Assembly (NCBI GenBank): GCA_009694375.1
Contig: SHVB01000013.1
Coordinates: 1 to 64,000, forward strand
Length of the DNA stretch: 64,000 nt
Origin: Acidimicrobiia bacterium
GTDB taxonomy: Bacteria > Actinomycetota > Acidimicrobiia > Acidimicrobiales > VFJN01
Direction of reading: 5' to 3'
Shown here: positions 1 through 64,000 of the stretch, piece by piece
How positions within the stretch are numbered: the first letter of the stretch is position 1
Layout of the letters: each line of letters opens with the position of its first letter
Program-made: the position numbers and the translations under genes
The notes under the pieces: model-generated
Database searches by the model: none
Seen by the model: only the letters and a program-made list of their open reading frames with translations
Told to the model about the DNA's origin: nothing

Positions 1-443
1 GTGGCGAGGATCGGCGGCTTCACTACCCCGGCGTAGACCGCCGCCGATTGTGATTGCCGAAAGGCAGTCGAACATGCGCCGGCGTCGCCGACGAGGACGT
101 TTATCTCGGTGACGTCAACGCCTGCTTCGATAACGTATTGGTAGGTGTTGAGCTGATCGAACGAGAACTTTTTCGTCTCGTCGCCGACCGTGGCTATCGT
201 TGTCCAGGCGTCGTCGTTCATGCCTGAGCGGACGTAACGTCGCGGCTCGACCGGGTCAAGCTTGCCGCCCGAGGTCGATACCGTCACTTCGATACTGTCT
301 GACACGCTCGTTGCTGGGTCCGAGGAACTATCCGAGGAACTATCCGAGGAACTATCCGCTGGATTGTCCGACACACAGCCGACTGTCAAGAGGGCCAGTA
401 CCGTCAAGGTTGCTAGGCTAGCAAGTCTGAGAGGTCTAAACAT
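1..443 (-). CDS. Putative secreted lipoprotein, 3' part beyond the window edge
   Basis: The reading frame starts at an ATG (441-443) and stays open to the left edge, giving 147 residues without a stop, so the gene is partial only because the window ends. The first 22 residues form a signal peptide with a hydrophobic core, followed by Cys23 in the context LLTVGC, a lipoprotein lipobox that is slightly off consensus at -3 (Thr). A Ser/Asp linker with three DSSS units follows, typical of a flexible tether between the lipid anchor and the exported domain. The remaining domain has no motif I recognise. It should be anchored on the outer face of the cytoplasmic membrane. The linker is encoded by perfect 12-bp tandem repeats. 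Function unknown. Confidence 0.75.
   Translation of the reverse strand, partial: MFRPLRLASLATLTVLALLTVGCVSDNPADSSSDSSSDSSSDPATSVSDSIEVTVSTSGGKLDPVEPRRYVRSGMNDDAWTTIATVGDETKKFSFDQLNTYQYVIEAGVDVTEINVLVGDAGACSTAFRQSQSAAVYAGVVKPPILA
321..356. repeat. Three perfect 12-bp tandem repeats in the lipoprotein linker
   Basis: The unit cgaggaactatc occurs three times without mismatch and encodes the DSSS linker units of the lipoprotein on the minus strand. The array stays in frame because the unit is 12 bp, so copy-number change would alter linker length without breaking the gene. Confidence 0.9.
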
Positions 444-914
444 GACCGAAACCTACTTGATCTGAGACGGGGCTTCTGTCGGGCGGTTTTGGATTTACGT
501 CCGAAACCCACCCCCTCCCCCACGCCCAGTGGTTTCCAGGGTCGAATGGTTCACCGTCGCCACGACGTCGACGCTGCTGCGATCCGGCGGTAGGTGGCGC
601 TCCGGCCAGCCAGACCGCGGGGATTATGGGGCACCCGGTAAGGGTCGAAGTGTGCGGGTCATCCTGGAATTGCGGACGGATAATTGAGCGGTGATACGGA
701 GCGGTTTGGACGGCGGTCCAAGGCTTGCGGAGAGCGCCGAGATCGGGCATTCGGAGGGCTCGCGAGGGCAAGCGCGCTGGCCCGAGTGCGGCGAGAGCAC
801 CCGCCGAGCAGCAGGTGGCTCGCTCGGGTCTGATCGTCGAAGGTACTGGGAGTCATGAGCGCGCCGAGGGTTTGGGCGGCCCAGCGGTAGGCGACGGCGG
901 GTCGTGCGCTGCGA
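444..914. other. Gene-free stretch
   Basis: About 470 bp between the lipoprotein start and the MarR stop. The short frames here have no start signal, domain or neighbouring logic, and I recognise no RNA gene. The part next to 443 should hold the lipoprotein promoter, but no clear -35/-10 pair stands out. Confidence 0.5.
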
Positions 915-1382
915 TCAGGCTGAGCGATGTTCACGAGCGTGAGTCGCAATCCGCTCGAGGACGTCCGCGACGATCGGTCGTTCTCCGGGTTCGATGAGAT
1001 CGATCAGGAATTCCCGGACGTCGCGCACGTGGCCGGGAGCGGCAGTTTCGATTCGAGTCATTCCTGCTGGCGTGATCACAGCGTGGACCCCTCGCCGGTC
1101 CTCGTGGCACTGCTCACGGCCCACCCAGCCCCGTTTGACGAGGCGATCGACCCGCTGCGTCAAACGCGACTGCGAATGCACCAGTCGCTGTGACAGTTCG
1201 GTCATCCGCATTCGATGATCGGGCGCTTCGGATAACAGGACGAGCACCTCGTAGTCGTCACCGGTCATGTCAGCGTTCCGTTTGAGCGCCTGCTCAAGCT
1301 CATGGGTGACTCGTCCGTACGTCTCGAGGAAGCCGCGCCAGATCCGCATCTCCTCGTCGTCGAGCCATCGAGTGTCGTCCAT
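915..1382 (-). CDS. MarR family transcriptional regulator
   Basis: The 155-residue protein has the MarR plan: an N-terminal dimerisation helix, a winged helix-turn-helix at roughly residues 45-105 (SQRLVHSQSRLTQRVDRLVK as recognition region, then a wing rich in charged residues) and a C-terminal helix. MarR proteins usually repress a divergent operon and release DNA on binding small phenolic ligands or on oxidation. Here the divergent genes encode two YceI proteins, and a perfect 19-bp palindrome lies between the two start codons, so autoregulation plus control of the YceI genes is likely. The ligand cannot be told from the sequence. Confidence 0.9.
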   Translation of the reverse strand: MDDTRWLDDEEMRIWRGFLETYGRVTHELEQALKRNADMTGDDYEVLVLLSEAPDHRMRMTELSQRLVHSQSRLTQRVDRLVKRGWVGREQCHEDRRGVHAVITPAGMTRIETAAPGHVRDVREFLIDLIEPGERPIVADVLERIATHAREHRSA

Positions 1383-1421
1383 GAGGAGGATTCTACCTTC
1401 CAGGTTGCGTGTCGTTCAAAG

Positions 1422-1440
1422 TTAAAGTATTATACTTTAA
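1422..1440. promoter_or_regulatory. Palindromic operator between marR and the YceI genes
   Basis: Perfect 19-bp palindrome TTAAAGTAT-T-ATACTTTAA in an otherwise GC-rich genome, centred in the 92-bp divergent spacer. Size and AT-richness match MarR-family operators. It would cover the promoter region of both directions. Confidence 0.75.
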
Positions 1441-1474
1441 ATCTTAAGTATGTTCGACAAAGGAGATCACACAC

Positions 1475-2014
1475 ATGACCATCACCCCAACCACCGACGC
1501 CATCGCGGGCATTTGGAGCATCGAACCTGCCCACTCAGAAGTCGGCTTTACCGTCCGCCATCTCGGCTTGTCCAAGGTCCGCGGCCGTTTCAACAGCTTC
1601 AGTGGCACGATCCAGATCGCGGATGCGCGCCTGTTCAGCTCCGTCGAAGCAACGATCGACCTTGCCTCGGTGGACACCAACAACGAACAGCGCGACGGTC
1701 ACCTGCGCAGCGGGGACTTCTTCAACGCCGACGCGAATCCTCAGATGACCTTCCGTTCCACCGCCCTCACGGCTGACACTCTCGTGGGCGATCTGACCAT
1801 CAACGATGTCACCCGCCAGGTCATCCTCGATCTCGAGTTCCATGGCGTTGCCGTCGACGGCTACGACACGACCCGCGCGGGATTCAGCGCGGCCGGCCAG
1901 ATCAGACGCTCGGACTTCGGCATCAACTTCAACGCGCCACTCGGCCTCGACGGTGCCCTCATTGGCGACAAGGTCACCATCGAACTCGAAATCCAAGCCG
2001 TCCCAGCAGGCTGA
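1475..2014 (+). CDS. YceI family protein
   Basis: A 179-residue YceI-like protein (lipocalin-like beta-barrel that binds polyisoprenoid or other lipids). Family features visible are the N-terminal GIWSIEPAHSEVGFTVRHLG strand, the VDTNNEQRDGHLRSGDFF segment, and the C-terminal RSDFGINFNAPL and KVTIELEIQA strands. No signal peptide is present, so it should be cytoplasmic, unlike the periplasmic E. coli protein. The start is set by a strong AAAGGAG ribosome site about 10 nt before the ATG. It is the first gene after the MarR operator and is followed 40 bp later by a second YceI gene. Confidence 0.92.
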   Translation: MTITPTTDAIAGIWSIEPAHSEVGFTVRHLGLSKVRGRFNSFSGTIQIADARLFSSVEATIDLASVDTNNEQRDGHLRSGDFFNADANPQMTFRSTALTADTLVGDLTINDVTRQVILDLEFHGVAVDGYDTTRAGFSAAGQIRRSDFGINFNAPLGLDGALIGDKVTIELEIQAVPAG

Positions 2015-2054
2015 ACCTCCCCAACATCACGACTCAGAAAGAGACAACACACAC

Positions 2055-2576
2055 ATGACAACTCAACAACACAGCGACGTGCTCCGCACCGGGACGTGGC
2101 ACATCGACCCGGCCAAGACGACCGTCACGGTGGCCGTCAAGAAACTCGGCATGTTCACCGTCACCGCAGGGCTCAACGTCACTGCAGGCACCATCAGCCT
2201 TGGGAATGACGACAACACTGTGGAGGTCGATGTCACCGTCGATGCAGCCTCCTATGCGAGCCCGATGGCCAAACGGAACGAACATGTCCGCGGCGCCCAC
2301 TTCCTCGACACCGAGCACAACCCGACCATCCGCTTCACCGGCGGCACCCTCGCTAGCGATGCGGCCGGTAACTATCGAGTCGCCGGAGACGTCACGATCA
2401 AAGGGCGCAAATCGCCCGTCGAGTTCAGGGTCACCGACATCGACGCATCGACGGACGTCGCATCGTTCAAGGCGACTGCGAGCGTGGACCGCAAATCGGT
2501 CGGAATCGACAAGATGCCTTCGTTCATCATCGGTAAGACGCTCAATCTCACGGTCACCGCATACATGAACCGCTAA
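2055..2576 (+). CDS. YceI family protein (second copy)
   Basis: A 173-residue YceI-like protein, clearly related to but divergent from its upstream neighbour. It shows the N-terminal GTWHIDPAKTTVTVAVKKLG strand, the AKRNEHVRGAHFLDTEHNP segment and the C-terminal barrel strands. The frame is open further upstream but overlaps the first YceI gene; the ATG at 2055 is chosen because the family homology begins just after it and a purine-rich AAAGAGA precedes it. The pair probably forms one operon under MarR control. No signal peptide is visible; lipid binding is inferred from the family only. Confidence 0.88.
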   Translation: MTTQQHSDVLRTGTWHIDPAKTTVTVAVKKLGMFTVTAGLNVTAGTISLGNDDNTVEVDVTVDAASYASPMAKRNEHVRGAHFLDTEHNPTIRFTGGTLASDAAGNYRVAGDVTIKGRKSPVEFRVTDIDASTDVASFKATASVDRKSVGIDKMPSFIIGKTLNLTVTAYMNR

Positions 2577-2727
2577 CAGCGTGGGGCACACGACCCATTG
2601 AACCGGCGGTCGCGAGATCGGCCTCATCGACTGAAGCGACCATCCACAGGCCGAGCAATGCGCGGCGAACGACTCCGACCGCGACATTCCCACCTCATCC
2701 CTACTTCTCACGAAAGCAGCAACACCT

Positions 2728-3033
2728 ATGACAGTCACAACCCCCATCACGCTCGTCCTTGGCGCCACCGGCAATATCGGCGGCCAGCTCTCGCAGCCCT
2801 TCGAGACACTCCTCGGCGAGGAAGTGCGCCAGCACGTGGCACGCGGCGCCGAAGCGGAACTCACCGACGCCGTCGAGGACGTGTTCCGAATCGACCACGG
2901 CGGTGAACCACCAGTCGAACCCGAGCTCGCACTCGCCGGGGCCACCCCGGCGACAGTGCACGCCGCGCAGGGTTTGAAAGAGAAGACGATGGTGGACTCC
3001 GAGGGACTCGAACCCCCGACATTTGCCTTGTAA
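2728..3033 (+). pseudogene. Remnant of an NmrA-like NAD(P)-binding protein
   Basis: The 101-residue frame opens with a Rossmann glycine motif (LVLGATGNIGGQL) typical of NmrA-like or atypical SDR proteins, which are normally 250-300 residues. After about 25 residues the homology stops and the rest matches nothing I know. The last 14 codons run through the tRNA-like element at 2990-3047 in antisense, giving the familiar artefact peptide SEGLEPPT. The gene has therefore lost most of its body, by internal deletion and replacement of its 3' end. It sits 151 bp behind the YceI pair and may once have been part of that operon. Confidence 0.6.
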
Positions 3034-3047
3034 GGGCCAAGGAGTCC
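2990..3047 (-). other. tRNA-like element without D arm (candidate attachment site or tRNA/tmRNA 3' scar)
   Basis: Read on the minus strand, the 58 nt fold as a 7-bp acceptor (GGACTCC pairing with GGAGTCC), a stem with loop CTTACAA (would-be anticodon UAC, Val), and a 5-bp T arm with loop TTCGAGT, ending in discriminator A and an encoded CCA. There is no D arm: the acceptor runs straight into the anticodon-like stem, which has one mismatch. Bacterial tRNAs need a D arm, so this is more likely a scar or att site than a working tRNA. It shares 15 nt of T arm (GGGGTTCGAGTCCCT) with tRNA-Val at 4773-4846. A tmRNA 3' fragment is the main alternative. Confidence 0.5.
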
Positions 3048-3200
3048 TTGCCTGTGACCTGCGGAAACGCTGGGATGCCAGGCAGAAGCGTTGCACCACC
3101 CCCCTCTACTCCCCGTTGGTGACCCCTACTCCCCGTCTGCTGTGGCACACGTGTGGCACGAAGTCAGACCACGACCAGGGAAACGCGGCAGGACACCGCT

Positions 3201-4007
3201 TCACTCATGGCGTAGGTCGTCGATCGCAGCGAGGAGGGCCAGGAGGCGCGTGCGTCGGCGTTGGGCTTCCCCCTCGGCCACGCCTGCCGTGATCGCCGGG
3301 AGGCTCGCACCACCGGGTCCAAGTTCTGCCCGAAGGATCGGCAAGACCGCCACCAGGTCTGGATCCTCAGCGGCCACGTCGATGCCGAATTCCGTATTCA
3401 CGAGCTCGATGCAGCGCCACAGATCCTCGGCGTCCCGGGTCTCGGTGCGAACCGACCGGACGCGAGCTTTTAGGACGAGCATGGCGATCAGGTCCGGGAT
3501 CTGAACTGTGGCCTCAACCTGGGACCCGTCGGTCAGGTGCATCACCGCGTTGACCTCTACCGGCGAGCGACGCAGGGCCTCGCTCAGCCCGGGTACCTCC
3601 GTCGAGTTGACCGATCCGACCCGATGCGCTGATCGAAGGCGCGTGGTGTATCCGGGGATCAGGATGTCGATGGCGGCACGGCGTCGATCATCCACCTGTC
3701 GTGCCCAGCGGTTGCCAGCCTCCTTCCGGTAGCCGGTGGCCTCGATTAGATCGACGAGCAATGCATCGTCTTGGAGCAAGCCGAGCGGGATCCCGAAGTC
3801 AGCGTCGCCGGTCGCCCTGATCGGCAGGTCCGAACCGAGACGTTGAAGGTGGATCATCACGGCGATGCCACCGATCAACCGATGATTGCGGCCATCGAGG
3901 ATCCTCGCCATGTCCCCAATCGCCACGTAGCCCCCATCCGTGGCGAGGGATTCGGAGACGAGGTGAATAGGTGAGATGCCTCCGTCGTGTTTGTCGCCAA
4001 CGTTCAA
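3201..4007 (-). CDS. AbiEii-like nucleotidyltransferase (probable type IV toxin)
   Basis: A 268-residue protein with a nucleotidyltransferase core: LIGGIAVMIHLQRLG at about residues 40-54, then RATGDADFG at 62-70 with the paired metal-binding acids, and later DAEDLWR and the helical C-terminal half. This matches the AbiEii/AbiGii toxin group of the DNA polymerase beta-like superfamily, which act as the toxin of type IV toxin-antitoxin or phage-abortive systems by adding nucleotides to tRNA. The TTG start overlaps the stop of the upstream helix-turn-helix gene (TTGA), the usual antitoxin-toxin order. Sitting next to tRNA-Val and a tRNA-like scar fits a small genomic island. Family call firm, toxin role inferred. 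Confidence 0.7.
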   Translation of the reverse strand: MNVGDKHDGGISPIHLVSESLATDGGYVAIGDMARILDGRNHRLIGGIAVMIHLQRLGSDLPIRATGDADFGIPLGLLQDDALLVDLIEATGYRKEAGNRWARQVDDRRRAAIDILIPGYTTRLRSAHRVGSVNSTEVPGLSEALRRSPVEVNAVMHLTDGSQVEATVQIPDLIAMLVLKARVRSVRTETRDAEDLWRCIELVNTEFGIDVAAEDPDLVAVLPILRAELGPGGASLPAITAGVAEGEAQRRRTRLLALLAAIDDLRHE

Positions 4008-4639
4008 CGGAGCACCTCCGGTGAGATTCCCATCAAGATGGCAGCCGCCTCCGCCCTGTCGCTCCCTCCGAGATCCATGAGGTCCGTCGCCTGCTGGAAG
4101 CGCTCGGTCAGCGGTAGGCCATCCACGACCACCCTGTCATCGAAGAGTCGGGCGTCATCGGTGACGCGGACGATCACCGTCGCCACGGCCTTGCTCTCCG
4201 CAGACACAAACCCGATCACAGACAGATCCAGCGGTTCAGGGGCCCAGACGATCGCCGTCGAGGGCCGCCTCCATGGCGTCGTCAGATCGGCTGCGAGATC
4301 GGCGCTCACGGCCAGCGAGCCATGCGCATCGACGATCCGGTGCGCCTGCTCGCTCAACGTGTCGAGGGCGTACCACCAGGCTTCTCGATCGGTCTCCCGA
4401 GGTCGGTATCGGTCGAGGTAGGTCATGACGAGCGGCTGTCGATCCGCTGTCCAGCCGTCATCCATCCGACGCACGAGGCCATCTTCGGCAAGGCGCACCA
4501 GCACCTGGGAGACCCGCGGCTGCGATGTGGCGCAACGCTCCGCGAGCTCCCGCTGCATCAGTGGCCGTTCGGCGTTGACCAGCTCACGAACGACGGCTGC
4601 CGTTGCCGAGCCCCATCCACGCGTCTTCATGAGAAGCAT
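4004..4639 (-). CDS. AbiEi-like winged-helix protein (probable antitoxin and autorepressor)
   Basis: A 211-residue protein with an N-terminal winged helix (residues about 10-60, LAERCATSQPRVSQVLVRLA) and a longer C-terminal domain. In AbiE modules the antitoxin has this plan and also represses its own promoter. The ATG at 4639 is chosen because a GGGGAG ribosome site lies 12-13 nt upstream; a second ATG three codons later is possible. An inverted repeat directly upstream fits autorepression. The frame remains open upstream, but that part is antisense to tRNA-Val and produces only artefact peptide. The stop overlaps the TTG start of the nucleotidyltransferase gene, implying translational coupling of the two. 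Confidence 0.7.
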   Translation of the reverse strand: MLLMKTRGWGSATAAVVRELVNAERPLMQRELAERCATSQPRVSQVLVRLAEDGLVRRMDDGWTADRQPLVMTYLDRYRPRETDREAWWYALDTLSEQAHRIVDAHGSLAVSADLAADLTTPWRRPSTAIVWAPEPLDLSVIGFVSAESKAVATVIVRVTDDARLFDDRVVVDGLPLTERFQQATDLMDLGGSDRAEAAAILMGISPEVLR

Positions 4640-4640
4640 T

Positions 4641-4679
4641 ATATAAGTCTTCTCCCCTTTCTGACAAGAACACTTATAT
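4641..4679. promoter_or_regulatory. Inverted repeat at the AbiE-like promoter
   Basis: Arms ATATAAGT (4641-4648) and ACTTATAT (4672-4679) are exact inverted copies with 23 nt between them, immediately upstream of the antitoxin start and inside a locally AT-rich stretch. AbiEi antitoxins are known to bind inverted repeats in their own promoter. Confidence 0.6.
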
Positions 4680-4772
4680 GGCCACTGCCACGGCACGTTT
4701 GCGGGACGCAAACCAGCCAACAACTGCCCATCGTGGGGCACGACACAGCCAGCCGATGCCGTGACCTGGCGG

Positions 4773-4846
4773 TGGGCGCGAAGGGACTCGAACCCCTGGC
4801 CTCTGCCGTGTGAAGGCAGCGCTCTAACCAACTGAGCTACGCGCCC
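4773..4846 (-). tRNA. tRNA-Val (CAC)
   Basis: On the minus strand the 74 nt form a complete cloverleaf: acceptor GGGCGCG pairing with CGCGCCC, D arm GCTC/GAGC with AGTTGGTTA loop, anticodon stem CTGCC/GGCAG around loop TTCACAC (anticodon CAC), and T arm with TTCGAGT. CC but not the final A of CCA is encoded after the discriminator A. Confidence 0.95.
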
Positions 4847-4905
4847 CGAGTGCGGGAGGGTCACGGTACCAGAAGGCCACCGCACCATGGCCACCCGCCC
4901 GTTGC

Positions 4906-6306
4906 TCAGATCGGCGCCACCTGGTCAAAGGCGAGATCATCCTCGAGCAGCGCGAGAAGTTGCAGCACCGCCACATCATCGTGTTGGCGACCCACCACCT
5001 GCAGACCGATGGGAATACCGTTGGACCCGAAGCCGGCACACACCGTGCCCGCTGGCGATCGGGTCATGTTGAAAGGGTAGGAGAAGGCCACCCATGCCGG
5101 GGTGGGGTGTCCATTGACCGTTCCATCAGACCCCGGCGGTCCCGGGAAGCCAGCCACCGTGGGCGTCAGCAGCAGCGGCACCTGTTCGAACACCTCGCAT
5201 AGTTGCAGGTTGGTGGTGTGGCAGGCATCGAATGCCTCCAGCAACTCCGAGCCGGTTTGCCTGACCCCGAAGGCGTCGATCAACCGTCGGTGGCCCGCAT
5301 CAAGGCGGTCCCAATCCGCAGTACCGCGCAGATGCCCGAGCGCCCGCTCATTACCGGTCATAGCCATCTGAATCCACGACATCGCCGGATCGCCATGGAA
5401 CACCGGGTCCACCAGCACGACCTCCGTACCGAGGCTCTCCAACCGGGCCAACACCGCCTCACAGGCGGCGAGAACCTCGGCATCCACCACGGCGTAGCCC
5501 AACGTGGGCGACCATCCCACCCGCGCCGGCGGCTCCACGTGCTCCAGCGCCCCCGACCACGCCATCGCCGGGCTCGGCAAGGAACGCAGGTCGGTGGGAT
5601 CCGGACCCACCACGGCATCAAGGGCCAGCGTGATGTCCCGGATGCGCCTCGCCATCGGACCCTTGGTGGACAAGTCGCCCCAGCCGGGGGGCTTTGCCCC
5701 GCCCACCGGCACCCGACCGAGCGAGGCTTTCATCCCCGACAGACCACACACCGATGACGGGATCCGGATGGAACCGCCGCCATCGGATCCGGTGCACAGC
5801 GGAACGAGCCCCGCCGCCAGGGCGGCCGACGAACCACCGGAGGAACCCCCGGCCGAGTACGCCAGATTCCACGGATTGCTCGTGGCCCCAAAGAGGGGGT
5901 TCGTGGTGTCGCCTTTGTGGCCCAGTTCGGGGGTGTTCGTCTTGCCGATCACCACACACCCCGCCGCTTTGAGACGCCCCACCAGCACGGAGTCGGTCTG
6001 CGCAATGGCGCTATCGGCGTACACCACCGACCCCTGCGTCGTGCGGAACCCGGCGGCATCTTCGAGATCCTTCACCCCGATGGGGATCCCGGCCAACGGA
6101 CCCACGTCCTCGCCCGCCGCCAGTCGCTCATCGATGCGAGCCGCCTCCGCCAAGGCCGCTTCGCCCTCCACCGCCACGAACGCGTTGACCACCGGATTGA
6201 ACTGATCGATCCGCGCCAGGGCCGCTTCGGTGACTTCGCGTGCCGACGTGCGTTTAGCCCTTACATCAGCCGCCAGCGCGGCCACGGTGACGTGACGAAA
6301 GTCCAT
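4906..6306 (-). CDS. Amidase signature family hydrolase
   Basis: A 466-residue amidase-signature enzyme. The Ser-cisSer-Lys triad is visible: Lys79 in GIPIGVKD, the cis-Ser in GGSSGGS (153-159) and the nucleophile Ser179 in SDGGGSIRIP. Length is normal for the family. These enzymes hydrolyse carboxamides; substrates range from simple amides to glutamyl-tRNA transamidation. GatA is less likely because no gatB or gatC lies nearby. It is the last gene of a probable operon with the 2-hydroxyacid dehydrogenase 36 bp upstream, so a role in catabolism of an amide-derived acid is possible but not shown. Confidence 0.9.
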   Translation of the reverse strand: MDFRHVTVAALAADVRAKRTSAREVTEAALARIDQFNPVVNAFVAVEGEAALAEAARIDERLAAGEDVGPLAGIPIGVKDLEDAAGFRTTQGSVVYADSAIAQTDSVLVGRLKAAGCVVIGKTNTPELGHKGDTTNPLFGATSNPWNLAYSAGGSSGGSSAALAAGLVPLCTGSDGGGSIRIPSSVCGLSGMKASLGRVPVGGAKPPGWGDLSTKGPMARRIRDITLALDAVVGPDPTDLRSLPSPAMAWSGALEHVEPPARVGWSPTLGYAVVDAEVLAACEAVLARLESLGTEVVLVDPVFHGDPAMSWIQMAMTGNERALGHLRGTADWDRLDAGHRRLIDAFGVRQTGSELLEAFDACHTTNLQLCEVFEQVPLLLTPTVAGFPGPPGSDGTVNGHPTPAWVAFSYPFNMTRSPAGTVCAGFGSNGIPIGLQVVGRQHDDVAVLQLLALLEDDLAFDQVAPI

Positions 6307-6342
6307 AAGAGAAGAACTTAGAACGCCCGACCACCCGCCCGC

Positions 6343-7272
6343 TCAATATCCCGTGTCCACATCCACCGGACCCACCAGGACCTCACCGGCCAACCATCGG
6401 CCCACGTTCTCCTGAATCCGCTCACTCAGGAGGGGAATCGCCATGGCAATCGTGTTGGCGGAATGGGGCGTAATGATGCAGCGCGGCTCACTCCAAAGCG
6501 GATGATCTCGCGGCAACGGCTCTGGATCGGTGACGTCAAGAGCCGCCCCCCCGATCCCGCCGGACGCCAGCACCGCGACGAGGTCTTCGGTCACGATGTG
6601 CCCACCGCGGGCCACGTTCACTACCCATGCCTCCGGGGCCAACAACCCCAGCCGACGGCGGTCGATGAGCCCACGAGTTTCCGGGGTGAGAGCCAACGCC
6701 AACACCACCAGCCGTGCCCCCGCCAAGGCGTCGTCCACATCGGCGAGGCCCACCACCCGAGCCGCCCCCTCCATCGCACACGGGGTTCGGCGCACCACGG
6801 TGACATCGCATCCAAACGGCCCCAACAGGCGCAGCAAACTCTCGGCAATCCCCCCGCCTCCGAGAATCACCACTCGCCCCCCGAGCAGGTTCGTGCCCGA
6901 CGCCCGCGTCCACTCCGATGCCCGTCCGTAGTGCGCCACCTGGCGAAGCCCCGCCAACGCCAAAGCCAGCGCATGCTCCGCCACGGGCTCCGCGTAGATG
7001 CCCTTCCCGCAGGTCCAGAGGCGGTGCCGGTGGGCTTGGAACACCTCGCGATAGGGCTCCACCCCCGCCCACGGCAGTTGTATCCATTCGATGTGGGGAC
7101 ACTCCTGCAACAGCCGGTGGAGACCCTCGGGATCGTTGGGGTCGGCCCACACCAGCCCACTGGCATCCGACGGCACCACCACGGTTCCTCCACCCGCCCG
7201 CACCGCCTCACCCAACCAGTCCCCCGTACCCTCCGGGGCCAGCGCGATACGAGATCGATCACTCACCGTCAT
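6343..7272 (-). CDS. D-isomer-specific 2-hydroxyacid dehydrogenase
   Basis: A 309-residue NAD(P)-dependent dehydrogenase of the D-2-hydroxyacid family. The Rossmann motif is GGRVVILGGGGIAESLLR in the middle of the chain, and the C-terminal half carries the family Arg (VVNVARGGHIV), Glu (DVTDPEPLPRDHPL) and catalytic His (IITPHSA). The N-terminal substrate domain is short and divergent. It reduces 2-oxoacids to D-2-hydroxyacids or the reverse; the true substrate is not readable. It lies between a small zinc-ribbon gene and the amidase on the same strand with short gaps, so one transcript is likely. Confidence 0.9.
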   Translation of the reverse strand: MTVSDRSRIALAPEGTGDWLGEAVRAGGGTVVVPSDASGLVWADPNDPEGLHRLLQECPHIEWIQLPWAGVEPYREVFQAHRHRLWTCGKGIYAEPVAEHALALALAGLRQVAHYGRASEWTRASGTNLLGGRVVILGGGGIAESLLRLLGPFGCDVTVVRRTPCAMEGAARVVGLADVDDALAGARLVVLALALTPETRGLIDRRRLGLLAPEAWVVNVARGGHIVTEDLVAVLASGGIGGAALDVTDPEPLPRDHPLWSEPRCIITPHSANTIAMAIPLLSERIQENVGRWLAGEVLVGPVDVDTGY

Positions 7273-7322
7273 CGCCTGATCCTAGAGAACGCTCCCCCGG
7301 CGGCACTCCCTCACCCGCTCGA

Positions 7323-7511
7323 TCAGTCGCAACACGAATCGCGCCAGCCACAACCACACCGGTAGTGAGCGTGCTCGGGCCGCATCTCGCCGCCGCACAG
7401 CGGGCAACACGGGAACGTCCCCATCGGATCGCGGTTGATCACACACTGCCGCGGCGCAGGACCGTCCGCATCGCCAAAGGGAAACTGCAACTCCTCGAAC
7501 TCCACCGGCAT
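7323..7511 (-). CDS. Small zinc-ribbon protein
   Basis: A 62-residue frame whose second half carries closely spaced cysteines (CCPLCGG, then YRCGCGWRDSCCD), typical of a rubredoxin-like or zinc-ribbon fold with two CxxC-type knuckles. The ATG at 7511 keeps the gene clear of the divergent MFS gene (start 7569). The frame is open further upstream, but only as antisense of that gene. No Shine-Dalgarno site is obvious. The acidic N-terminal half (PVEFEELQFPFGDAD) could be a separate interaction segment. It would be the first gene of the zinc ribbon-dehydrogenase-amidase string. Function unknown. Confidence 0.6.
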   Translation of the reverse strand: MPVEFEELQFPFGDADGPAPRQCVINRDPMGTFPCCPLCGGEMRPEHAHYRCGCGWRDSCCD

Positions 7512-7568
7512 AAGCGGAAAGGATACGGGCTCGCCCCCACTCCCGGCCGGATGGCAGGCTGCGTCGTC

Positions 7569-8891
7569 ATGCCGTTCGATGTTCCCCTGCCGCGCCCATC
7601 GCCGGAGTCTGCCGAGGACGCCGTGGACGCCGTGGACGCACTGATCGACGGCGACCGCGTCCTGCGCCCCGGACCAGCCCGGGCCGCCCTGCGGCACCCC
7701 GTGTTCCGCCGCGTGTTCATCGGCGCGTTCCTCTCCAACATCGGCAACTGGATGCAAAACGTGGTCCTGGGCGCCATCGCCTACGACCTCACCGGATCAG
7801 CCGAGTTTGTGGGGCTCTTGGCCTTCGCCCAACTCGGCCCGCTGCTGTTTTTCTCCCTGATCGGAGGCGTCCTCGCCGACATCTTCGACCGGCGTCGCCT
7901 TCTCATTCTCATCACCGCTCTGCAATCGACACTGTCAGTAGTGCTGGCGTGGGAGGTCCTCGGCAACAATCCTTCACCCACCACCCTGGTGATCATTGTG
8001 TTCCTCATCGGGTTGTGTAACGCCATCTTCGGACCTACCTACAGCGCCCTGCTCCCGGCCCTGGTAGGCCGAGCGGACCTACCCGGCGCAATCTCGCTGA
8101 ACTCGGCCCAGATGAACGGCTCACGGGTCATCGGGCCGGTGGTCGGGGCAGTGGTGCTGTCAACTTTCGGCGCGTCGTGGGTGTTCATCATGAACGCCGC
8201 TTCCTATCTGCTCGTCATCTGGGCCCTCGTCACCGTGACGTTGCCCACTCCGGTGATCGACAAGTCGGGGCCCCAGGGTGTCAGGGGGCTCGCCGAGGGA
8301 TTCCGGGTGGCTCGCCGAGACCGCGTCGTGCGCCGCAGTCTCCTGATCATCTTCAGCTTTTCCCTGATCTCGCTCACCTTCGTCGCCCAATTCCCCACCC
8401 TGGCCGACCGGAACCTCGGCATGGCCCCCCGGAGCCAGGAGTACGGCTACCTCTACGCCGCCTTCGGCTTCGGCGCGCTTCTCGGGGCCATTTCCGTCGG
8501 AACCGTGCTGTCGTCCTACAACCTCGCACGGGTCGTGCGGGTGAGCCTGGTGGCCTTCGCCATCTTTCTCGCCATCTTCGCCTTGCTCCGCAGCCCCGTC
8601 TTGGCCTATCCCATCGTCATGTTGGTGGGGCTGGCGTACTTCGCCATGGTCACCTCGCTGTCCACTGTGTTCCAGCAACGGCTCGACGACGCCAGTCGCG
8701 GCCGCGTGATGGCGCTGTGGATCATGGGCTTCGGCGGCACCGTCCCCATCGGCGGTTTGTTAGCCGGCGTCGCTATCGAGGCGTTCTCGGTGACCACCGT
8801 GGTGCTCGTGGGGGCGGGGGCCGCCCTCGGCCTCGCCGCCTACGCCGATCTCTCTCCGGGGCCAGCGGTACCCCCACCGCCAGAAGCCTGA
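7569..8891 (+). CDS. MFS transporter (EntS/MFS_3-like exporter)
   Basis: A 440-residue integral membrane protein with about twelve hydrophobic segments. The loop between the second and third helices carries the MFS motif A in the form GGVLADIFDRRRLL. The N-terminal VFRRVFIGAFLSNIGNWMQN segment is typical of the EntS-like group (proposed transmembrane effectors and siderophore or drug exporters). The ATG at 7569 is preferred; an in-frame ATG at 7551 would add six residues. It is transcribed away from the zinc-ribbon gene and ends 41 bp before the convergent murF. Substrate unknown; drug-proton antiport is the usual guess. Confidence 0.9.
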   Translation: MPFDVPLPRPSPESAEDAVDAVDALIDGDRVLRPGPARAALRHPVFRRVFIGAFLSNIGNWMQNVVLGAIAYDLTGSAEFVGLLAFAQLGPLLFFSLIGGVLADIFDRRRLLILITALQSTLSVVLAWEVLGNNPSPTTLVIIVFLIGLCNAIFGPTYSALLPALVGRADLPGAISLNSAQMNGSRVIGPVVGAVVLSTFGASWVFIMNAASYLLVIWALVTVTLPTPVIDKSGPQGVRGLAEGFRVARRDRVVRRSLLIIFSFSLISLTFVAQFPTLADRNLGMAPRSQEYGYLYAAFGFGALLGAISVGTVLSSYNLARVVRVSLVAFAIFLAIFALLRSPVLAYPIVMLVGLAYFAMVTSLSTVFQQRLDDASRGRVMALWIMGFGGTVPIGGLLAGVAIEAFSVTTVVLVGAGAALGLAAYADLSPGPAVPPPPEA

Positions 8892-8932
8892 CCCACCCGG
8901 GCTCGAGCCGCCGGTTCACGAGGGTGCGCCCC

Positions 8933-10231
8933 TCAGCCCAGCAGGGCGGCGGCCAGGCGTTCGAGCCCGGCCACCCGACTGCCCTTCACCAACACGGCAT
9001 CGCCGTCTCCCAATGCCCCCAGCGCCGCCTGCGCGGCATCAAGGTCGGCCACGTCCTCGCCCCCGTAGCCCGGCGCCGCCACCGCGATCAGTTGGATGCC
9101 CAGCTCCGCCGCCAACTCGCCGATGGCGCGATGGTCCGCCAGTGAACCCTCGCCCAGTTCGGCCATCACCCCCAACACCGCGAAGCGCCGCCGAGCGGGC
9201 AGGGCCGCCAGAGCGCGCAGGGCCGCCGCCACCGACGTGGGGTTGGCGTTGTAGGAATCGTTGAGCACCCGCGCACCACCCGCCGCCGTGTCCAGTTCCA
9301 TCCGCCAGGGCGAAAGTTCCCCGGTCTCCAGCCCCGCCACTACCGCCGCCAGATCCTCTCCCGCGGCCAGGGCGGCGGCGGCGGCGGCCAATGCGTTGTC
9401 CACCTGATGCCGGCCCCGCGCCCGCAACGCCACCTCGGCGCGGCCCCAGGGTGAAACAAGCCAGAACCGCGGGCGCAAGTCCTCGGCCACCACAATGGAC
9501 TCCGCCGCCACGTCGCCCCCACTCCCAAAGGTAACCACCCGGGCCACCGTGCGCTCCGCCATGGCCAGCACCAATGGATCGGCGGCGTAGAGCACCGCAA
9601 CGCCCGAGGCCGGCAGCGCTTCCACCAGTTCGCCCTTGGCGCGCGCCACCTCCGCCAGAGTGCCGAACACCTCCGTGTGCGCCGCGGCCACCCGGGTGAT
9701 CACCCCAACGGTGGGCGACGCCATAACGCACAGGTGCGCAATGTGGCCCACCCCACGGGCGCCCATCTCCACCACTACCGCCTCGGTGCCTTCGGGGGCA
9801 TTCAACAAGGTGAGGGGCACCCCCAACTCGTTGTTGAACGATCGGGTACTCGCCGTGGTGGGCCACTGCTGGGCCAGCGCGGCGGCGAGCAGATCCTTCA
9901 CTGATGTCTTGCCCACCGATCCCGTAACCGCCACCACCCGATCCGGCAACCGGGTGCGGGCGTAACCGCCGGCGGCCCCCAAGGCGGCCAACGTGTCGGG
10001 CACCACAATGGCGCTGCCCCCCCGGCGAGAACCGGCGGTGAGATAGGCAGCCGCGCCGTTGGCCAGAGCCTCATCGATGAAATCGTGACCGTCGCGTTCC
10101 GCCACGATCGGCACGAACAACTGACCGGGGGTAATCGACCGCGAATCCTGCGCCACGCCGTCGCAGATCACGTCAGGACCATCGAGCCTTCCCTGGATCG
10201 CCCCGGCAAGGTCACTGGTACGGATAAGCAT
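8933..10231 (-). CDS. murF: UDP-N-acetylmuramoyl-tripeptide--D-alanyl-D-alanine ligase
   Basis: A 432-residue Mur ligase. The N-terminal domain (DGVAQDSRSITPGQLFV) binds the UDP-sugar peptide, the central ATPase domain carries the P-loop VAVTGSVGKTSVKD at about residues 98-111 with the following NNELGVPL segment, and the C-terminal domain has VLNDSYNANPTS. It adds D-Ala-D-Ala to UDP-MurNAc-tripeptide in the cytoplasm, the last soluble precursor step of peptidoglycan. The ATG at 10231 is chosen because family homology begins directly there, although the frame is open upstream over ddl. The divergent neighbour makes its substrate D-Ala-D-Ala, so the two likely share a promoter region of only 39 bp. 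Confidence 0.95.
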   Translation of the reverse strand: MLIRTSDLAGAIQGRLDGPDVICDGVAQDSRSITPGQLFVPIVAERDGHDFIDEALANGAAAYLTAGSRRGGSAIVVPDTLAALGAAGGYARTRLPDRVVAVTGSVGKTSVKDLLAAALAQQWPTTASTRSFNNELGVPLTLLNAPEGTEAVVVEMGARGVGHIAHLCVMASPTVGVITRVAAAHTEVFGTLAEVARAKGELVEALPASGVAVLYAADPLVLAMAERTVARVVTFGSGGDVAAESIVVAEDLRPRFWLVSPWGRAEVALRARGRHQVDNALAAAAAALAAGEDLAAVVAGLETGELSPWRMELDTAAGGARVLNDSYNANPTSVAAALRALAALPARRRFAVLGVMAELGEGSLADHRAIGELAAELGIQLIAVAAPGYGGEDVADLDAAQAALGALGDGDAVLVKGSRVAGLERLAAALLG

Positions 10232-10270
10232 CGCCCCGAGTCTCGCAGGCCGTCCTCCTATGCTTGGGTC

Positions 10271-11344
10271 ATGCCCGATCGTGTGCGTCTCGTGGTCCTC
10301 TTCGGCGGCCAGTCCGCCGAACACGACGTCTCCTGTGTCTCGGCATGGCACGTGCTGCGCGCCGCCAACCGGGATCGCTACCAACTCGAGGCCATCGGCA
10401 TCGATCGCCAAGGCATCTGGCGCCAGGCCGACGACCCCACCACCGCCCCCGAGGCCGGCGGGGAAACCCATGATCACCTCTCCGCCGTCGGCTCCCCCAT
10501 CAACCCGATGGTCGCCCTGGCCCCCCAGGCGGGCCAGCCCGCACTCACCGTGGTGCTCCCGGTGCTCCACGGCCCCGGCGGCGAAGACGGGACGGTGCAG
10601 GGTCTGCTGGAAATGGCCAACGTGCCGTTTGTGGGTGCGGGGGTACTGGGCTCCGCGCTGTGCATGGACAAACTGAAGGCCAAAGATGTGCTCGCCGCCC
10701 ACGGAATGCCCCAGGTTCCCTGGATCGGTCTGCGAGAAGGCGACAGCGCCGCGGTGGTGGCCCTCGCGCGGGCCGCCGGGCTGCACTATCCGTTGTTCGT
10801 GAAGCCCGCCAACCTCGGATCATCCGTGGGGGTGAGCCGCGCCACCAACGAAGCGGCCTTGGAGATCGCCACTGCCCTCGCGGTCAGATACGACGAATGG
10901 ATCGTGGTGGAGGAGAGCGCCCACGGACGCGAAATCGAAGTGGCAGTGATGGGGAACACCGAGCCGCAGGCGTCGGTGCCCGGCGAGATCATCCCGGCGG
11001 GGGACTTCTACGACTACAACGACAAGTACCTCAACGGCGCCGCCGACCTCATCATCCCCGCCGACCTGCCGCCCACCACGAGCGAGGAAATTCGCCGCCT
11101 GGCCGTGGCCGCCTTCACGATCCTGCGGGTCGATGGGATGGCCAGGGTCGATTTCTTCTACGAACCCGACGGACGCGGCCTGCTCATCAACGAGGTCAAC
11201 ACGATCCCCGGCTTCACCCCTATTTCCATGTATCCCAAGCTCTGGGCGGCCACGGGCGTTCCCTACGACGCACTCATCGACGAGTTGGTGCGCCTCGCCC
11301 TCGATCGCCACGCCCGTCGATCACGCTTCTCCACCACGCGCTGA
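10271..11344 (+). CDS. ddl: D-alanine--D-alanine ligase
   Basis: A 357-residue ATP-grasp enzyme. The N-terminal VVLFGGQSAEHDVSCVSA motif, the ATP-binding PLFVKPANLGSSVGVS segment and the C-terminal LINEVNTIPGFTPISMYP metal-binding motif are all intact. It joins two D-alanines using ATP for cell-wall precursor synthesis and feeds MurF, encoded divergently next door. The Tyr/Phe selectivity residue that separates D-Ala from D-Lac ligases was not assigned. The ATG at 10271 leaves 39 bp to the murF start. Confidence 0.95.
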   Translation: MPDRVRLVVLFGGQSAEHDVSCVSAWHVLRAANRDRYQLEAIGIDRQGIWRQADDPTTAPEAGGETHDHLSAVGSPINPMVALAPQAGQPALTVVLPVLHGPGGEDGTVQGLLEMANVPFVGAGVLGSALCMDKLKAKDVLAAHGMPQVPWIGLREGDSAAVVALARAAGLHYPLFVKPANLGSSVGVSRATNEAALEIATALAVRYDEWIVVEESAHGREIEVAVMGNTEPQASVPGEIIPAGDFYDYNDKYLNGAADLIIPADLPPTTSEEIRRLAVAAFTILRVDGMARVDFFYEPDGRGLLINEVNTIPGFTPISMYPKLWAATGVPYDALIDELVRLALDRHARRSRFSTTR

Positions 11345-11372
11345 AGGTCCCACCGACGGCCGGCGGCGCCCG

Positions 11373-11477
11373 TCAGTCCGGCCGACAAATGAAGTAGTGC
11401 TGGATGATGGGGAGCTCCGGCGGGTGGAGAGCCTCGACCCGCCAGCCGGAACCATCGATGAGCTCGCGGGCAAAGCG
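11373..11477 (-). pseudogene. Displaced C-terminus of the methyltransferase after the amber codon
   Basis: Directly after the TAG the same frame encodes 34 residues, including FARELIDGSGWRVEALHPPE and a final QHYFICRP, then TGA at 11373-11375. The pattern of a substrate-loop helix, GWRV strand and HxFICRP edge strand is what this methyltransferase type carries at its end. No other start codon or ribosome site serves it. The full-length product would be 267 residues if the TAG were sense. Confidence 0.7.
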
Positions 11478-12176
11478 CTACGAGTACACGGCCTCCATCA
11501 TCGGTCGGTCGGGCACGCGATCCACGAAGTCGGGGATGTCGGTGCCCCGCGCCTGCCGCTCGGCGATTGCCTCCAGGACGGCCGGGTCGCCCGCATCGGC
11601 CCGTCGCTGTACCTCCCGGCTGAAGGCGTCCCGCCGGCTCGGGTCGATGCCTTCGTCCACAAAGAGCGAGAACAGGAGTCGTCCATCATCGGCGATGTGG
11701 GGCCGGAGCACCTTGAGCATGGCTCGATAGTCGTGCGGAGCCAGGTGAGTGAACACCGAGAAGAGCGAGATGACGCCGAACTGCTCGTCGGGTATCGGGA
11801 GTCGGTCATACGACTCCAGTGGTCGTCCGGTGGGGTTGTACAGGTCGTTGTGGGCATCGAGGTGGTGGAACGAGAAGCGGGGGTCATGCACGCTCGTGCC
11901 GAGGAAGGCAACGATGTCTGCGTCGGTGTCGACGCCGACATAGCGAGCTATCGGAAGGTCGTGGTTGATGATCGCCGCCGTGAACTTCGTCCCGCACCCG
12001 ACATCGAGCAACGACGTCGTCGAGAGGTCCGCCTGACCGAAGGACCGGGCCAGCAGATCAATCAGCCGGAAGGCGTTCCGCAGCCACTCGTCGTCGTTAC
12101 GTCGCTTGCCGCGCCGCCACTTGGGCGGCACCGACAACTGATCCGCCCCGTCCGCGCCCGTGGTCTCTCCGTCCAT
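11478..12176 (-). CDS. Class I SAM-dependent methyltransferase, ends at an in-frame amber codon
   Basis: A 232-residue methyltransferase with the SAM motif I SLLDVGCGTKFTAA at about residues 55-68, an acidic residue after the next strand (VGVDTDAD) and later motifs FGVISLFSVFTHL and DDGRLLFSLFVDEG. The frame ends at TAG (11478-11480), but the same frame stays open for 34 further codons encoding a typical C-terminal strand of this group (see next feature), so the stop looks secondary. It may be a recent nonsense mutation, a readthrough site or a base-call error. It lies convergent to ddl; the methyl acceptor is unknown. Confidence 0.8.
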   Translation of the reverse strand: MDGETTGADGADQLSVPPKWRRGKRRNDDEWLRNAFRLIDLLARSFGQADLSTTSLLDVGCGTKFTAAIINHDLPIARYVGVDTDADIVAFLGTSVHDPRFSFHHLDAHNDLYNPTGRPLESYDRLPIPDEQFGVISLFSVFTHLAPHDYRAMLKVLRPHIADDGRLLFSLFVDEGIDPSRRDAFSREVQRRADAGDPAVLEAIAERQARGTDIPDFVDRVPDRPMMEAVYS

Positions 12177-12270
12177 CCCTCCACCTTAGGTATCCGTCCA
12201 CCACCCACCCCGCCCGGCGGTGGTCTCGAGTCGGGCACCCGCCCGGACCGACCACGACGAATCGCCCGTC

Positions 12271-12858
12271 TCACGGCTCCAGGGCCGCCCGCAGAAGCGA
12301 CAGCAGCTCATCGCGTCGCCGCAGCAGCGACGGGAGGGTGGGTTCCTCGCCGAAGGCCCGGAGGACGTCGACCTCCGTCGCCATCCCCGTCACCATCGAG
12401 TACGCGGCGAGCAGCAGGAGCCGCGGCTCATGACGCTGCATCCGACCGGCGTCCATCTCCGCCTGGAGGAACGCAGAGGCCCGCTCGATGAGGGGCTCGA
12501 TGCGGGCCAGGAGACGGGTGGACGAGGGCGGCCCCAGACGGGCCACCTCGCGCAAGAAGCCGAGCGTCGCGGGATGGCGAGCGGCCAGGCGGAACATGGC
12601 CCGCACCATGGCGTCGACCCGGCTGAACCCATCCGGGGCGCCATCCAACCCACGGACGAGGCGACGGGTCACCTCGTCGGCACACCGATCGACCACGGCC
12701 TCGAGGAGCGCGTCCTTGGAGGGGAACCAGTAGAGGATCGTCTGCTTGCGGATGCCGAGCTCACCGGCCAGGTCGTCGAGTGACGTGGCTTCGTAACCGC
12801 GGGTGCCAAAGGCCGTCATGGCCTCCTCGAGGATCCGCTCCGCCGTGGTGTCTGCCAC
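12271..12858 (-). CDS. TetR family repressor of the acyl reductase operon
   Basis: A 195-residue TetR regulator. The N-terminal helix-turn-helix covers about residues 8-55 (TSLDDLAGELGIRKQTILYW, then FPSKDALLEAVV), followed by an all-helical ligand domain. It is divergent from the acyl-CoA reductase-HAD gene, and a 20-bp palindrome lies between the two, eight bases before that gene's ATG. Repression by promoter or initiation-site occlusion is therefore likely, with a long-chain acyl-CoA or related lipid as a reasonable but unproven effector. Confidence 0.9.
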   Translation of the reverse strand: MADTTAERILEEAMTAFGTRGYEATSLDDLAGELGIRKQTILYWFPSKDALLEAVVDRCADEVTRRLVRGLDGAPDGFSRVDAMVRAMFRLAARHPATLGFLREVARLGPPSSTRLLARIEPLIERASAFLQAEMDAGRMQRHEPRLLLLAAYSMVTGMATEVDVLRAFGEEPTLPSLLRRRDELLSLLRAALEP

Positions 12859-12873
12859 TCCACCTCCCGTCCT

Positions 12874-12893
12874 TGTCTACCAAATGGTAGACA
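12874..12893. promoter_or_regulatory. TetR operator palindrome at the start of the lipid operon
   Basis: TGTCTACCA-AA-TGGTAGACA: nine-base arms around two central bases. It ends 7 nt before the ATG at 12901 and starts 16 nt from the TetR start, so bound repressor would block both divergent genes. No ribosome site fits between it and the ATG, suggesting a leaderless or very short leader transcript. Confidence 0.75.
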
Positions 12894-12900
12894 GACCTGC

Positions 12901-15270
12901 ATGATTCACGAGGCCCTCGACGGCAAACGCATCGCCATCACCGGCGGTACGGGTTTTCTCGGGACCGCGCTGATCGAGCGACTCCTGCGGTCGATCCCCG
13001 GATGTGAACTCGTCCTGCTCATCCGACCGGGGAAGCGATCCTCGGTGGAACAGCGGGCCAAACGGGAAATCTTCAGCAACGATGCCTTCGACCGGCTCCG
13101 CCAAGAGCACGGCAAGGAGGGCTTCGCCGCCTTAGTGGCGGCGCGGGTCACCCCGATTGCCGGCGACGTGGGCACCGACGGCCTGGCCCTCGACCCCCAC
13201 GGTCGCGCCGCGCTCGAATCGTGCGACATCGTGATCCACTCGGCCGCCACCGTGTCCTTCGACTCCCCCCTCGACAGCGCGGTGGAGGTGAACCTGCTTG
13301 GCCCCACCCGCATCGTGCGCACGCTGCAGGACCTCAACCTCACCCCCCACCTCGTGTCGGTGTCTACCTGCTACGTGGCCGGCAACCGTCGCGGCGCGGC
13401 GCCGGAAATCCCCGTCCACGACAGCCCGTTCTTCATCGACGTGGACTGGCGCCGCGAGGTAGCCGGGGCCCGACAATCACGCGTGATGGCCGAAGCCGAC
13501 AGTCGCCGCCCCGACCATCTCACCCGCTTCCGCAAAGAGGCCCGCACCGAACTCGGCGCGGCCGGCATCCCGGCGTTGGCCGCCAAAACCGAGCAGCGTC
13601 GCAATGCCTGGGTGAAGGCACAGATGGTGGAAGCCGGACGGGCCCGAGCCGCCTCCCTCGGCTGGCCCGATGCCTACGCCTATACCAAGGCCCTCGGCGA
13701 ACGAGCCCTCCTCCAGAATCGCGGCCCCATCCCGGTGTCCATTGTCCGCCCCTCCATCATCGAGTCGGCCCTCCTCGAGCCCTTCCCGGGATGGATCCGC
13801 GGTTTCCGAATGGCCGAGCCGGTGATCGTCTCCTACGCCCGCGGCCTCCTCAAGGAGTTCCCCGGCGTCCCCGAAGGCACCATCGACGTCATCCCCGTGG
13901 ATCTCGTGGTCGCCGCCATCATCGATGCCGCCGCCGGACCGGTGCCCGATGCCCCCGCCATCACCCAGGTGGCCTCCGGTTCGGTGAACCCCCTGCGCTA
14001 CCGCCACCTCGTGGACATGGTGCGGGAGTTCTTCACCACCCACCCGATCTACGACCTCGAGGGCCAGCCCATCATCGTGCCGGAATGGTCCTTCCCCGGC
14101 CGCGGGCGCGTGCAACGCCAGCTCGAACGAGCCCAGACCGCCATCGACAAGGGCGAAAAACTCCTCCAGTCGTTGCCCCTGCGCGGCAAGCAGGCGGCCT
14201 GGGCCGCCACGCTGGAGGAAAAACGCGAGGAAGTGGAGCGGGCCCTCGCCTACGTGGAGCTCTACGGCGCCTACGCCGAATGCGAAGCGATCTATGGGGT
14301 CGACAACCTGCTGAGCCGCTGGGACCGCCTGGACCCGGCCGATCAGGCCACGTTCTGTTTCGACCCCCGGGTGATCGACTGGAGTTGGTACGCCCCCCAC
14401 GTGCACCTTCCCTCGGTGGTGGAACACGCCCGGGTGCGCACCACCCCGGGTGGCCGACAGGGTGAGAAACGTGAGGACCGTCTGCGGGGTCAGGTGCTCG
14501 ATCCCGCCCGCCACTTTGCCGCCTTCGACCTCGAGAACACCCTCATTGCCTCCAACGTGGTGGCCTCCTACTCCTGGCTGGCCACCCGCCGTCTTCCCCA
14601 GGAAGACCGGATCCGCTTCGTGCTCCAAACGCTCAAGGAGGCGCCCGCCCTGCTCGCCGCCGATCGCCGCGACCGAAGCGATTTCCTGCGCCAGTTCTAC
14701 CGCCGTTACGACGGGGCCGACGCCGCCCAACTCGAAGCCGACGCGCTGGAAATGTTTAGCGACCTCATCCTCATCAAGTCCTTTCCCGCAGCCATCCGAC
14801 GGGTGCGTGAGCACCGCCGTCTCGGCCACCGAACCGTGCTCATCACCGGCGCCCTCGACGTGGCCATCGGTCCGCTGCGCCCCCTCTTCGACGACATCAT
14901 CGCCCCCTCGCTCGCCATCCGCCCCGACGGCACCTACCGGGGCGAACTCACCGCCGTGCCCCCCACCGCCGAGGCCCGCGCCCAGGCCCTCTACGACTAC
15001 GCCGAGGCCCACGGCTTCGACGTGGCCGAGGGCGTGGCCTACGCCGACTCCACCTCGGATCTTCCGATGCTCGAAGCCGTGGGCTTTCCCGTGGCGGTCA
15101 ACCCCGAAACCCGCCTCGCCGCTCTGGCTCGCAAGCGCGGCTGGCTGGTGGAACACTTCGACCAAGCCCACGGCGTCGACACCCCCCTCCTTCCTATCGG
15201 CCCAGCCTGGGGTCGCCCCCGCCGACGCCGGGTGGGCAAGATCGCCACCGCCACGAGGTCCCCGCGATGA
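12901..15270 (+). CDS. Acyl-CoA reductase-like SDR fused to a HAD-IB domain
   Basis: A 789-residue two-domain protein. Residues 1-about 400 form an extended SDR of the fatty acyl-CoA reductase (male-sterility) type: the NAD(P) motif TGGTGFLG at 14-21, the STCYVAG strand near 155 and the catalytic YxxxK pair Tyr259/Lys263. After a helical, charged linker, residues about 535-770 form a HAD-IB phosphatase-like domain. Its motif I reads DLENT (543-547), with Glu where the second nucleophile-loop Asp is usual; VLITGAL (motif II) and YADSTSDLPML (motif IV) are present. It should reduce acyl thioesters to aldehyde or alcohol in the cytoplasm. It heads a four-gene overlapping operon under TetR control. 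Confidence 0.85.
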   Translation: MIHEALDGKRIAITGGTGFLGTALIERLLRSIPGCELVLLIRPGKRSSVEQRAKREIFSNDAFDRLRQEHGKEGFAALVAARVTPIAGDVGTDGLALDPHGRAALESCDIVIHSAATVSFDSPLDSAVEVNLLGPTRIVRTLQDLNLTPHLVSVSTCYVAGNRRGAAPEIPVHDSPFFIDVDWRREVAGARQSRVMAEADSRRPDHLTRFRKEARTELGAAGIPALAAKTEQRRNAWVKAQMVEAGRARAASLGWPDAYAYTKALGERALLQNRGPIPVSIVRPSIIESALLEPFPGWIRGFRMAEPVIVSYARGLLKEFPGVPEGTIDVIPVDLVVAAIIDAAAGPVPDAPAITQVASGSVNPLRYRHLVDMVREFFTTHPIYDLEGQPIIVPEWSFPGRGRVQRQLERAQTAIDKGEKLLQSLPLRGKQAAWAATLEEKREEVERALAYVELYGAYAECEAIYGVDNLLSRWDRLDPADQATFCFDPRVIDWSWYAPHVHLPSVVEHARVRTTPGGRQGEKREDRLRGQVLDPARHFAAFDLENTLIASNVVASYSWLATRRLPQEDRIRFVLQTLKEAPALLAADRRDRSDFLRQFYRRYDGADAAQLEADALEMFSDLILIKSFPAAIRRVREHRRLGHRTVLITGALDVAIGPLRPLFDDIIAPSLAIRPDGTYRGELTAVPPTAEARAQALYDYAEAHGFDVAEGVAYADSTSDLPMLEAVGFPVAVNPETRLAALARKRGWLVEHFDQAHGVDTPLLPIGPAWGRPRRRRVGKIATATRSPR

Positions 15271-16421
15271 AGGCACTCGTGTTTTCCCGCCAGCCCGCCA
15301 AGTTCGCCGCCGCCATGGTGGCGGGTCGGCTTCGGCCCGGCGGCGGTGCCCGAGTGGGGCCACTCTCGCTGCGAGATATAGATCCGCCTGCCCTCCCCGG
15401 CCCGGGATGGTTGCGGGTCCGACCCCGCCTCGCCGGTATCTGCGGCTCCGATCTCGCCACCATCGATGGCACCTCCTCGCGCTGGTTCGAGCCGATCGTC
15501 TCCTTCCCCTTCACGCCCGGCCATGAGGTGGTGGGCGATCTCGACGACGGCACTCGGGTGGCGGTGGTGCCCGTCCTCAGTTGCGTCACTCGCGGCTTCT
15601 CCCCGGCCTGCCCCGCCTGCGCGGCCGGCCGGATCAACCACTGCGAACGCATCGCCTTCGGCGACTTGGAGCCGGGACTGCAATGCGGCTTCTGCGAAAG
15701 CACCGGCGGGGGCTGGTCCACCGTGATGGTCGCCCACGAAAGCCAGTTGGTGCGCCTGCCCCCCGATCTCACCGACGAAGCCGCCGTGTTGGTGGAACCG
15801 GCCGCCTGTGCGGTCCACGCCGCCTCGCGAGTAGACAACGACAACATTGCGCTGATCGGCAGTGGCACCCTCGGCCTGCTCACCATCGCCGCCCTGCGAG
15901 CGGCCCGACCCCAGGCGGTAATCATCGCCACCGCTAAGTACCCGCACCAGCGGGACCTCGCCACCACCCTCGGGGCCACCACGGTGGTAGCCCCCGGCGA
16001 ACTGGACCGCACCGTGCGCGCCCGATCCGGCACCATGCGTCTCGACAACGGCCAACTCGGCGGTGGCATCGCCACCGTGGTCGATTGCGTGGGCTCAGCT
16101 TCCTCCATCGCCCAGGCCCTGCGGATCACCGCCCCCGGCGGCACCATTCATGCCGTGGGCATGCCGGGGGTGACCACCGTGGACCTCACGCCACTGTGGC
16201 AACGAGAAATAGCACTGCAGGGTGCCTACGCCTACGAGCGGGCCAACTTCGATGGGGCCGTCGAACTGGTGGCCACCCTCGATCTCGGCCGCCTCGTGAG
16301 TGGCACCTACCCGCTCCATCGTTATGAGCAAGCCATCGCCCATGCGGCCCACGCGGGTTCCCGCGGTGCCGTGAAGATCGCCTTCGACCTCCGGTCGGAA
16401 CGAGAGAGAGACACCATCTGA
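15267..16421 (+). CDS. Zinc-dependent alcohol dehydrogenase (MDR superfamily)
   Basis: A 384-residue medium-chain dehydrogenase. Catalytic-zinc residues appear in ICGSD (Cys near 52), PGHEV (His-Glu) and the later EPAACAVHA segment; the structural-zinc lobe is CPACAAGRINHC. The NAD(P) motif is ALIGSGTLGLLTIAAL. It would interconvert alcohol and aldehyde, which pairs naturally with the upstream acyl reductase: the reductase makes aldehyde and this enzyme makes or consumes alcohol. Start and upstream stop overlap (ATGA), and its own stop overlaps the next start in the same way, so translation is coupled throughout. Confidence 0.9.
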   Translation: MKALVFSRQPAKFAAAMVAGRLRPGGGARVGPLSLRDIDPPALPGPGWLRVRPRLAGICGSDLATIDGTSSRWFEPIVSFPFTPGHEVVGDLDDGTRVAVVPVLSCVTRGFSPACPACAAGRINHCERIAFGDLEPGLQCGFCESTGGGWSTVMVAHESQLVRLPPDLTDEAAVLVEPAACAVHAASRVDNDNIALIGSGTLGLLTIAALRAARPQAVIIATAKYPHQRDLATTLGATTVVAPGELDRTVRARSGTMRLDNGQLGGGIATVVDCVGSASSIAQALRITAPGGTIHAVGMPGVTTVDLTPLWQREIALQGAYAYERANFDGAVELVATLDLGRLVSGTYPLHRYEQAIAHAAHAGSRGAVKIAFDLRSERERDTI

Positions 16422-18016
16422 TGCCACGCCCCGGCTTTGTCCTAGACGTAGACCGCTCCACGCCACCCATCCTCTTTCACCACGGCGAGACCCTTCGCCT
16501 CGAGCGACTGCCCGCCGGCCGCAGCCGGGTGCTCTATCCCGGCGAGCCGCTTGAAGCCCTCGATGATCCCGACGCCGCCATCCGGCTGGCGCTCGACAAT
16601 CCTCTGGGCGATTCGGCGCCGCTGCGGGCGCTTCTCACGCCCGGCATGAAGCTCACGATCTGCTTCGACGACATCAGCCTGCCCCTCCCCCCCATGCGTC
16701 GACCCGATGTGCGCCAGCGCGTCATCGAAGCGGTCCTCGACCTCGCCGCCGCCGCCGGTGTGGACGACGTGCACCTCATCGCCGCTTTGGCCCTGCACCG
16801 ACGCATGACCGAAGCCGAACTGCGCCATGCCGTGGGCGACCGGGTCTACGACGCCTTTGCCCCCGATGGTCTTCTCTACAACCACGACGCCGAGGACCCC
16901 GACAACCTGCTCTTTATCGGCGAAACCAAGCATGGCGAGGAGGTGGAGATCAACAAGCGAGCCGCCGAGAGCGACCTCATCGTCTACGTGAACATCAACC
17001 TCGTATCCATGGACGGAGGATGGAAGTCAACCGCCACCGGACTGTCGTCCTACAAGTCGTTGCGCCACCACCACAACGTGGCCACGATGCTGCAGTCGCG
17101 CAGTTTCATGGACCGCCACAAAAGCGAACTGCACTCCTCCAACTGGCGCATGGGCGAGGTTCTGAAGAACAGCGGCATCAAGGTGTTCCAGATCGAGACC
17201 ACCCTCAACAACGACACCTTCGGCACCTCAGGACCCATGTCGGTGCTTCAGAAGCGCGAGTGGGAGTGGACCGCCCGTGACCGGGCCAGCTTCGTGGGGA
17301 TGAAGGCGGGCCTTGATCGCCTCCCGGTGAAAGCCCGTCGGAAGATTTTCAACTCGTGGCAGGCCCCCTACGGCATCACCTCGGTACAGGCCGGTGAGGT
17401 GGAAGCCGTGCACGAAGTGACCACCGCCAACGTCTTCAAACAGCAGCTGGTGGAGATACAGGGCCAGACCGACATCCTCACGATGGGGCTTCCGTACATT
17501 TGCCCGTACAACGTGCATTCGATCATGAACCCGATCCTGGTCATGTGCCTCGGCCTCGGGTACTTCTTCAACATGTACCGGGGCAACCCCCTCGTGCGAG
17601 AGGGCGGCGTGTTGATCATGAGCCACCCCACGCCGTGGGAGTTCCACCCGGTTCACCATCCGAGTTACATCGATTTCTTCGAGCAGGTCTTGGCCGATAC
17701 CACCAACCCGCTGGAGATCGAAGCCAAGTACGAGAAGCAGTACGCCGAGGATGAGTGGTACCGCCACCTCTACCGCACCAGCCACGCCTACCACGGCGTC
17801 CACCCGTTCTACATGTGGTACTGGGGAAGCCATGCGCTGTCCCACCTCGGCAAGGTGATCATCGTGGGCGGCGAAGCCCGCTCGGTACGCCGCCTCGGCT
17901 TCACCCCGGCATCTACCCTCAACGATGCCCTGGAGATGGCCGCCGATGTGGTGGGTCGGGATGGCACCATCACCCACCTCCACAACCCGCCCATTGTCAT
18001 GGCCGACGTGGTGTAG
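16421..18016 (+). CDS. LarA-like (lactate racemase domain) protein
   Basis: A 531-residue protein related to the LarA/DUF2088 family, nickel-pincer-cofactor racemases and epimerases. The N-terminal CFDDISLPLPPMRRPDVRQR segment and ALHRRMTEAE (His126, the LarA H108-type residue) are clear, as is a GGWK motif with Lys202, matching the lysine that holds the cofactor in LarA. The second catalytic His normally ten residues before that lysine is not seen; the stretch reads VNINLVSMDGGWK. At 531 residues it is about 100 longer than LarA. No larB, larC or larE lies in the window. It is embedded between the alcohol dehydrogenase and an acyltransferase in a coupled operon, so a lipid or hydroxyacyl substrate is plausible. 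Reaction unknown. Confidence 0.7.
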   Translation: MPRPGFVLDVDRSTPPILFHHGETLRLERLPAGRSRVLYPGEPLEALDDPDAAIRLALDNPLGDSAPLRALLTPGMKLTICFDDISLPLPPMRRPDVRQRVIEAVLDLAAAAGVDDVHLIAALALHRRMTEAELRHAVGDRVYDAFAPDGLLYNHDAEDPDNLLFIGETKHGEEVEINKRAAESDLIVYVNINLVSMDGGWKSTATGLSSYKSLRHHHNVATMLQSRSFMDRHKSELHSSNWRMGEVLKNSGIKVFQIETTLNNDTFGTSGPMSVLQKREWEWTARDRASFVGMKAGLDRLPVKARRKIFNSWQAPYGITSVQAGEVEAVHEVTTANVFKQQLVEIQGQTDILTMGLPYICPYNVHSIMNPILVMCLGLGYFFNMYRGNPLVREGGVLIMSHPTPWEFHPVHHPSYIDFFEQVLADTTNPLEIEAKYEKQYAEDEWYRHLYRTSHAYHGVHPFYMWYWGSHALSHLGKVIIVGGEARSVRRLGFTPASTLNDALEMAADVVGRDGTITHLHNPPIVMADVV

Positions 18017-18020
18017 CGAC

Positions 18021-18929
18021 GTGGTGAACCTGCCCCGGGTGCCAAAACTCCCGTTCCCCTATTCCACCCCCACGGTGCCCGACACCGTCGAGGCGCTTCC
18101 CGCCCCGCGCCGCCTCGGGGCCCACTACCAAACAGACTGGGCTCGCCGTTACCCGGCCCGGTTGGCGCGTGTCGTGTTTCTCGAGGCCGTCTTGCGTCCG
18201 GCGGTGGCCGCTCTCGGTGCCCCCGAACGCGATGGGATCGACCGGCTCGAGGGTCTCACCGCTGGTCCTGTGATCTTCGCCCCCAACCACCACAGCCACC
18301 TCGATACGCCCACCATGCTCACGTCGATCCCGGAGCCGTGGCGGTACAAGATATTCGTAGGGGCCGCCGCCGACTATTTCTTCCGAACCCACCTCAGCGC
18401 GGCGGCGTCGGCCCTGGCCCTCGGAGCCATCCCCATCGAACGTTCCAAGGTAAGTCGTCGTTCCGCCGACGAAGCGGCCGCCTTGATCAACGAGGGCTGG
18501 TCGATGCTCATCTTCCCGGAGGGGGGCCGATCCCCCGACGGCTGGGGCCAACCGTTTCGCGCCGGTGCGGCCTATCTGGCCAACCGCTGCTCGGTCCCGG
18601 TGGTTCCCGTCCATCTCGAGGGCACGGCCAAGATCCTTCGCAAGGGACAGCGGCTGCCTACCCCCACCCACGTGCGCGTCACCTACGGCACCCCCTTGCG
18701 CACCGAGGAGGGGGAGAGCACCACTCGCTTCGCCGAGCGCATCGAGCGATCGGTAGCCGAACTGGCCGACGAAGCCACCACCAACTGGTGGCAATCTCGC
18801 CAGCGGGCCGCGCTCGGCACCACCCCGTCGCTGGCGGGTCCCAATGCTCCGGCATGGCGACGGGCCTGGGCGCTGGGCGATCGATCCCGCAAGCGCCGCC
18901 GCCAAACCCGCCCTTGGCCCAAGCTCTAG
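18021..18929 (+). CDS. PlsC-like 1-acylglycerol-3-phosphate acyltransferase
   Basis: A 302-residue acyltransferase. The acyl-transfer motif NHHSHLD (HX4D type) lies at about residues 91-97, the glycerophosphate-binding FPEGGRSPDGWG in the middle, and VPVVPVHLEG later. It moves an acyl group to a glycerophosphate-type acceptor at the cytoplasmic membrane. The start is one of two adjacent GTG codons (18021 or 18024), 4 bp behind the LarA-like gene, which sets it as the last gene of the reductase operon. The Arg-rich C-terminus (RSRKRRRQTRP) is probably membrane-associated. This gene ties the operon to membrane or storage lipid synthesis. Confidence 0.85.
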   Translation: MVNLPRVPKLPFPYSTPTVPDTVEALPAPRRLGAHYQTDWARRYPARLARVVFLEAVLRPAVAALGAPERDGIDRLEGLTAGPVIFAPNHHSHLDTPTMLTSIPEPWRYKIFVGAAADYFFRTHLSAAASALALGAIPIERSKVSRRSADEAAALINEGWSMLIFPEGGRSPDGWGQPFRAGAAYLANRCSVPVVPVHLEGTAKILRKGQRLPTPTHVRVTYGTPLRTEEGESTTRFAERIERSVAELADEATTNWWQSRQRAALGTTPSLAGPNAPAWRRAWALGDRSRKRRRQTRPWPKL

Positions 18930-18993
18930 GACTACCGTTCCCTGGGTTCACGATGCGGCCCCTGGCGGCCCCCACACCAAAGGACACCAACAG

Positions 18994-19494
18994 ATGGTAA
19001 GACGCGGTCGGTTCGGGTTGCGTTTGGCGACGGTGCTCCTCATGGGGTCGCTGGCGCTCACGGCATGTTCATCGACGGACGAGGGCACCACGGTGACCGT
19101 CACTCACGGCGAGGTGCCCGCCCCCACCCTCGTAGACAACGGGGTACCGGGCAACTCCGTAGGCGATACCCGACTCTGGCGCTTCGACGCCACCGACGAG
19201 GAGGGTGAAATGGTGCACACCGATTGGGTGATGACCACCACCGCCTTGGATGTAGCCCCCGATGGGTTCGAATCGCGCGTCGCTACCGGCGTGTTCGCCT
19301 TCGGTGATGTGTCGAACCAGTTGATTCTCGAAGGCGCCGCCTTCTACCCCGCCGCCGGAGCCACCCTGAAGCCCTCCTCGTCCACCATTCGATCCATCAT
19401 CGGCGGGTCCGGCACCTACGCCGGAGCTACCGGGTGGGTGAAGTCCACTCACCTCGCCGACGGCACGTGGACCCACGTGTTCCACATCCAATAG
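18994..19494 (+). CDS. Lipoprotein with allene-oxide-cyclase-like barrel
   Basis: A 166-residue exported protein. The signal peptide ends in the lipobox LTAC (Cys25). The mature part is all beta, with the C-terminal pattern SIIGGSGTYAGATGWVKST characteristic of the allene oxide cyclase/dirigent-like barrel, usually a small-ligand-binding fold. The ATG at 18994 is chosen because a typical n-region (MVRRGRFG) begins there; an AGGA lies 10-15 bases upstream. It follows the acyltransferase by 64 bp on the same strand and may belong to the same transcript. Ligand unknown. Confidence 0.8.
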   Translation: MVRRGRFGLRLATVLLMGSLALTACSSTDEGTTVTVTHGEVPAPTLVDNGVPGNSVGDTRLWRFDATDEEGEMVHTDWVMTTTALDVAPDGFESRVATGVFAFGDVSNQLILEGAAFYPAAGATLKPSSSTIRSIIGGSGTYAGATGWVKSTHLADGTWTHVFHIQ

Positions 19495-19512
19495 CGCCCA
19501 TTCCCGAAGCGG

Positions 19513-20244
19513 TCAGTCCACCAGACGCATACCGGTAGGGGCGATGCTGCGCTCGGCCATCGGCAGGTCCACCACAAACTCGGTGCGATGGGCCGGAAAT
19601 ACGTGCTCGGACAGCAACACCGGTCGGCCGGCGGGGGTAGACGTGATCCGTTCGCAGCGCAGCACCGGTGATCCGACCGGCACCTTCAGCAAGCCCGCAT
19701 CGCTCGCACTCACCACAGCGGCCCCGATGGTCTGCACGGCCCCGCCCAACGGCTCCGAGAGGAGTTCATAGAACGGGGCGCGCTCCACGTCGGAGCGCGA
19801 CAGCGACGCCCCGAGTTCCTCCGGGCACCACACCGTGACCCGAGCAAACGGTTCGCCGTCGGCGAGGTTCAGTCGCCGCACCTCGAGCACGGTTGGGCTC
19901 ACCAACACCGCGGCCACATGCGCCGGTGCGGTCACGAAGCCGAAGTCCAGGATGCGACGTTCGGAATGCACTCCCGAGGCTGTGAGTTGCGCCTCAATCG
20001 TCCCGAGCCGCCCGAGCGACTGTCGCAGGGGATCCACCGCCACGAACCACCCGAACCCTTGTCGGGCATCCACGAGGCCATCGGATCTGAGGAGTTCCAG
20101 CGCCCGGCGGATAGTTACCCGACTGGCCCCGTAGTGCCCGGAGAGATCAGCCTCGCTCGGCAGCGTGCGGCCGAGGGCAAACTCTCCGGCCGCCACCCGG
20201 TGACGCAGTTGGTCAGCGATGGTTCGATAGCGGATCTGGCGCAC
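19513..20244 (-). CDS. GntR/HutC family transcriptional regulator
   Basis: A 243-residue regulator with an N-terminal winged helix (YRTIADQLRHRVAAGEF, then SEADLSGHYGASRVTIRRAL) and a C-terminal UTRA ligand domain. The frame is open upstream to ATG-like codons that overlap the divergent aconitase start; the GTG at 20244 is preferred because the family homology begins at its third residue and it leaves a 46-bp promoter region. An ATAC-TT-GTAT palindrome lies in that region. HutC-type proteins respond to small metabolites; control of the aconitase gene is inferred from position. Confidence 0.85.
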   Translation of the reverse strand: MRQIRYRTIADQLRHRVAAGEFALGRTLPSEADLSGHYGASRVTIRRALELLRSDGLVDARQGFGWFVAVDPLRQSLGRLGTIEAQLTASGVHSERRILDFGFVTAPAHVAAVLVSPTVLEVRRLNLADGEPFARVTVWCPEELGASLSRSDVERAPFYELLSEPLGGAVQTIGAAVVSASDAGLLKVPVGSPVLRCERITSTPAGRPVLLSEHVFPAHRTEFVVDLPMAERSIAPTGMRLVD

Positions 20245-20251
20245 TTGTCCT

Positions 20252-20261
20252 ATACTTGTAT
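20252..20261. promoter_or_regulatory. Palindrome in the gntR-aconitase spacer
   Basis: ATAC-TT-GTAT, a short symmetric element in the 46-bp divergent spacer. It is a candidate GntR/HutC operator; the arms are short, so the call is tentative. Confidence 0.4.
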
Positions 20262-20290
20262 CTTCTATTGGACGACGCAAGAGGCCCGCC

Positions 20291-22573
20291 ATGTCTGCCG
20301 AACCCATCTCCTCCACCACCCCGCTGTCGCTGGTCGAGGAGGTCTACGCCCGCCTTCCCGAGCGCGTGGCCATCGCCCGGGAGCGGCTGGGCCGGAGCCT
20401 CACGCTGACCGAGAAAACTCTCGTCAACCACCTCCGAGACGCGCAGGAAGACATCAGCCGCGGGATCACCTACAACAACTTCGACCCCGACCGCGTCGCC
20501 ATGCAGGACGCCACGGCCCAGATGGCGCTCCTGCAGTTCATGACCGCCGGCCTGCCGCAGGTCGCGGTGCCCTCCACGGTGCACTGCGATCACTTGATCC
20601 AGGCCCGAGCAGGGGCCAACATCGATCTGAGCTTTGCCCTCGACATCAACAGCGAGGTCTACGCCTTCCTCCGCACTGTGTCGGCCAAATACGGCATCGG
20701 CTTCTGGAAACCGGGCAGCGGGATCATCCACCAGGTCGTCCTCGAAAACTACGCGTTCCCCGGCGGCATGATGATCGGCACCGACAGCCACACGCCCAAC
20801 GCCGGCGGCCTCGGCATGGTCGCCATCGGCGTGGGTGGCGCCGACGCCGTCGACGTGATGACGGGCTTCCCGTTCAACGTGCGCTGGCCCAAGCTGATCG
20901 GCGTACACCTCACCGGCTCGCTGAGCGGGTGGTCCAGCCCGAAGGACATCATCCTCAAGGTCGCCGAGGTGCTCACGGTGAGCGGCGGCACCGGCGCCAT
21001 CATCGAGTACTTCGGCCCGGGGGCGGACACGATCACCGCCACCGGCAAGGCCACCGTCTGCAACATGGGCGCCGAGATCGGCGCCACCACGTCGATCTTC
21101 GGGTACGACGACAACATGGCCGCCTACCTCCGGGCCACCGGACGGGCCGCCATCGCCGACACGGCCGACGGCGTCGCCGCGGACCTGCGCCACGACGACG
21201 AGGTGCTGGCCAACCCGTCCGCCTACTTCGACCAAGTGATCGAGATCGACCTCGATCAGCTCGGCCCGATGATCAACGGCCCCCACTCCCCCGATCGCGC
21301 CCACCAGCTCGCCGACCTCGGGGCCACCGCCACCGCAGAGGGGTGGCCGCTCGAGATCTCTTCCGCCCTCATCGGCTCGTGCACGAACTCCTCCTATGAA
21401 GACATCACCCGCGCCGCGTCCATCGCTCGCCAGGCCTCGGCCAAGGGGCTGCGGGCCAAGACGCAACTGCTCATCACTCCCGGCTCCGAACAGACCCGCG
21501 CCACCATCGAACGCGACGGCCTGCTCGCCGACCTCGAGGCCATCGGTGGCACCGTGCTGGCCAATGCCTGTGGGCCCTGTATCGGCCAGTGGGACCGGAC
21601 CGACCTCGACACGTCGAAGCTGAACACGATCGTGAACAGTTACAACCGCAACTTCCCCAAGCGCAACGACGGCAACGCCAACACGCTCAGTTTCGTCACC
21701 AGCCCCGACACCGTCATTGCCCTGGCCCTGGCCGGCACACTCGACTTCGATCCCCGCAGCGACACGCTCACCAACGATGCCGGTGAGGCGGTGCGCCTCG
21801 ACCCACCCGTGGGCCAGGCCCTACCCGCCGCCGGTTTTGATCCCGGCGAGGAAACTTTCCAGGCCCCTCCTGCGGATCGCTCCGGCATCGAGGTCGTGGT
21901 GAACCCCCAGAGCGACCGCCTGCAACTCCTCGACGCCTTCGAGCCCTGGGACGGCGAGGACTACGTCGATCTCCCCGTGCTGATGAAGGCGCAGGGCAAG
22001 TGCACCACCGACCACATCTCCGCCGCCGGCCCCTGGCTCAAGTACCGGGGCCACCTCGAGAACATCTCGGGCAACCTCTACCTCGGGGCCATCAACGCCT
22101 ACACCGGCGAGGCCGGCACCGGGAAGGACCCGCTCGACGGCGAGACCCGCACGTTCCCCGAGATCGCCCAGCGCCTCCACGAGGCCGGCGTCGGCTGGGT
22201 GGCGATCGGCGACCAGAACATGGGCGAGGGAAGTTCCCGCGAGCACGCCGCCATGGAGCCGCGCTTCCGCAACGGCAAGGTGATCCTGTGTCGCTCGTTC
22301 GCTCGTATCCACGAGACGAACCTGAAGAAGCAGGGTCTCCTCCCGCTGACCTTCGCCGATCCGGCCACCTACGACCAGATCGGCGAGGACGACAAGATCA
22401 GCGTGCTCGGCCTCGCCTCGCTGGCGCCGGACACACCCGTCCAGTGCCGGATCACCAAGCCCGACGGCAGCACGATCGACTTCCAGGCCAACCAGACCTT
22501 CAGCCCCGAGCAGATCGAGTGGTTCAAGGCCGGTGGCGCCCTCAACATCATCCGCCAAACGCAACTCGGCTGA
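20291..22573 (+). CDS. Aconitate hydratase, mitochondrial type
   Basis: A 760-residue aconitase carrying all expected signatures: HCDHLIQA, the TDSHTPNAGGLG stretch, and the three [4Fe-4S] cysteines in GSCTNSS and ACGPCIGQW. The swivel domain has KCTTDHISAAGPWLKYRGHL and the GEGSSREHAA motif. Length and sequence style are those of the mitochondrial-like group rather than the longer AcnA/IRP1 type. It interconverts citrate and isocitrate in the cytoplasm; citrate synthase lies 4 kb downstream on the same strand. Expression is probably controlled by the divergent GntR regulator. Confidence 0.95.
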   Translation: MSAEPISSTTPLSLVEEVYARLPERVAIARERLGRSLTLTEKTLVNHLRDAQEDISRGITYNNFDPDRVAMQDATAQMALLQFMTAGLPQVAVPSTVHCDHLIQARAGANIDLSFALDINSEVYAFLRTVSAKYGIGFWKPGSGIIHQVVLENYAFPGGMMIGTDSHTPNAGGLGMVAIGVGGADAVDVMTGFPFNVRWPKLIGVHLTGSLSGWSSPKDIILKVAEVLTVSGGTGAIIEYFGPGADTITATGKATVCNMGAEIGATTSIFGYDDNMAAYLRATGRAAIADTADGVAADLRHDDEVLANPSAYFDQVIEIDLDQLGPMINGPHSPDRAHQLADLGATATAEGWPLEISSALIGSCTNSSYEDITRAASIARQASAKGLRAKTQLLITPGSEQTRATIERDGLLADLEAIGGTVLANACGPCIGQWDRTDLDTSKLNTIVNSYNRNFPKRNDGNANTLSFVTSPDTVIALALAGTLDFDPRSDTLTNDAGEAVRLDPPVGQALPAAGFDPGEETFQAPPADRSGIEVVVNPQSDRLQLLDAFEPWDGEDYVDLPVLMKAQGKCTTDHISAAGPWLKYRGHLENISGNLYLGAINAYTGEAGTGKDPLDGETRTFPEIAQRLHEAGVGWVAIGDQNMGEGSSREHAAMEPRFRNGKVILCRSFARIHETNLKKQGLLPLTFADPATYDQIGEDDKISVLGLASLAPDTPVQCRITKPDGSTIDFQANQTFSPEQIEWFKAGGALNIIRQTQLG

Positions 22574-22576
22574 GCG

Positions 22577-22939
22577 ATGCTCATCGGCATCGACCACGTG
22601 CAGCTCGCCATGCCGGCGGGCGGCGAAGACCGAGCCGAGGCGTTCTACGCGGGCCTGCTCGGGCTGACGCGCGTGCCGAAGCCGGAGCCACTGGCGGCAC
22701 GCGGCGGCTGCTGGTTCCAGGGGCCGGGCGTCGAGGTCCACCTCGGCGTCGAGGACCCGTTCGCGCCCGCCCGCAAGACCCACCCCGCCTTCCGGGTGCG
22801 CGGCTACGACGCGCTGCTGTCGGCGCTGCGCTCGTCCGGGACCGAGGTGCGCCCTGCCACCGCACTCCCCGGCGTCCGCCGCGCCCACGTCGACGATCCC
22901 TTCGGTAACCGCCTCGAGCTCATCGCCGCTGAGCCCTAG
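22577..22939 (+). CDS. VOC superfamily (glyoxalase/dioxygenase-like) protein
   Basis: A 120-residue single VOC domain. The N-terminal GIDHVQLAMPAG provides His as first metal ligand, and the C-terminal VDDPFGNRLELI provides the closing Glu, the pattern of glyoxalase and extradiol-dioxygenase relatives. It starts 3 bp after the aconitase stop, so the two are cotranscribed. Its stop codon shares CTAG with the stop of the convergent gene. Substrate unknown. Confidence 0.85.
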   Translation: MLIGIDHVQLAMPAGGEDRAEAFYAGLLGLTRVPKPEPLAARGGCWFQGPGVEVHLGVEDPFAPARKTHPAFRVRGYDALLSALRSSGTEVRPATALPGVRRAHVDDPFGNRLELIAAEP

Positions 22940-24393
22940 TCGGTGCCGGGGCGGCGGGCGGCTTCGTCGCGATCCTTGACCTTGCCGCCGGGGTACGTCT
23001 GGGCGAGCTCCTCGGCCGTGGGCGTGCGCTGCTCGCGTGCCTCCGCGGGGAGCAGTTTGGTGATGGCCTTCATGATCTTCTTGGTATCGGCGTCGGGCGA
23101 CTCACCCTTCAGGCCGCCGACGGGCTTGCCCACGGTGATCGTGATGGTCGGCGGGTTCCCGATGGCGAGGAGGTTGGGCAGGCGCTCGCGGCGGGGCCAC
23201 ACCTTCTCGGTGCCCCACAGCCCGACCGGGATCACTGGTGCGCCTGTCATGGCGGCCAGTTTGGCGGCCCCCCAGCGACCCTTGAGTACCGGGTCGAAGA
23301 AGGCTGGCCCGCGCGGGATCGTGCCCTCGGGCATGAGCGCGACGAGTTCGCCGGCGGCAAGGGCGGCGGCCGCCTCGGACAGCGGTTCGTCGGATCCGGT
23401 GCCGCGCTCGACACGGATGCCTCCCATGGCCTTAGCCAGTTGGCCCACGATCGGCGCGTCGAACACCTCTTTCTTGCCCAGGAAGCGCACCGGGCGGCCG
23501 CGCTTGGCCAGGGCAACGGCCATAGCCAGCGGGTCGAAATAACTGCGGTGGTTACCCACCACGATCGCCGGCCCGGTGGCGGGGATGTTCGATACACCGG
23601 CGATGTCGAAGCGGGCATAGGGGATGAGTTCAGGCCGCAGGAGGGCCAGCACCGCCTGCTGGGGCTCGATGCCCAGCACCGGAAGCTTGGGCACACCAGC
23701 GGGGACGTCGAGGTGCACCATCGGCCACCGCCGCACCAGAGCCACCATGGCGAGACGGGGATCCGGATTCACCACCACAGGGTGCGTGACTGCCGAAAGC
23801 ATCGGGATGTCGTAGTAGCTGTCGGAGTACGCCCAGCTCTCGGTCAGCGACACCCCAGCGTCCGTGGCCCACGCCTGGATGGCCCTCAGTTTGCCCCGGC
23901 CCCACACGAACTCACCGTCGAGCGTGCCGTCGTACACGCCGTCCTTCTCGCCGTACCGGGTGGCCACGACGGCATCGAAACCCAACGCCTCCGCTAGTGG
24001 CTTCACGAGGTCATACGGCGTCGTCGTCGCGAGCACGAGCGGGCGGCCGGCGGCACGGTGCTCCTCGAAGATCGGCCGGGCGAACGGCTGCAGGCTGGCG
24101 GCCAGCCCTTCGGCGGCGAGTTGACCCGCCTCCTGCACCTGCTCGCGCACCCATCCCGAGGCGAACCGAACGGCCCGCTTGGTGACCTCCATCGAGGGCC
24201 GATTCTCCCCAAAGAGGTCATACATCCGATAGACGACCCCCTCGCCGGGGATGGATCGATCAGTGACGCCCGCCTGCTTCAAGGCCTCCCCGATGATCGG
24301 CCCCGATGCCCCCCGCAAGAGGGTCCGGTCCAGATCGAAAAAGGCCGCACCGGAGACTCCCACCGAGCCGACGGTACTGGGTTCGGTTACCAC
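22936..24393 (-). CDS. HAD-IB hydrolase fused to PlsC-like acyltransferase
   Basis: A protein of about 485 residues in two parts. The first has the HAD-IB motifs: FFDLDRTLL (canonical DxDxT), LATTTPYDLVKPLA and YSDSYYDIPML. The second is a PlsC acyltransferase with VVGNHRSYFDP (HX4D) and ALMPEGTIPRG. Such fusions occur in actinobacterial phospholipid synthesis, combining acyl transfer to lysophosphatidate with a phosphatase-like domain. Start choice is uncertain: the GTG at 24393 is used because HAD homology begins 16 residues later, while an upstream GTG at 24468 would add 25 residues. The last 60 residues are charged and possibly disordered. Confidence 0.85.
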   Translation of the reverse strand: MVTEPSTVGSVGVSGAAFFDLDRTLLRGASGPIIGEALKQAGVTDRSIPGEGVVYRMYDLFGENRPSMEVTKRAVRFASGWVREQVQEAGQLAAEGLAASLQPFARPIFEEHRAAGRPLVLATTTPYDLVKPLAEALGFDAVVATRYGEKDGVYDGTLDGEFVWGRGKLRAIQAWATDAGVSLTESWAYSDSYYDIPMLSAVTHPVVVNPDPRLAMVALVRRWPMVHLDVPAGVPKLPVLGIEPQQAVLALLRPELIPYARFDIAGVSNIPATGPAIVVGNHRSYFDPLAMAVALAKRGRPVRFLGKKEVFDAPIVGQLAKAMGGIRVERGTGSDEPLSEAAAALAAGELVALMPEGTIPRGPAFFDPVLKGRWGAAKLAAMTGAPVIPVGLWGTEKVWPRRERLPNLLAIGNPPTITITVGKPVGGLKGESPDADTKKIMKAITKLLPAEAREQRTPTAEELAQTYPGGKVKDRDEAARRPGTD

Positions 24394-24550
24394 GCGGCAA
24401 CGCTGGCCCGGGGGAAGGACCAGCGTTCCGCTGCTTGCGAGGGGCCAACCGGGGGGGATTGGCCACACCTCGCTGAGGCGCCTTCGGGGGGGAAGGTGCT
24501 GCCTCTGATGACCACCAGCCTAAACCCTCGCGAGCGATTCGGCAAACAGG

Positions 24551-24568
24551 TACTACAGATACGTAGTA
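24551..24568. promoter_or_regulatory. LysR-type palindrome upstream of the LysR gene
   Basis: TACTAC-N6-GTAGTA, an interrupted palindrome with the T-N11-A core expected of LysR regulators, 12 bp before the LysR ATG. It suggests autoregulation, and possibly control of the divergent HAD-acyltransferase gene. Confidence 0.6.
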
Positions 24569-24580
24569 TCATTATTACCG

Positions 24581-25507
24581 ATGGACTTTCGTCAACTCGC
24601 CGCCTTGGTCGCCGTATCGGAGACCGGCAGTTTTTCGGGAGCCGCCCGCGCCCTGCACACCGTCCAATCCAACATCTCCACCCACATCGCCCACCTCGAA
24701 CGCGAACTCGGCGCCCCCCTCGTGGATCGCCGCAGCGGCGAACTCACCGCCGAGGGCAAGATAGCCCTCCAGCGGGCCCGCCATGTGCAGCAGGAACTCG
24801 AAGCCCTCCGCGACGACGTAGCGGCGATGGGCGCCGAGGTCGTCGGCAGCGTGCGCCTCGGGTGCATCGGAACCGTTGCCCGTTGGCTCATACCCCTCGT
24901 GCTGGAGAGCGTCAGCGCCGCCCATCCGAAGGTGCGGGTGGTGGTGGTAGATGCCACCACCACATCGCTGGTACCCCAACTCATCGCGGGTGACATCGAC
25001 CTCGCCGTGCTCAGTATCCCCACCCTGGACAACGATCTGGTGGACGAAGCGCTCTTCGAGGAGGACCGCATCGTCATTGCCCCCGACCAGCACCCCCTCG
25101 CCCAACTCACGCGGGTGTCCATCGCCGACCTCGCGGCCTACGAACTGCTCCTCGGTCCACCGGGGACGGCCTTCCGCGACGAGTTGGATGCCGAGGCCGC
25201 CAGCGCCGGCGTAGTGCTGCGCCCGCAGGCCGAGGTAGACGGCCTGCGCCTCATCGCCACCCTCGCCTTCCAGGGCTACGGAGCGGCCATCGTGCCCGCC
25301 ACCGCCGCGCCCCGCTGGCTCGAGGGGAAGTGGAAACGCGTGTCGGTAGACGGACTACCCCGCCGCCACGTGGGCCTGGCCCAGCGGCGCCGGGGGCGGC
25401 CGTCGGCCCCGGTACGAGCGTTGCGCGAGTCGCTAATCGACGTGGTGCAAAACCAGGGCCCCGCCATGGAGGGTGTACACCCTCTCGCCCCCCGGGTAAC
25501 GCCGTGA
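24581..25507 (+). CDS. LysR family transcriptional regulator
   Basis: A 308-residue LysR protein with the N-terminal winged helix (residues 1-60; SFSGAARALHTVQSNISTHI) and the two-lobed effector domain from about residue 90 to 290. The following carboxyltransferase gene starts inside its stop codon (GTGA), an unusual arrangement for a regulator and its target, and implies they are translated from one message. The effector is unknown; an acyl-CoA or carboxylic acid would fit the neighbour. Confidence 0.92.
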   Translation: MDFRQLAALVAVSETGSFSGAARALHTVQSNISTHIAHLERELGAPLVDRRSGELTAEGKIALQRARHVQQELEALRDDVAAMGAEVVGSVRLGCIGTVARWLIPLVLESVSAAHPKVRVVVVDATTTSLVPQLIAGDIDLAVLSIPTLDNDLVDEALFEEDRIVIAPDQHPLAQLTRVSIADLAAYELLLGPPGTAFRDELDAEAASAGVVLRPQAEVDGLRLIATLAFQGYGAAIVPATAAPRWLEGKWKRVSVDGLPRRHVGLAQRRRGRPSAPVRALRESLIDVVQNQGPAMEGVHPLAPRVTP

Positions 25508-26874
25508 CCCCTCCGCCAGTCGCAGCCCCCGTGCTCGTTGTCCCCGTCGCCGCCGACCACCCCGGGTCCCTGCAAGCCAACCTCACCACCGTGGCCGGCC
25601 GACAGGTCGTGTTAGTGGAGATCGCCGACGAACGACGCCGAGGGGCGCTCACCGCCGCTGACGGCCACACCTTCGCCGAGGCCGCCGCCCACGCCCTCGA
25701 TGCGGGCCTCCCCCTCCTGATCGTCCTGTCCTCCAGCGGGGCCGATGCCCACGACGGCATTGCGGCTCTGCACGGCTGGGGCAGCGCCGCCCGGATGATC
25801 AGCCGTTGCTCCGGTCGCGTGCCCGTGTTGATGGCCGCTACCGGACCCGTGCTCTCCGGGCCCGCTCTCCTCCTCGGCCTCGCCGACCACGTGGTGATGA
25901 CCGAAGATGCCTACGCCTACGTAAGCGGGCCTCGCATGGTGGCTACCTTTACCGGGGAAACCCTCGACTCCGCCGAACTCGGCGGGGCCAGTGTCCATGC
26001 GGTAGAGACCGGCGTGGCGGCGCTGGTGGTGCCGAAGCCGGAAGATGCCCTCGATGCGCTCGGACACCTGCTGGCCTATCTCCCCTCCTCGATCGATGAA
26101 GAACCACCGCGCTGGCCTAGCGACGACCCACTCGATCGCTCTACCCCCGAGGCCGGGGACTGCGTGCCGACCTCCCCCACGGGCGGCTACGACGTTCGCG
26201 ACATCATCCGCAGCCTCGTGGACGACGGCGACTTCCTCGAGCTGCGAGAGCGCTGGGCGCCGAACCTCGTCACCGCGTTGGCCACCATTGGTGGGAGACC
26301 CGTAGGGATCGTGGCTAACCAGCCCCTGGCGATCGCCGGCACGCTCGACATCGCCAGCTCGCAGAAGGGCGCCCGCTTCGTGTCTTTCTGTGATGCCTTC
26401 GGCATCCCGCTACTCACCCTCATCGACACCCCCGGCTTTTATCCCGGGAAAGACCTCGAGTGGCGCGGCATGATCAGACACGGGGCGCAGTTGGCCTTCG
26501 CCTATGCCCGGGCCACGGTCCCACGCGTGGCGGTCGTGCTCCGCAAGGCCTACGGCGGGGCCTACATCGTGATGGATTGCCGCACCATGGGCAGCGACCT
26601 CTACCTGGCGTGGCCGTCGGCTGAGATCGCGGTAATGGGGGCCAAAGGAGCCGTGGAGGTGCTGCACCGCCGGGAGTCCCCGGCGCGCCGGGCGGAACTG
26701 GAACAGGAGTACGAGGAGCGCTTCCTCAACCCGTACATCGCCGCTGATCGGGGGGCTGTAGACGCCGTGATCGACCCCGCCGATACCCGACGGGAGGTAG
26801 CCCATGCCCTGGAAATGCTCTCCTCCAAACAGGAACGCCTCGTGCAAAGAAAGCACGACAACCAACCCCTCTGA
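25504..26874 (+). CDS. Acyl-CoA carboxylase carboxyltransferase subunit, short N-terminus
   Basis: A 456-residue carboxyltransferase of the propionyl/acetyl-CoA carboxylase beta type, with two crotonase-like halves. The second half is well conserved: GGYDVRDIIRSLVDDGDFLE, GIVANQPLAIAGTLD, LIDTPGFYPGKDLEWRGMI, VLRKAYGGAYIVMDCR and the EEYEERFLNPYIAADRG tail. Family members are usually about 510-530 residues; this one lacks the leading helices and the first half is divergent (VLVVPVAADHPGSLQ). No biotin-carboxylase or biotin-carrier gene is in the window. The GTG start overlaps the LysR stop. It may have a distinct acyl-CoA substrate or have lost the partner interface. Confidence 0.85.
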   Translation: MTPPPVAAPVLVVPVAADHPGSLQANLTTVAGRQVVLVEIADERRRGALTAADGHTFAEAAAHALDAGLPLLIVLSSSGADAHDGIAALHGWGSAARMISRCSGRVPVLMAATGPVLSGPALLLGLADHVVMTEDAYAYVSGPRMVATFTGETLDSAELGGASVHAVETGVAALVVPKPEDALDALGHLLAYLPSSIDEEPPRWPSDDPLDRSTPEAGDCVPTSPTGGYDVRDIIRSLVDDGDFLELRERWAPNLVTALATIGGRPVGIVANQPLAIAGTLDIASSQKGARFVSFCDAFGIPLLTLIDTPGFYPGKDLEWRGMIRHGAQLAFAYARATVPRVAVVLRKAYGGAYIVMDCRTMGSDLYLAWPSAEIAVMGAKGAVEVLHRRESPARRAELEQEYEERFLNPYIAADRGAVDAVIDPADTRREVAHALEMLSSKQERLVQRKHDNQPL

Positions 26875-26896
26875 GCAACCGCACTAGATTCGCGGG

Positions 26897-28168
26897 GTGG
26901 ACAACTCCGTAACCATCACCGACAACCGCTCTGGCCAATCCGTCCAAGTGCCCATCGTGGATGGCGGCGTGGACGCCTCCGAATGGCGCAAACTTCTCCC
27001 GGGCGTCTGGTTCTACGACCCAGCCCTCATGACCACGGCCTCCACCTCGAGTGCCATCACCGACCTCGACGGCGAGAACGGGATACTGCGCTACCGCGGC
27101 TACCCCATCGAGCAGTTGGCCGAGCACTCCACCTACCTCGAGGTGGCCTACCTCCTGATCCACGGAGAACTGCCCACTGCGGAGCAATACGATCCGTGGG
27201 TTCACGAAATCACCTACCACACGTTCATTCACGAAAACGTGCGCAAACGGTTCCTCGAGGGCTTTCACCACGATGCCCATCCGATGGGGATGTTGGTGTC
27301 GGCCATCGCGGCGCTCTCCACCTTCTATCCCGACGCCAACAACATCAGCGACCCCGACAATCGCTACAAGCAGATCGTGCGGTTGATCGCCAAAATGCCC
27401 ACCCTGGCCGCCGCCTGCCACCGCAACAGTGTTGGCATGCCCTTCGTCTACCCGGATAACTCCCTCAACTTCACCGAAAACTTTCTGGCGATGCTGTGGA
27501 AAGTGGCGGAGCCGCGCTATGCCGCCAACCCGACGTTGGCTCGGGCGCTCGACGTGTTGTTCATCCTCCATGCCGACCACGAACAAAACTGCGGCACCAC
27601 GGCCATGCGCACGGTCGGGTCTGCCCATGCCGACCCCTACGTCAGCACCGCGTCGGCCGCCGCGGCCCTCTACGGTCCTCGCCACGGCGGGGCCAACGAA
27701 GCCGTGATCCACATGCTCACCCAGATTGGCTCGGTGGATCGGGTTCCGCAGTTCATCGAGGATGTGAAGGCCGGCCGCGGGCGCCTCCAGGGCTTCGGCC
27801 ATCGTGTGTACAAGAACTACGACCCCCGGGCCGCCATCATCAAAAAGAGGGCCGAGGAAGTATTCGCCATCACCGGGAAGAATCCGCTCCTCGACATCGC
27901 TCTCGCCATCGAAGAAGTGGCGCTGTCCGACGACTACTTCATTTCCCGCAAGCTCTACCCCAACGTGGACTTCTACTCGGGCTTGATCTACCAGGCCATG
28001 GGGTTCCCCACCGAAATGTTCACCGTCCTCTTCGCCATTCCCCGCACCTCCGGGTGGCTGGCCCATTGGGTGGAACTTCTCGAGCAGGACCAGAAGATCG
28101 TGCGTCCCCGCCAGCTCTACACCGGAGTGGGCGCCCGGGACTATGTGGCGATGGACGGTCGAACCTGA
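26897..28168 (+). CDS. gltA: Citrate synthase
   Basis: A 423-residue type II-like citrate synthase. Catalytic residues lie in [14 protein letters not shown] (His), [13 protein letters not shown] (His) and [15 protein letters not shown] (Asp), and the N-terminal beta-strand domain typical of the hexameric bacterial enzyme is present. It condenses oxaloacetate and acetyl-CoA to citrate. The GTG start at 26897 lies 22 bp behind the carboxyltransferase gene. With aconitase nearby, two consecutive TCA-cycle steps are encoded in this part of the window. Confidence 0.95.
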
Positions 28169-28280
28169 CCAGTCGATGACCCCTCGCGGCGGCGCTCAAC
28201 ACCGCCTTCCAGGCCCGGACAGGGGGTCTGATCGGCTGCTCCCCGTGCGTGCAGGGACCGCCGGGGGCTACGGTCCGGCC

Positions 28281-28631
28281 ATGCACACCACGGCCACCCG
28301 CTCCCACCTTCGCACCACCGGGGCAGCGCTGCTTCTCGTCCTCGCCCTCACGGCCTGCGGGGGAAGCGACAAGACCGACCCTGGCAGCGCAGAGGCCTGT
28401 GGGGCGCGGGGCGCGGGGGTTGACCTCCACGGTTGCGACCTGTCCGGTGCCGACCTGTCCGGTGCCGACCTGACCGACGCCGACCTGACCGACGCCGACC
28501 TGAGGGGCGCCAACCTGAGCGGTACCGACCTGAGCGGTGCCGACCTGAGTGGCGCCAAGCTGACCGACGCGGTTTGGGATGGCACGACGTGCCCGGACGG
28601 TTCGATGCAATCCACCGAGTGCACTCCGTAG
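28281..28631 (+). CDS. Pentapeptide-repeat lipoprotein
   Basis: A 116-residue exported protein with signal peptide and lipobox LTAC (Cys26), then about nine pentapeptide repeats of the A(D/N)LxG type from roughly residue 53 to 98, expected to form a right-handed quadrilateral beta-helix of two to three turns. The C-terminus holds two cysteines (TTCPDGS and STEC) that could form a disulfide, as expected outside the membrane. The DNA of the repeat is a near-perfect 15-bp tandem array. The ATG at 28281 begins the signal sequence. Function unknown; pentapeptide proteins often mimic nucleic acids, but an exported one is more likely structural. Confidence 0.8.
28440..28574. repeat. Nine 15-bp units encoding pentapeptide repeats
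   Basis: Units of 15 bp all begin with CTG and encode LxGAD-type pentapeptides. Units 1 and 2 are identical (28440-28454 and 28455-28469), as are units 3 and 4 (28470-28484 and 28485-28499), which points to recent tandem duplication at DNA level rather than selection on the protein alone. Confidence 0.9.
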
Positions 28632-28787
28632 GCGCTGCTGCGGGGTATCCCGTGAGCCATCGCCCCGGACCGTGAGTTTGCGACCCGCAACAACGCGGTG
28701 TGGAAAACCCCCCATTGAAGTTCCCGGCGAGGCGGGCGTAGCGGCGAGTGACCATCCCGGCGGCGGCCGCATGACATCCTGACACCC

Positions 28788-29729
28788 ATGTACGCAGTCA
28801 CGATCCTCAACGGCAGCCTTGCCTGGCAGGAGCACCCGGACCCCACCCCAGGTCACGGCGAGGTGGTGGTCGCGGTACGAGCGGCTGGGCTCAACGGGGC
28901 TGACCGTCTCCAGGTGGCCGGGTTTTATCCCGCTCCCCCGGGCTCCCCGGCGGATATCCCCGGCCTGGAGATCGCCGGCGAGGTCCTCACGCTCGGGCCG
29001 GGCTCGAACCGCTTCGCCGTGGGTGAGAGGGTCATGGCGGTGATCGGCGGCGGCGGCCAGGCCGAGCGCTGCGTGGTGCATGAGCGCCACCTCCTGCGCG
29101 TGCCGGAGGGCATGGCCTGGGATCACGCCGGTGGGTTCCCCGAAGTATTCAGCACCGCCTTCGATGCCCTATTCACCCAGTGCGGATTGGCGATGGGTGA
29201 ACGAGTGTGCATCCATGGAGCGGCCGGGGGCGTGGGGATAGCCGGGGTGCAGTTGGCCCGGGCGGCGGGGGCAGAGGTAGTGGCCACCGTGCGGAATCCG
29301 ACGCAGCGGGCGCAGGTAGCAGAGATGACCGGCGCTACTGCGGTGGACCCAGAGCACTTCGCCGAGCACGGTCCCTTCGATGTAGTACTCGAACTGATCG
29401 GTGCCCCCAACATGGCCGCCAACCTCGTCGCGCTGGCGATGGGCGGTCGTATCGCGGTGATCGGGGTGGGGGGCGGAAGCACCACCGAGTTGAACCTGCT
29501 TGATCTCATGGGCAAGCGGGCCAGGATCCACGGCTCCACGCTGCGCGCCCGCTCACTGGAGGACAAGGCCACCCTGGCGCGGCGGGTGGAACAACACGTG
29601 CTGCCCCTGCTGGCGGCGGGCCTTCTGCAGGTGCCGGTGCACGCAAGTGTTCCCATGTTCGAGGCCACCCGCGCCTACGAGTTGTTCGCGGCCGGCGGCA
29701 AACTGGGCAAGATAGTGCTGAGGTCCTGA
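28788..29729 (+). CDS. NAD(P)H-quinone oxidoreductase-like MDR enzyme
   Basis: A 313-residue zinc-free medium-chain reductase of the quinone oxidoreductase / PIG3 group. The N-terminal GroES-like domain contains GLNGADRLQVAGFYP and DIPGLEIAGEV, and the cofactor domain carries VCIHGAAGGVGIAGVQLARA with the AAxxGVG NADPH motif. No zinc-binding cysteines are present. It should reduce quinones or enones with NADPH in the cytoplasm. It sits 19 bp ahead of the acyl-CoA dehydrogenase gene, suggesting cotranscription. Confidence 0.92.
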   Translation: MYAVTILNGSLAWQEHPDPTPGHGEVVVAVRAAGLNGADRLQVAGFYPAPPGSPADIPGLEIAGEVLTLGPGSNRFAVGERVMAVIGGGGQAERCVVHERHLLRVPEGMAWDHAGGFPEVFSTAFDALFTQCGLAMGERVCIHGAAGGVGIAGVQLARAAGAEVVATVRNPTQRAQVAEMTGATAVDPEHFAEHGPFDVVLELIGAPNMAANLVALAMGGRIAVIGVGGGSTTELNLLDLMGKRARIHGSTLRARSLEDKATLARRVEQHVLPLLAAGLLQVPVHASVPMFEATRAYELFAAGGKLGKIVLRS

Positions 29730-29748
29730 GGCCGAATAGGTTCGAGGA

Positions 29749-30861
29749 ATGGATTTCGTGCTGCCCTTGCCGTTACTGGATCTTCAGCAGGAGGCGCTTG
29801 AACTAGGCCGTCAGGCCGCGGCCAGAGCCGCCCTCACTGAGGACACCTGGATCGCCGCCCCCGACCGCACCTTTTCCCTTGAACTGGGTCGTCGCGGCTG
29901 GCTGGGCATGACGTGGCCGGTGGAATCTGGCGGTGGCGGGCGCAGCGCCTTGGAGCGGTTCATCGTGTTCGAGGCGCTCATTGGCAGCGGGGCCCCGCTG
30001 GCCACATCCTGGTTCGCCGACCGGCAAATGGGCCCCACGCTCTTGCAGTTCGGTACCCCAGCACAGCAAGAACAACACCTCCCCGCCATCCTGGATGGAA
30101 CATCGGCCTGGAGCATCGGTATGTCCGAACCGGATGCCGGGTCCGACGTCGCCTCGATCCGCACCCGGGCCGTGCGTGACGGCGATGCCTTCGTAGTGAA
30201 CGGTCAGAAAATTTGGAACTCCGGGGCAGCCGAGGCGGATTGGATCTACCTCATCGCCCGCACCGACCCCGATGCCAAACCGCATGCTGGATTGTCGGAG
30301 TTCATTGTGGACATGCGCTCCCCCGGCATCACGATCCTGCCCATTACCGACATGACCGGCAGTAGGCATTTCTGCGAAGTCTTTTTCGAGGATGTACGGG
30401 TGCCCGCCGAAAACCTGGTGGGCCAACTGAACGGTAGTTTTCAGCAAGTCATGCGGCAGATGGAGCACGAGCGGGGAGGCATCGACCGGCTCCTCAGCAA
30501 CCGAAAACTCTATGAAGACGTCCTCGCCGTCACTGACACCGCTGATCAACGGCGGCGACAGGAAATCGCCGCCATCGAAACGGGTTACCGGATCGGCCGC
30601 CTGTTGGTACTACGCGAGGTGCTCGGCCAAGCCCCCCCGCAGTTTTCGGCGGCCACCAAGACGTTCTGCACGGAACTCGAGCAGCGCATCGCCGCCTTCT
30701 GCGCCCATGCCCTCGGCCCCGCCGCCATGCTCGCCGAACCCGACCTCGCCGGCCGGGTGAGTCGCGGCGTGGCCTACGCCCCGGCGTACACGATCATGGG
30801 CGGCACCACTGAGATCCTGCGCAACATCCTCGGTGAACGGGTCCTCGGCCTGCCACGCTGA
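29749..30861 (+). CDS. Acyl-CoA dehydrogenase
   Basis: A 370-residue FAD-dependent acyl-CoA dehydrogenase. Visible motifs: WSIGMSEPDAGSDVASI (flavin/substrate loop), VNGQKIWNSGA, and the C-terminal YTIMGGTTEILRNILGERVLG. The usual EGT with catalytic Glu at that place reads GGT, so the base, if present, must lie elsewhere, as in isovaleryl-type enzymes. It would desaturate an acyl-CoA and pass electrons to ETF. The inverted repeat just after its stop is a likely terminator, closing a two-gene transcript with the quinone oxidoreductase-like gene. Confidence 0.9.
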   Translation: MDFVLPLPLLDLQQEALELGRQAAARAALTEDTWIAAPDRTFSLELGRRGWLGMTWPVESGGGGRSALERFIVFEALIGSGAPLATSWFADRQMGPTLLQFGTPAQQEQHLPAILDGTSAWSIGMSEPDAGSDVASIRTRAVRDGDAFVVNGQKIWNSGAAEADWIYLIARTDPDAKPHAGLSEFIVDMRSPGITILPITDMTGSRHFCEVFFEDVRVPAENLVGQLNGSFQQVMRQMEHERGGIDRLLSNRKLYEDVLAVTDTADQRRRQEIAAIETGYRIGRLLVLREVLGQAPPQFSAATKTFCTELEQRIAAFCAHALGPAAMLAEPDLAGRVSRGVAYAPAYTIMGGTTEILRNILGERVLGLPR

Positions 30862-30868
30862 ACCACCA

Positions 30869-30905
30869 CCCCTGGCCTCACTCCCCGGTTCCAGGGTGCC
30901 AGGGG
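30869..30905 (+). terminator. Candidate terminator hairpin after the acyl-CoA dehydrogenase
   Basis: Arms CCCCTGGC and GCCAGGGG separated by 21 nt, starting 7 bp after the stop codon. There is no clear T-tract, which is common in high-GC terminators. Confidence 0.45.
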
Positions 30906-31258
30906 CATCTGACCTCGTTGGTCGTGTTGCCTCCCTCGGTAGTAATCAACGATTGCCATCGTTCGCCTGGGTGGCGGCTACCACTGGTAACGCCGGTCTG
31001 GGGGTGACCCCATCGGTGTTTGTTCTGGGTGGAAAGGCGACGGCGGCGAGGGGACGGGCGGTTCCTCGGGGTTGGCCGGCCTGTTGATCCCGATGGTGTT
31101 CGGCGATGCCCTCGTGCCGCAGTCGGCCTCGCCGGTATCGCGTCGGTGATCAATTTCCGCCCAATAGAAACGACCAACGGTGCACTCGAGTTTCCCAGCC
31201 GGCCCGACCGGCACCAGCCCATACCGGCCTCCATGACCCGTACCAGGCCATTGCCCCC
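30906..31258. other. Gene-free stretch
   Basis: About 350 bp. Short frames on both strands were examined; none has a convincing start, motif or partner. A proline-rich minus-strand frame (30978-31214) would extend the direction of the next two genes but lacks a supportable start signal. I see no RNA gene here. Confidence 0.4.
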
Positions 31259-31543
31259 CTACGGACCGTTGGGGTCCTGTGATCGGAGTCGCCGTGATTG
31301 CCGCGCTAGGTGCACCGCTGCGCCCCCGATCACAACAACCACGACGGCCAGGAGTCCGAGTTGCGACGCCCCGCCTCGATCCCCGGAGGCCTGGGGAGCC
31401 TCGCCGGAGTTGGGCCGGGGAAGGATCCTCGGCCGGGATTGACCCACGGCCTCGGTGGTGGGCGGCGGGTCCTGGGCGAGCGCCGCGGAGGAAAGACTCA
31501 GCAGCAAACTAGCGAGGACCAACACGACCAGGAGACGACGCAT
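31259..31543 (-). CDS. Small membrane protein with signal peptide and one further helix
   Basis: A 94-residue protein. Residues 1-24 form a Sec signal peptide or anchor (MRRLLVVLVLASLLLSLSSA, then ALAQ as a possible cleavage site); a proline- and Gly-rich exported stretch follows; residues about 61-80 form a second transmembrane helix (LGLLAVVVVVIGGAAVHLA) with a basic cytoplasmic tail. The ATG at 31543 starts the signal sequence; the frame is open upstream into the neighbouring gene. No known domain. It lies 11 bp behind the gene at 31555-32016, so the two are probably cotranscribed. Confidence 0.6.
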   Translation of the reverse strand: MRRLLVVLVLASLLLSLSSAALAQDPPPTTEAVGQSRPRILPRPNSGEAPQASGDRGGASQLGLLAVVVVVIGGAAVHLARQSRRLRSQDPNGP

Positions 31544-31554
31544 CGACGCACCCG

Positions 31555-32016
31555 TCAGCGGGATCGGCGGCGTCGATGAGCCGGTGCCAGGGGCGGCCCC
31601 ACATGACCGGCATCGATCAGGCGGGTGTCGTCGAGGTCCCATAGCCAACGTCCCCCATCGTGGCGAACGCGACCCAGCGCCACATCGGCGATCGCTCGGT
31701 CGGTGAACACCACCACTCGGTACCCATGAGCCAATCCCTTACTGGCAACCTGGCGCAAAAAACCCGTGGTTCCCTCCAGGGCACCAGCGGGCGCACACAC
31801 GATGGCCCCGGCAATGATGTCGCCTTCGAACATCGCCGCATCAGCGCTGGGCACGTCCCATTTCAGAGCGGGATCGCCGAGAACGGCGACGCTCACCTCA
31901 GGATGCTGGCAATACAGGTGGACGAGCGACTGGTGGAGTTGAGCCAGTGAGGGTTTCGACAACCGGAAACCGGCGGCCATGCCAGCATCGACGAGTACGA
32001 GGGTCCGATCAGACAT
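31555..32016 (-). CDS. Hypothetical protein, possibly PIN/NYN-like
   Basis: A 153-residue soluble protein with an alternating strand-helix pattern and scattered acids: VLVDAGMAAG at the N-terminus, VAVLGDPALKWDVP, MFEGDIIAGAIVCAP and VVVFTDRAIADVALGRVRHD. The layout recalls PIN/NYN-type nuclease folds, where Asp residues at strand ends bind metal, but the similarity is weak and the active-site set is not confirmed. The C-terminus is a short Arg run. Its start nearly abuts the divergent gene at 32045. Function unknown. Confidence 0.5.
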   Translation of the reverse strand: MSDRTLVLVDAGMAAGFRLSKPSLAQLHQSLVHLYCQHPEVSVAVLGDPALKWDVPSADAAMFEGDIIAGAIVCAPAGALEGTTGFLRQVASKGLAHGYRVVVFTDRAIADVALGRVRHDGGRWLWDLDDTRLIDAGHVGPPLAPAHRRRRSR

Positions 32017-32044
32017 GAAGACGGAACGCTACCTTTGTCTTCTA

Positions 32045-32500
32045 ATGACTACGAACATCCTCCTCGCTGTCCTGATCCTCACCCTGGTGCTTTCGGCGGT
32101 GATCGCCGTGATGATTGTGCGCCGTGGTCGCGCCCGGGCCATGGAGAACCTGTCGGCCCTGCCCGGCGTGCTCCAGCGGTCTATGGCGGCCACCTCGCTC
32201 GGGGTGGCCAGCCTGGGGTCGAATGAGGCCCGGGGCACCGGCACCCTCGTGCTGACCAACGACGAGGTGGCGTTTGCCCAGTGGCGCCCGGAGTATCTAT
32301 TGCGAATTCCGCGAGCCCAGATCATCCAGGTGGACACCACCCGCACCCATCTGGAGAGGACCATGAAACACGACGTGTTGCGCCTTCGTTGGACCGATGC
32401 CACCACGGGGGCCGAAGACACCTTCGCCGCCTTTGTGCGGGACCTCGATCCCTGGCTGAGCGACCTGGGGGGCCAGCGTTCGCCCCACGACGCCGATTGA
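32045..32500 (+). CDS. Membrane-anchored protein with bacterial PH-like domain
   Basis: A 151-residue protein with one N-terminal transmembrane helix (ILLAVLILTLVLSAVIAVMI) followed by Arg residues that keep the rest in the cytoplasm. The domain has the pattern GTGTLVLTNDEVAFAQW then LLRIPRAQIIQVDT, seen in bacterial PH-like or GRAM-like domains. The ATG at 32045 is used; one at 32015 would overlap the divergent gene's start codon. It stands alone before the luciferase-like monooxygenase. Function unknown. Confidence 0.65.
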   Translation: MTTNILLAVLILTLVLSAVIAVMIVRRGRARAMENLSALPGVLQRSMAATSLGVASLGSNEARGTGTLVLTNDEVAFAQWRPEYLLRIPRAQIIQVDTTRTHLERTMKHDVLRLRWTDATTGAEDTFAAFVRDLDPWLSDLGGQRSPHDAD

Positions 32501-32530
32501 CTCCAACTGGCTCCCGCTAATGGGCTACAT

Positions 32531-32544
32531 TAGAACTTGTTCTA
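32531..32544. promoter_or_regulatory. KstR-type operator upstream of the luciferase-like monooxygenase
   Basis: TAGAAC-TT-GTTCTA, a perfect palindrome that fits the published mycobacterial KstR motif TnnAACnnGTTnnA. It lies 25 bp before the ATG and just ahead of the ribosome site GAGGAG, in position to block transcription. Confidence 0.65.
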
Positions 32545-32568
32545 GTTTCCCGACGAGGAGTGTGTGCG

Positions 32569-33777
32569 ATGGAGTTCGGCTTGTTCATGAACGGCTACCT
32601 GCCCGGACCGGCGGCCCACGACCGCGAGGCCGAGCACACCATGATCATGCGGGAACTCGAATACGCCATCCAGGCCGACCGACACAACTGGAAGTACGCC
32701 TGGTTCGGGGAGCACCACGCCCTCACTGAGTACTCCCACATGTCGGCGCCGGAGGTCTTGTTCGGATACATGGCGGCCAAGACCGAACGCATCCATCTCG
32801 GTTCGGCGATCATGAACCTCTCGCGGCCGGTGAATCATCCGGTGCGCAACGCCGAGCGCGTCGCCATGCTCGACCACGTCACCGAGGGTCGCTACGAGTG
32901 GGGCACCGGCCGGGGGGCGGGGAGCCACGAAATGGCCACATTCGATTTGCTCACCTCGGACACCAAGGCCATGTGGGATGAAGCGGCACCGGAAATCCTT
33001 CGGATGTGGGAGCAGCGCGACTACACCTTCGAGGGCGAGTTTTTCAAGGTCGAGAAGCCCCACAACATTCTGCCCAAGCCCTACCAGCACGGGCATCCGC
33101 CGCTGTGGGTGGGCTGCGGTAATCCGGGCACCTTCACCAAGGCCGGCGAGTTGGGCATTGGGGCTATCGCCTTCAACTTCGAGCCCATCTACAACCTCAA
33201 AGGGCGCATCGAGACCTACAAGGAAGGCATCGCCAACTGCACGGAGCCGCTCGGGCAGTTCATCAACGACAACATCATGATGACCAATGCCGTCGTATGC
33301 GTTGGCAGCCGCGAACGAGCGCGAGCTATCGCCATGTCGCCGGGTCGGGGCTACCTCAACACCATGGTGAACATGTACCACGACACGATGCCCCCCCAGC
33401 CCGACGCGGTGAAGTGGCCCAATGCACCCCGAGCCATCCCCGATGAATCCACCCTCGACTGGCTCATCGAAGCCGGTTACCTCCTCTGCGGGGCCCCCGA
33501 CGATGTGCTCGAACAGATCGACAAGTACCAGCAGGTGGGCTGCGACCAACTCGTCTTCGGCATCCCCAACGAGGGATTTGAGCACGAGGAGGTGGTGGAG
33601 ATGATCGAACTGTTCGGCGACAAGGTGATCCCCACCTTCGACACCGATCCGGTGCACCGCACCACCCGCTTCCGGGCCACCGCTCAACCCAAGTTCCCGG
33701 CCTTCGCCCATCCGGTGCCCGACGACCTGAGCGTCAGCGTAATCCCCACCAACGCCCTGATCCCCCTGGCGGGCTAG
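32569..33777 (+). CDS. Luciferase-like (LLM class) flavin-dependent monooxygenase
   Basis: A 402-residue TIM-barrel monooxygenase of the bacterial luciferase superfamily. Family segments include AWFGEHHALTEYS near residue 45, IHLGSAIMNL, the RAERVAMLDHVTEGRYEWGTGRG-type loop and the late YLLCGAPDDVLEQIDKY substrate-side segment. It uses FMNH2 or F420H2 to oxygenate or reduce a substrate; the cofactor cannot be told here. The ATG at 32569 has GAGGAG nine bases upstream, which outweighs the in-frame GTG at 32560. A KstR-like operator precedes it, and a TetR gene follows 10 bp behind, so sterol or terpenoid catabolism is a reasonable setting. Confidence 0.88.
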   Translation: MEFGLFMNGYLPGPAAHDREAEHTMIMRELEYAIQADRHNWKYAWFGEHHALTEYSHMSAPEVLFGYMAAKTERIHLGSAIMNLSRPVNHPVRNAERVAMLDHVTEGRYEWGTGRGAGSHEMATFDLLTSDTKAMWDEAAPEILRMWEQRDYTFEGEFFKVEKPHNILPKPYQHGHPPLWVGCGNPGTFTKAGELGIGAIAFNFEPIYNLKGRIETYKEGIANCTEPLGQFINDNIMMTNAVVCVGSRERARAIAMSPGRGYLNTMVNMYHDTMPPQPDAVKWPNAPRAIPDESTLDWLIEAGYLLCGAPDDVLEQIDKYQQVGCDQLVFGIPNEGFEHEEVVEMIELFGDKVIPTFDTDPVHRTTRFRATAQPKFPAFAHPVPDDLSVSVIPTNALIPLAG

Positions 33778-33787
33778 CACGACCGTT

Positions 33788-34381
33788 ATTGCCGTCGCCA
33801 CCCGCGACCGACTGCTCGACGAGGCCGAACGCCTCTTCGCGTTGCGCGGCGTGCAGGGGGTAACAACCCGTGAGATCACCGAGGCGGCGGGGCAGCGCAA
33901 CGTGTCGGCCGTGAGTTACCACTTCCAATCGCGCCAGGGGCTACTCGTGGAGGTCCTGGCGCGGCGAGGGGGCCCCGTGGATCGCGCTCGCGGCGAAGCA
34001 CGAGACGCCCTCGGTTCCCATCCGGCCCCCGGAGACCTCCTGGGCTGCCTGATCACTCCCTATGCCGCCCTCCTCCACCACCCCGAGGGGCGCAACTACC
34101 TGCGGATTGTGGCCCAACTGCGGGGCCGGTTCGCCCTGTGGCGAGACGCGTCAGACCCCGCCACCACGGCGCACCTCACCCGGATCCTCGCCGAGGTGGA
34201 AGCCATCCCCCGTGCCCCCGCCCCGGTTCGCCGCGAGCGAGTGGTGGCGTTGATCATGCTCCTGACGGCCAGCGCGGCGGAACGGGCCCGTCGTATCGAT
34301 GACGGCACCGGCAACGAACTCGATCACGCGGCCTTTACCGTGAATCTCATCTCCATGTGCACCGCATTGCTGTCGCCCTGA
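33788..34381 (+). CDS. TetR family regulator without a standard start codon
   Basis: A protein of about 197 residues with a TetR helix-turn-helix (RLLDEAERLFALRG, then TREITEAAGQRNVSAVSYHF) and a helical ligand domain. The first helix is encoded from about 33800, yet the frame, open from 33761, contains no ATG, GTG or TTG before the TTG at 33842, which would remove that helix. ATT at 33788, ten bases after the monooxygenase stop, is the best rare start; ACG at 33779 is another choice. Translation may depend on coupling to the upstream gene. A truncated or decaying gene is possible, but the rest of the domain is intact. Confidence 0.7.
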   Translation: MAVATRDRLLDEAERLFALRGVQGVTTREITEAAGQRNVSAVSYHFQSRQGLLVEVLARRGGPVDRARGEARDALGSHPAPGDLLGCLITPYAALLHHPEGRNYLRIVAQLRGRFALWRDASDPATTAHLTRILAEVEAIPRAPAPVRRERVVALIMLLTASAAERARRIDDGTGNELDHAAFTVNLISMCTALLSP

Positions 34382-34430
34382 GCCGACCGGCCGGTTCGGG
34401 ATCCCACCCCCCCACCGCTGACCAACTACC

Positions 34431-35615
34431 TCAGGGGGTCCAGCGCACCGGCATGGATTCGAAGCCGGTGATGAAGTTCGCGGGACGCATCGGGGTGGGG
34501 CCGGCGAGTTCCAGGTCGGGCATCCGCGCCATCAACCGTTCGGTCATCACACTCACCTCGAGCCGGGCCAGGCTGGCGCCGAGGCAGAAGTGTGTGCCAA
34601 ACCCAAAGGCAACGTGATCGTTAGGACTGCGTTCAATATCGAACTCAAACGGGCGATCAAAGATCTCCTCGTCACGATTAGCGGAGTGGTAGAGCAGCAC
34701 CACCTCCTGTCCTTTACGCAACTGCTGGCCGCGCAACTCCGTATCCTCGGTGGCCACGCGGGACATCGTTTTGATCGGCGTCACCCAGCGCAGCATCTCC
34801 TCCACCGTCGAACCCAACAGTTCGGGCCGGTCGAGAAGTTTCTGCCGCTGATCGGGGTTGCGCACCAACTGTGCGATGCCTCCACTCACCACGTGACGGG
34901 TGGTCTCATCGCCTCCGACCAAGATCAGCAAGGACTCCTGCATCAACTCATCGTCGTCGAGCATGTCGCCGTCTACCTCGGCGTGGACCAGCACGGACAT
35001 CAAATCGATGTCCACCGGCCGGGTGCGTCGCTCGGCGATCACCTTGGTTGCATAGGCCTGGTACTCCAAGAAGGCGGTGGCCGCCGCCATCAAGGCCTCG
35101 TCGGTGGCTTTATTGGACTGGGCGGAAACCATGTCGTCGCTCCAGGTGAGCAGATCAGCCCGGTCCTCAGGAGCCACGCCGAGCGCATCACCGATCATGA
35201 CCATCGGCAGTGGGGCGGCGATGTCGCGTACCAAGTCGCATGACCCCTTCTCGTATACCGCATCGATGATCTCGTCGCACACGGCACGAATCTTGGCTTC
35301 GAGGTCCCGAACCCGACGGGGCGTGAATCCCTTGCTCACCAACTTCCGGCGACGGGCATGATCGGGATCGTCCATGTCGATCATCATCGGCATCGGGCCC
35401 ATACCCGGGACCGCCCCACCGGCGCTCGAAAACGTATTCGGGTTGCGCTCCACGACCTTCAGGTCCCGGTAGCAGGCAATCCCCCAAACGCCATTGGCTT
35501 CGTCGAAATACACGGGAGCGTTGGTCCGCATCCAGCGGTAAAGGTCGTGGGGGTCGCTGGCGTAGAACTCCCCCGCCAGTAGGTCGATCTCCGGGCGCGT
35601 GGGATGGTCAGCCAT
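34431..35615 (-). CDS. Cytochrome P450, CYP142-like
   Basis: A 394-residue soluble P450. The I-helix oxygen-binding segment is [17 protein letters not shown], the K-helix ExxR is in VEEMLRW, and the haem loop is [17 protein letters not shown] with the axial Cys near residue 344. From memory, the chain closely follows mycobacterial CYP142 (steroid C26/C27 monooxygenase) at the N-terminal [27 protein letters not shown], and the C-terminal [14 protein letters not shown]. It would hydroxylate the sterol side-chain terminus using ferredoxin-supplied electrons; no ferredoxin gene is adjacent. It faces the TetR gene and shares the neighbourhood of the KstR-like operator. Confidence 0.88.
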
Positions 35616-35832
35616 CCGGCGATTCTCGCATACCGGACCGGATCAACCCGATTGCGAACAGCCGATTACAGGAAAGAATCCGGGGCCACGGCGAGCCCCC
35701 GCCGGGCGGCGGAAACGCCGATCCGCTCCGACCCCCACGCGGGGCCGGAACGGGGCAATCCTCGGGCGGCGTAGGCCCGGCATACTGGGAGTCCCCCTAC
35801 CCAAACCTCTCACAGAAGCCCGAGACCCAGAT

Positions 35833-37233
35833 ATGGCGCTACACGCCCGAAACACGATTCGCGACGAACTCAACGCCAGTGTGTTTGCCGGCCAAGACCT
35901 CTCCACGGCCCTGCCCAAGTATCGCTTTCCCGACCGGGAGATTGACCCCGACCACGCCTATCAGGTGATCGCCGATGAGATCATGCTCGACGGCAACGCC
36001 CGCCAGAACCTGGCCACGTTCTGTCAGACATGGGAGGAACCGCAGGTCACCAAACTCATGGAGTTGGCGATCAACAAGAACATGATCGACCGCGATGAGT
36101 ACCCGCAGACCGCCGAGATTGAGCGGCGGGCCACCCACATGATGGCGGATCTCTGGAACGCCCCCGATGCCGCCAACACCGTCGGCACCTCCTGCATCGG
36201 ATCTTCGGAGGCATGCATGTTGGGCGGCATGGCCGCCAAGTGGCGCTGGCGAGCCCGCCAAGCCGCCGCCGGCCGACCCACCGACCGACCCAACATGGTG
36301 TGTGGTGCAGTACAGGTCGTGTGGCACAAGTTCGCCAAGTATTGGGATATCGAAATGCGCGAGGTGCCCATGGCCCCCGGCCAGTACTTCATGACTCCAC
36401 AAGACGTGCTGGACCGAGTGGACGAAAACACCATCATGGTGGTGCCCACCCTGGGACTCACCTACACCGGTGTCTATGAGATGGTGAAACCCATTGCGGA
36501 TGTTCTCGATCAACTGCAGATCGACAGCGGGCTCGACGTCGACATCCACGTCGATGCCGCCAGCGGCGGATTCCTCGCCCCGTTCTGCGCCCCACACATG
36601 GAGTGGGACTTCCGATTACCGCGGGTGAAGTCGATCAGCGCATCAGGCCACAAGTTCGGTCTTGCGCCGCTCGGGGTTGGGTGGGTGGTCTTCCGTGACA
36701 GCTCCGAACTCCCCGATGACCTGATTTTTCATGTGAACTACCTCGGTGGCGACATGCCGGTCTTCCAGATCAACTTCTCCCGGCCGGCCGGTCAGATCGT
36801 GGCCCAGTACTACGACTTCCTGAGGCTCGGACGCGACGGCTACCGGCGGGTGCACGACGCCACCTACGCCACCGGAAAATATCTGGCGGAGGAGATCACC
36901 CAAATGGGGATCTTCGAACTGCTCCACGACAGCGATTCCACCACCGGCATTCCCTGTGTCACCTGGCGCATCCCGGAAGGGGTTGACCTCGGCTTCACCC
37001 TCTACGACCTGGCCGACCGTTTGCGCATCAAAGGCTGGCAGGTGCCCGCCTACACGCTCACCGGCGATGCCTCGCACATCGCCGTGCAACGTATCCTGGT
37101 GCGCCAGGACGTGAGCCGAGACCTGGCCAGCCTACTCATGGACGATTTCCGCGCGGCCCTTGCCCACCTCGGTCGGCACCCCATCTCAGTGCCGATGAGC
37201 AAGGAGGAATCCGCTGGCTTCAACCATCTCTGA
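35833..37233 (+). CDS. gad: Glutamate decarboxylase
   Basis: A 466-residue PLP enzyme with the same length as E. coli GadB and clear family segments: [32 protein letters not shown], and the PLP lysine in [10 protein letters not shown] (Lys274). The C-terminal ...FNHL resembles the GadB autoinhibitory tail. It converts glutamate to GABA, consuming a proton, as used in acid stress. No GadC antiporter gene is in the window. The ATG at 35833 is chosen because GadB-type homology begins there; the frame is open upstream. A hairpin between it and the convergent PAP2 gene probably ends both. Confidence 0.93.
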
Positions 37234-37278
37234 TCCAGCCGGCCCCGGCCCCCACCGAACCGGGTGTTCCCGGTGGTG

Positions 37279-37313
37279 GTGCTCACACCCGGCCAATGCC
37301 CGGATGTGAGCAC
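37279..37313. terminator. Bidirectional terminator hairpin between gad and the PAP2 gene
   Basis: Inverted repeat with 14-15-base arms (GTGCTCACACCCGG and its near-exact complement, one mismatch) around a six-base loop CCAATG, lying in the 87-bp gap between two convergent stop codons. Strength and place suit a shared terminator. Confidence 0.75.
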
Positions 37314-37320
37314 TCGCCCC

Positions 37321-37980
37321 TCAGGCGTCACGGGCTCGGTGCCAATCGCCAAGCAAAGTAACCACCAGTAATCCCAGCAGGGTGCCAAAGGACCATCCCC
37401 CGATGACATCAGCCGGAAAGTGGAGGCCATAGACAATCCGGGCGATCCCCACCAGCGCGACGAGCACGAGGGCGACCGGCCGGGCCCGCACCGGAAGCAC
37501 TGCCATGCCGACCACCGCGATAGCGGCTGCCACGGCGGCGTGACCGGAGAGATAGCCGAACCCGGTGGCGTCCCCACCCGGAAGAACAATGTCGGGCATA
37601 AACACCTGGGGACGACCCCGGGCGACGAGTTCCTTGACGCCATGGACCGCTAACCAGGCGGCGCCACCGATGGCGACTGCGAGGCACGCCACGACACGAT
37701 CCCGTCGGAATATCAGGATGGCTCCTCCCACCATGACCGGCCCCACCAAACTTCCCAACTGCATCACGGGCCACAGGCCTTCGGCAACGAGCGGGGGCGC
37801 CTGGTTGAGCCAGCGGGTGACCTCGATCTCCCACGAGGCGATCGGATCGCGAGCGGCCACCAGGTAGGAAACCACCAGACCGACCCCCGCCATCGCGCTG
37901 ATCGCCACGGGGTGAGCGAATGGTTGAACGAACAACGCGTCGACCCGGGGGGACGTCGGGGTGGGGTGGGTGTCACTCAT
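37321..37980 (-). CDS. PAP2 superfamily membrane phosphatase
   Basis: A 219-residue membrane protein with about six helices. The three-part PAP2 active site is complete: KELVARGRP (K-x6-RP), LSGH, and RIVYGLHFPAD (R-x5-H-x3-D). Such enzymes dephosphorylate phosphatidate or undecaprenyl pyrophosphate on the outer membrane face. The N-terminal cytoplasmic segment (MSDTHPTPTSPRVD) is short. It ends at a hairpin shared with the glutamate decarboxylase gene; it could serve lipid recycling together with the acyltransferases elsewhere in the window, though nothing links them directly. Confidence 0.9.
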   Translation of the reverse strand: MSDTHPTPTSPRVDALFVQPFAHPVAISAMAGVGLVVSYLVAARDPIASWEIEVTRWLNQAPPLVAEGLWPVMQLGSLVGPVMVGGAILIFRRDRVVACLAVAIGGAAWLAVHGVKELVARGRPQVFMPDIVLPGGDATGFGYLSGHAAVAAAIAVVGMAVLPVRARPVALVLVALVGIARIVYGLHFPADVIGGWSFGTLLGLLVVTLLGDWHRARDA

Positions 37981-38292
37981 TGGGTTTCATCCACCTTCGC
38001 TCGGGCTGATCAGCCGATGGTGTTTATGCTCACCCGTCGGGGTGGGACGTCACCGTGGTGCCGCCTCGCCCAGAGACACGAACAACTCCGGGAGGGCCGA
38101 CTGACGGTGCGCAGGCTACTCGCGAACCATGAACGTCAGGCCTCGCTGGAGCCGATGGTCGGTCGGCGCGGTAACCGCCCGATAATCGGGGCGAAGCGGG
38201 GCACGGGCCGTGGCGATGGCGCAGTACTGAGCCACGGGCCCAGATGGTCTCGCTCTGCGCCCGCGATCCGACATGCGTAGGATCGGAGGCCG
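37981..38292. other. Divergent spacer of about 310 bp
   Basis: It holds the promoters of the PAP2 gene and of the CmcJ-like gene. A perfect 12-bp palindrome GGCTGATCAGCC lies at 38004-38015, near the PAP2 start, and a GGAGG ribosome site at 38285-38289 serves the CmcJ-like gene. No gene is supported. Confidence 0.5.
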
Positions 38293-39453
38293 ATGGCTCT
38301 CACGGACACGACGGTGGCAGTGACGCTCGGCTTCTTGCCCGCCTCGTTGGCCGTGCCCGACACCGATCACCCCGGGCTTTTGCGGGCCGGCCCGCGTGCG
38401 GCGGCTCCCTATGGTTGCGGGAGCATCGAGCGGCACGAGTGTCCAGCAACAGACTCGTGTCGGGACGATGCCGTCCAGCCCGACCTGCTCGACTTCGGCT
38501 TCGACAGGGTAGATCTGTCGGGCATCGACACCCTTCAGAGCACGTTCGCCCGCGTGGCGGCGGCCGGCCACATCTCCGACGATGAGGCCGCGATGATCCG
38601 CTCGGCGCTGGAGGGCACCGTCCTGCGAACCTTCAGCGGCCACACCCTCACGGTGAGACACGTGGCCAGCGAGGGCTTCATCATGCGAAAGAGCGGCCCG
38701 AACGGGATGCCCGTCGTCGGGACGCGCTCTACGGGCATAAACGACCACGGCTCGGCCACCTCGGTACACATCGACCAGGACGTGTACGGCACACCCCTGA
38801 CACAGGTCATGGACGGTCGGGCACCGCAGCTGTTCCGCCACGACTCACCTGACGGGAAGAACCACGACGTCGGACTCATGCTGGTCAACCTGTGGATCCC
38901 ACTGCAGCAGATCACCCAGCCGCTGGCGCTGGCCGACGGGCGCAGCGTCGATCGGCGCCGCCACCAGCTGCGCTTCGGGCTCGGCACCCAGTCCTTCCTC
39001 GAGCGCGACGGGGACATGGTGATCAACGACATCTGGACACTGCTTCACGATCCGGACCAGCGCTGGTACCTCCGCTCCGACATGGACCACCAGAGCGCCT
39101 ACGTGTTCAACACGTTGAGCACGCCGCATGGGGCGTGCATCCTGCCGGGGGAGGACGTCGCCGAGCAGTGGTACCACTGGTTGGAAGATGCCGAGGCTGC
39201 GGTCACGGCCGGTGATGTCGCGGCGCTCGACGAGGCGGTCTCGCTGGTCACACCGGCGCTCCCGACGGACGTGCCCTCGGCGTTGCGGGCCGCCATCGCC
39301 GCCATGGCCGCCTTGGTCGACGAAGCGCGCCGCGATCCCGCGGCGGTGTGCGGGCGGCGGGCCGAGGAATGGCTGACAAGGTCGCGGGCCGCCCGTAACC
39401 GGGTGATCCGCATGTCGCTCGAACTGCGGATAGTCATCTCGGTCGACACCTAG
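38293..39453 (+). CDS. CmcJ/NvfI-like oxidoreductase family protein
   Basis: A 386-residue protein resembling the CmcJ/NvfI family (a double-stranded beta-helix group related to 2-oxoglutarate/iron enzymes, also named after the cephamycin gene cmcJ). The diagnostic block LMLVNLWIPLQQITQPLALA followed by DGRSVD is clear, preceded by a HIDQD segment that could supply metal ligands, and followed by YVFNTLSTPHGAC. The start is fixed by GGAGG four bases upstream of ATG. The last 90 residues are helical and Arg-rich, beyond the usual domain. The gene stands alone in its orientation between PAP2 and the acyl-CoA dehydrogenase operon. Substrate unknown. Confidence 0.65.
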   Translation: MALTDTTVAVTLGFLPASLAVPDTDHPGLLRAGPRAAAPYGCGSIERHECPATDSCRDDAVQPDLLDFGFDRVDLSGIDTLQSTFARVAAAGHISDDEAAMIRSALEGTVLRTFSGHTLTVRHVASEGFIMRKSGPNGMPVVGTRSTGINDHGSATSVHIDQDVYGTPLTQVMDGRAPQLFRHDSPDGKNHDVGLMLVNLWIPLQQITQPLALADGRSVDRRRHQLRFGLGTQSFLERDGDMVINDIWTLLHDPDQRWYLRSDMDHQSAYVFNTLSTPHGACILPGEDVAEQWYHWLEDAEAAVTAGDVAALDEAVSLVTPALPTDVPSALRAAIAAMAALVDEARRDPAAVCGRRAEEWLTRSRAARNRVIRMSLELRIVISVDT

Positions 39454-39514
39454 CCGAGCGAACCAGAACACCCGGCGTTGATGTCGGTTACTCGATCTCC
39501 TCCGGGCTGCGGGC

Positions 39515-40639
39515 TCAGTGGGGGCGTAGGTCACCAGTGGCGATCAGGTGTCCAAGCCGATCGAGTTGGTGCCGGGCCGAGCCGAGCTCGTGCTCTAGCT
39601 GCATCGCCCATCGGAAGTAGCGGTGGAGCGGGTAGTCGGTGTCGATGCCGATGCCGCCGTGGAGGTGCTGGCACGCGAACGATGCGGACTGCCCGGCCTC
39701 GGCGGCCAGGTACTTGGCCACCAGGACGTGCTCGGTGGCCGGTCGCCCGGACGACAGCCGCCAGGCGGCCTCCCATGTGGTCATGCGGATCGTCTCCGCC
39801 GCGATGTACGCATCGGCCGCCCGCTGGTGAACGGCTTGGAAACTTCCGATCGGGCGGTCGAACTGGACCCGTTCGCGCACGTAGGCGGCGGTCATCTCCA
39901 GCGCCCGCTCGATCACCCCAAGCTGTGTGGCGCAGATCGCGACCGTGGCCCGCTCGCTCAACCAGCGGAGCACCTCGCCACCATGCCCGTCGGTGTCGAG
40001 CCTTGCACTGGGTTCCGCGCCCGCCAGCTCGAGGCGCGAGCGCGGTTGGCCATCAGGCGTGCGTTGTTGCACAACGTCGACCCCCGCGGCGGTCGGCTCC
40101 ACCCAGAACAGCCCGATCGTGCCATCGTCGCAGCGGGCCGGAACGAGGATGTGCGAGGCCTGCTCGGCGTAAGCGACGTTGACCCGCACGCCGGTCAGTC
40201 GAACGGACGCGCCGTGGCGAGCGGCACGCGTGGACGGTGCCAAGGGGTCTGCCGCACCGCCATCTTCGAGAGCGACGCTGAGCAGGCGGTCACCGGCAAC
40301 CACCTCGGCGAGCCACGTCCGTTCGGGCCCGCTTCCGAACTCGGAAAGGACCAACGCCCCCAAGGCCAACGTGGCCTGCGCCGGCACCACCGCCACATGG
40401 CGGCCCACTTCCTGGAGCACCCGGCACAGCGCCAGGAACCCCAAACCCGAGCCTCCGTCTGCCTCCCCGATGCCCACGCCGAGAAGATCGGCGGTGGCCA
40501 GCGCCCGCCAGGCCCGCTCGTCCCACCCACCGGGGGTCGCCTCGATCTCCCGCAGGCGCTCGACGGTTACGAGGTCGCCAAGGATGGTGCGAACAAGCGC
40601 ACCAACCTCCTGCTCCTCCTCAGTAAAGGTGAAGTCCAC
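39515..40639 (-). CDS. Acyl-CoA dehydrogenase, divergent subunit
   Basis: A 374-residue acyl-CoA dehydrogenase fold protein that has lost most canonical flavin-loop motifs: the SEPDAGSD loop is replaced by VALEDGGAADPLAP, and the usual C-terminal EGTxEI is absent. Conserved are the YVRERVQFDRPIGSFQAVHQ helix and the HLHGGIGIDTDYPLHR segment. In sterol-degrading actinobacteria, pairs of one canonical and one degenerate subunit form alpha2beta2 dehydrogenases; the gene 4 bp upstream is the likely partner. GTG at 40639 is chosen for its fit to the family N-terminus (DFTFTEEEQEV). It is the last gene of the TetR-BVMO operon. Confidence 0.85.
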   Translation of the reverse strand: MDFTFTEEEQEVGALVRTILGDLVTVERLREIEATPGGWDERAWRALATADLLGVGIGEADGGSGLGFLALCRVLQEVGRHVAVVPAQATLALGALVLSEFGSGPERTWLAEVVAGDRLLSVALEDGGAADPLAPSTRAARHGASVRLTGVRVNVAYAEQASHILVPARCDDGTIGLFWVEPTAAGVDVVQQRTPDGQPRSRLELAGAEPSARLDTDGHGGEVLRWLSERATVAICATQLGVIERALEMTAAYVRERVQFDRPIGSFQAVHQRAADAYIAAETIRMTTWEAAWRLSSGRPATEHVLVAKYLAAEAGQSASFACQHLHGGIGIDTDYPLHRYFRWAMQLEHELGSARHQLDRLGHLIATGDLRPH

Positions 40640-40643
40640 GGCC

Positions 40644-41819
40644 TCAGTCCTTGTAGTGGGGCAGACCGAGGCCAGCCATGGCGATGATGTCCCGTTGGAT
40701 CTCGTTCGTGCCCGCACCGAAGGTCAGGATCAGGCCGTTGAGGTAGGCGGAGCGAACCCTGCCTTCGACCACCGATCCCGGGCTTCCCTCGTCCAGCAGC
40801 CCGGCGACGCCGATCACCTCGAGGAGCGCTTGGGCGGCTTCGAGGTTGAACTCGCTGCCGAAGACCTTGATGGCGGAGGACTCGGCCATGTCGGGGCGAC
40901 CCCGGTCGGCCGCCCACGCCTGCTTCCAGTTCATGAGGCGCAGGGCCTGCGCCTTCGCGTACACCCGAGCCAGGTTGTGCTGCACCCAGGCCACCTCGAT
41001 GACCGGCCGACCGTCCACCACGGTGTGGCGAGCCCAGTCGGTCACATCGGCGGTCAGGCGCTGGAGCCGACCGACCGTCATGAGCGAGATCCGCTCCCGA
41101 TTCAACTGGCCGACGATGAGCTTCCAGCCGTTGTTCTCCCCGCCGATGAGATGATCGCCCGGCACCCGAACGTCGTCGTAGAACGTGGCGCTGGTGGTGA
41201 CACCGCCCACGGTGTGGACCGGCTGGTAGGAGAACCCCGGCGCCGAAGTGGGGACCATGAAGATGGACAGCCCGGCGTGTTTGTCGACATCAGGATCGGT
41301 GCGAGCCGCCAGCCAGACGTAGTCGGCGTAGCTGGCGAGGCTCGTCCACATCTTCTGGCCGTTGATCACCCATTCGTCGCCGTCGCGCACCGCTTTCGTG
41401 GTGAGGCCCGCCAGATCGGTGCCGGCATCGGGCTCGGAGTAGCCAATGGCGAAGAACAGCTCGCCGGCCATGATGCGCGGGCAGAAGAACTCCTGCTGAG
41501 CCTCGGTGCCGTAGTCCATGAGCGTGGGGCCAACGGTGTTCAAGGTGAGGAAGGGCAGGGGGAACCCCACCGCCTGGACCTCGTCAGCGAAGATGAACTG
41601 CTCGATCGCGGAGCTCTCCCGACCGCCGAACCGGATCGGCCAGCTCTGCCCGAGCAGTCCAGCCGCGCCCATCCCTGCCATGGCGGCACGAAACTCGGGC
41701 CCCCCGCCCTCCAAGTCGATATTCAGTTCGGCGCGAAGCGCGGGCGTCATCATTTCCGAGAGGTAGCTGCGGAGTCCGGCGCGAAAGGCCAGCTGGTCGG
41801 CGGTGAGCTCTAGCTGCAT
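40644..41819 (-). CDS. Acyl-CoA dehydrogenase, canonical-type subunit
   Basis: A 391-residue acyl-CoA dehydrogenase with the flavin/substrate loop AIGYSEPDAGTDLAGL, NGQKMWTSLASYADYV and the C-terminal FGAGTNEIQRDIIA. The Glu of the usual EGT is Ala here (AGT), so the catalytic base, if any, is elsewhere or in the partner. It is encoded 2 bp behind the cupin gene and 4 bp ahead of the second dehydrogenase, so the three are one transcript. A heteromeric dehydrogenase acting on a ring-derived or sterol-derived acyl-CoA is inferred, not shown. Confidence 0.88.
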   Translation of the reverse strand: MQLELTADQLAFRAGLRSYLSEMMTPALRAELNIDLEGGGPEFRAAMAGMGAAGLLGQSWPIRFGGRESSAIEQFIFADEVQAVGFPLPFLTLNTVGPTLMDYGTEAQQEFFCPRIMAGELFFAIGYSEPDAGTDLAGLTTKAVRDGDEWVINGQKMWTSLASYADYVWLAARTDPDVDKHAGLSIFMVPTSAPGFSYQPVHTVGGVTTSATFYDDVRVPGDHLIGGENNGWKLIVGQLNRERISLMTVGRLQRLTADVTDWARHTVVDGRPVIEVAWVQHNLARVYAKAQALRLMNWKQAWAADRGRPDMAESSAIKVFGSEFNLEAAQALLEVIGVAGLLDEGSPGSVVEGRVRSAYLNGLILTFGAGTNEIQRDIIAMAGLGLPHYKD

Positions 41820-41821
41820 GC

Positions 41822-42286
41822 TCAGGTGTTCGCCTTCCAGTCCTCGATCAACAACTCCATGGTCACTTCGATCATCGGGTTCATGTGCTCGTCGAGGATC
41901 TCGTAGAGGGTGCCCCGATCCGAGTGGCAGCCAAAGAAGACCAGGCCGCCTTCGGGGCCGCCGGTCTCGAGGTGGGGAAGCGATTCCTCCCCGGTGAGCG
42001 CGTAGTCGCCCGCCTTGCGGACCCGGTGCCGCAGCACGCAGCCGTCAGGAGCGAGGTCGTCGAGGTGCTGCTCGCCCTCGAGGACAAGGACCGTGGTCGT
42101 AGCCGTGTGACGGTGGATGTGGCAGTGCCCACCGCCAGGCTTCCACCTCACCAGCATGTCGAGCGTCCCGGCGGCGAGGTCGTGGCCCAGAATCGTGTAG
42201 TCGTGGTCGATCACGAACGACGTGGTGTCCTCGTCGGTAACGTGCCGCCACTTGTACCGGCCCTGATCGATGGCGCTCTGGTTCAC
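41822..42286 (-). CDS. Cupin-domain protein
   Basis: A 154-residue single cupin. The metal-binding motif is unusually His-rich, GGGHCHIHRHTATTTVLVLE, with a second strand set at GCVLRHRVRKAGDYALTGEE. Such proteins act as dioxygenases, isomerases or sensors. The GTG at 42286 overlaps the stop of the Baeyer-Villiger monooxygenase gene (GTGA), so the two are coupled. Within this operon it could process or sense the lactone or hydroxyacid product; that is speculation from position. Confidence 0.8.
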   Translation of the reverse strand: MNQSAIDQGRYKWRHVTDEDTTSFVIDHDYTILGHDLAAGTLDMLVRWKPGGGHCHIHRHTATTTVLVLEGEQHLDDLAPDGCVLRHRVRKAGDYALTGEESLPHLETGGPEGGLVFFGCHSDRGTLYEILDEHMNPMIEVTMELLIEDWKANT

Positions 42287-44076
42287 GTGCACTCCAATCC
42301 GTCGAGGCGGCCATCGGCGCGCCAGGCTTCCAAGATGTCTGCGTACTCGGTGGGGCCGCCGAAGTAGAACCCGGCCTGCAGGGTCTTACGTTCGACCTGC
42401 CCCTCATTGTTGTAGAAGCCGGGGGTGCAGTTGGCCGAGAACTCGGCGGTCCGGCCGCTGCGCTCCAGGACCGCTTCGACCCAGTCGGCGACCGCCTGGG
42501 GCGACGCCTCGATGCGTTCGATGTCTCGCTTGAGGGCGGTGGCGATGGTCCAGGCGCCGTGACGGGCCTGGATCTCGAGGAGGTAGACGAAGTTCGTGGT
42601 GAAACCCGACTGCGCGATGGACACCATGGTGAGGTTCGGAAACCCTTCGAGGTACAGCCCGTGGAACGTTCGCACGCCGTCGGCCCACGCCTCGCTCAGG
42701 CTCAGGCCGTCGACGCCCACGATCGGGAACCCGGCGCGCTTCGAGTAGTCGGTGCCCATCTCGAAGCCGGTGGCCAGGATCAGGCAGTCCAGTTCGTATT
42801 CGACACCGCCCACCACCACGGCCGTCTCGGTGATCTGGTCGACACCGTGACCCTGGGTGTCTACCAAGGTCACGTCGGGCCGGTTGTACGTCGGCAGGTA
42901 GCCGTCATGGAAGCAGGGGCGCTTGCAGAACTGGCGATACCAGGGCTTCAGGGCCTCGGCGATTTCCGGGTCCTTGACCAGAGCATCGACGCGCGCTCGG
43001 ATCTCCTCCATCTTCACGAAGTCGGCGGTCTCCACGGCACGGTCGATCGCCTCCGGTGATAGGTCGGGATCGTCATCAGCGGTGATGATGGCCAGGAGTT
43101 TGGTGAGGATGTCGGTCCAGCCGTCGCCGACCAGGTCTTCCTCCACGAAACCCCCGGCGGTGAGGGTCTGGAAATTGTCGATCCGCTCGCGCTGCCAGCC
43201 CGGCCGCAACGCCTCGGCCCACGCCGGGTCGGTCGGGCGATTGGCTCGCACGTCGACCGACGATGGGGTCCGCTGGAAGACGTAGAGGTGTTCGGCGCTC
43301 TCGGCGAGGTGGGGAATGCACTGCACCGCCGAGGCACCGGTGCCGATGATCCCCACCCGCTTACGGGCCAGGCCGGTGAGGTTCCCGGAGGCATCGCCGC
43401 CCGTATAGCCGTAGTCCCAGCGGCTGGTGTGGAAGGCCCGCCCGGCGAAGGTGTCGATGCCGGCGACGCCGGGCAATTTGGGCTTCTGGAAAAAACCGTT
43501 GGCCAAGCACACGAAACGGGCTCGCATGGCGTCACCCCGATCGGTCTCGATGATCCAACGCCGGGCGGACTCGTCCCAGCGCAGGCCCGTCACCGTCGTC
43601 TGGAGGCACGCGTCGCGGTACAGGTCGTAGGCCTCGGCGATGCGACGAGCGTGGGCGAAGATCTCCGCGCCGTTCGCGTACTTCTCGGTGGGGACGTAGC
43701 CCAGATCCTCGAGCAACGGCAGGTAGACGTAGGACTCAATGTCGCAGGCCACCCCGGGGTAGCGGTTGAAGTACCACGTGCCGCCCACGTCGGCGGCCTT
43801 ATCGATCAACCGGATGGACTCGACGCCGAGCTTGCGGAGGTGGGCCCCCAGCAGCAGGCCACCGAATCCGGCGCCGATGAGGGCCACGTCGACCTCGTCG
43901 GTGAGCGGCGGACGCTCGATCGGTTCCTGCACGTAGATGTCATCAGCGAACCCGGCGCGGTCGCCCTCCACCCAGACGTACTGCTCGATGCCCTCGGGGC
44001 GAAGGCGACGCTCGCGCTCCTCGAGGTAACGACGACGCAGTGCATCGGGGTCGAACGCGAGGTCCTCGGCGCTCAC
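42283..44076 (-). CDS. Baeyer-Villiger monooxygenase (FAD/NADPH)
   Basis: A 597-residue flavoprotein. The FAD Rossmann motif GAGFGG is at residues 68-73, the NADPH motif GIIGTGASA at about 243-251, and the Baeyer-Villiger fingerprint FxGxxxHxxxWD is complete at 210-221 (FAGRAFHTSRWD). It inserts an oxygen next to a ketone to give an ester or lactone. The length and the N-terminal RRRYLEERERRLRPEG extension match cyclohexanone- or steroid-type enzymes. It overlaps the TetR stop at its ATG and the cupin start at its stop. It is the probable first catalytic step of this operon. Confidence 0.92.
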   Translation of the reverse strand: MSAEDLAFDPDALRRRYLEERERRLRPEGIEQYVWVEGDRAGFADDIYVQEPIERPPLTDEVDVALIGAGFGGLLLGAHLRKLGVESIRLIDKAADVGGTWYFNRYPGVACDIESYVYLPLLEDLGYVPTEKYANGAEIFAHARRIAEAYDLYRDACLQTTVTGLRWDESARRWIIETDRGDAMRARFVCLANGFFQKPKLPGVAGIDTFAGRAFHTSRWDYGYTGGDASGNLTGLARKRVGIIGTGASAVQCIPHLAESAEHLYVFQRTPSSVDVRANRPTDPAWAEALRPGWQRERIDNFQTLTAGGFVEEDLVGDGWTDILTKLLAIITADDDPDLSPEAIDRAVETADFVKMEEIRARVDALVKDPEIAEALKPWYRQFCKRPCFHDGYLPTYNRPDVTLVDTQGHGVDQITETAVVVGGVEYELDCLILATGFEMGTDYSKRAGFPIVGVDGLSLSEAWADGVRTFHGLYLEGFPNLTMVSIAQSGFTTNFVYLLEIQARHGAWTIATALKRDIERIEASPQAVADWVEAVLERSGRTAEFSANCTPGFYNNEGQVERKTLQAGFYFGGPTEYADILEAWRADGRLDGLECT

Positions 44077-44702
44077 CGGCTCAGACCGTGTCGGATCAGA
44101 CCGAGGTAGGCCTCGACGACCGCTGCGTCCCTGGAGGCGTCGCCCCCGTGGAGCAACTCCTCGAGGAAGTGGCGAGCGCCCAACAGGAAGTGGGCTTGGG
44201 CATCGACCTCGAGGTCGTCCATCTCCCGGATGACCCCGTCGGCGATGCCGGCACGGATGCGGTCGCCCAACTCATCGACCCAGGCCGACATCCCGTCCCG
44301 GTACAAGTCGGGCTCGAGCAGCTTGATCTCGTCGGCGAGGCGCACGTGGGCGGGATTGCGCCGCAGGTATTCGACGAAGGCCAGCAGTTCCGCTCGGCTG
44401 CGATCGAAGAAGTCCGCGCCGTCCGGCAGGACCAACCCCGCCAACCGGTCCGACAGGTCGAGCATCAGCTCCTGCATGAGCTCGCGCAGCAGATCTCCCC
44501 GGGAACCGAAGTGGTAGTGGACGCTGCCGACCGCCAGGTCGGCGCGATCGGCGATCCGGGCCACCGAGGTGTTCATGAACCCCCGCTCGGAGGCCTCGGC
44601 CAGCGCGGCAGTCAACAGGCGGGCTCGGGTGTCGGCAGACTTGGCGTAGCCCCCCTCCGCACGGTGCACCCCAGCGCCGTCCGTGAAGGGCAGGGCCGCC
44701 AT
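44073..44702 (-). CDS. TetR family regulator of the monooxygenase operon
   Basis: A 209-residue TetR protein with a helix-turn-helix (TSVARIADRADLAVGSVHYH then FGSRGDLLRELM) and a C-terminal ligand domain. It is the first gene of the operon it probably controls (ATGA overlap with the monooxygenase gene), and the 44-bp spacer to the divergent strand holds two palindromes. ATG at 44702 is chosen; the frame extends six codons to a TTG. The inducer may be the ketone substrate or its acyl-CoA. Confidence 0.9.
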   Translation of the reverse strand: MAALPFTDGAGVHRAEGGYAKSADTRARLLTAALAEASERGFMNTSVARIADRADLAVGSVHYHFGSRGDLLRELMQELMLDLSDRLAGLVLPDGADFFDRSRAELLAFVEYLRRNPAHVRLADEIKLLEPDLYRDGMSAWVDELGDRIRAGIADGVIREMDDLEVDAQAHFLLGARHFLEELLHGGDASRDAAVVEAYLGLIRHGLSR

Positions 44703-44708
44703 GGTCAG

Positions 44709-44723
44709 ATCTTGATTCAAGAT
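44709..44723. promoter_or_regulatory. Palindromic operator 1 between TetR and the CoA-transferase strand
   Basis: Perfect 15-bp palindrome ATCTTGA-T-TCAAGAT only 6 bp from the TetR start codon, in place to control both directions. It is likely bound by the adjacent TetR. Confidence 0.7.
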
Positions 44724-44730
44724 TCAGTTT

Positions 44731-44742
44731 CGATCAAGATCG
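44731..44742. promoter_or_regulatory. Palindromic element 2 in the same spacer
   Basis: CGATC-AA-GATCG, five-base arms, 4 bp before the start codon of the small ORF at 44747. It shares ATCAAGAT with the neighbouring palindrome, so it may be a second, weaker repressor site. Confidence 0.5.
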
Positions 44743-44746
44743 CGCC

Positions 44747-44875
44747 ATGGCCGATGCGTGGACCATCCTGTCCACCACCGAGATCGAGATCCTCGGAGAC
44801 CCGCACTATCGGGCGCTGACCGTCGACAATCCAACCCTCGTGGCGGTCAAGGAACCCACGGTGCGGCGGTGGTGA
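44747..44875 (+). CDS. 42-residue leader ORF coupled to the tandem CoA-transferase
   Basis: An ATG-started frame of 42 residues beginning MADAWTILSTTEIEILGDPH and ending in TVRRW. Its TGA overlaps the GTG start of the CoA-transferase (GTGA), the overlap used elsewhere in this window for genuine coupled genes. It starts right after the operators, where a first gene is expected. No domain is recognised, and no clear ribosome site precedes it. It may be a real small protein, a coupling leader, or the shortened front of a former gene. Confidence 0.5.
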   Translation: MADAWTILSTTEIEILGDPHYRALTVDNPTLVAVKEPTVRRW

Positions 44876-47313
44876 CCGGCGCCGAACCGGGTCCGTTCGT
44901 GGGCCTTCGAGGGCTCCGGATCCTGGACTTCTCCACCCAGATCGGTGGCCCTTACTGCTCCAAGCTGCTCGTGGACGCCGGCGCCACGGTCATCAAGGTG
45001 GAGCCGGTTGGCGGCGATCCGATGCGGACCTGGTCGTCCACCGGCGCCGACCTCCACGACGAAGACTCGGCGCTCTTCCGATTCCTAAACGCCGGCAAGC
45101 AGTCCGTCGTCGGCACCATCGACGACGACGCCATCGCCGGCCTGGTGGCCGAGGCAGACGTGGTCATCGAGGCCCACGGGCTCAGCGGCGATGCCGGCGA
45201 ACGGCTCGACGTTGAGCGGCTACGTCGGGAACGGCCCGAACTGGTGGTGGCCTCCATCACCCCGTACGGCCTCACCGGACCCTGGGCGAACCGAGCGGCC
45301 TCGGAGTTCACCCTCCAGGCCGAGTCGGGATCGCTCGGCATCCGCGGCCTCCGGGGCGGCTCGCCGTTCCAGGCCGGCGGTCGTATCACCGAATGGTCCT
45401 CGGGCGTGTACGCCGCCGCCGCCGTGGTCCCCGCCGCCCTCCACGCTCAGGCCACCGGACGGGGCTGCCACCTCGACCTGTCGATGCTCGAGACAGCCAA
45501 CATGGTCTTCACCAACTTCTCCGACACTATGAACCGCCTCCTCAACGGCGGCCCCGGGCGGGCCGAGCACGCCTTCTTGGCCCCCACGGTGGAGACCCCG
45601 TCGATCGAGGCGACCGCCGACGGGTGGGTGGGCTTCTGCACGAACGCTCGCAAACAATTCGAGGCCTTTCTGCTCCTCATCGAACGCCAGGATCTCGTGG
45701 GCGATGAGGAACTGGCCTCGGTCTTCGGGCGGATGGTCCGCTTCGAGGAGTGGACCGGACTCGTCAGCGACTGGTGCTCGGGCCACCGCACCGATGCCAT
45801 CGTCGACGCCGCCGCCGCCCTTCGGATCCCCGTGGCCCCCGTCGGCGACGCCGAAGCGGTGCTGGCCCACCCGCACAACATCGACCGCGGTGTCTTTGTG
45901 GCCGATGCGTCCAACCGCTTCCGCCAACCGCGCCGGCCCTGGCGCGTCGATGACGCCGATCCGCCGCCCCCATCCCCGGCCCCCAGCCTCGATGAGAGCG
46001 GCGACACTCCACGTTTTCCTCCGCGAGCCGAGCCGGGCCCGTCGCTGTCGGCCGGCGCCGGCCCGGATGACCTCCCGCTGCGGGGCCTGCGCATCCTGGA
46101 CCTGACGGCCTGGTTCGCGGGACCCTCGTGCACCCAACTCCTGGCCAGCCTCGGGGCCGAGGTGATCCATGTGGAGTCGGCCCGCCGACCCGACGGGATG
46201 CGGGGGATCGGCGTGATGATGGTCGGTAGCTACGAGCAGCACTGGGAGGCCAGCCCCCACTTCCTTCAGGTGAACACCAACAAGTCCGGGTTGACCCTCG
46301 ATCTCGGCGATCCCACCGGCTTCGCGCTGCTGCAGCGGATGATCGCTCACTGCGACGTGGTGGTGGAGAACTTCACCCCCCGGGTCCTCGACGAGTTCGG
46401 GCTCACCTGGGACCTCGTGCGACAGATCAATCCCCGGGCGATCCTGGCCCGGATGCCCGCCTTCGGCCTCACCGGAGCGTGGCGGGATCGCCCCGGGTTC
46501 GCGCAGACCGTCGAGCAGTTCTCCGGCCTGGCCTGGATCACCGGATTCCCATCCGACCAGCCGCGCATCCCACGAGGACCGTGTGACCCGGTGGCCGGCA
46601 TGCACGCCGCTCTGGCCGTCGTGGTAGCCCTGGCCGATCGGGACCGAACGGGTCGCGGCCACCTGGTCGAGAGCCCGCTGTCCGAGACGAGCCTGAACAT
46701 TGCCGCTGAACAAGTGCTCGAGTGGACGGCATACGGCCGCCGGATGCAGCGGGAGGGAAACCGCTCGGCGTTGGCGGCCCCCCAGGGCCTCTACCCCTGC
46801 GTGCCTGGGGTTGTCGCCGTCGATTCGTGGGTGGCCATCTCTGTCGGCGACGACCGGCAGTGGCGGGCGCTCCGCGCCGCGCTCGGTGATCCCGCCTGGG
46901 CGCTCGATGCTGCCCTCGACACGCGCGAAGGCCGACGCCTCCAGCATGATCTCATCGACGAACACCTGGGGCGCTGGACGGCTCACCACCGGGCGGTGGA
47001 CGCGGCGGCTGCGCTCCGGGCCGTCGGAGTGACCGCGTCGGCGGTGGTGGACGCGTCGCGTGTCCTTGAGGCCAACCCACAGATGGAAGCCCGGGGATAC
47101 TTCGAAGCCCCCGATCACCCGGTCGTGGGGCCGATGCCGCTCCCCTCGCTGCCGTTCCGCATGAGCGGCGTGGACCAATGGCTGCGCCGCCCGGCCCCCA
47201 CCCTGGGGCGCGACAACGGCACCGTTCTGCGGGATTTCCTCGGCCTCTCAACCGAAGAGATCGATGCCCTCGAGGCGAGCTCGGTGATCGCCCAGCACCC
47301 GGTCGAGCGATAG
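44872..47313 (+). CDS. Tandem CaiB/BaiF (class III) CoA-transferase fusion
   Basis: An 813-residue protein of two complete class III CoA-transferase halves. Half one (about 1-370) opens with LRGLRILDFSTQIGGPYCSK; half two (about 400-813) opens with LRGLRILDLTAWFAGPSCTQ; a Pro-rich linker joins them. At the place of the catalytic Asp both halves show Glu (LDLSMLETAN and VESPLSETSLN). These enzymes move CoA between carboxylic acids and normally work as interlocked dimers, which a fusion could mimic in one chain. It is divergent from the monooxygenase operon and shares its operators, so it probably activates the acid released after lactone opening. The GTG at 44872 is chosen by the overlap. Confidence 0.88.
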   Translation: MTGAEPGPFVGLRGLRILDFSTQIGGPYCSKLLVDAGATVIKVEPVGGDPMRTWSSTGADLHDEDSALFRFLNAGKQSVVGTIDDDAIAGLVAEADVVIEAHGLSGDAGERLDVERLRRERPELVVASITPYGLTGPWANRAASEFTLQAESGSLGIRGLRGGSPFQAGGRITEWSSGVYAAAAVVPAALHAQATGRGCHLDLSMLETANMVFTNFSDTMNRLLNGGPGRAEHAFLAPTVETPSIEATADGWVGFCTNARKQFEAFLLLIERQDLVGDEELASVFGRMVRFEEWTGLVSDWCSGHRTDAIVDAAAALRIPVAPVGDAEAVLAHPHNIDRGVFVADASNRFRQPRRPWRVDDADPPPPSPAPSLDESGDTPRFPPRAEPGPSLSAGAGPDDLPLRGLRILDLTAWFAGPSCTQLLASLGAEVIHVESARRPDGMRGIGVMMVGSYEQHWEASPHFLQVNTNKSGLTLDLGDPTGFALLQRMIAHCDVVVENFTPRVLDEFGLTWDLVRQINPRAILARMPAFGLTGAWRDRPGFAQTVEQFSGLAWITGFPSDQPRIPRGPCDPVAGMHAALAVVVALADRDRTGRGHLVESPLSETSLNIAAEQVLEWTAYGRRMQREGNRSALAAPQGLYPCVPGVVAVDSWVAISVGDDRQWRALRAALGDPAWALDAALDTREGRRLQHDLIDEHLGRWTAHHRAVDAAAALRAVGVTASAVVDASRVLEANPQMEARGYFEAPDHPVVGPMPLPSLPFRMSGVDQWLRRPAPTLGRDNGTVLRDFLGLSTEEIDALEASSVIAQHPVER

Positions 47314-47475
47314 CGAACCAGGTGGTCTCTGTACCGCCGTGCCCGCTGGCACCACCAAACCGGCGCCAGCGATCGACCACGAGATCGGGCCCCTGACCAG
47401 ACCAACCGTGGTGAGACCCTCTCCCAGGCACCCAGGCCGTTGCCGTAGCACCGACGGTGGCGGGCGACCGTGCGT

Positions 47476-48855
47476 TCAGCGGTAGCGGACTCCCTGACGA
47501 TCGAGCTCGCGCTGCACCTCGTGGATGGGCGCCTCTGCGACCTCCACGCCCGCGTGCAGCGAGCAGGCGGCTGCGATGCCCGCCCCCTGGCCGAGGACGG
47601 CGCAGCAGGACATGTTTCGCGTGGCGGCGTGTGAGATGCGGTCGCCGCCCGATGATCGACCGGCCACCAGAAGGTTGCCGACCCCCTTCGGGATGAGGTT
47701 TCGGAACGGGATCTGGAAGTAGCGACCGGTCGTGGGGAGGACCAGCACGCCGTAGCCGTCAATGAACTCCGGGTAGATGCCGATCGAGTCTTCGAAGTGT
47801 GCCTGGTTCCGCACATCGGCCTCGGTGAGGTTGTACTCGGCGTCGATCTTGCGGGTGTCGCGGATGCCCAACGTCATGCCGAAATTGCGGAGGCGGGCAC
47901 CGGAGCACCCCGGAGTGAAGGCGCGCAGCGCGTCGATGGCGTGCATCGCCTGCCGTCGACCTTCGATCTCACCGCGAGCCAGATCGTCAGGGTCGGTGCC
48001 GTCGAGGCCGTTGAGGTGCACGATGTTCATGTAGGTGAGTTCGCCCGTCTCGTGAAGCGCCCCCCAGGTGCCCGCCAGCGTAGTGAGATCGGACGGGATG
48101 ATGCCCTCCTCGATGGCCCTGCGGAAGGGCTTCTGCAAGAACGGCGAGAACAGAGCGTCTTCCTTGTCGTCGGTCTCGATAACCCACTCCCCTCCCCCCG
48201 ACCAATCGCCATAGGTCTGAGGATCGTCCCGCACTCCGTCCATGAACTTCCTCGGGTCGACACCCACCAGGTGGAACATCACCGAGGTGGCCATCATCTC
48301 CTCGCGAGGCGTGAGGTGGGTCAGCGCCCCCGCTCGATGAGCAACGTCGGCGTCGCCCGACGCGTCGATGACGCGCCGGGCCCGAATCGCCTCGCGACCG
48401 GCCTTGGATTCCGTGATGACCCCCACAACCTCGTCGCCCGAAACGAGCGGGGCCACGAACGTGCGATGGAGCATCCCCTCGATGCCCGCCTCCTCCACGA
48501 GGCGATCGGCCACCACCTTGAAGCCCTCGGCATCGAGCTCGAAGGACAGCGACTGGCTTTCCGCCACCGCGGCTCCCATCTCGTGCGCGCGGGTCTCGAA
48601 CTCGCGACCGATGCCGTTCGCCTCAACGGTCTCCTCGTGGCGATACCAGGCCATACCCTCCACCCCGACCGCCGTGATATTGCCTCCGAAGCATCCGAAG
48701 CGCTCCAGCAGCGTCACCTGCACTCCGGCTCGCGCGGCGGCCAGCGCGGCGGCCAGACCCGCCGGGCCCGACCCCACCACCAGCACGTCGGTGTCGTGGA
48801 TGACGTCGACCGTTCGGGCCGGTTCGGTGATCGTCCCGAGGACCCGCCGTGGCAT
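47476..48855 (-). CDS. FAD-dependent oxidoreductase
   Basis: A 459-residue flavoprotein of the FAD_oxidored type. The dinucleotide motif VLVVGSGPAGLAAALAAARAG is near residue 25, followed by a GCFGGN loop; later VIDASGDADVAHRAG and the C-terminal LLVAGRSSGGDRISHAATR complete the FAD site. Related proteins are often annotated as putative dehydrogenases near catabolic genes. ATG at 48855 places the motif at the normal distance; the frame is open 19 codons further. It is convergent to the CoA-transferase gene with 160 bp between. Substrate unknown. Confidence 0.88.
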   Translation of the reverse strand: MPRRVLGTITEPARTVDVIHDTDVLVVGSGPAGLAAALAAARAGVQVTLLERFGCFGGNITAVGVEGMAWYRHEETVEANGIGREFETRAHEMGAAVAESQSLSFELDAEGFKVVADRLVEEAGIEGMLHRTFVAPLVSGDEVVGVITESKAGREAIRARRVIDASGDADVAHRAGALTHLTPREEMMATSVMFHLVGVDPRKFMDGVRDDPQTYGDWSGGGEWVIETDDKEDALFSPFLQKPFRRAIEEGIIPSDLTTLAGTWGALHETGELTYMNIVHLNGLDGTDPDDLARGEIEGRRQAMHAIDALRAFTPGCSGARLRNFGMTLGIRDTRKIDAEYNLTEADVRNQAHFEDSIGIYPEFIDGYGVLVLPTTGRYFQIPFRNLIPKGVGNLLVAGRSSGGDRISHAATRNMSCCAVLGQGAGIAAACSLHAGVEVAEAPIHEVQRELDRQGVRYR

Positions 48856-48899
48856 GGCGTCATGCTGCCATACAACCAACGATTTGGTGGGCGCAGGGG

Positions 48900-49233
48900 G
48901 GACGGCTTTCAAACCCTGTCCAACGCAGGCTATCGGCGGCTGAGATCGGTGAGCTGTGCCACCTCTACTGCGAGGGTGCGCCGCTCGATGCCCTCGCTCG
49001 TCAGCACAAGGTGAACCGGATCACGATCATCACCCACCTGGATCGAGCAGGCATTCAACGGCGGCGCGTAGCCCGCAAGATGACCGACGACTCGGTTGCC
49101 AAGGCGGCGACACGATACGCGCAGGGCGCTTCGCTCGCCGGTCGTAGCGAAGAAGTTCAATGTCGGCGCCAGGACTCTGGCCCGCGAGTTCCGCCTGGCG
49201 GGGGTGTCGATCCGGCCCCGGCACGGCTGCTAA
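48900..49233 (+). pseudogene. Frameshifted helix-turn-helix gene of recombinase type
   Basis: The frame after about 48900 encodes QRRLSAAEIGELCHLYCEGA and an HTH (LARQHKVNRITIITHLDRAG), then a second repeat begins, KMTDDSVAKAATRYAQGASL. At about 49136-49145 one extra base shifts the frame; reading on in the new frame restores ARTLAREFRLAGVSIRPR and a stop at 49231-49233. Two such HTH repeats ending in IRPR are typical of proteins carried with serine recombinases and other mobile DNA in actinobacteria. No intact start codon of its own is visible; the open frame begins antisense over the FAD oxidoreductase start. Confidence 0.7.
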
Positions 49234-49427
49234 CGCTGGGAGGGTCCCTACCCACCGTCAACCAAACCCTCGGCAGACCCGGGTGATTCATCCCTGGGGC
49301 GGCATGGATCAACCAACCGTCCAAGACGCCCCTGGCACCCACCGCCATCTGAGCAGCCGATGTCTCACCGACGTTGACACGTGCCGGTCCAGACTCCGGC
49401 GTCACAGCCTCCGTGTACGGTTCGATC

Positions 49428-52400
49428 GTGCTGCAGCTGCAGGGACATGAGCAGATGGGCGGCCTGGCTGACCAGTTGGCGGCCGTGCTCGCCGCGCCCG
49501 TGGCGGATCCGATGGCTGCGGAATGGATCGTCGTGGGGTCCGCCGGGGTTGACCGTTGGCTTCGCCTCCAGCTCTCGCAGCGGCTGGGATGCTCGGTGGA
49601 CCCGTCATCGACCGACGGCGTCGCCGCCAATCTCGACCTGCTGTATCCCCAGCGACTGGTGCAGCGAATCCTCGCCCCGCGGGACCCGAACGAGCCCGAT
49701 CCATGGGGTGTCGACCAGCTCACATGGGTGGTGCTGGAGGTGCTTGCCGGCCTGGGCTCCGATGCGCGCCTCGGTCCGATCGCACAGCTGGCACCAGGTG
49801 CGACCCGCTGGTCGCGCGCCCGGCGTCTGGCGGATCTCTTCGACCGCTACCTCCTCCACCGTCCGCACATGGTGCGGTCGTGGGGAGCCGGCGATGACGT
49901 CGACGGATTGGGTAATCCCCTTCCCGAGCGAGCGCGCTGGCAGCCGTACCTGTGGCGTTCGGTGCGCGAGCAGGTCGGCATGCCGAGCCCTGCGGAGTTG
50001 ATGCCCGATCAGCTGGCCGCTCTGCGGGCAGGTCAGTGCCCCGACGACGTGCCCGAACGGGTCTCGCTCTTCGGCCTGACCACCATCCCGGGTGGGGCAC
50101 CGTTCCTCGAACTGCTCGACGCGCTCGCGACCCAGCGAGACGTGCACCTGCTGCTCCACCACCCGTCAGCCGCGCTGGCCGACAAGGTCCGGCGTCCGCC
50201 CGGTGTTGTGGGTGGCCTCCACCCGCTCCTGCGCTCGTGGGCCCGCCCGGCGCGAGATACCCTCGTGCTGCTGGGCGACCGCGGGGCGGACGAGCCGATC
50301 GGCCCGGCCCCCACCCCTAGGTCCGCTGTGACCACCGTGCTCCAGCAGGTGCAGGCCGACCTCCGTGCCGATCAGAAGCCGGCCGGCCAGCTGGTCCCAT
50401 CCGCGGACGACCGATCGCTGCGGATCCACTCCTGCCATGGCGCCAGCCGTCAGGTGGAGGTGCTCCGGGATCAGATCCTCCACCTGCTCGCCGACGACGA
50501 CCATCTCCGGGAGGACGATGTCGTGGTTCTGTGTCCGTCGCTCGAGGAGTTCGTCCCCCTGATCGAGGCGGCCTGGGGTCCGAGCGCCTCGTCTAGCCCG
50601 GTGGCAGATGACAACAGCGGGTCGCCAGCGCTGGCCTACCGCATGACCGATCGCTCCCTCGGATCCATCGTGCCCGTCCTGGCCGCCCTAGCCTCGCTTC
50701 TGGAGCTCCTCGACAGCCGCTTCTCGGATGCGGCCGTGCTCGACTTTGCGAACCTAGCGCCGGTCCGCGAACGCTACGACCTCGATGACGAGGACCTGTC
50801 TCGCCTGGCTGACTGGGTGGAGCAGGCCAATGTCCGGTGGGGCCTCGACGCCGCTCACCGACAGCGATGGGGGTTGCCGGCCGGCCATGCGGACGGCGCG
50901 TGGTCCACGGCCCTGGACCGCCTGCTGCTAGGCGTGATGGTCAGCGACGATCCGCTGGCGCTCGGCCCGGGCGAGGTGCTCCCGATCGGAGTCGAAGGTT
51001 CAGGCGTCGCGCTGGCCGGACGCTTCGCGGAACTCCTCGACCGGTTGAAGCTGCTGGCAGACGAGGCCCAACGCCCACGGCCCGTCGGCGAGTGGATAGA
51101 CCTGCTTCGCGACGCCTCGGACCAGTTGTTCGCCACCGAGCGCGGCGGAGAGTGGCAGGCAGCCAAGCTGGCCAACCTGTTCGAGGACATCGCCCAGCAG
51201 GCGGCGATCGGTGGCCAGCCCTCCGCCGTGGATCTCACACTGGCGGAGGTTCGAGCACTCATCGGTCGTCGCCTCCAGGACACCGCCGGTCGGGCCGAGT
51301 TCTTCCGCGGTGGGATCACCGTGACCTCCCTCACGCCGCTACGAGGGCTGCCGCACCGCGTCGTCTGCCTCCTCGGGGTCGACGAATCGGCATTCACATC
51401 AGGCGCCCCCGACGGAGACGACCTCACCTCGCTCGCTCCCGAGATCGGGGATCGAGACCGCCGCGCCGAAACCCGTCAGGCGCTGCTCGATGCGGTCCTG
51501 GCCGCGGAGGACCACCTCATCATCACCCGCACCGGCCACAGCGTGGTCACCAACCAGCCCGTCCCACCGGCGGTGGCGGTCGCGGAGCTGCGCGAGGCCG
51601 TGGCGGCCACCATCGCCGATGGCAAGCGCCAGGAGGCCATGGCCGCGATCGAGATCGCCCATCCCAGGCAGGGCTACGACGAGCGGAACTTCCGGCCGGG
51701 TGCGATCGATCCTGGCGCCACCGTGGCCTGGGGGTTCAACACTTTGGCTCGAGACGGTGCCGATCGACGCCGGATGAACCTGTCGCCGCCCGCGTTCCTG
51801 GAGGAGCCGCTCGCCGTCGACCCCCTGCCGGTGGTGGACCTCGGTGAGCTCCGAGACTTCCTCGAGAACCCGGTGCGATACTTCGTACGTTCGTGCCTCA
51901 GGGTCAACCTCCCCGAGGTTCCCTCGCGCTCCGGGGGCAAGCTCGTCGCCCCGTCGTCGACCTCGAGTGGCTTGGCCCGCGCCTCCGAAGGCCGCAACCT
52001 CGTGCTCGAGCTCGATTCGCTCGAGAGCTGGAAGGTGGCCGACCGCCTGCTGGCCCACCGGCGCTCCGGCGGCGACGTCGGCTCGTTCCGGCGACGGGAA
52101 CGGGCGTCAGACCTCCTGCCGCCCGGCCGTCTGTCCGATCGGGCCATCGACCTCACCGTGGAGAAGGTGGACCCGCTCGTCGATTGCCTCGACGATCTTG
52201 GGGTACTGGGCACGGAACCGATCCAACGGCCCGTCGACGTGAGCCTCCCCGATGGCACGCGGCTGGTGGGATCGGTCCGAGACGACCGCGGGGTCGCCCC
52301 CGGCCCGGTCACGGTCACGGCGTCGCACTGGCACCGCAAGCGCGAGCTCGGTCCGTGGCTCGACCTGCTGGCGCTCACCGCGCAGGATCCCAGCCGTCCG

Positions 52401-52829
52401 TGGACCGCCCAGCTCGTGGCGTCCGCGAAGAGCAAGGCGCGCGTGAAGTCCGTAGCGATCACGCTGCCAGGGGAGTCCGCAACGCAACGTCGAGATCGAG
52501 CGCTGACCGCGCTGTCCACTGTGGTCGGCCTGTTCCAGCGCGGTCGGACCGAGCCGCTTCCGATCTTCCCCGAGACCTCGATCGACCTCTACGAGGGCAA
52601 GCCGAGGGCGGCCACGTGGAGCGGCTACCAGGGCATGGGTGAGGGTGTCGATCGCTGGGTCCAGCTGGTGTTCGGCTCGATCACGTTCGCCGAGCTGCTC
52701 GCCATTGAGTGCCGGCCCGACGACCCCCCTGGTGGGAACGGGGGACGGGCGGAGCGCTATGCCTCGGTCCTCTGGGGTGCGTTCCACGACTCCCAAGCCG
52801 CACCCGACGATGACGGGGCCGATCTGTGA
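49428..52829 (+). CDS. recC: Exodeoxyribonuclease V gamma subunit
   Basis: A protein of about 1133 residues, normal for RecC. The N-terminal part has the helicase-like but inactive domains (ADPMAAEWIVVGSAGVDRWL, QRLGCSVD), the middle LRIHSCHGASRQVEVLRDQI and LTPLRGLPHRVVCLLGVDE segments are typical, and the end carries the inactivated nuclease-like domain. RecC recognises Chi-type sequences and holds RecB and RecD. The start is uncertain: GTG at 49428 fits the family N-terminus, GTG at 49413 is an alternative. Its stop overlaps the recB start (GTGA), and recB overlaps recD, giving a fully coupled recCBD operon. Confidence 0.93.
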   Translation: MLQLQGHEQMGGLADQLAAVLAAPVADPMAAEWIVVGSAGVDRWLRLQLSQRLGCSVDPSSTDGVAANLDLLYPQRLVQRILAPRDPNEPDPWGVDQLTWVVLEVLAGLGSDARLGPIAQLAPGATRWSRARRLADLFDRYLLHRPHMVRSWGAGDDVDGLGNPLPERARWQPYLWRSVREQVGMPSPAELMPDQLAALRAGQCPDDVPERVSLFGLTTIPGGAPFLELLDALATQRDVHLLLHHPSAALADKVRRPPGVVGGLHPLLRSWARPARDTLVLLGDRGADEPIGPAPTPRSAVTTVLQQVQADLRADQKPAGQLVPSADDRSLRIHSCHGASRQVEVLRDQILHLLADDDHLREDDVVVLCPSLEEFVPLIEAAWGPSASSSPVADDNSGSPALAYRMTDRSLGSIVPVLAALASLLELLDSRFSDAAVLDFANLAPVRERYDLDDEDLSRLADWVEQANVRWGLDAAHRQRWGLPAGHADGAWSTALDRLLLGVMVSDDPLALGPGEVLPIGVEGSGVALAGRFAELLDRLKLLADEAQRPRPVGEWIDLLRDASDQLFATERGGEWQAAKLANLFEDIAQQAAIGGQPSAVDLTLAEVRALIGRRLQDTAGRAEFFRGGITVTSLTPLRGLPHRVVCLLGVDESAFTSGAPDGDDLTSLAPEIGDRDRRAETRQALLDAVLAAEDHLIITRTGHSVVTNQPVPPAVAVAELREAVAATIADGKRQEAMAAIEIAHPRQGYDERNFRPGAIDPGATVAWGFNTLARDGADRRRMNLSPPAFLEEPLAVDPLPVVDLGELRDFLENPVRYFVRSCLRVNLPEVPSRSGGKLVAPSSTSSGLARASEGRNLVLELDSLESWKVADRLLAHRRSGGDVGSFRRRERASDLLPPGRLSDRAIDLTVEKVDPLVDCLDDLGVLGTEPIQRPVDVSLPDGTRLVGSVRDDRGVAPGPVTVTASHWHRKRELGPWLDLLALTAQDPSRPWTAQLVASAKSKARVKSVAITLPGESATQRRDRALTALSTVVGLFQRGRTEPLPIFPETSIDLYEGKPRAATWSGYQGMGEGVDRWVQLVFGSITFAELLAIECRPDDPPGGNGGRAERYASVLWGAFHDSQAAPDDDGADL

Positions 52830-55800
52830 CCGCCTTGGAACCCTTCTCCCTGCACGATCCGCTGCCCACCGGCCGCTTGGCCATCGAAGCGAGCGCGGGC
52901 ACGGGCAAGACCTATGCGCTGGCGTCCCTGGCTGCTCGCTACGTGGCCGAGGAGGGAATCCCGATCGGGGAGCTGCTGGTGGTGACGTTCACCCGGACGG
53001 CGGCGGCGGAACTGAAGGACCGGGTGCGGGCCCGGCTGGTGGAGTTTGCCGACCTCCTCGACTACACCGAGATCCCCGAGGATCTGGCAACGGACGCGGT
53101 CGCGGCCGCAGTCTGGGATCGCGACGGCTCCGTGCGGGCACTTCGCTCCGAACGGGTGCGCGCTGCGATCACCGACTTCGACAGCGCCACTATCACCACG
53201 ATCCACGGGTTCGCCCAGCAGATCCTCGGCACCCTCGGTTCTGCCGTGCTGGCCGACCCCGATGCCGTGCTGCTCGACGATGCCAGCTCGATCGTGGCCC
53301 AGGTGGCCACCGACCTCCTGGTCGGAGAGGCGGTGCGGGCAGACCACGACCTCGATGATGTGCCCGACCTCAACGCGCTATGCGTCGCTGCGTCGCTGGC
53401 CATCGGGAACCCCGGTGCTCGCCTGGTGCCCAACGCGGATGACGACGTGCTACCCGCCGCCACCAGGTTGCGAGGACTGGTCGACCAGGTGGTGGCCGAG
53501 GTGGACCGCCGCCGCCGTGCAGCAGCGACGCAGTCGTTCGATGACCTGCTGGTCCGCCTGCGAGATGCCATCGCAGACGACACCTTCGGTCCGGCGGCCC
53601 GAGAGGCGATCCAGAGCCGGTACTGCGTTTCCCTCATCGACGAGTTCCAGGACACGGACCCGGTCCAATGGTCGATCTTCGACGCGGTCTTTGGACACCT
53701 CGCGTCCGGTGACCGCGGAGCGGGAACGGCGCTCGTCCTGGTGGGCGACCCAAAGCAGGCCATCTACGCGTTCCGGGGCGCCAACGTCCACACCTATCTC
53801 CAGGCGGCGCACGCACCGGGCACCGACCGTCGCAACCTGGACACCAACTGGCGGTCGGACCCCCGGGTGCTGGAGGCCACCGAGGTACTCCTGAGCGGCG
53901 CCACCTTCGGCGACGCCGGCATCGGGTTCCAGCGCGTAGCTGTAGCTGAGAAGAACAAGGGTCGGGCCTTCGTCACGGCCGACGGAACGCCGCTGCCCGC
54001 ACTGTCGCTTCGGCTCGTGGATGCGCACGACGTGCCTCGCGTGAAGAAGGGCGATACCCGCTTTGCCCACGGTGATGGAGCGGCCGTCACCTTCGACGAG
54101 ATGGGCTCGTACCTACGGGATCTCCTGGAACGAGCCCACATCCCTGACCCAGCCTCTGACGACCCTGGTGCCACCCGGCCGCTGCGCCCCGACGACATCG
54201 CCGTCCTGGTGAGCGCCAACTACGAGGCGGTCGAGATCCGTAAGGCGCTCGGGCGGATGGGCATCCCCGCCGTGATCTCACGTGGCGACAACGTGCTGAC
54301 ATCCGAGGCAGCCGGTCACTGGCACCGGCTGCTCGCTGCGGTGGCCCGTCCCACCGACCCCCGTGCCGCACGCGCCGCCGCGCTCAGCTGGTTCGGCGGT
54401 CGCGATGCGGGCTGGGTCGCGGCCGCGTCCGACGCCGATCTCGTGGAGCTACAGGAGCGGTTGCACCGCTGGGGCGAGCACCTGAACGCCCATGGCGTGG
54501 CCGGCTTCATCGGCCTGCTGCGCTCCGAGACCGGCGTGGCCGAACGGGTACTGGCCCGTGAGGACGGCGACCGGTCCATGACCGACGTCGACCACATCGC
54601 CGAGCTGCTGGTCATCGCCGGTGGACGGCGACCCAGCCCAACCTCGTTGCTCGCGCTCTACGAACAGCTGTCGGGCGGCAACGACGACGGCGATCCCGAG
54701 GCCGATCTTGCCGCTCGCCGGGTGGAATCCGAGGCTCGCGCCGTCCAGATCATGACCACGTTCGTGGCCAAGGGCCTCGAGTTCCCGGTCGTGTGCTGCC
54801 CGTCGCTGTGGCGCCCTCGCGGTGCGAAGGCAGACCACAACGTCTGGTGGGACCACAAGGACAGCACACGCGTCATCGACGTCGCCAGCAAGCTGGAGTG
54901 GGGCGACGCCGACGCTCGTGCGGAGCGCACGAGGGCGGCGGCGGCCGAGGCGGTGGGTACCAACCTGCGCGTGCTCTACGTGGCGCTCACCCGGGCATGC
55001 CACCACCTGGCGGTGTGGTGGCTGCCCACCGGCGATGCGCCGATCACGGGCCTGGCTCGGGTCCTGTTCGCCCGCGGGGAGGACGGGCAGATCGACCCCG
55101 AGGCCTTCACCGCTGACGAGGTCGATGTCCCCTTCGGTGAGGATGCGGTCGCGGCGCTGGAACCGTTGGTGGCACGTGGCGGCGGCACCCTCGACGTGGC
55201 CCTGGTGGGGCTGTCCACCATCGATCGGCGGCGGTGGGCCAGACCCGACGACCGTGTCGACGATGACCTCGTCGTAGCGTCGCTCGGACGCACGCTGCCG
55301 AGAGACTGCGCCCGCTGGTCGTTCACCTCCATCACCGCCCTGGGCGGTGGTCACCACGCCGTGCTGGATCCCACCGATGCCACCCTGGGAGACGGGCGAT
55401 CGGCCGATGAGCACGACGTGGACGGAGCGGCCGCGGATCCGGACATCGTCGTGGGCCATGGCATCGACCTGCCGCTGGGCGACATCGCTGGTGGCGCTGG
55501 GTTCGGCAACCTCGTGCACAAGGTCTTCGAGGTCGCCGACTTCACCGCCGCGGACCTGGCGGCCGAACTCGGTGACGCGGTCGACGCGAGCCTGCGGTGG
55601 AACCGCTGGCCAGTAGATCCCGGCCTACTCGTCGAGGGACTGGAGGCGGTGCTGCGCACGCCGCTCGGGCCGTTGTTCGACGGTCGAGCACTGTGCGAGC
55701 TGCCTCGAACCGACCGGCTCGACGAGTTGACGTTCGATCTCACCCTCGGGATGGCCGGATCGATCCCGTCCGACGCCGATGTGGGTCGGGTCCTGCTCGA

Positions 55801-56299
55801 GCAGCTCGATCCGGATGATCCGCTGCGCCCATGGGCAGAGCACCTCGCCTCGGGCCCGTTCGGCGCCCGACTGGCGGGCCACCTCACCGGGTCGATCGAC
55901 CTCGTGGCCCGCATCCACCGCGCGGGGACGCCCGACCGCTTCGTGGTCTGTGACTACAAGAGCAACCGACTGGCCGCACGAGGTGTCACCCCTACCTCTT
56001 GGCACTTCGAGCCCGATCAGCTGGTCGCAGCGATGGCCGATGCCGATTACCCGCTCCAGGCGCTGCTCTACAGCGTGGCCCTGCACCGCTACCTGCGGTG
56101 GCGGGTTGCGGACTACGACCCGGGGGTCCACCTCGGCGGCGTCGGTTACCTCTTCCTTCGCGGGATGGTGGGGCCTGACACCCCGGTACACGGCGGCGCC
56201 CCAGACGGCTTGTTCGAGTGGCACCCGCCGGCGGCGGCGATCCGCGCGCTGTCCGATCTTCTCGATGGCCGTCCCCGTCGTCCGGGCGGTGGGTCGTGA
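52826..56299 (+). CDS. recB: Exodeoxyribonuclease V beta subunit
   Basis: A 1157-residue UvrD-type helicase-nuclease. The Walker A motif EASAGTGKTYALA is near residue 25, motif Ia is VVTFTRTAAAELKDR, Walker B is LIDEFQDTDP, motif IV/V regions include LDTNWRSDPR and VLYVALTRACHHL, and the C-terminal RecB nuclease motif is VVCDYKSNRLA near residue 1040. It unwinds and degrades DNA from double-strand ends and loads RecA after Chi. Both ends overlap neighbours by GTGA, so RecC, RecB and RecD should be made in fixed ratio. Confidence 0.96.
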   Translation: MTALEPFSLHDPLPTGRLAIEASAGTGKTYALASLAARYVAEEGIPIGELLVVTFTRTAAAELKDRVRARLVEFADLLDYTEIPEDLATDAVAAAVWDRDGSVRALRSERVRAAITDFDSATITTIHGFAQQILGTLGSAVLADPDAVLLDDASSIVAQVATDLLVGEAVRADHDLDDVPDLNALCVAASLAIGNPGARLVPNADDDVLPAATRLRGLVDQVVAEVDRRRRAAATQSFDDLLVRLRDAIADDTFGPAAREAIQSRYCVSLIDEFQDTDPVQWSIFDAVFGHLASGDRGAGTALVLVGDPKQAIYAFRGANVHTYLQAAHAPGTDRRNLDTNWRSDPRVLEATEVLLSGATFGDAGIGFQRVAVAEKNKGRAFVTADGTPLPALSLRLVDAHDVPRVKKGDTRFAHGDGAAVTFDEMGSYLRDLLERAHIPDPASDDPGATRPLRPDDIAVLVSANYEAVEIRKALGRMGIPAVISRGDNVLTSEAAGHWHRLLAAVARPTDPRAARAAALSWFGGRDAGWVAAASDADLVELQERLHRWGEHLNAHGVAGFIGLLRSETGVAERVLAREDGDRSMTDVDHIAELLVIAGGRRPSPTSLLALYEQLSGGNDDGDPEADLAARRVESEARAVQIMTTFVAKGLEFPVVCCPSLWRPRGAKADHNVWWDHKDSTRVIDVASKLEWGDADARAERTRAAAAEAVGTNLRVLYVALTRACHHLAVWWLPTGDAPITGLARVLFARGEDGQIDPEAFTADEVDVPFGEDAVAALEPLVARGGGTLDVALVGLSTIDRRRWARPDDRVDDDLVVASLGRTLPRDCARWSFTSITALGGGHHAVLDPTDATLGDGRSADEHDVDGAAADPDIVVGHGIDLPLGDIAGGAGFGNLVHKVFEVADFTAADLAAELGDAVDASLRWNRWPVDPGLLVEGLEAVLRTPLGPLFDGRALCELPRTDRLDELTFDLTLGMAGSIPSDADVGRVLLEQLDPDDPLRPWAEHLASGPFGARLAGHLTGSIDLVARIHRAGTPDRFVVCDYKSNRLAARGVTPTSWHFEPDQLVAAMADADYPLQALLYSVALHRYLRWRVADYDPGVHLGGVGYLFLRGMVGPDTPVHGGAPDGLFEWHPPAAAIRALSDLLDGRPRRPGGGS

Positions 56300-58194
56300 A
56301 CGATCCGATCACCGTACACATCCCGCCCGAAGCGGCATCGCTTCGTCCGTTCGTCGACGCCGGCGTACTGCGCGTGCCTGAGGTGCAGGTGGCAGCTGCA
56401 GTTGCCCGCTCGGTGCCCGGGACACCCCACGAGGTCCTGTTGGCCGCCGCACTGTGCGTCCGGGCGTTGCAGCTCGGGCACGTCTGCGTAGCGCTCGACG
56501 AGGCCTTGCCCGGCCTGGGTGCTGAGCGAGCCGGTGATAGTGACCCCAGTTCCGACGGCGACAGCGAGGCCGATCATGCTCTCGACGCGGCGGTCGCTGC
56601 ACTGGTGTGGCCGGAGCCCGCCGCCTGGGCCGCTGCGTTGGGGTCTGCTGCGGCCGTGGTGGTGCGTGACGCCGCCACCGGTGGACCGGCGACAGCCGTT
56701 GTCGGCGATGTGACGCTTCCGCTCGTGTTCGATGGTCGGCGCGTGTACCTCGAGCGTTACTGGCGCTATGAACGCCAGGTCGGCGACCGGCTGATCTCCG
56801 CCGCTGCCGAGGACGATCTCGCCGCCTCCGGGTCCCTCGACGCGGTGCTCGACACCTACTTCGGAGCCGACGATCCGGCTCAGCCGGACCTCCAGCGACG
56901 GGCGGCGTCGGTAGCGCTGCGGCGTCGAGTGACGGTCGTGGCCGGTGGTCCCGGCACGGGCAAGACCTACACGGTGGCGCGCCTTTTGGCCGCGGCCCAC
57001 CAACTGGCGATCGACGCAGGGCGTCCGCTCGTGGTGGCGCTGGCGGCACCCACGGGGAAGGCCGCCGCTCGGATGAGCGAGGCCGTGCACCAGGCGGTGA
57101 CCACCGCGTCGCTCCCTCCCGAGGTGGCGGGCCCGTTGCTGGCTACAGAGGCCGGCACGATCCATCGGCTGTTGGGTTGGCGTGACGGGATGTCGTTCCG
57201 CCACGACCACACCGATCCGCTTCCGCACGATCTGGTGGTGATCGATGAGACCTCGATGGTCGATCTGCCGCTGATGGCCAAGGTGCTCGACGCGCTTCGC
57301 CCACAGACCCGTCTGGTGCTGGTGGGTGATCCGTTCCAGCTCGCGAGCGTCGAGGCGGGAGCGGTCATGGGCGACATTGTCGGGCCGGCAGCCCGCGGCC
57401 CACTAGTAGTCTCCGGGAAGCTCGAGGACAGCATCGTGGTCCTTGATCGTGTCCACCGGTTCGGCTCCGATTCCGCCATAGCCCGGCTGGCTGACTCGGT
57501 GCGAACGGGCGATGTGGATGGGGCCCTCGATGTGCTGCGCGATCCGAGCGTCGACGATGTGACGTTGATCGACCCCGGCGATGCCGATGCCCTCACGATG
57601 CTCCGACGGGAGGTGGCCAAGCAGGCAGCGATCGTGGTCCGAGCCGCTCACGCCGGCGACGCCGAAGCGGCGATGGCGGCGGCGCTTGATCTGAAGGTGC
57701 TGTGCGGAACGCGGTGGGGTCCGCTGGGCTCCTACGGCTGGCGGGATGAGATCGAACGGCGCCTGGGGCGCCTGGTGCCGGGGGTGCGGACGGACCGTCG
57801 CTGGTACGTGGGGCGGCCGGTGATCGTCACCCGCAACGACTACGTCACCGGCGTGTTCAACGGCGATACCGGCATCGTCATACTGAGGGACGACCGTCCC
57901 GTGGTGGCGGCGCCTTCGGCGGCGGGCATGCGAGAGCTGGCTCCTTCGCAACTTGCGGAACTGGAGACCTGGTGGGCCATGACCGTGCACAAGAGCCAGG
58001 GCTCGGAGTTCGCCCATGCGGTGGTGTCGCTCCCAGCGGCAGGGTCGCGGATCTTGTCGAACGAGTTGCTCTACACGGGAATCACGCGGGGCAAGGAGCG
58101 GGTGACGTTGGTGGCAACGGAAGCGGCGGTCCGAGCAGCGATCTTGCAGCCGATCACCCGGGCGTCGGGGTTGCATGAACGGCTCTGGGGGTAG
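56296..58194 (+). CDS. recD: Exodeoxyribonuclease V alpha subunit
   Basis: A 632-residue superfamily 1B helicase. Walker A is VVAGGPGTGKTYTVARL near residue 215, Walker B is LVVIDETSMVDLPL, and the later motifs VLDRVHRFG, TVHKSQGSEFAHAVVSLP and LLYTGITRGKERV are present. The N-terminal 200 residues form the helical RecB-contacting domain. It is the faster 5'-3' motor of RecBCD. GTG at 56296 overlaps the recB stop. The stop lies 7 bp from the convergent sbcC stop, with no room for a terminator. Confidence 0.95.
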   Translation: MNDPITVHIPPEAASLRPFVDAGVLRVPEVQVAAAVARSVPGTPHEVLLAAALCVRALQLGHVCVALDEALPGLGAERAGDSDPSSDGDSEADHALDAAVAALVWPEPAAWAAALGSAAAVVVRDAATGGPATAVVGDVTLPLVFDGRRVYLERYWRYERQVGDRLISAAAEDDLAASGSLDAVLDTYFGADDPAQPDLQRRAASVALRRRVTVVAGGPGTGKTYTVARLLAAAHQLAIDAGRPLVVALAAPTGKAAARMSEAVHQAVTTASLPPEVAGPLLATEAGTIHRLLGWRDGMSFRHDHTDPLPHDLVVIDETSMVDLPLMAKVLDALRPQTRLVLVGDPFQLASVEAGAVMGDIVGPAARGPLVVSGKLEDSIVVLDRVHRFGSDSAIARLADSVRTGDVDGALDVLRDPSVDDVTLIDPGDADALTMLRREVAKQAAIVVRAAHAGDAEAAMAAALDLKVLCGTRWGPLGSYGWRDEIERRLGRLVPGVRTDRRWYVGRPVIVTRNDYVTGVFNGDTGIVILRDDRPVVAAPSAAGMRELAPSQLAELETWWAMTVHKSQGSEFAHAVVSLPAAGSRILSNELLYTGITRGKERVTLVATEAAVRAAILQPITRASGLHERLWG

Positions 58195-58201
58195 TTCGCC
58201 C

Positions 58202-61150
58202 TCAGGGGTGAACGACGAGGGTCGATCCGCCGGCATCGGGGAGGCGCTTGACCTCGATGCCCAGGTGGAGCTGCTGCTTCATCGCTTCGACGTGGGTGAT
58301 GGCGCCGACCATGCGGCCGGTGGCGTGCAGTTGGTGCAGCGTGTCGATGGCGTCGTCGAGCGAGCGGGGGTCGAGCGACCCGAACCCCTCGTCGACGAAC
58401 AGCGTCTCGAAGGTCTTGCCGCTGGCGGCGCCCCCGTGGCTGACGACGTCGGCCAGTCCGAGGGCGAGGGCGAGCGATGCCTGGAACTGCTCTCCGCCGG
58501 AGAGCGAGCAGGTGGAGCGGGCTCGTCCGGTGGTGGCGTCGAGGACCTCGAGGTCGAGTCCGTACTTCCGCCGACCGTCGGCCTTCGTCTCGCCGCGGTG
58601 GAGCGTGTAGCGCCCCGAGGTCATCCGGTGGAGGTGGACGTTGGCCTCAGCGGTGACGCGATCGAGTTCTCGCGTGAGGACCCAGCGCTTCAGGGACATG
58701 TCGGCGCCGGGCCCGCCGTCCTGGCATACCTGGAAGGCCAGATCGGCTCGTTCAGACCGAGCCCGCTGATCATCGGATCCTTCAATGAGCTCGTCGTGCT
58801 TCTTGAGGGCCAAGCGGCTGTACTGGCGGGCATCGGTGGCGCTGGTGCATTCGGCGGCTCGGGCGGCCTGGTTGGCCGCCGCCGCGGTCCGGGCGGACTC
58901 GGTGGCCGCGAGGTCAGGGGCATGGGCGGGGATGCCCTGCTTGGTGAGGACCTCGAGTGCCGTGGTGGCCGCGTCGCAGGCCTTGTCGTATTCGGTGGCT
59001 GCGGAATTCTTGGCCTGCTCGTCGTCGCTGGACAGGAGCGCCTCACGGGCCTCGCCCTCGGTGTCGAACGGGCTGGCGGCGAGCGCTTTGGTGAGCTGCT
59101 CCTCGTTCACGGTTGCGGCGGAGCCTCGGCTGTTGACGTTGGTGAATCGCTGCTCCAGACCCGTGACGTGGCCGTCCAAGGCGTCGAGCACTTTGCCGGT
59201 GCGATCCACGTCGTCGCCATCTATCCCGCTGGTCGCGAGCTTCGCCGCGTCCAGCTCGGTGGTGCGCTGGGCCAGGTCTTCCCGGGCCGCATCGGTCTTC
59301 TCGGCGAGCCGGGCGAGCCGGAGGTCCACGGTGTGGAGCACATTCTCGAGGGTCGAGTGCTCGTGCTCCAGGTTGGCGAGCGTCCCGGCGTCCTCGGTGG
59401 CCTGGACATGCTGCGCGGCGAGCTGGGTCGAGCGGGCCGTGAGCTGGTCGATGGTGGCGTCGACGTCGTCATCCAGGGTGCTTCGCAGGACCGTCTGGCG
59501 ACTCTCGAGGACACCGACGGCCGAGTTGGCGGCGTCTCTGGCCGCCGACGCTCGTTGGACATCGTCATCGGTGGTGGGGGCGTCGCCATCGCCGGTGGCG
59601 GGCATCGGATGCTCGACCCCGCCGCACACCGGGCACGGTTCGCCCTCGACCAGCCTTGCTGCGAGGCGAGGTGCCTGGGTCGAGACGAAGGCCCCGTAGA
59701 CCCGTTCGTAGTTGGCGCTGACCGCGGTGGCGTTGGCTGCGGCGTCGACCAGCTCCGCCTGGACCTCATTGAGCTCACGCCGTGCGTCGACGCGCCGGGT
59801 GACCTTCGCGCTCTCGGCCTTGATGCCATCCGGATCCACCGCACGCGATCGGAGGTCGGTCAGGGCGGTTGCGATCACATCGCGCCGCTCTGCCGCCGCC
59901 GACCGGGTGGCGCTGGCGGTGGCGATGTCGGTGGCGATGGCTTGGCTGGTGCTGGTTCCGGCATCGTGCTCGGCGAGCGCGTCACGGAGCTTCTTGAGGG
60001 CGGCGACGTTGACCTGGTGGAGGGACCGCTGGGTGGCGACCTGATCCTTGATGGTGCCCGCCGTGGAGGTGTCGGCCTCCACGCCGATAGATGAGAACGA
60101 TTCGCTGATGGTCGAGAGGCGGTCGGCGAGCTGATCCTTCGCCGTAACCTCGGTCTGGCGCGCCTCGGCGAGGGCGTCGGCGGCGACGGTCACGGGGCGG
60201 GCGGCAACTGAGGCGCTGGCGGACGCACGATCGGCCCGGACCACGGGTTCCCGCTCTTGCAGCGCAGCGAGGGTAGTGCGGTGCCCTTCGGCGGCGTCGA
60301 AGCGGGTGGCCTCCCCTTCGGCGCGGTGGTGGGCCTCGGTCGCCACTCCGACCTCAACCACAAGTTCTGCGACCTTGGCGGCGAGGGCGGCGAGCGGAGC
60401 GTCGATCGAGTGCAGCAACGAATCCATCCCGTCGCGTTCGATCTTTTCGAGGCCCTCGGGCAGCTCGAAGCCCAGTGGCGAGGCAGCGTGCTGCAGGTTG
60501 GTGCGGACGTTCTCGAGCTCTGCACTGATCGAGTTGTCGATGGCGCCGATCTGCTGGCGCAGCTGGTTGCGGTCCTGCTTGAGCTGGTCGACGATGTCGT
60601 CGAACACCTTGCCGCCGAAGAGCTGGCCCAGCAGAGACTCGCGCTGTGCGGTGTCCGCCAGCAGGAACTGCGAGAACTCGCCCTGGGGCAGGAGGATGAC
60701 CCGCTGGAACTGCATCGCGTCGAGGCCAATGAGGCCGCTGCAGGCAGCACTGGTGTCGCGGGCGCCGGTGGCGATGGACTCGGTTCCATTGTCGGTGACC
60801 CGTACGAGTTGAGCATTGGCCAGCTCTTTCGTGAACCCGCTTCCGCGTGCCGCCGAGCGGAACTGCTCGGGGTTCCGGGTAACGACGTAGCGCTCGCCGC
60901 CGCTCCCGAAAGTGAAAACGACCCGGGTCCGGGTCTCGGGGGATGCGTGATCAGACTTGACGTCCTTGGCGTCCTTGAGGGGCATCTTGCCGTAGAGCGC
61001 CCAGCACATGGCATCGAAGATCGTGGTCTTGCCGGTGCCGGTATCGCCGCTGACCACGAAGAGGCCGCGTGGCGCGAGGGATGCGAAATCGATTGTCTCG
61101 GTGCCGGGGAAGGACCCGAAGGCCTCGAGGATGAGCTTGATCGGCTTCAT
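58202..61150 (-). CDS. sbcC: Nuclease SbcCD ATPase subunit
   Basis: A 982-residue SMC-like ATPase. The N-terminal Walker A is VVSGDTGTGKTTIFDA (Lys41), followed by the Q-loop segment LLPQGEFSQFLLA; two long coiled coils flank the zinc hook CPVC at 506-509; the C-terminal half carries the signature SLSGGEQFQASLALALGLAD and Walker B LFVDEGFGSLD. With SbcD it trims hairpins and protein-blocked DNA ends. The start overlaps the sbcD stop (ATGA), so the two are translationally coupled. Composition is Ala/Glu-rich through the coils, as expected. Confidence 0.96.
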   Translation of the reverse strand: MKPIKLILEAFGSFPGTETIDFASLAPRGLFVVSGDTGTGKTTIFDAMCWALYGKMPLKDAKDVKSDHASPETRTRVVFTFGSGGERYVVTRNPEQFRSAARGSGFTKELANAQLVRVTDNGTESIATGARDTSAACSGLIGLDAMQFQRVILLPQGEFSQFLLADTAQRESLLGQLFGGKVFDDIVDQLKQDRNQLRQQIGAIDNSISAELENVRTNLQHAASPLGFELPEGLEKIERDGMDSLLHSIDAPLAALAAKVAELVVEVGVATEAHHRAEGEATRFDAAEGHRTTLAALQEREPVVRADRASASASVAARPVTVAADALAEARQTEVTAKDQLADRLSTISESFSSIGVEADTSTAGTIKDQVATQRSLHQVNVAALKKLRDALAEHDAGTSTSQAIATDIATASATRSAAAERRDVIATALTDLRSRAVDPDGIKAESAKVTRRVDARRELNEVQAELVDAAANATAVSANYERVYGAFVSTQAPRLAARLVEGEPCPVCGGVEHPMPATGDGDAPTTDDDVQRASAARDAANSAVGVLESRQTVLRSTLDDDVDATIDQLTARSTQLAAQHVQATEDAGTLANLEHEHSTLENVLHTVDLRLARLAEKTDAAREDLAQRTTELDAAKLATSGIDGDDVDRTGKVLDALDGHVTGLEQRFTNVNSRGSAATVNEEQLTKALAASPFDTEGEAREALLSSDDEQAKNSAATEYDKACDAATTALEVLTKQGIPAHAPDLAATESARTAAAANQAARAAECTSATDARQYSRLALKKHDELIEGSDDQRARSERADLAFQVCQDGGPGADMSLKRWVLTRELDRVTAEANVHLHRMTSGRYTLHRGETKADGRRKYGLDLEVLDATTGRARSTCSLSGGEQFQASLALALGLADVVSHGGAASGKTFETLFVDEGFGSLDPRSLDDAIDTLHQLHATGRMVGAITHVEAMKQQLHLGIEVKRLPDAGGSTLVVHP

Positions 61151-62334
61151 GTGGGACCCCCAGCGGTCGCGCGGGTGGTGGCCCCGACCAGGAGTGCATC
61201 AAGCAGGACGTCGGGCGGGCTTCCCTGGGCGGCCTCCCAGAACTGACGGGCCGCGTCGATGGGAGGAAGGTCCCGGACATCGGTGGGTGCCGAACCGATC
61301 TCGAGCTCGTTCCCGTTGGGCAGGAGGCGGACCTCGACGATGTGGGGGTAGCGGGTGGCGAGCCGCGCCTTGGCGTCGAGCACCGTCTCGCGGTCGGTCA
61401 CGATGGCCCGCACGAAGCACTCCTCTGCGCCGGCGTGGTCGACCGAGTCGAGCAGGTAGCCGAGCTCGCCGGTGAGGGTGCGGACCCGGCGGCCAACGGT
61501 GACCGGGATCTCGCTGATCTCGCAGCCGCCAACCCCATCCATCTCGATGACGGTAACGGACTTCTCGTGCTCTTCGGAGAAGGAGTAGGCCAGCGGTGTC
61601 CCCGAGTAACGAACGGTGTCCCCGCCCGCGGTTTGCGGCCGATGGAGGTGACCGAGCGCGGTGTACGAAAAGCCGTCGAACACGCTGGCGGGCACCTCGC
61701 CCGTGCCGCCCACGACGAGCTGACGCTCGGACTCGGAGGTCGTGGCGCCGGTGACGTAGGCGTGGGCGATCGCAAGTGAGCGCGGCGAGGTGCGTGCAGA
61801 GCGGGCGGCGCCGGCGGCGGTCTCGAGCACGGAATGGTGGGTGCGTCGCTGGCGACGCTCCACCAGCGCGGTCTCGTCGTCGCCGTCGGCTGTAGGCTCC
61901 TCGTCTGCGCCAAAGCGATCTGGCGCTGCTTGCGGCTCGAGGAAGGGCAGGAGCACGAGGTCCAGCGGCCCGTCGCGGAACTCGTGGCAGATGACCTCGC
62001 CGATGCCCTGGTAGCCGCCGCGGAGGTAGAAGTCGCTGGGGTCAAGCATGTTCGCGTAGGGGGCCAGGCGGTCCGGGCTGTCGTGGTTGCCGCTGATAGC
62101 TGCGACGACGGTGCCCGTGGCCAGCAGGCGACCCATGGTGTCTCGGAACAGATCGATGGCCTCGACGGGGGCGATCGCCCGGTCGTACAGGTCTCCCGCA
62201 ATGACCACGAGGTCTGCGTCCTGGTCCTGGACAAGCCTGACGAACCAGTCGGAAAATGCCTCCTGGTCGCTCCGCAACGACACCGGACCGAAGTGGCGGC
62301 CGAGGTGCCAATCGCTGGTGTGGATGATCTTCAT
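61147..62334 (-). CDS. sbcD: Nuclease SbcCD exonuclease subunit
   Basis: A 395-residue metallophosphoesterase. The metal motifs run in order: HTSDWHLGRHFG, VIAGDLYDRA, AISGNHDSPDR, AIAHAYVTG and LGHLHRPQ. The capping domain follows. ATG at 62334 starts the chain as MKIIHTSDWHLG, the usual N-terminus; an ATG four codons upstream is possible. Residues about 165-185 (EEPTADGDDETALVERRQRR) are a charged insertion. It is the nuclease partner of SbcC and faces recCBD, giving one compact double-strand-break repair block. Confidence 0.95.
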   Translation of the reverse strand: MKIIHTSDWHLGRHFGPVSLRSDQEAFSDWFVRLVQDQDADLVVIAGDLYDRAIAPVEAIDLFRDTMGRLLATGTVVAAISGNHDSPDRLAPYANMLDPSDFYLRGGYQGIGEVICHEFRDGPLDLVLLPFLEPQAAPDRFGADEEPTADGDDETALVERRQRRTHHSVLETAAGAARSARTSPRSLAIAHAYVTGATTSESERQLVVGGTGEVPASVFDGFSYTALGHLHRPQTAGGDTVRYSGTPLAYSFSEEHEKSVTVIEMDGVGGCEISEIPVTVGRRVRTLTGELGYLLDSVDHAGAEECFVRAIVTDRETVLDAKARLATRYPHIVEVRLLPNGNELEIGSAPTDVRDLPPIDAARQFWEAAQGSPPDVLLDALLVGATTRATAGGPT

Positions 62335-62445
62335 CGTGCTCGACATCCCGTGGTCAGCGTCTCGGAGAGGGTACTCCGCCTGCTCCAGATGAAGCGGCGT
62401 CACCATAGCTATGGGGTGTGACGGCCATAGTGAACATGTCCCGTG

Positions 62446-62634
62446 TCAGGAACCTGGCAGAGATTTCGATTCGGGGAAGTTGAGGGTTCTTGGGTCGGCG
62501 TGGCCAAGATGGACGCCGAGGGGCCGGTACCAGGACAGGGCCTCGTGGGGTCGGATCTCGTTGAACTCGGTCCGGTAGGCATCCCTCTCTCGGACCAGGT
62601 CGAGTCCCCGACCGCCGATGAAGCCGCGGCGAGG
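62446..62634 (-). pseudogene. C-terminal fragment of an integrase-core transposase
   Basis: The minus-strand frame ending at TGA 62446-62448 encodes about 62 residues including RDAYRTEFNEIRPHEALSWY, followed by RPLGVHLGHADP and a final NFPESKSLPGS. The EIRPHEALxxxxP pattern is the end of the DDE integrase core in IS3/IS481-like transposases. Everything upstream of the fragment, including the first two catalytic acids, is missing, and no terminal inverted repeats were found, so it is a scar of an insertion sequence. It lies between sbcD and the MFS gene. Confidence 0.75.
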
Positions 62635-62684
62635 TGATATGTTGGCAGTCGGCGCGCAGATTCAGCCGAAGCGAGGCTGAGCCG

Positions 62685-63917
62685 ATGACAGGACGTGAGG
62701 CGCCCGCCCAGACCGAATCGGGCGCGGGGAGCGCCTACACCATCGCCACCGCGCTGTCCGTCGGGGGGACGGCCGTCGGCATGTTGGTGGCCACCGGCGC
62801 GATCACCCTCGCGGCAGGCACCGCCGGCAACGAGGGCCTTGCCACCGCCACCTTCTTGGCACTCGCCCTGGTTGCCGCGGCAGTGACCGTGCCCCACGCC
62901 CCGTCTCTCGCCCACCGGTTCGGATCCCGCAGGATGTTCGTTGTCGGGAAGTCCACCGGGGCGGTGCTCTGGCTCGGTGGCGGACTGCTCATCTTGGGTG
63001 GAGCACCGCCCGTGGCAGTCCTCTACTGTCTGGCCCCGTTGATGGGCGTCGCCATTGGCACGACGCAAGTCATCACCCCCTTGCTCACGAAGGCGTACCT
63101 GGCGGCCGCTGGGTCGATGTCGGCTACGTGGGCGAGGATCAAGGCATTCTCGGCCATCGGCGCGGCGACCGGCGCGCTCGGCGGCGGTGTCCTGCTCAAC
63201 GCCGGGACCTTTGGCTGGGGACTCGTGCTGAACAGCGCCCTCACGCTCCCGCTGATCGTCGTCGTCTGGCGCATCGACCCAGCGGGTTCGTTCCAGGAGC
63301 CGAGGCCATCGGAGCGGGCGTGGCGCGACATACGGACCCTGGTCCGCTCCAACCGGGCGCTTCGCCTGGCCTTCATCAACGCCAGCCTCGTCAGTGTGGT
63401 CGTGGCGCCTCCGTTGCTTCTGGTAGTACCGATCACCAACGATCTCCGTCCAGGGGCGGTGCTCGTCGGCGCCGGGATACTGCGCGCATCGCTCTACCTG
63501 GGTGAGTTCCTCGTACCGCTCGTCGTCCGACGAAGCACGCGGCAGCGGTCGGACCTCGAGGGCTCGATCCTCACGGGTGCCGGCGCTGCGGCCGTCCTCG
63601 TGCTCCTGGCGCTCACGGCATTGATCCTCACCCGAGGTGTTGAACTCGTGGCCTGGGTCGCCATAGGGATCGGACTCGGATCGCTGCGCTACGGGTCGCG
63701 CGCGATGACCGTCGGTACAGCCACCGACGCGGTCGAACCCGGCCAGCAGGTCCACGCGATCGCCGCAATTTCCGTGGCAGCCCAACTCGCGGCCCCGGTC
63801 GGCCTGCTCCTCTGGGGTCTGTGCATCGATGGACTCTCTGCGACCACTGCACTGCTCGCCTTCGGGGCGGTCGGCATCGCCTCGGCTGGGCTGCTCAGGG
63901 CGCGGCTCCCTCGGTGA
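62685..63917 (+). CDS. MFS-type membrane transporter
   Basis: A 410-residue membrane protein with about ten to twelve hydrophobic helices, beginning IATALSVGGTAVGMLVATGA, and an MFS-like loop after the second or third helix (LAHRFGSRRMFVVG). The central charged stretch between helices six and seven (EPRPSERAWRDIRTLVRSNR) is the usual MFS cytoplasmic loop. Similarity to characterised exporters is weak. ATG at 62685 is preferred with GAGGCTGAG upstream; a GTG at 62634 would overlap the transposase scar. Substrate unknown; a stretch of about 80 bp without features follows to the window end. Confidence 0.8.
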   Translation: MTGREAPAQTESGAGSAYTIATALSVGGTAVGMLVATGAITLAAGTAGNEGLATATFLALALVAAAVTVPHAPSLAHRFGSRRMFVVGKSTGAVLWLGGGLLILGGAPPVAVLYCLAPLMGVAIGTTQVITPLLTKAYLAAAGSMSATWARIKAFSAIGAATGALGGGVLLNAGTFGWGLVLNSALTLPLIVVVWRIDPAGSFQEPRPSERAWRDIRTLVRSNRALRLAFINASLVSVVVAPPLLLVVPITNDLRPGAVLVGAGILRASLYLGEFLVPLVVRRSTRQRSDLEGSILTGAGAAAVLVLLALTALILTRGVELVAWVAIGIGLGSLRYGSRAMTVGTATDAVEPGQQVHAIAAISVAAQLAAPVGLLLWGLCIDGLSATTALLAFGAVGIASAGLLRARLPR

Positions 63918-64000
63918 GCGCTCAGAGGGCCGACCCTGGTGCGTGCCAACGTTCAGACAGCAACACCCCCGGCGAGCCGCGCTACCCAGAGGGTTTGAGT

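Follow-up and report, generated by a model that had tools for sequence, protein, structure and literature searches.

The cluster described here is best read as an igr-like side-chain cluster joined to a Baeyer-Villiger monooxygenase (BVMO) and to a cupin that may cleave C–C bonds. It was found in a 64,000-nt window, the whole stretch of DNA that was analysed, from a genome with a completeness of 96%. Tentatively, and with slightly less than even confidence, we interpret it as a catabolic gene set under TetR control, whose substrate would be alicyclic and isoprenoid-like and carry a branched side chain; we infer both the substrate and the order of the reactions. As listed in Table 1, the genes for TetR, the BVMO, the cupin and two acyl-CoA dehydrogenases (ACADα and ACADβ) lay in this order on the minus strand, and a tandem CaiB fusion was encoded divergently on the plus strand. 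The reading frames of TetR and BVMO and those of BVMO and cupin overlapped by 4 and 10 nt, respectively, and the gaps from cupin to ACADα and from ACADα to ACADβ were 2 and 4 nt, respectively. On account of these short gaps and overlaps, the five minus-strand genes were regarded as one coupled operon. The first-pass annotation had proposed the same unit, and it was borne out by the spacing and by the high GC3 and the family or fold support found for every named gene.

Table 1. Features of the cluster in the window.
Feature	Position	Strand	Basis
ACADβ, ChsE5/FadE27-like acyl-CoA dehydrogenase subunit	39515..40639	-	Pfam; solved relatives
ACADα, ChsE4/FadE26-like subunit	40644..41819	-	Solved relatives; E243 position
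Cupin, Dke1/DAD-like	41822..42292	-	Predicted fold; invariant His residues
Type I Baeyer-Villiger monooxygenase, PtlE/PockeMO group	42283..44076	-	Fingerprints, Rossmann motifs, NF045818, 5mq6
TetR-family regulator	44073..44702	-	PF00440 1.4e-12; position beside BVMO conserved
Promoter-like element upstream of TetR	44709..44737	-	-35-like TTGATC, 17-nt spacer, -10-like CAAGAT
42-codon relic of CYP125/126-like P450	44747..44875	+	P450 scores above shuffles; P450 position in relatives
Tandem class III CoA-transferase (CaiB) fusion, 813 aa	44872..47313	+	Two full PF02515 domains

The cluster recurred in Myxococcota, Candidatus Binatota and Actinomycetota, where its proteins were approximately 55–74% identical to those of the window. 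The BVMO, cupin, ACADα, ACADβ and CaiB genes were all present together in nine named loci, five of which had the divergent arrangement of the window. Of the 32 loci with a cupin at least 58% identical, 25 had the BVMO no more than 250 bp away from it. This linkage is far beyond chance. Conservation of gene order had been named earlier as a check, and linkage across three phyla rules out that the genes are unlinked in relatives. The conserved cluster has probably spread horizontally among bacteria of soil and water that are only distant relatives. In some loci, choosing ORFs by GC3 yielded spurious antisense genes over the cupin and ACAD genes; these, neighbour clusters 4 and 16, were left out. 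No paper describing a BVMO–cupin–CaiB–ACAD cluster was found in the open-access literature.

Type I BVMOs are recognised by a pair of Rossmann motifs together with the fingerprints [A/G]GxWxxxx[F/Y]P[G/M]xxxD and FxGxxxHxxxW[P/D] (PMC4498894), and most BVMOs have no known physiological substrate (PMC4498894). The window BVMO carried both Rossmann motifs, GAGFGG at 68 and GTGASA at 245, and both fingerprints, GGTWYFNRYPGVACD at 98 and FAGRAFHTSRWD at 210, which supports its earlier identification and, at the level of motifs, its assignment to type I. It matched 5mq6 at 4.3e-125 among solved structures and was nested in a cupin-linked clade (support 100/99) with members from Myxococcota, Binatota and Actinomycetota. 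The enzyme resembles PtlE/PenE, PockeMO (5mq6) and CPDMO in belonging to the same sequence group of type I BVMOs with both fingerprints, but differs from them in its catabolic gene context. Its sole high-scoring NCBIfam match was the PtlE neopentalenolactone D synthase equivalog NF045818, where a score of 827.4 bits, under the cut-off of 1100, places it outside the equivalog. This lone match could point to a pentalenolactone-like biosynthetic or tailoring cluster instead of catabolism, which we consider very improbable given the score below the cut-off, a CoA-transferase and an ACAD pair that are catabolic in type, and annotated neighbours without a terpene cyclase or other biosynthetic signature.

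The cupin showed no sequence match in Pfam, NCBIfam or PDB. Its structure model (pLDDT 92.9) gave the highest Z scores to Dke1-type proteins (15.5/15.2) and DAD (14.7/14.6), with the following rows at 13.7 or lower, and fold and size of this predicted model agreed with those of Dke1 and DAD. His60, His62 and His107 were invariant across 55 homologues, in an HxH plus later His pattern, and are putative counterparts of Dke1 His62/64/104; in Dke1 and DAD the iron is held by three His (PMC4019311, PMC4219425). The model that fits the protein best is a Dke1/DAD-like three-histidine dioxygenase with a putative metal site and activity. It shares the predicted fold (Z of about 15) and, in sequence, the HxH plus later His with Dke1 acetylacetone dioxygenase (3bal) and DAD (4p9g/5bpx), but is just 8–13% identical to them in structural alignments. 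The suggestion that the cupin fills a lactonase step was dropped as the leading reading because its nearest fold is Dke1/DAD. Among the homologues below 50% identity, 32 of 39 had no adjoining BVMO, a count that speaks against the preferred reading. The neighbours of BVMO-less cupins belonged to no dominant family (Amidohydro_2 in 4 of 58) and therefore gave no hint to function. A cupin of this kind next to a BVMO was likewise not found described in the open-access literature.

The best solved relatives of ACADα were 4x28_A (3.9e-124) and 6wy8_B (7e-113), and those of ACADβ were 6wy8_A (Tcur3481, 4.5e-75) and 4x28_D (3.7e-67). The pair was nearest to ChsE4–ChsE5 and Tcur3483–3481, with adjacent genes and with α and β each closest to the cognate subunit, the gene-level pattern of a putative ChsE4–ChsE5-type heteromeric ACAD. 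The helix-G Glu was present in ACADα as E243 within NRERIS, and ACADβ gave no match to the Acyl-CoA_dh_M domain in the Pfam search. By sequence, the pair resembles ChsE4–ChsE5, enzymes of steroid side-chain CoA thioesters. The two copies of the PF02515 domain assign the CaiB fusion to the predicted class III CoA-transferases. The nucleophile of these enzymes is Asp169 in YfdW/FRC. This catalytic Asp was missing from the fusion, where Glu207 and Glu605, one per half, aligned at its position, and Glu predominated there in both halves among approximately 40 tandem CaiB sequences compared. The window fusion's Glu residues weigh against the pathway proposed below. BbsEF benzylsuccinate CoA-transferase (9fn0) also consists of paired class III CoA-transferase chains, whereas the window pair is fused into one chain with Glu replacing the canonical Asp in both halves.

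The small plus-strand ORF, which overlapped the CaiB start (GTG at 44872) by 4 nt, consisted of an internal P450 piece joined to a P450 C-terminus, as in a deletion relic. An intact P450 homologue was located on a separate contig of the same genome, C25; against it, the N-terminal and C-terminal parts of the relic scored 46 and 73, compared with shuffled maxima of 34 and 46, respectively. Each half outscored 300 shuffles against the P450s of C25, L100, L110 and L112, and the ORF was therefore rejected as an independent gene. A full P450 occupied its place in loci L100, L108, L109 and L110, and the nearest solved structures of the P450s at this place in relatives were CYP125MRCA, CYP126, CYP124 and CYP125. 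Of the divergent side proposed earlier, the tandem CaiB fusion stood, and the small ORF fell away as a component.

Clusters of relatives also encoded Ltp2-family proteins (NF005892, 652.8 bits vs 469) and OB_ChsH2_C and FAS1_DH proteins, and a CYP125-type P450, an ACAD pair, a ChsH-like hydratase and an Ltp2-like aldolase occurred together, for example in L109. In the window genome this igr-like set was scattered over C13 (P450 relic), C25 (P450) and C22, which carries a similar Ltp2/ChsH-like module (G000:C22). The Ltp2 module and the C25 P450 were also present in G075 and G148, two genomes of the same genus in which no cupin was found, so that they may serve another pathway in the window genome. 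That the cluster is decaying and non-functional here would fit the shrunken P450 and the lack, in the window operon, of an Ltp2 gene, which in relatives comes after the cupin or ACADβ. We judge this improbable, as the remaining genes are unbroken, have high GC3 and keep their conserved motifs, neither the promoter element nor the gene overlaps have been lost, and a P450 homologue lies elsewhere in the genome.

The TetR start was placed at ATG 44702; TTG 44720 is a possible alternative that would lengthen the protein. The element TTGnnn-17-CA(A/G)(T/G)A(T/A) preceded TetR in all 11 inspected TetR-bearing loci. A 15-bp palindrome with 7-bp arms at 44709–44723 overlapped the promoter-like element; it was equalled or exceeded in 69 of 5000 shuffles and was specific to the window, not being conserved among the inspected relatives. 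In place of the shared double operator claimed earlier, we found one conserved promoter-like site (TTGnnn-17-CAATAT) and this window-specific palindrome.

In the proposed pathway, a CYP125/126-like P450 would oxidise a terminal methyl to an acid, the decayed cluster P450 possibly being replaced here by the C25 copy. The tandem CaiB fusion would then form the CoA thioester by CoA transfer, the ACADα/β heteromer would dehydrogenate it as ChsE4–ChsE5 does, and a ChsH-like hydratase and an Ltp2-like aldolase (on C22 here) would split off propionyl- or acetyl-CoA to give a ketone. The BVMO may insert oxygen beside the ketone left by side-chain removal, yielding a lactone or ester, which an α/β-hydrolase would open (present in several relatives, not in the window cluster), and the Dke1/DAD-like cupin may cleave a C–C bond in an intermediate of the β-dicarbonyl or α-hydroxyketone type. 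TetR would repress the cluster until an intermediate is bound. The Ltp2- and ChsH-like genes in the relatives' clusters suggest that side-chain removal precedes the BVMO step.

The first-pass annotation had arranged the route as ketone, lactone, hydrolysis, CoA transfer and dehydrogenation. The BVMO and a CoA-dependent route were retained; this order is doubtful because the ACADs and the relatives' Ltp2/ChsH-like neighbours resemble a side-chain module acting before the BVMO. Action of the BVMO first on a free cyclic, terpenoid-like ketone, with lactone hydrolysis to an acid, CoA addition by CaiB and β-oxidation begun by the ACADs, is rather unlikely, although among the enzymes of the operon the BVMO is encoded first, and the BVMO–cupin pair is the tightest unit. 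In Mycobacterium, loci of TetR, BVMO, cupin and, directly after the cupin, an α/β-hydrolase had no close ACAD or CaiB homologues nearby, and the amidohydrolase or α/β-hydrolase in some relatives' loci could open the lactone. Against this order stand ACADs that match steroid side-chain enzymes, P450 and Ltp2/ChsH-like genes in the same clusters, and a window cluster without α/β-hydrolase or lactonase.

The CYP125-like P450, ChsE-like and Ltp2-like genes, and high-scoring KshA_C, KstD and HsaF-type genes in the Mycobacterium carriers, would also suit the side-chain part of classical 9,10-seco steroid degradation with an accessory BVMO. We give this little credence, and the classical steroid-ring pathway was rejected, because the KstD, KshA and HsaF markers were absent or weak in the window genome and many other carriers. 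The window genome had no KstD match at E<=1e-60 and no TIGR03217 match at E<=1e-30, and its KshA_C scored 113 bits vs approximately 300 in Mycobacterium. A more specific form of the preferred side-chain-first reading, horizontally spread degradation of a polycyclic (hopanoid- or sterol-like) isoprenoid without the 9,10-seco route, combining side-chain removal, BVMO ring expansion and a new Dke1-like iron dioxygenase that would cleave a ring or chain, all under one TetR, is speculative and seems unlikely.

The M. tuberculosis igr operon consists of CYP125, ChsE1-E2, ChsH1-H2 and Ltp2, with ORF40-44 as the Comamonas counterpart (PMC12502768). The window-type cluster shares with it a CYP125-type P450 and a heteromeric ACAD pair, which in relatives occur together with ChsH-like and Ltp2/DUF35 genes. 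It differs in that the BVMO, Dke1-like cupin, TetR and tandem CaiB are integral to it, in that its ACADs are nearest to ChsE4-E5, and in that most carriers outside Mycobacterium lack the classical steroid-ring markers or show them weakly. In several bacterial phyla, a BVMO is bound by conserved operon structure and a promoter to a defined CoA route, together with a cupin family that has no name in Pfam or NCBIfam. If alicyclic rings are indeed opened without the classical steroid pathway, the cluster would be a genetic marker for the turnover of persistent organic matter of the isoprenoid type, for which there have so far been predictions such as that for SAR202. For SAR202, side-chain activation by CYP125, a ketone and then a BVMO lactone were predicted for alicyclic rings, and CaiB-type CoA transferases were discussed as well (PMC5395668). 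These features are alike in both systems, but the SAR202 BVMOs are type II (FMN/F420), whereas the one described here is a predicted type I FAD enzyme in one conserved operon with the cupin.

Positions of the cluster genes are collected in the table. From TetR to ACADβ, neighbouring minus-strand genes overlap or lie no more than 4 nt apart. The window genome (2.58 Mb, 96% complete) carries the cluster on contig C13, and the genomes of its order are spread over many families.

Features of the BVMO-cupin cluster and the divergent CaiB fusion
Feature	Position	Strand	Remark
TetR	44073-44702	minus	
BVMO	42283-44076	minus	
cupin	41822-42292	minus	
ACADα	40644-41819	minus	
ACADβ	39515-40639	minus	
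42-codon ORF	44747-44875	plus	overlaps CaiB fusion start
CaiB fusion, 813 aa	44872-47313	plus	

Searching roughly 85,000 genomes of named species for the cupin yielded 172 loci, 80 of which were kept. Acidimicrobiia and Actinomycetota are frequent labels among the related loci, which makes an acidimicrobial actinobacterium the likely host of the window. Where the cupin was at least 58% identical (32 loci), the BVMO lay within 250 bp in 25; the CaiB fusion (12/32) and ACADα (11/32) were counted within 8 kb, many of the contigs being short. BVMO, cupin, CaiB, ACADα and ACADβ were all present in L104, L107, L108, L109, L110, L112, L114, L124 and L126. The order CaiB(-)/TetR(+)-BVMO-cupin-ACADα-ACADβ was preserved in five loci (L107-L110 and L112, the last with a P450 inserted between cupin and ACADα), confirming in other genomes the linkage proposed in the first-pass annotation. 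Protein identities between the window and related loci were about 55-74%. The window BVMO was closer to that of Myxococcota locus L107 (70% identical) than to any BVMO sampled from its own order (59% at best). A tree of 67 BVMOs placed it within a cupin-linked set of 23 rows (support 100/99) spanning Myxococcota, Binatota and Actinomycetota; these rows were mostly sampled via the cupin, so the clustering of this label is partly ascertainment. Among 60 sampled relatives, the cupin was detected in the window genome and in G012 and G040 but in no others; the same-genus genomes G075, G143 and G148 are among those without it. The BVMO identities and the cupin distribution fit horizontal spread of the cluster. 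Two contigs titled Bifidobacterium breve (L121, L122) carry a cluster nearly identical to those of Actinomycetota MAGs L115 and L118, and their record titles are probably wrong. A second cupin-homologue context (L076, L077, L146 and L155) combines a BVMO/FMO-like gene with PF04909 amidohydrolases, possibly lactonases or decarboxylases.

The 42-codon ORF had been listed as a component of the locus. In L100, L108, L109 and L110, a P450 gene lies between CaiB and TetR, co-directional with CaiB. The first part of the ORF, MADAWTILSTTE, resembles the internal P450 segment DDIWTVLSTVE, and the second part, IEILGDPHYRALTVDNPTLVAVKEPTVRRW, resembles the P450 C-terminus LEILAPPTYSGLTIDSPVLAAVSSLPVRIA. 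Scored against the P450 on contig C25 of the same genome, the two parts reached 46 and 73, above shuffled maxima of 34 and 46. By position in relatives and by these scores, the ORF is, judged from sequence, a P450 relic; it is still open and the haem-binding region is missing. The relic junction may be an assembly artefact rather than a true deletion. The full C25 homologue (65% identical; G000:C25:7740-8957) also occurs in same-genus G075 and G148 and is absent from the other genomes in a sample of 41; redundancy with it may have allowed the cluster P450 to decay. The nearest solved structures to the cluster-type family were CYP125MRCA, CYP126, CYP124 and CYP125. Close to the locus, at 34431-35615 (-), is another P450 that shares 43% identity with the cluster type.

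The BVMO showed the two fingerprint sequences of type I enzymes as well as the two Rossmann motifs, as defined in PMC4498894. It scored 827 bits against NF045818 (PtlE), under the cut-off of 1100, and its best solved-structure match was 5mq6. ACADα matched the α chains and ACADβ the β chains of 4x28, the ChsE4-ChsE5 (FadE26-FadE27) heterotetramer, and of 6wy8. E243 of ACADα aligned within the helix-G segment, where the catalytic Glu of this family is located. The CaiB fusion contained two complete PF02515 domains, the N-terminal half closest to 4ed9 and the C-terminal half to 9fn0_B (benzylsuccinate CoA-transferase subunit). Both halves have Glu where YfdW has its catalytic Asp, and in a comparison of about 40 tandem homologues Glu was likewise the predominant residue there in each half. 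CoA transfer is likely, as predicted from family membership. A further CaiB and ACADα/ACADβ set, with ACADs 54% and 44% identical to those of the window, was found at G000:C4:115265-118788 (L197); genes resembling an ABC transporter come after it.

The cupin had no match in Pfam, NCBIfam or PDB sequences; His60, His62, His107, Cys57 and Thr66 were kept across 55 homologues. Its predicted structure (pLDDT 92.9) best matched the Dke1-type structures 2o1q (Z 15.5) and 3bal (Z 15.2), and with the DAD structures 5bpx (Z 14.7) and 4p9g (Z 14.6) these outranked other cupins. In Dke1 and DAD, iron is held by three His (PMC4019311, PMC4219425), and β-diketones or an α-hydroxyketone undergo C-C cleavage. 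Because the modelled fold is nearest to these enzymes, a C-C-cleaving dioxygenase would be a better guess than the lactonase suggested previously.

The best supported reading is a P450-first, BVMO-late route. The P450 would take the substrate to an acid, the CaiB fusion would make the CoA ester, the ACAD pair would dehydrogenate it, and hydration and aldol cleavage would give a ketone. The BVMO would convert this to an ester or lactone, and the cupin would cut an activated dicarbonyl or hydroxyketone. The order proposed earlier, with the BVMO acting first on a free cyclic ketone, is possible. What is demonstrated is limited to the gene content, its linkage, the motifs, the fold class and the P450 relic; enzyme activities, step order and substrate are inferred. 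A closely similar scheme was predicted from genome content for SAR202 (PMC5395668), with type II BVMOs, unlike the type I enzyme of the window. The cluster in relatives often extends into Ltp2-family (L109: NF005892, 652.8 bits, cut-off 469), OB_ChsH2_C and FAS1_DH/MaoC proteins, with the same logic as igr-type propionyl removal (PMC12502768). The window genome has a similar module on contig C22 (Ltp2 78% and FAS1_DH 67% to L109); by way of control, G075 and G148, two genomes in which no cupin was found, have this Ltp2 too, and it is therefore not cluster-specific in the window genome. A PF07859 α/β-hydrolase, a candidate ester or lactone hydrolase, comes directly after the cupin in the loci from Mycobacterium and is found near the cluster in L070, L109 and L120. 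KshA_C reached 113 bits in the window genome versus about 300 in Mycobacterium, and neither KstD nor TIGR03217 matched the window genome at the thresholds applied; a classical steroid ring route is therefore unlikely here.

Upstream of TetR, TTGnnn-17 nt-CA(A/G)(T/G)A(T/A) was found in 11/11 inspected TetR-bearing loci, window included, with a AAACTGAAAA-like spacer in most. The window copy (TTGATC...CAAGAT, 44737 to 44709, minus strand) lies within several nucleotides of the TetR ATG and is overlapped by a 15-bp palindrome (44709-44723) equalled by 69/5000 shuffles. Thus the double operator described in the first-pass annotation comes down to a single conserved promoter-like site and a local palindrome with weak support.

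Adjoining the cluster are RecC-, RecB- and RecD-like genes (49374-58194, +), then an SbcC-like gene (58202-61150, -). On the other side are a protein whose match to CmcJ/NvfI oxidoreductases falls below threshold (38293-39453, +; 43.1 bits, cut-off 80) and a glutamate decarboxylase (35599-37233, +; TIGR01788, 627 bits).
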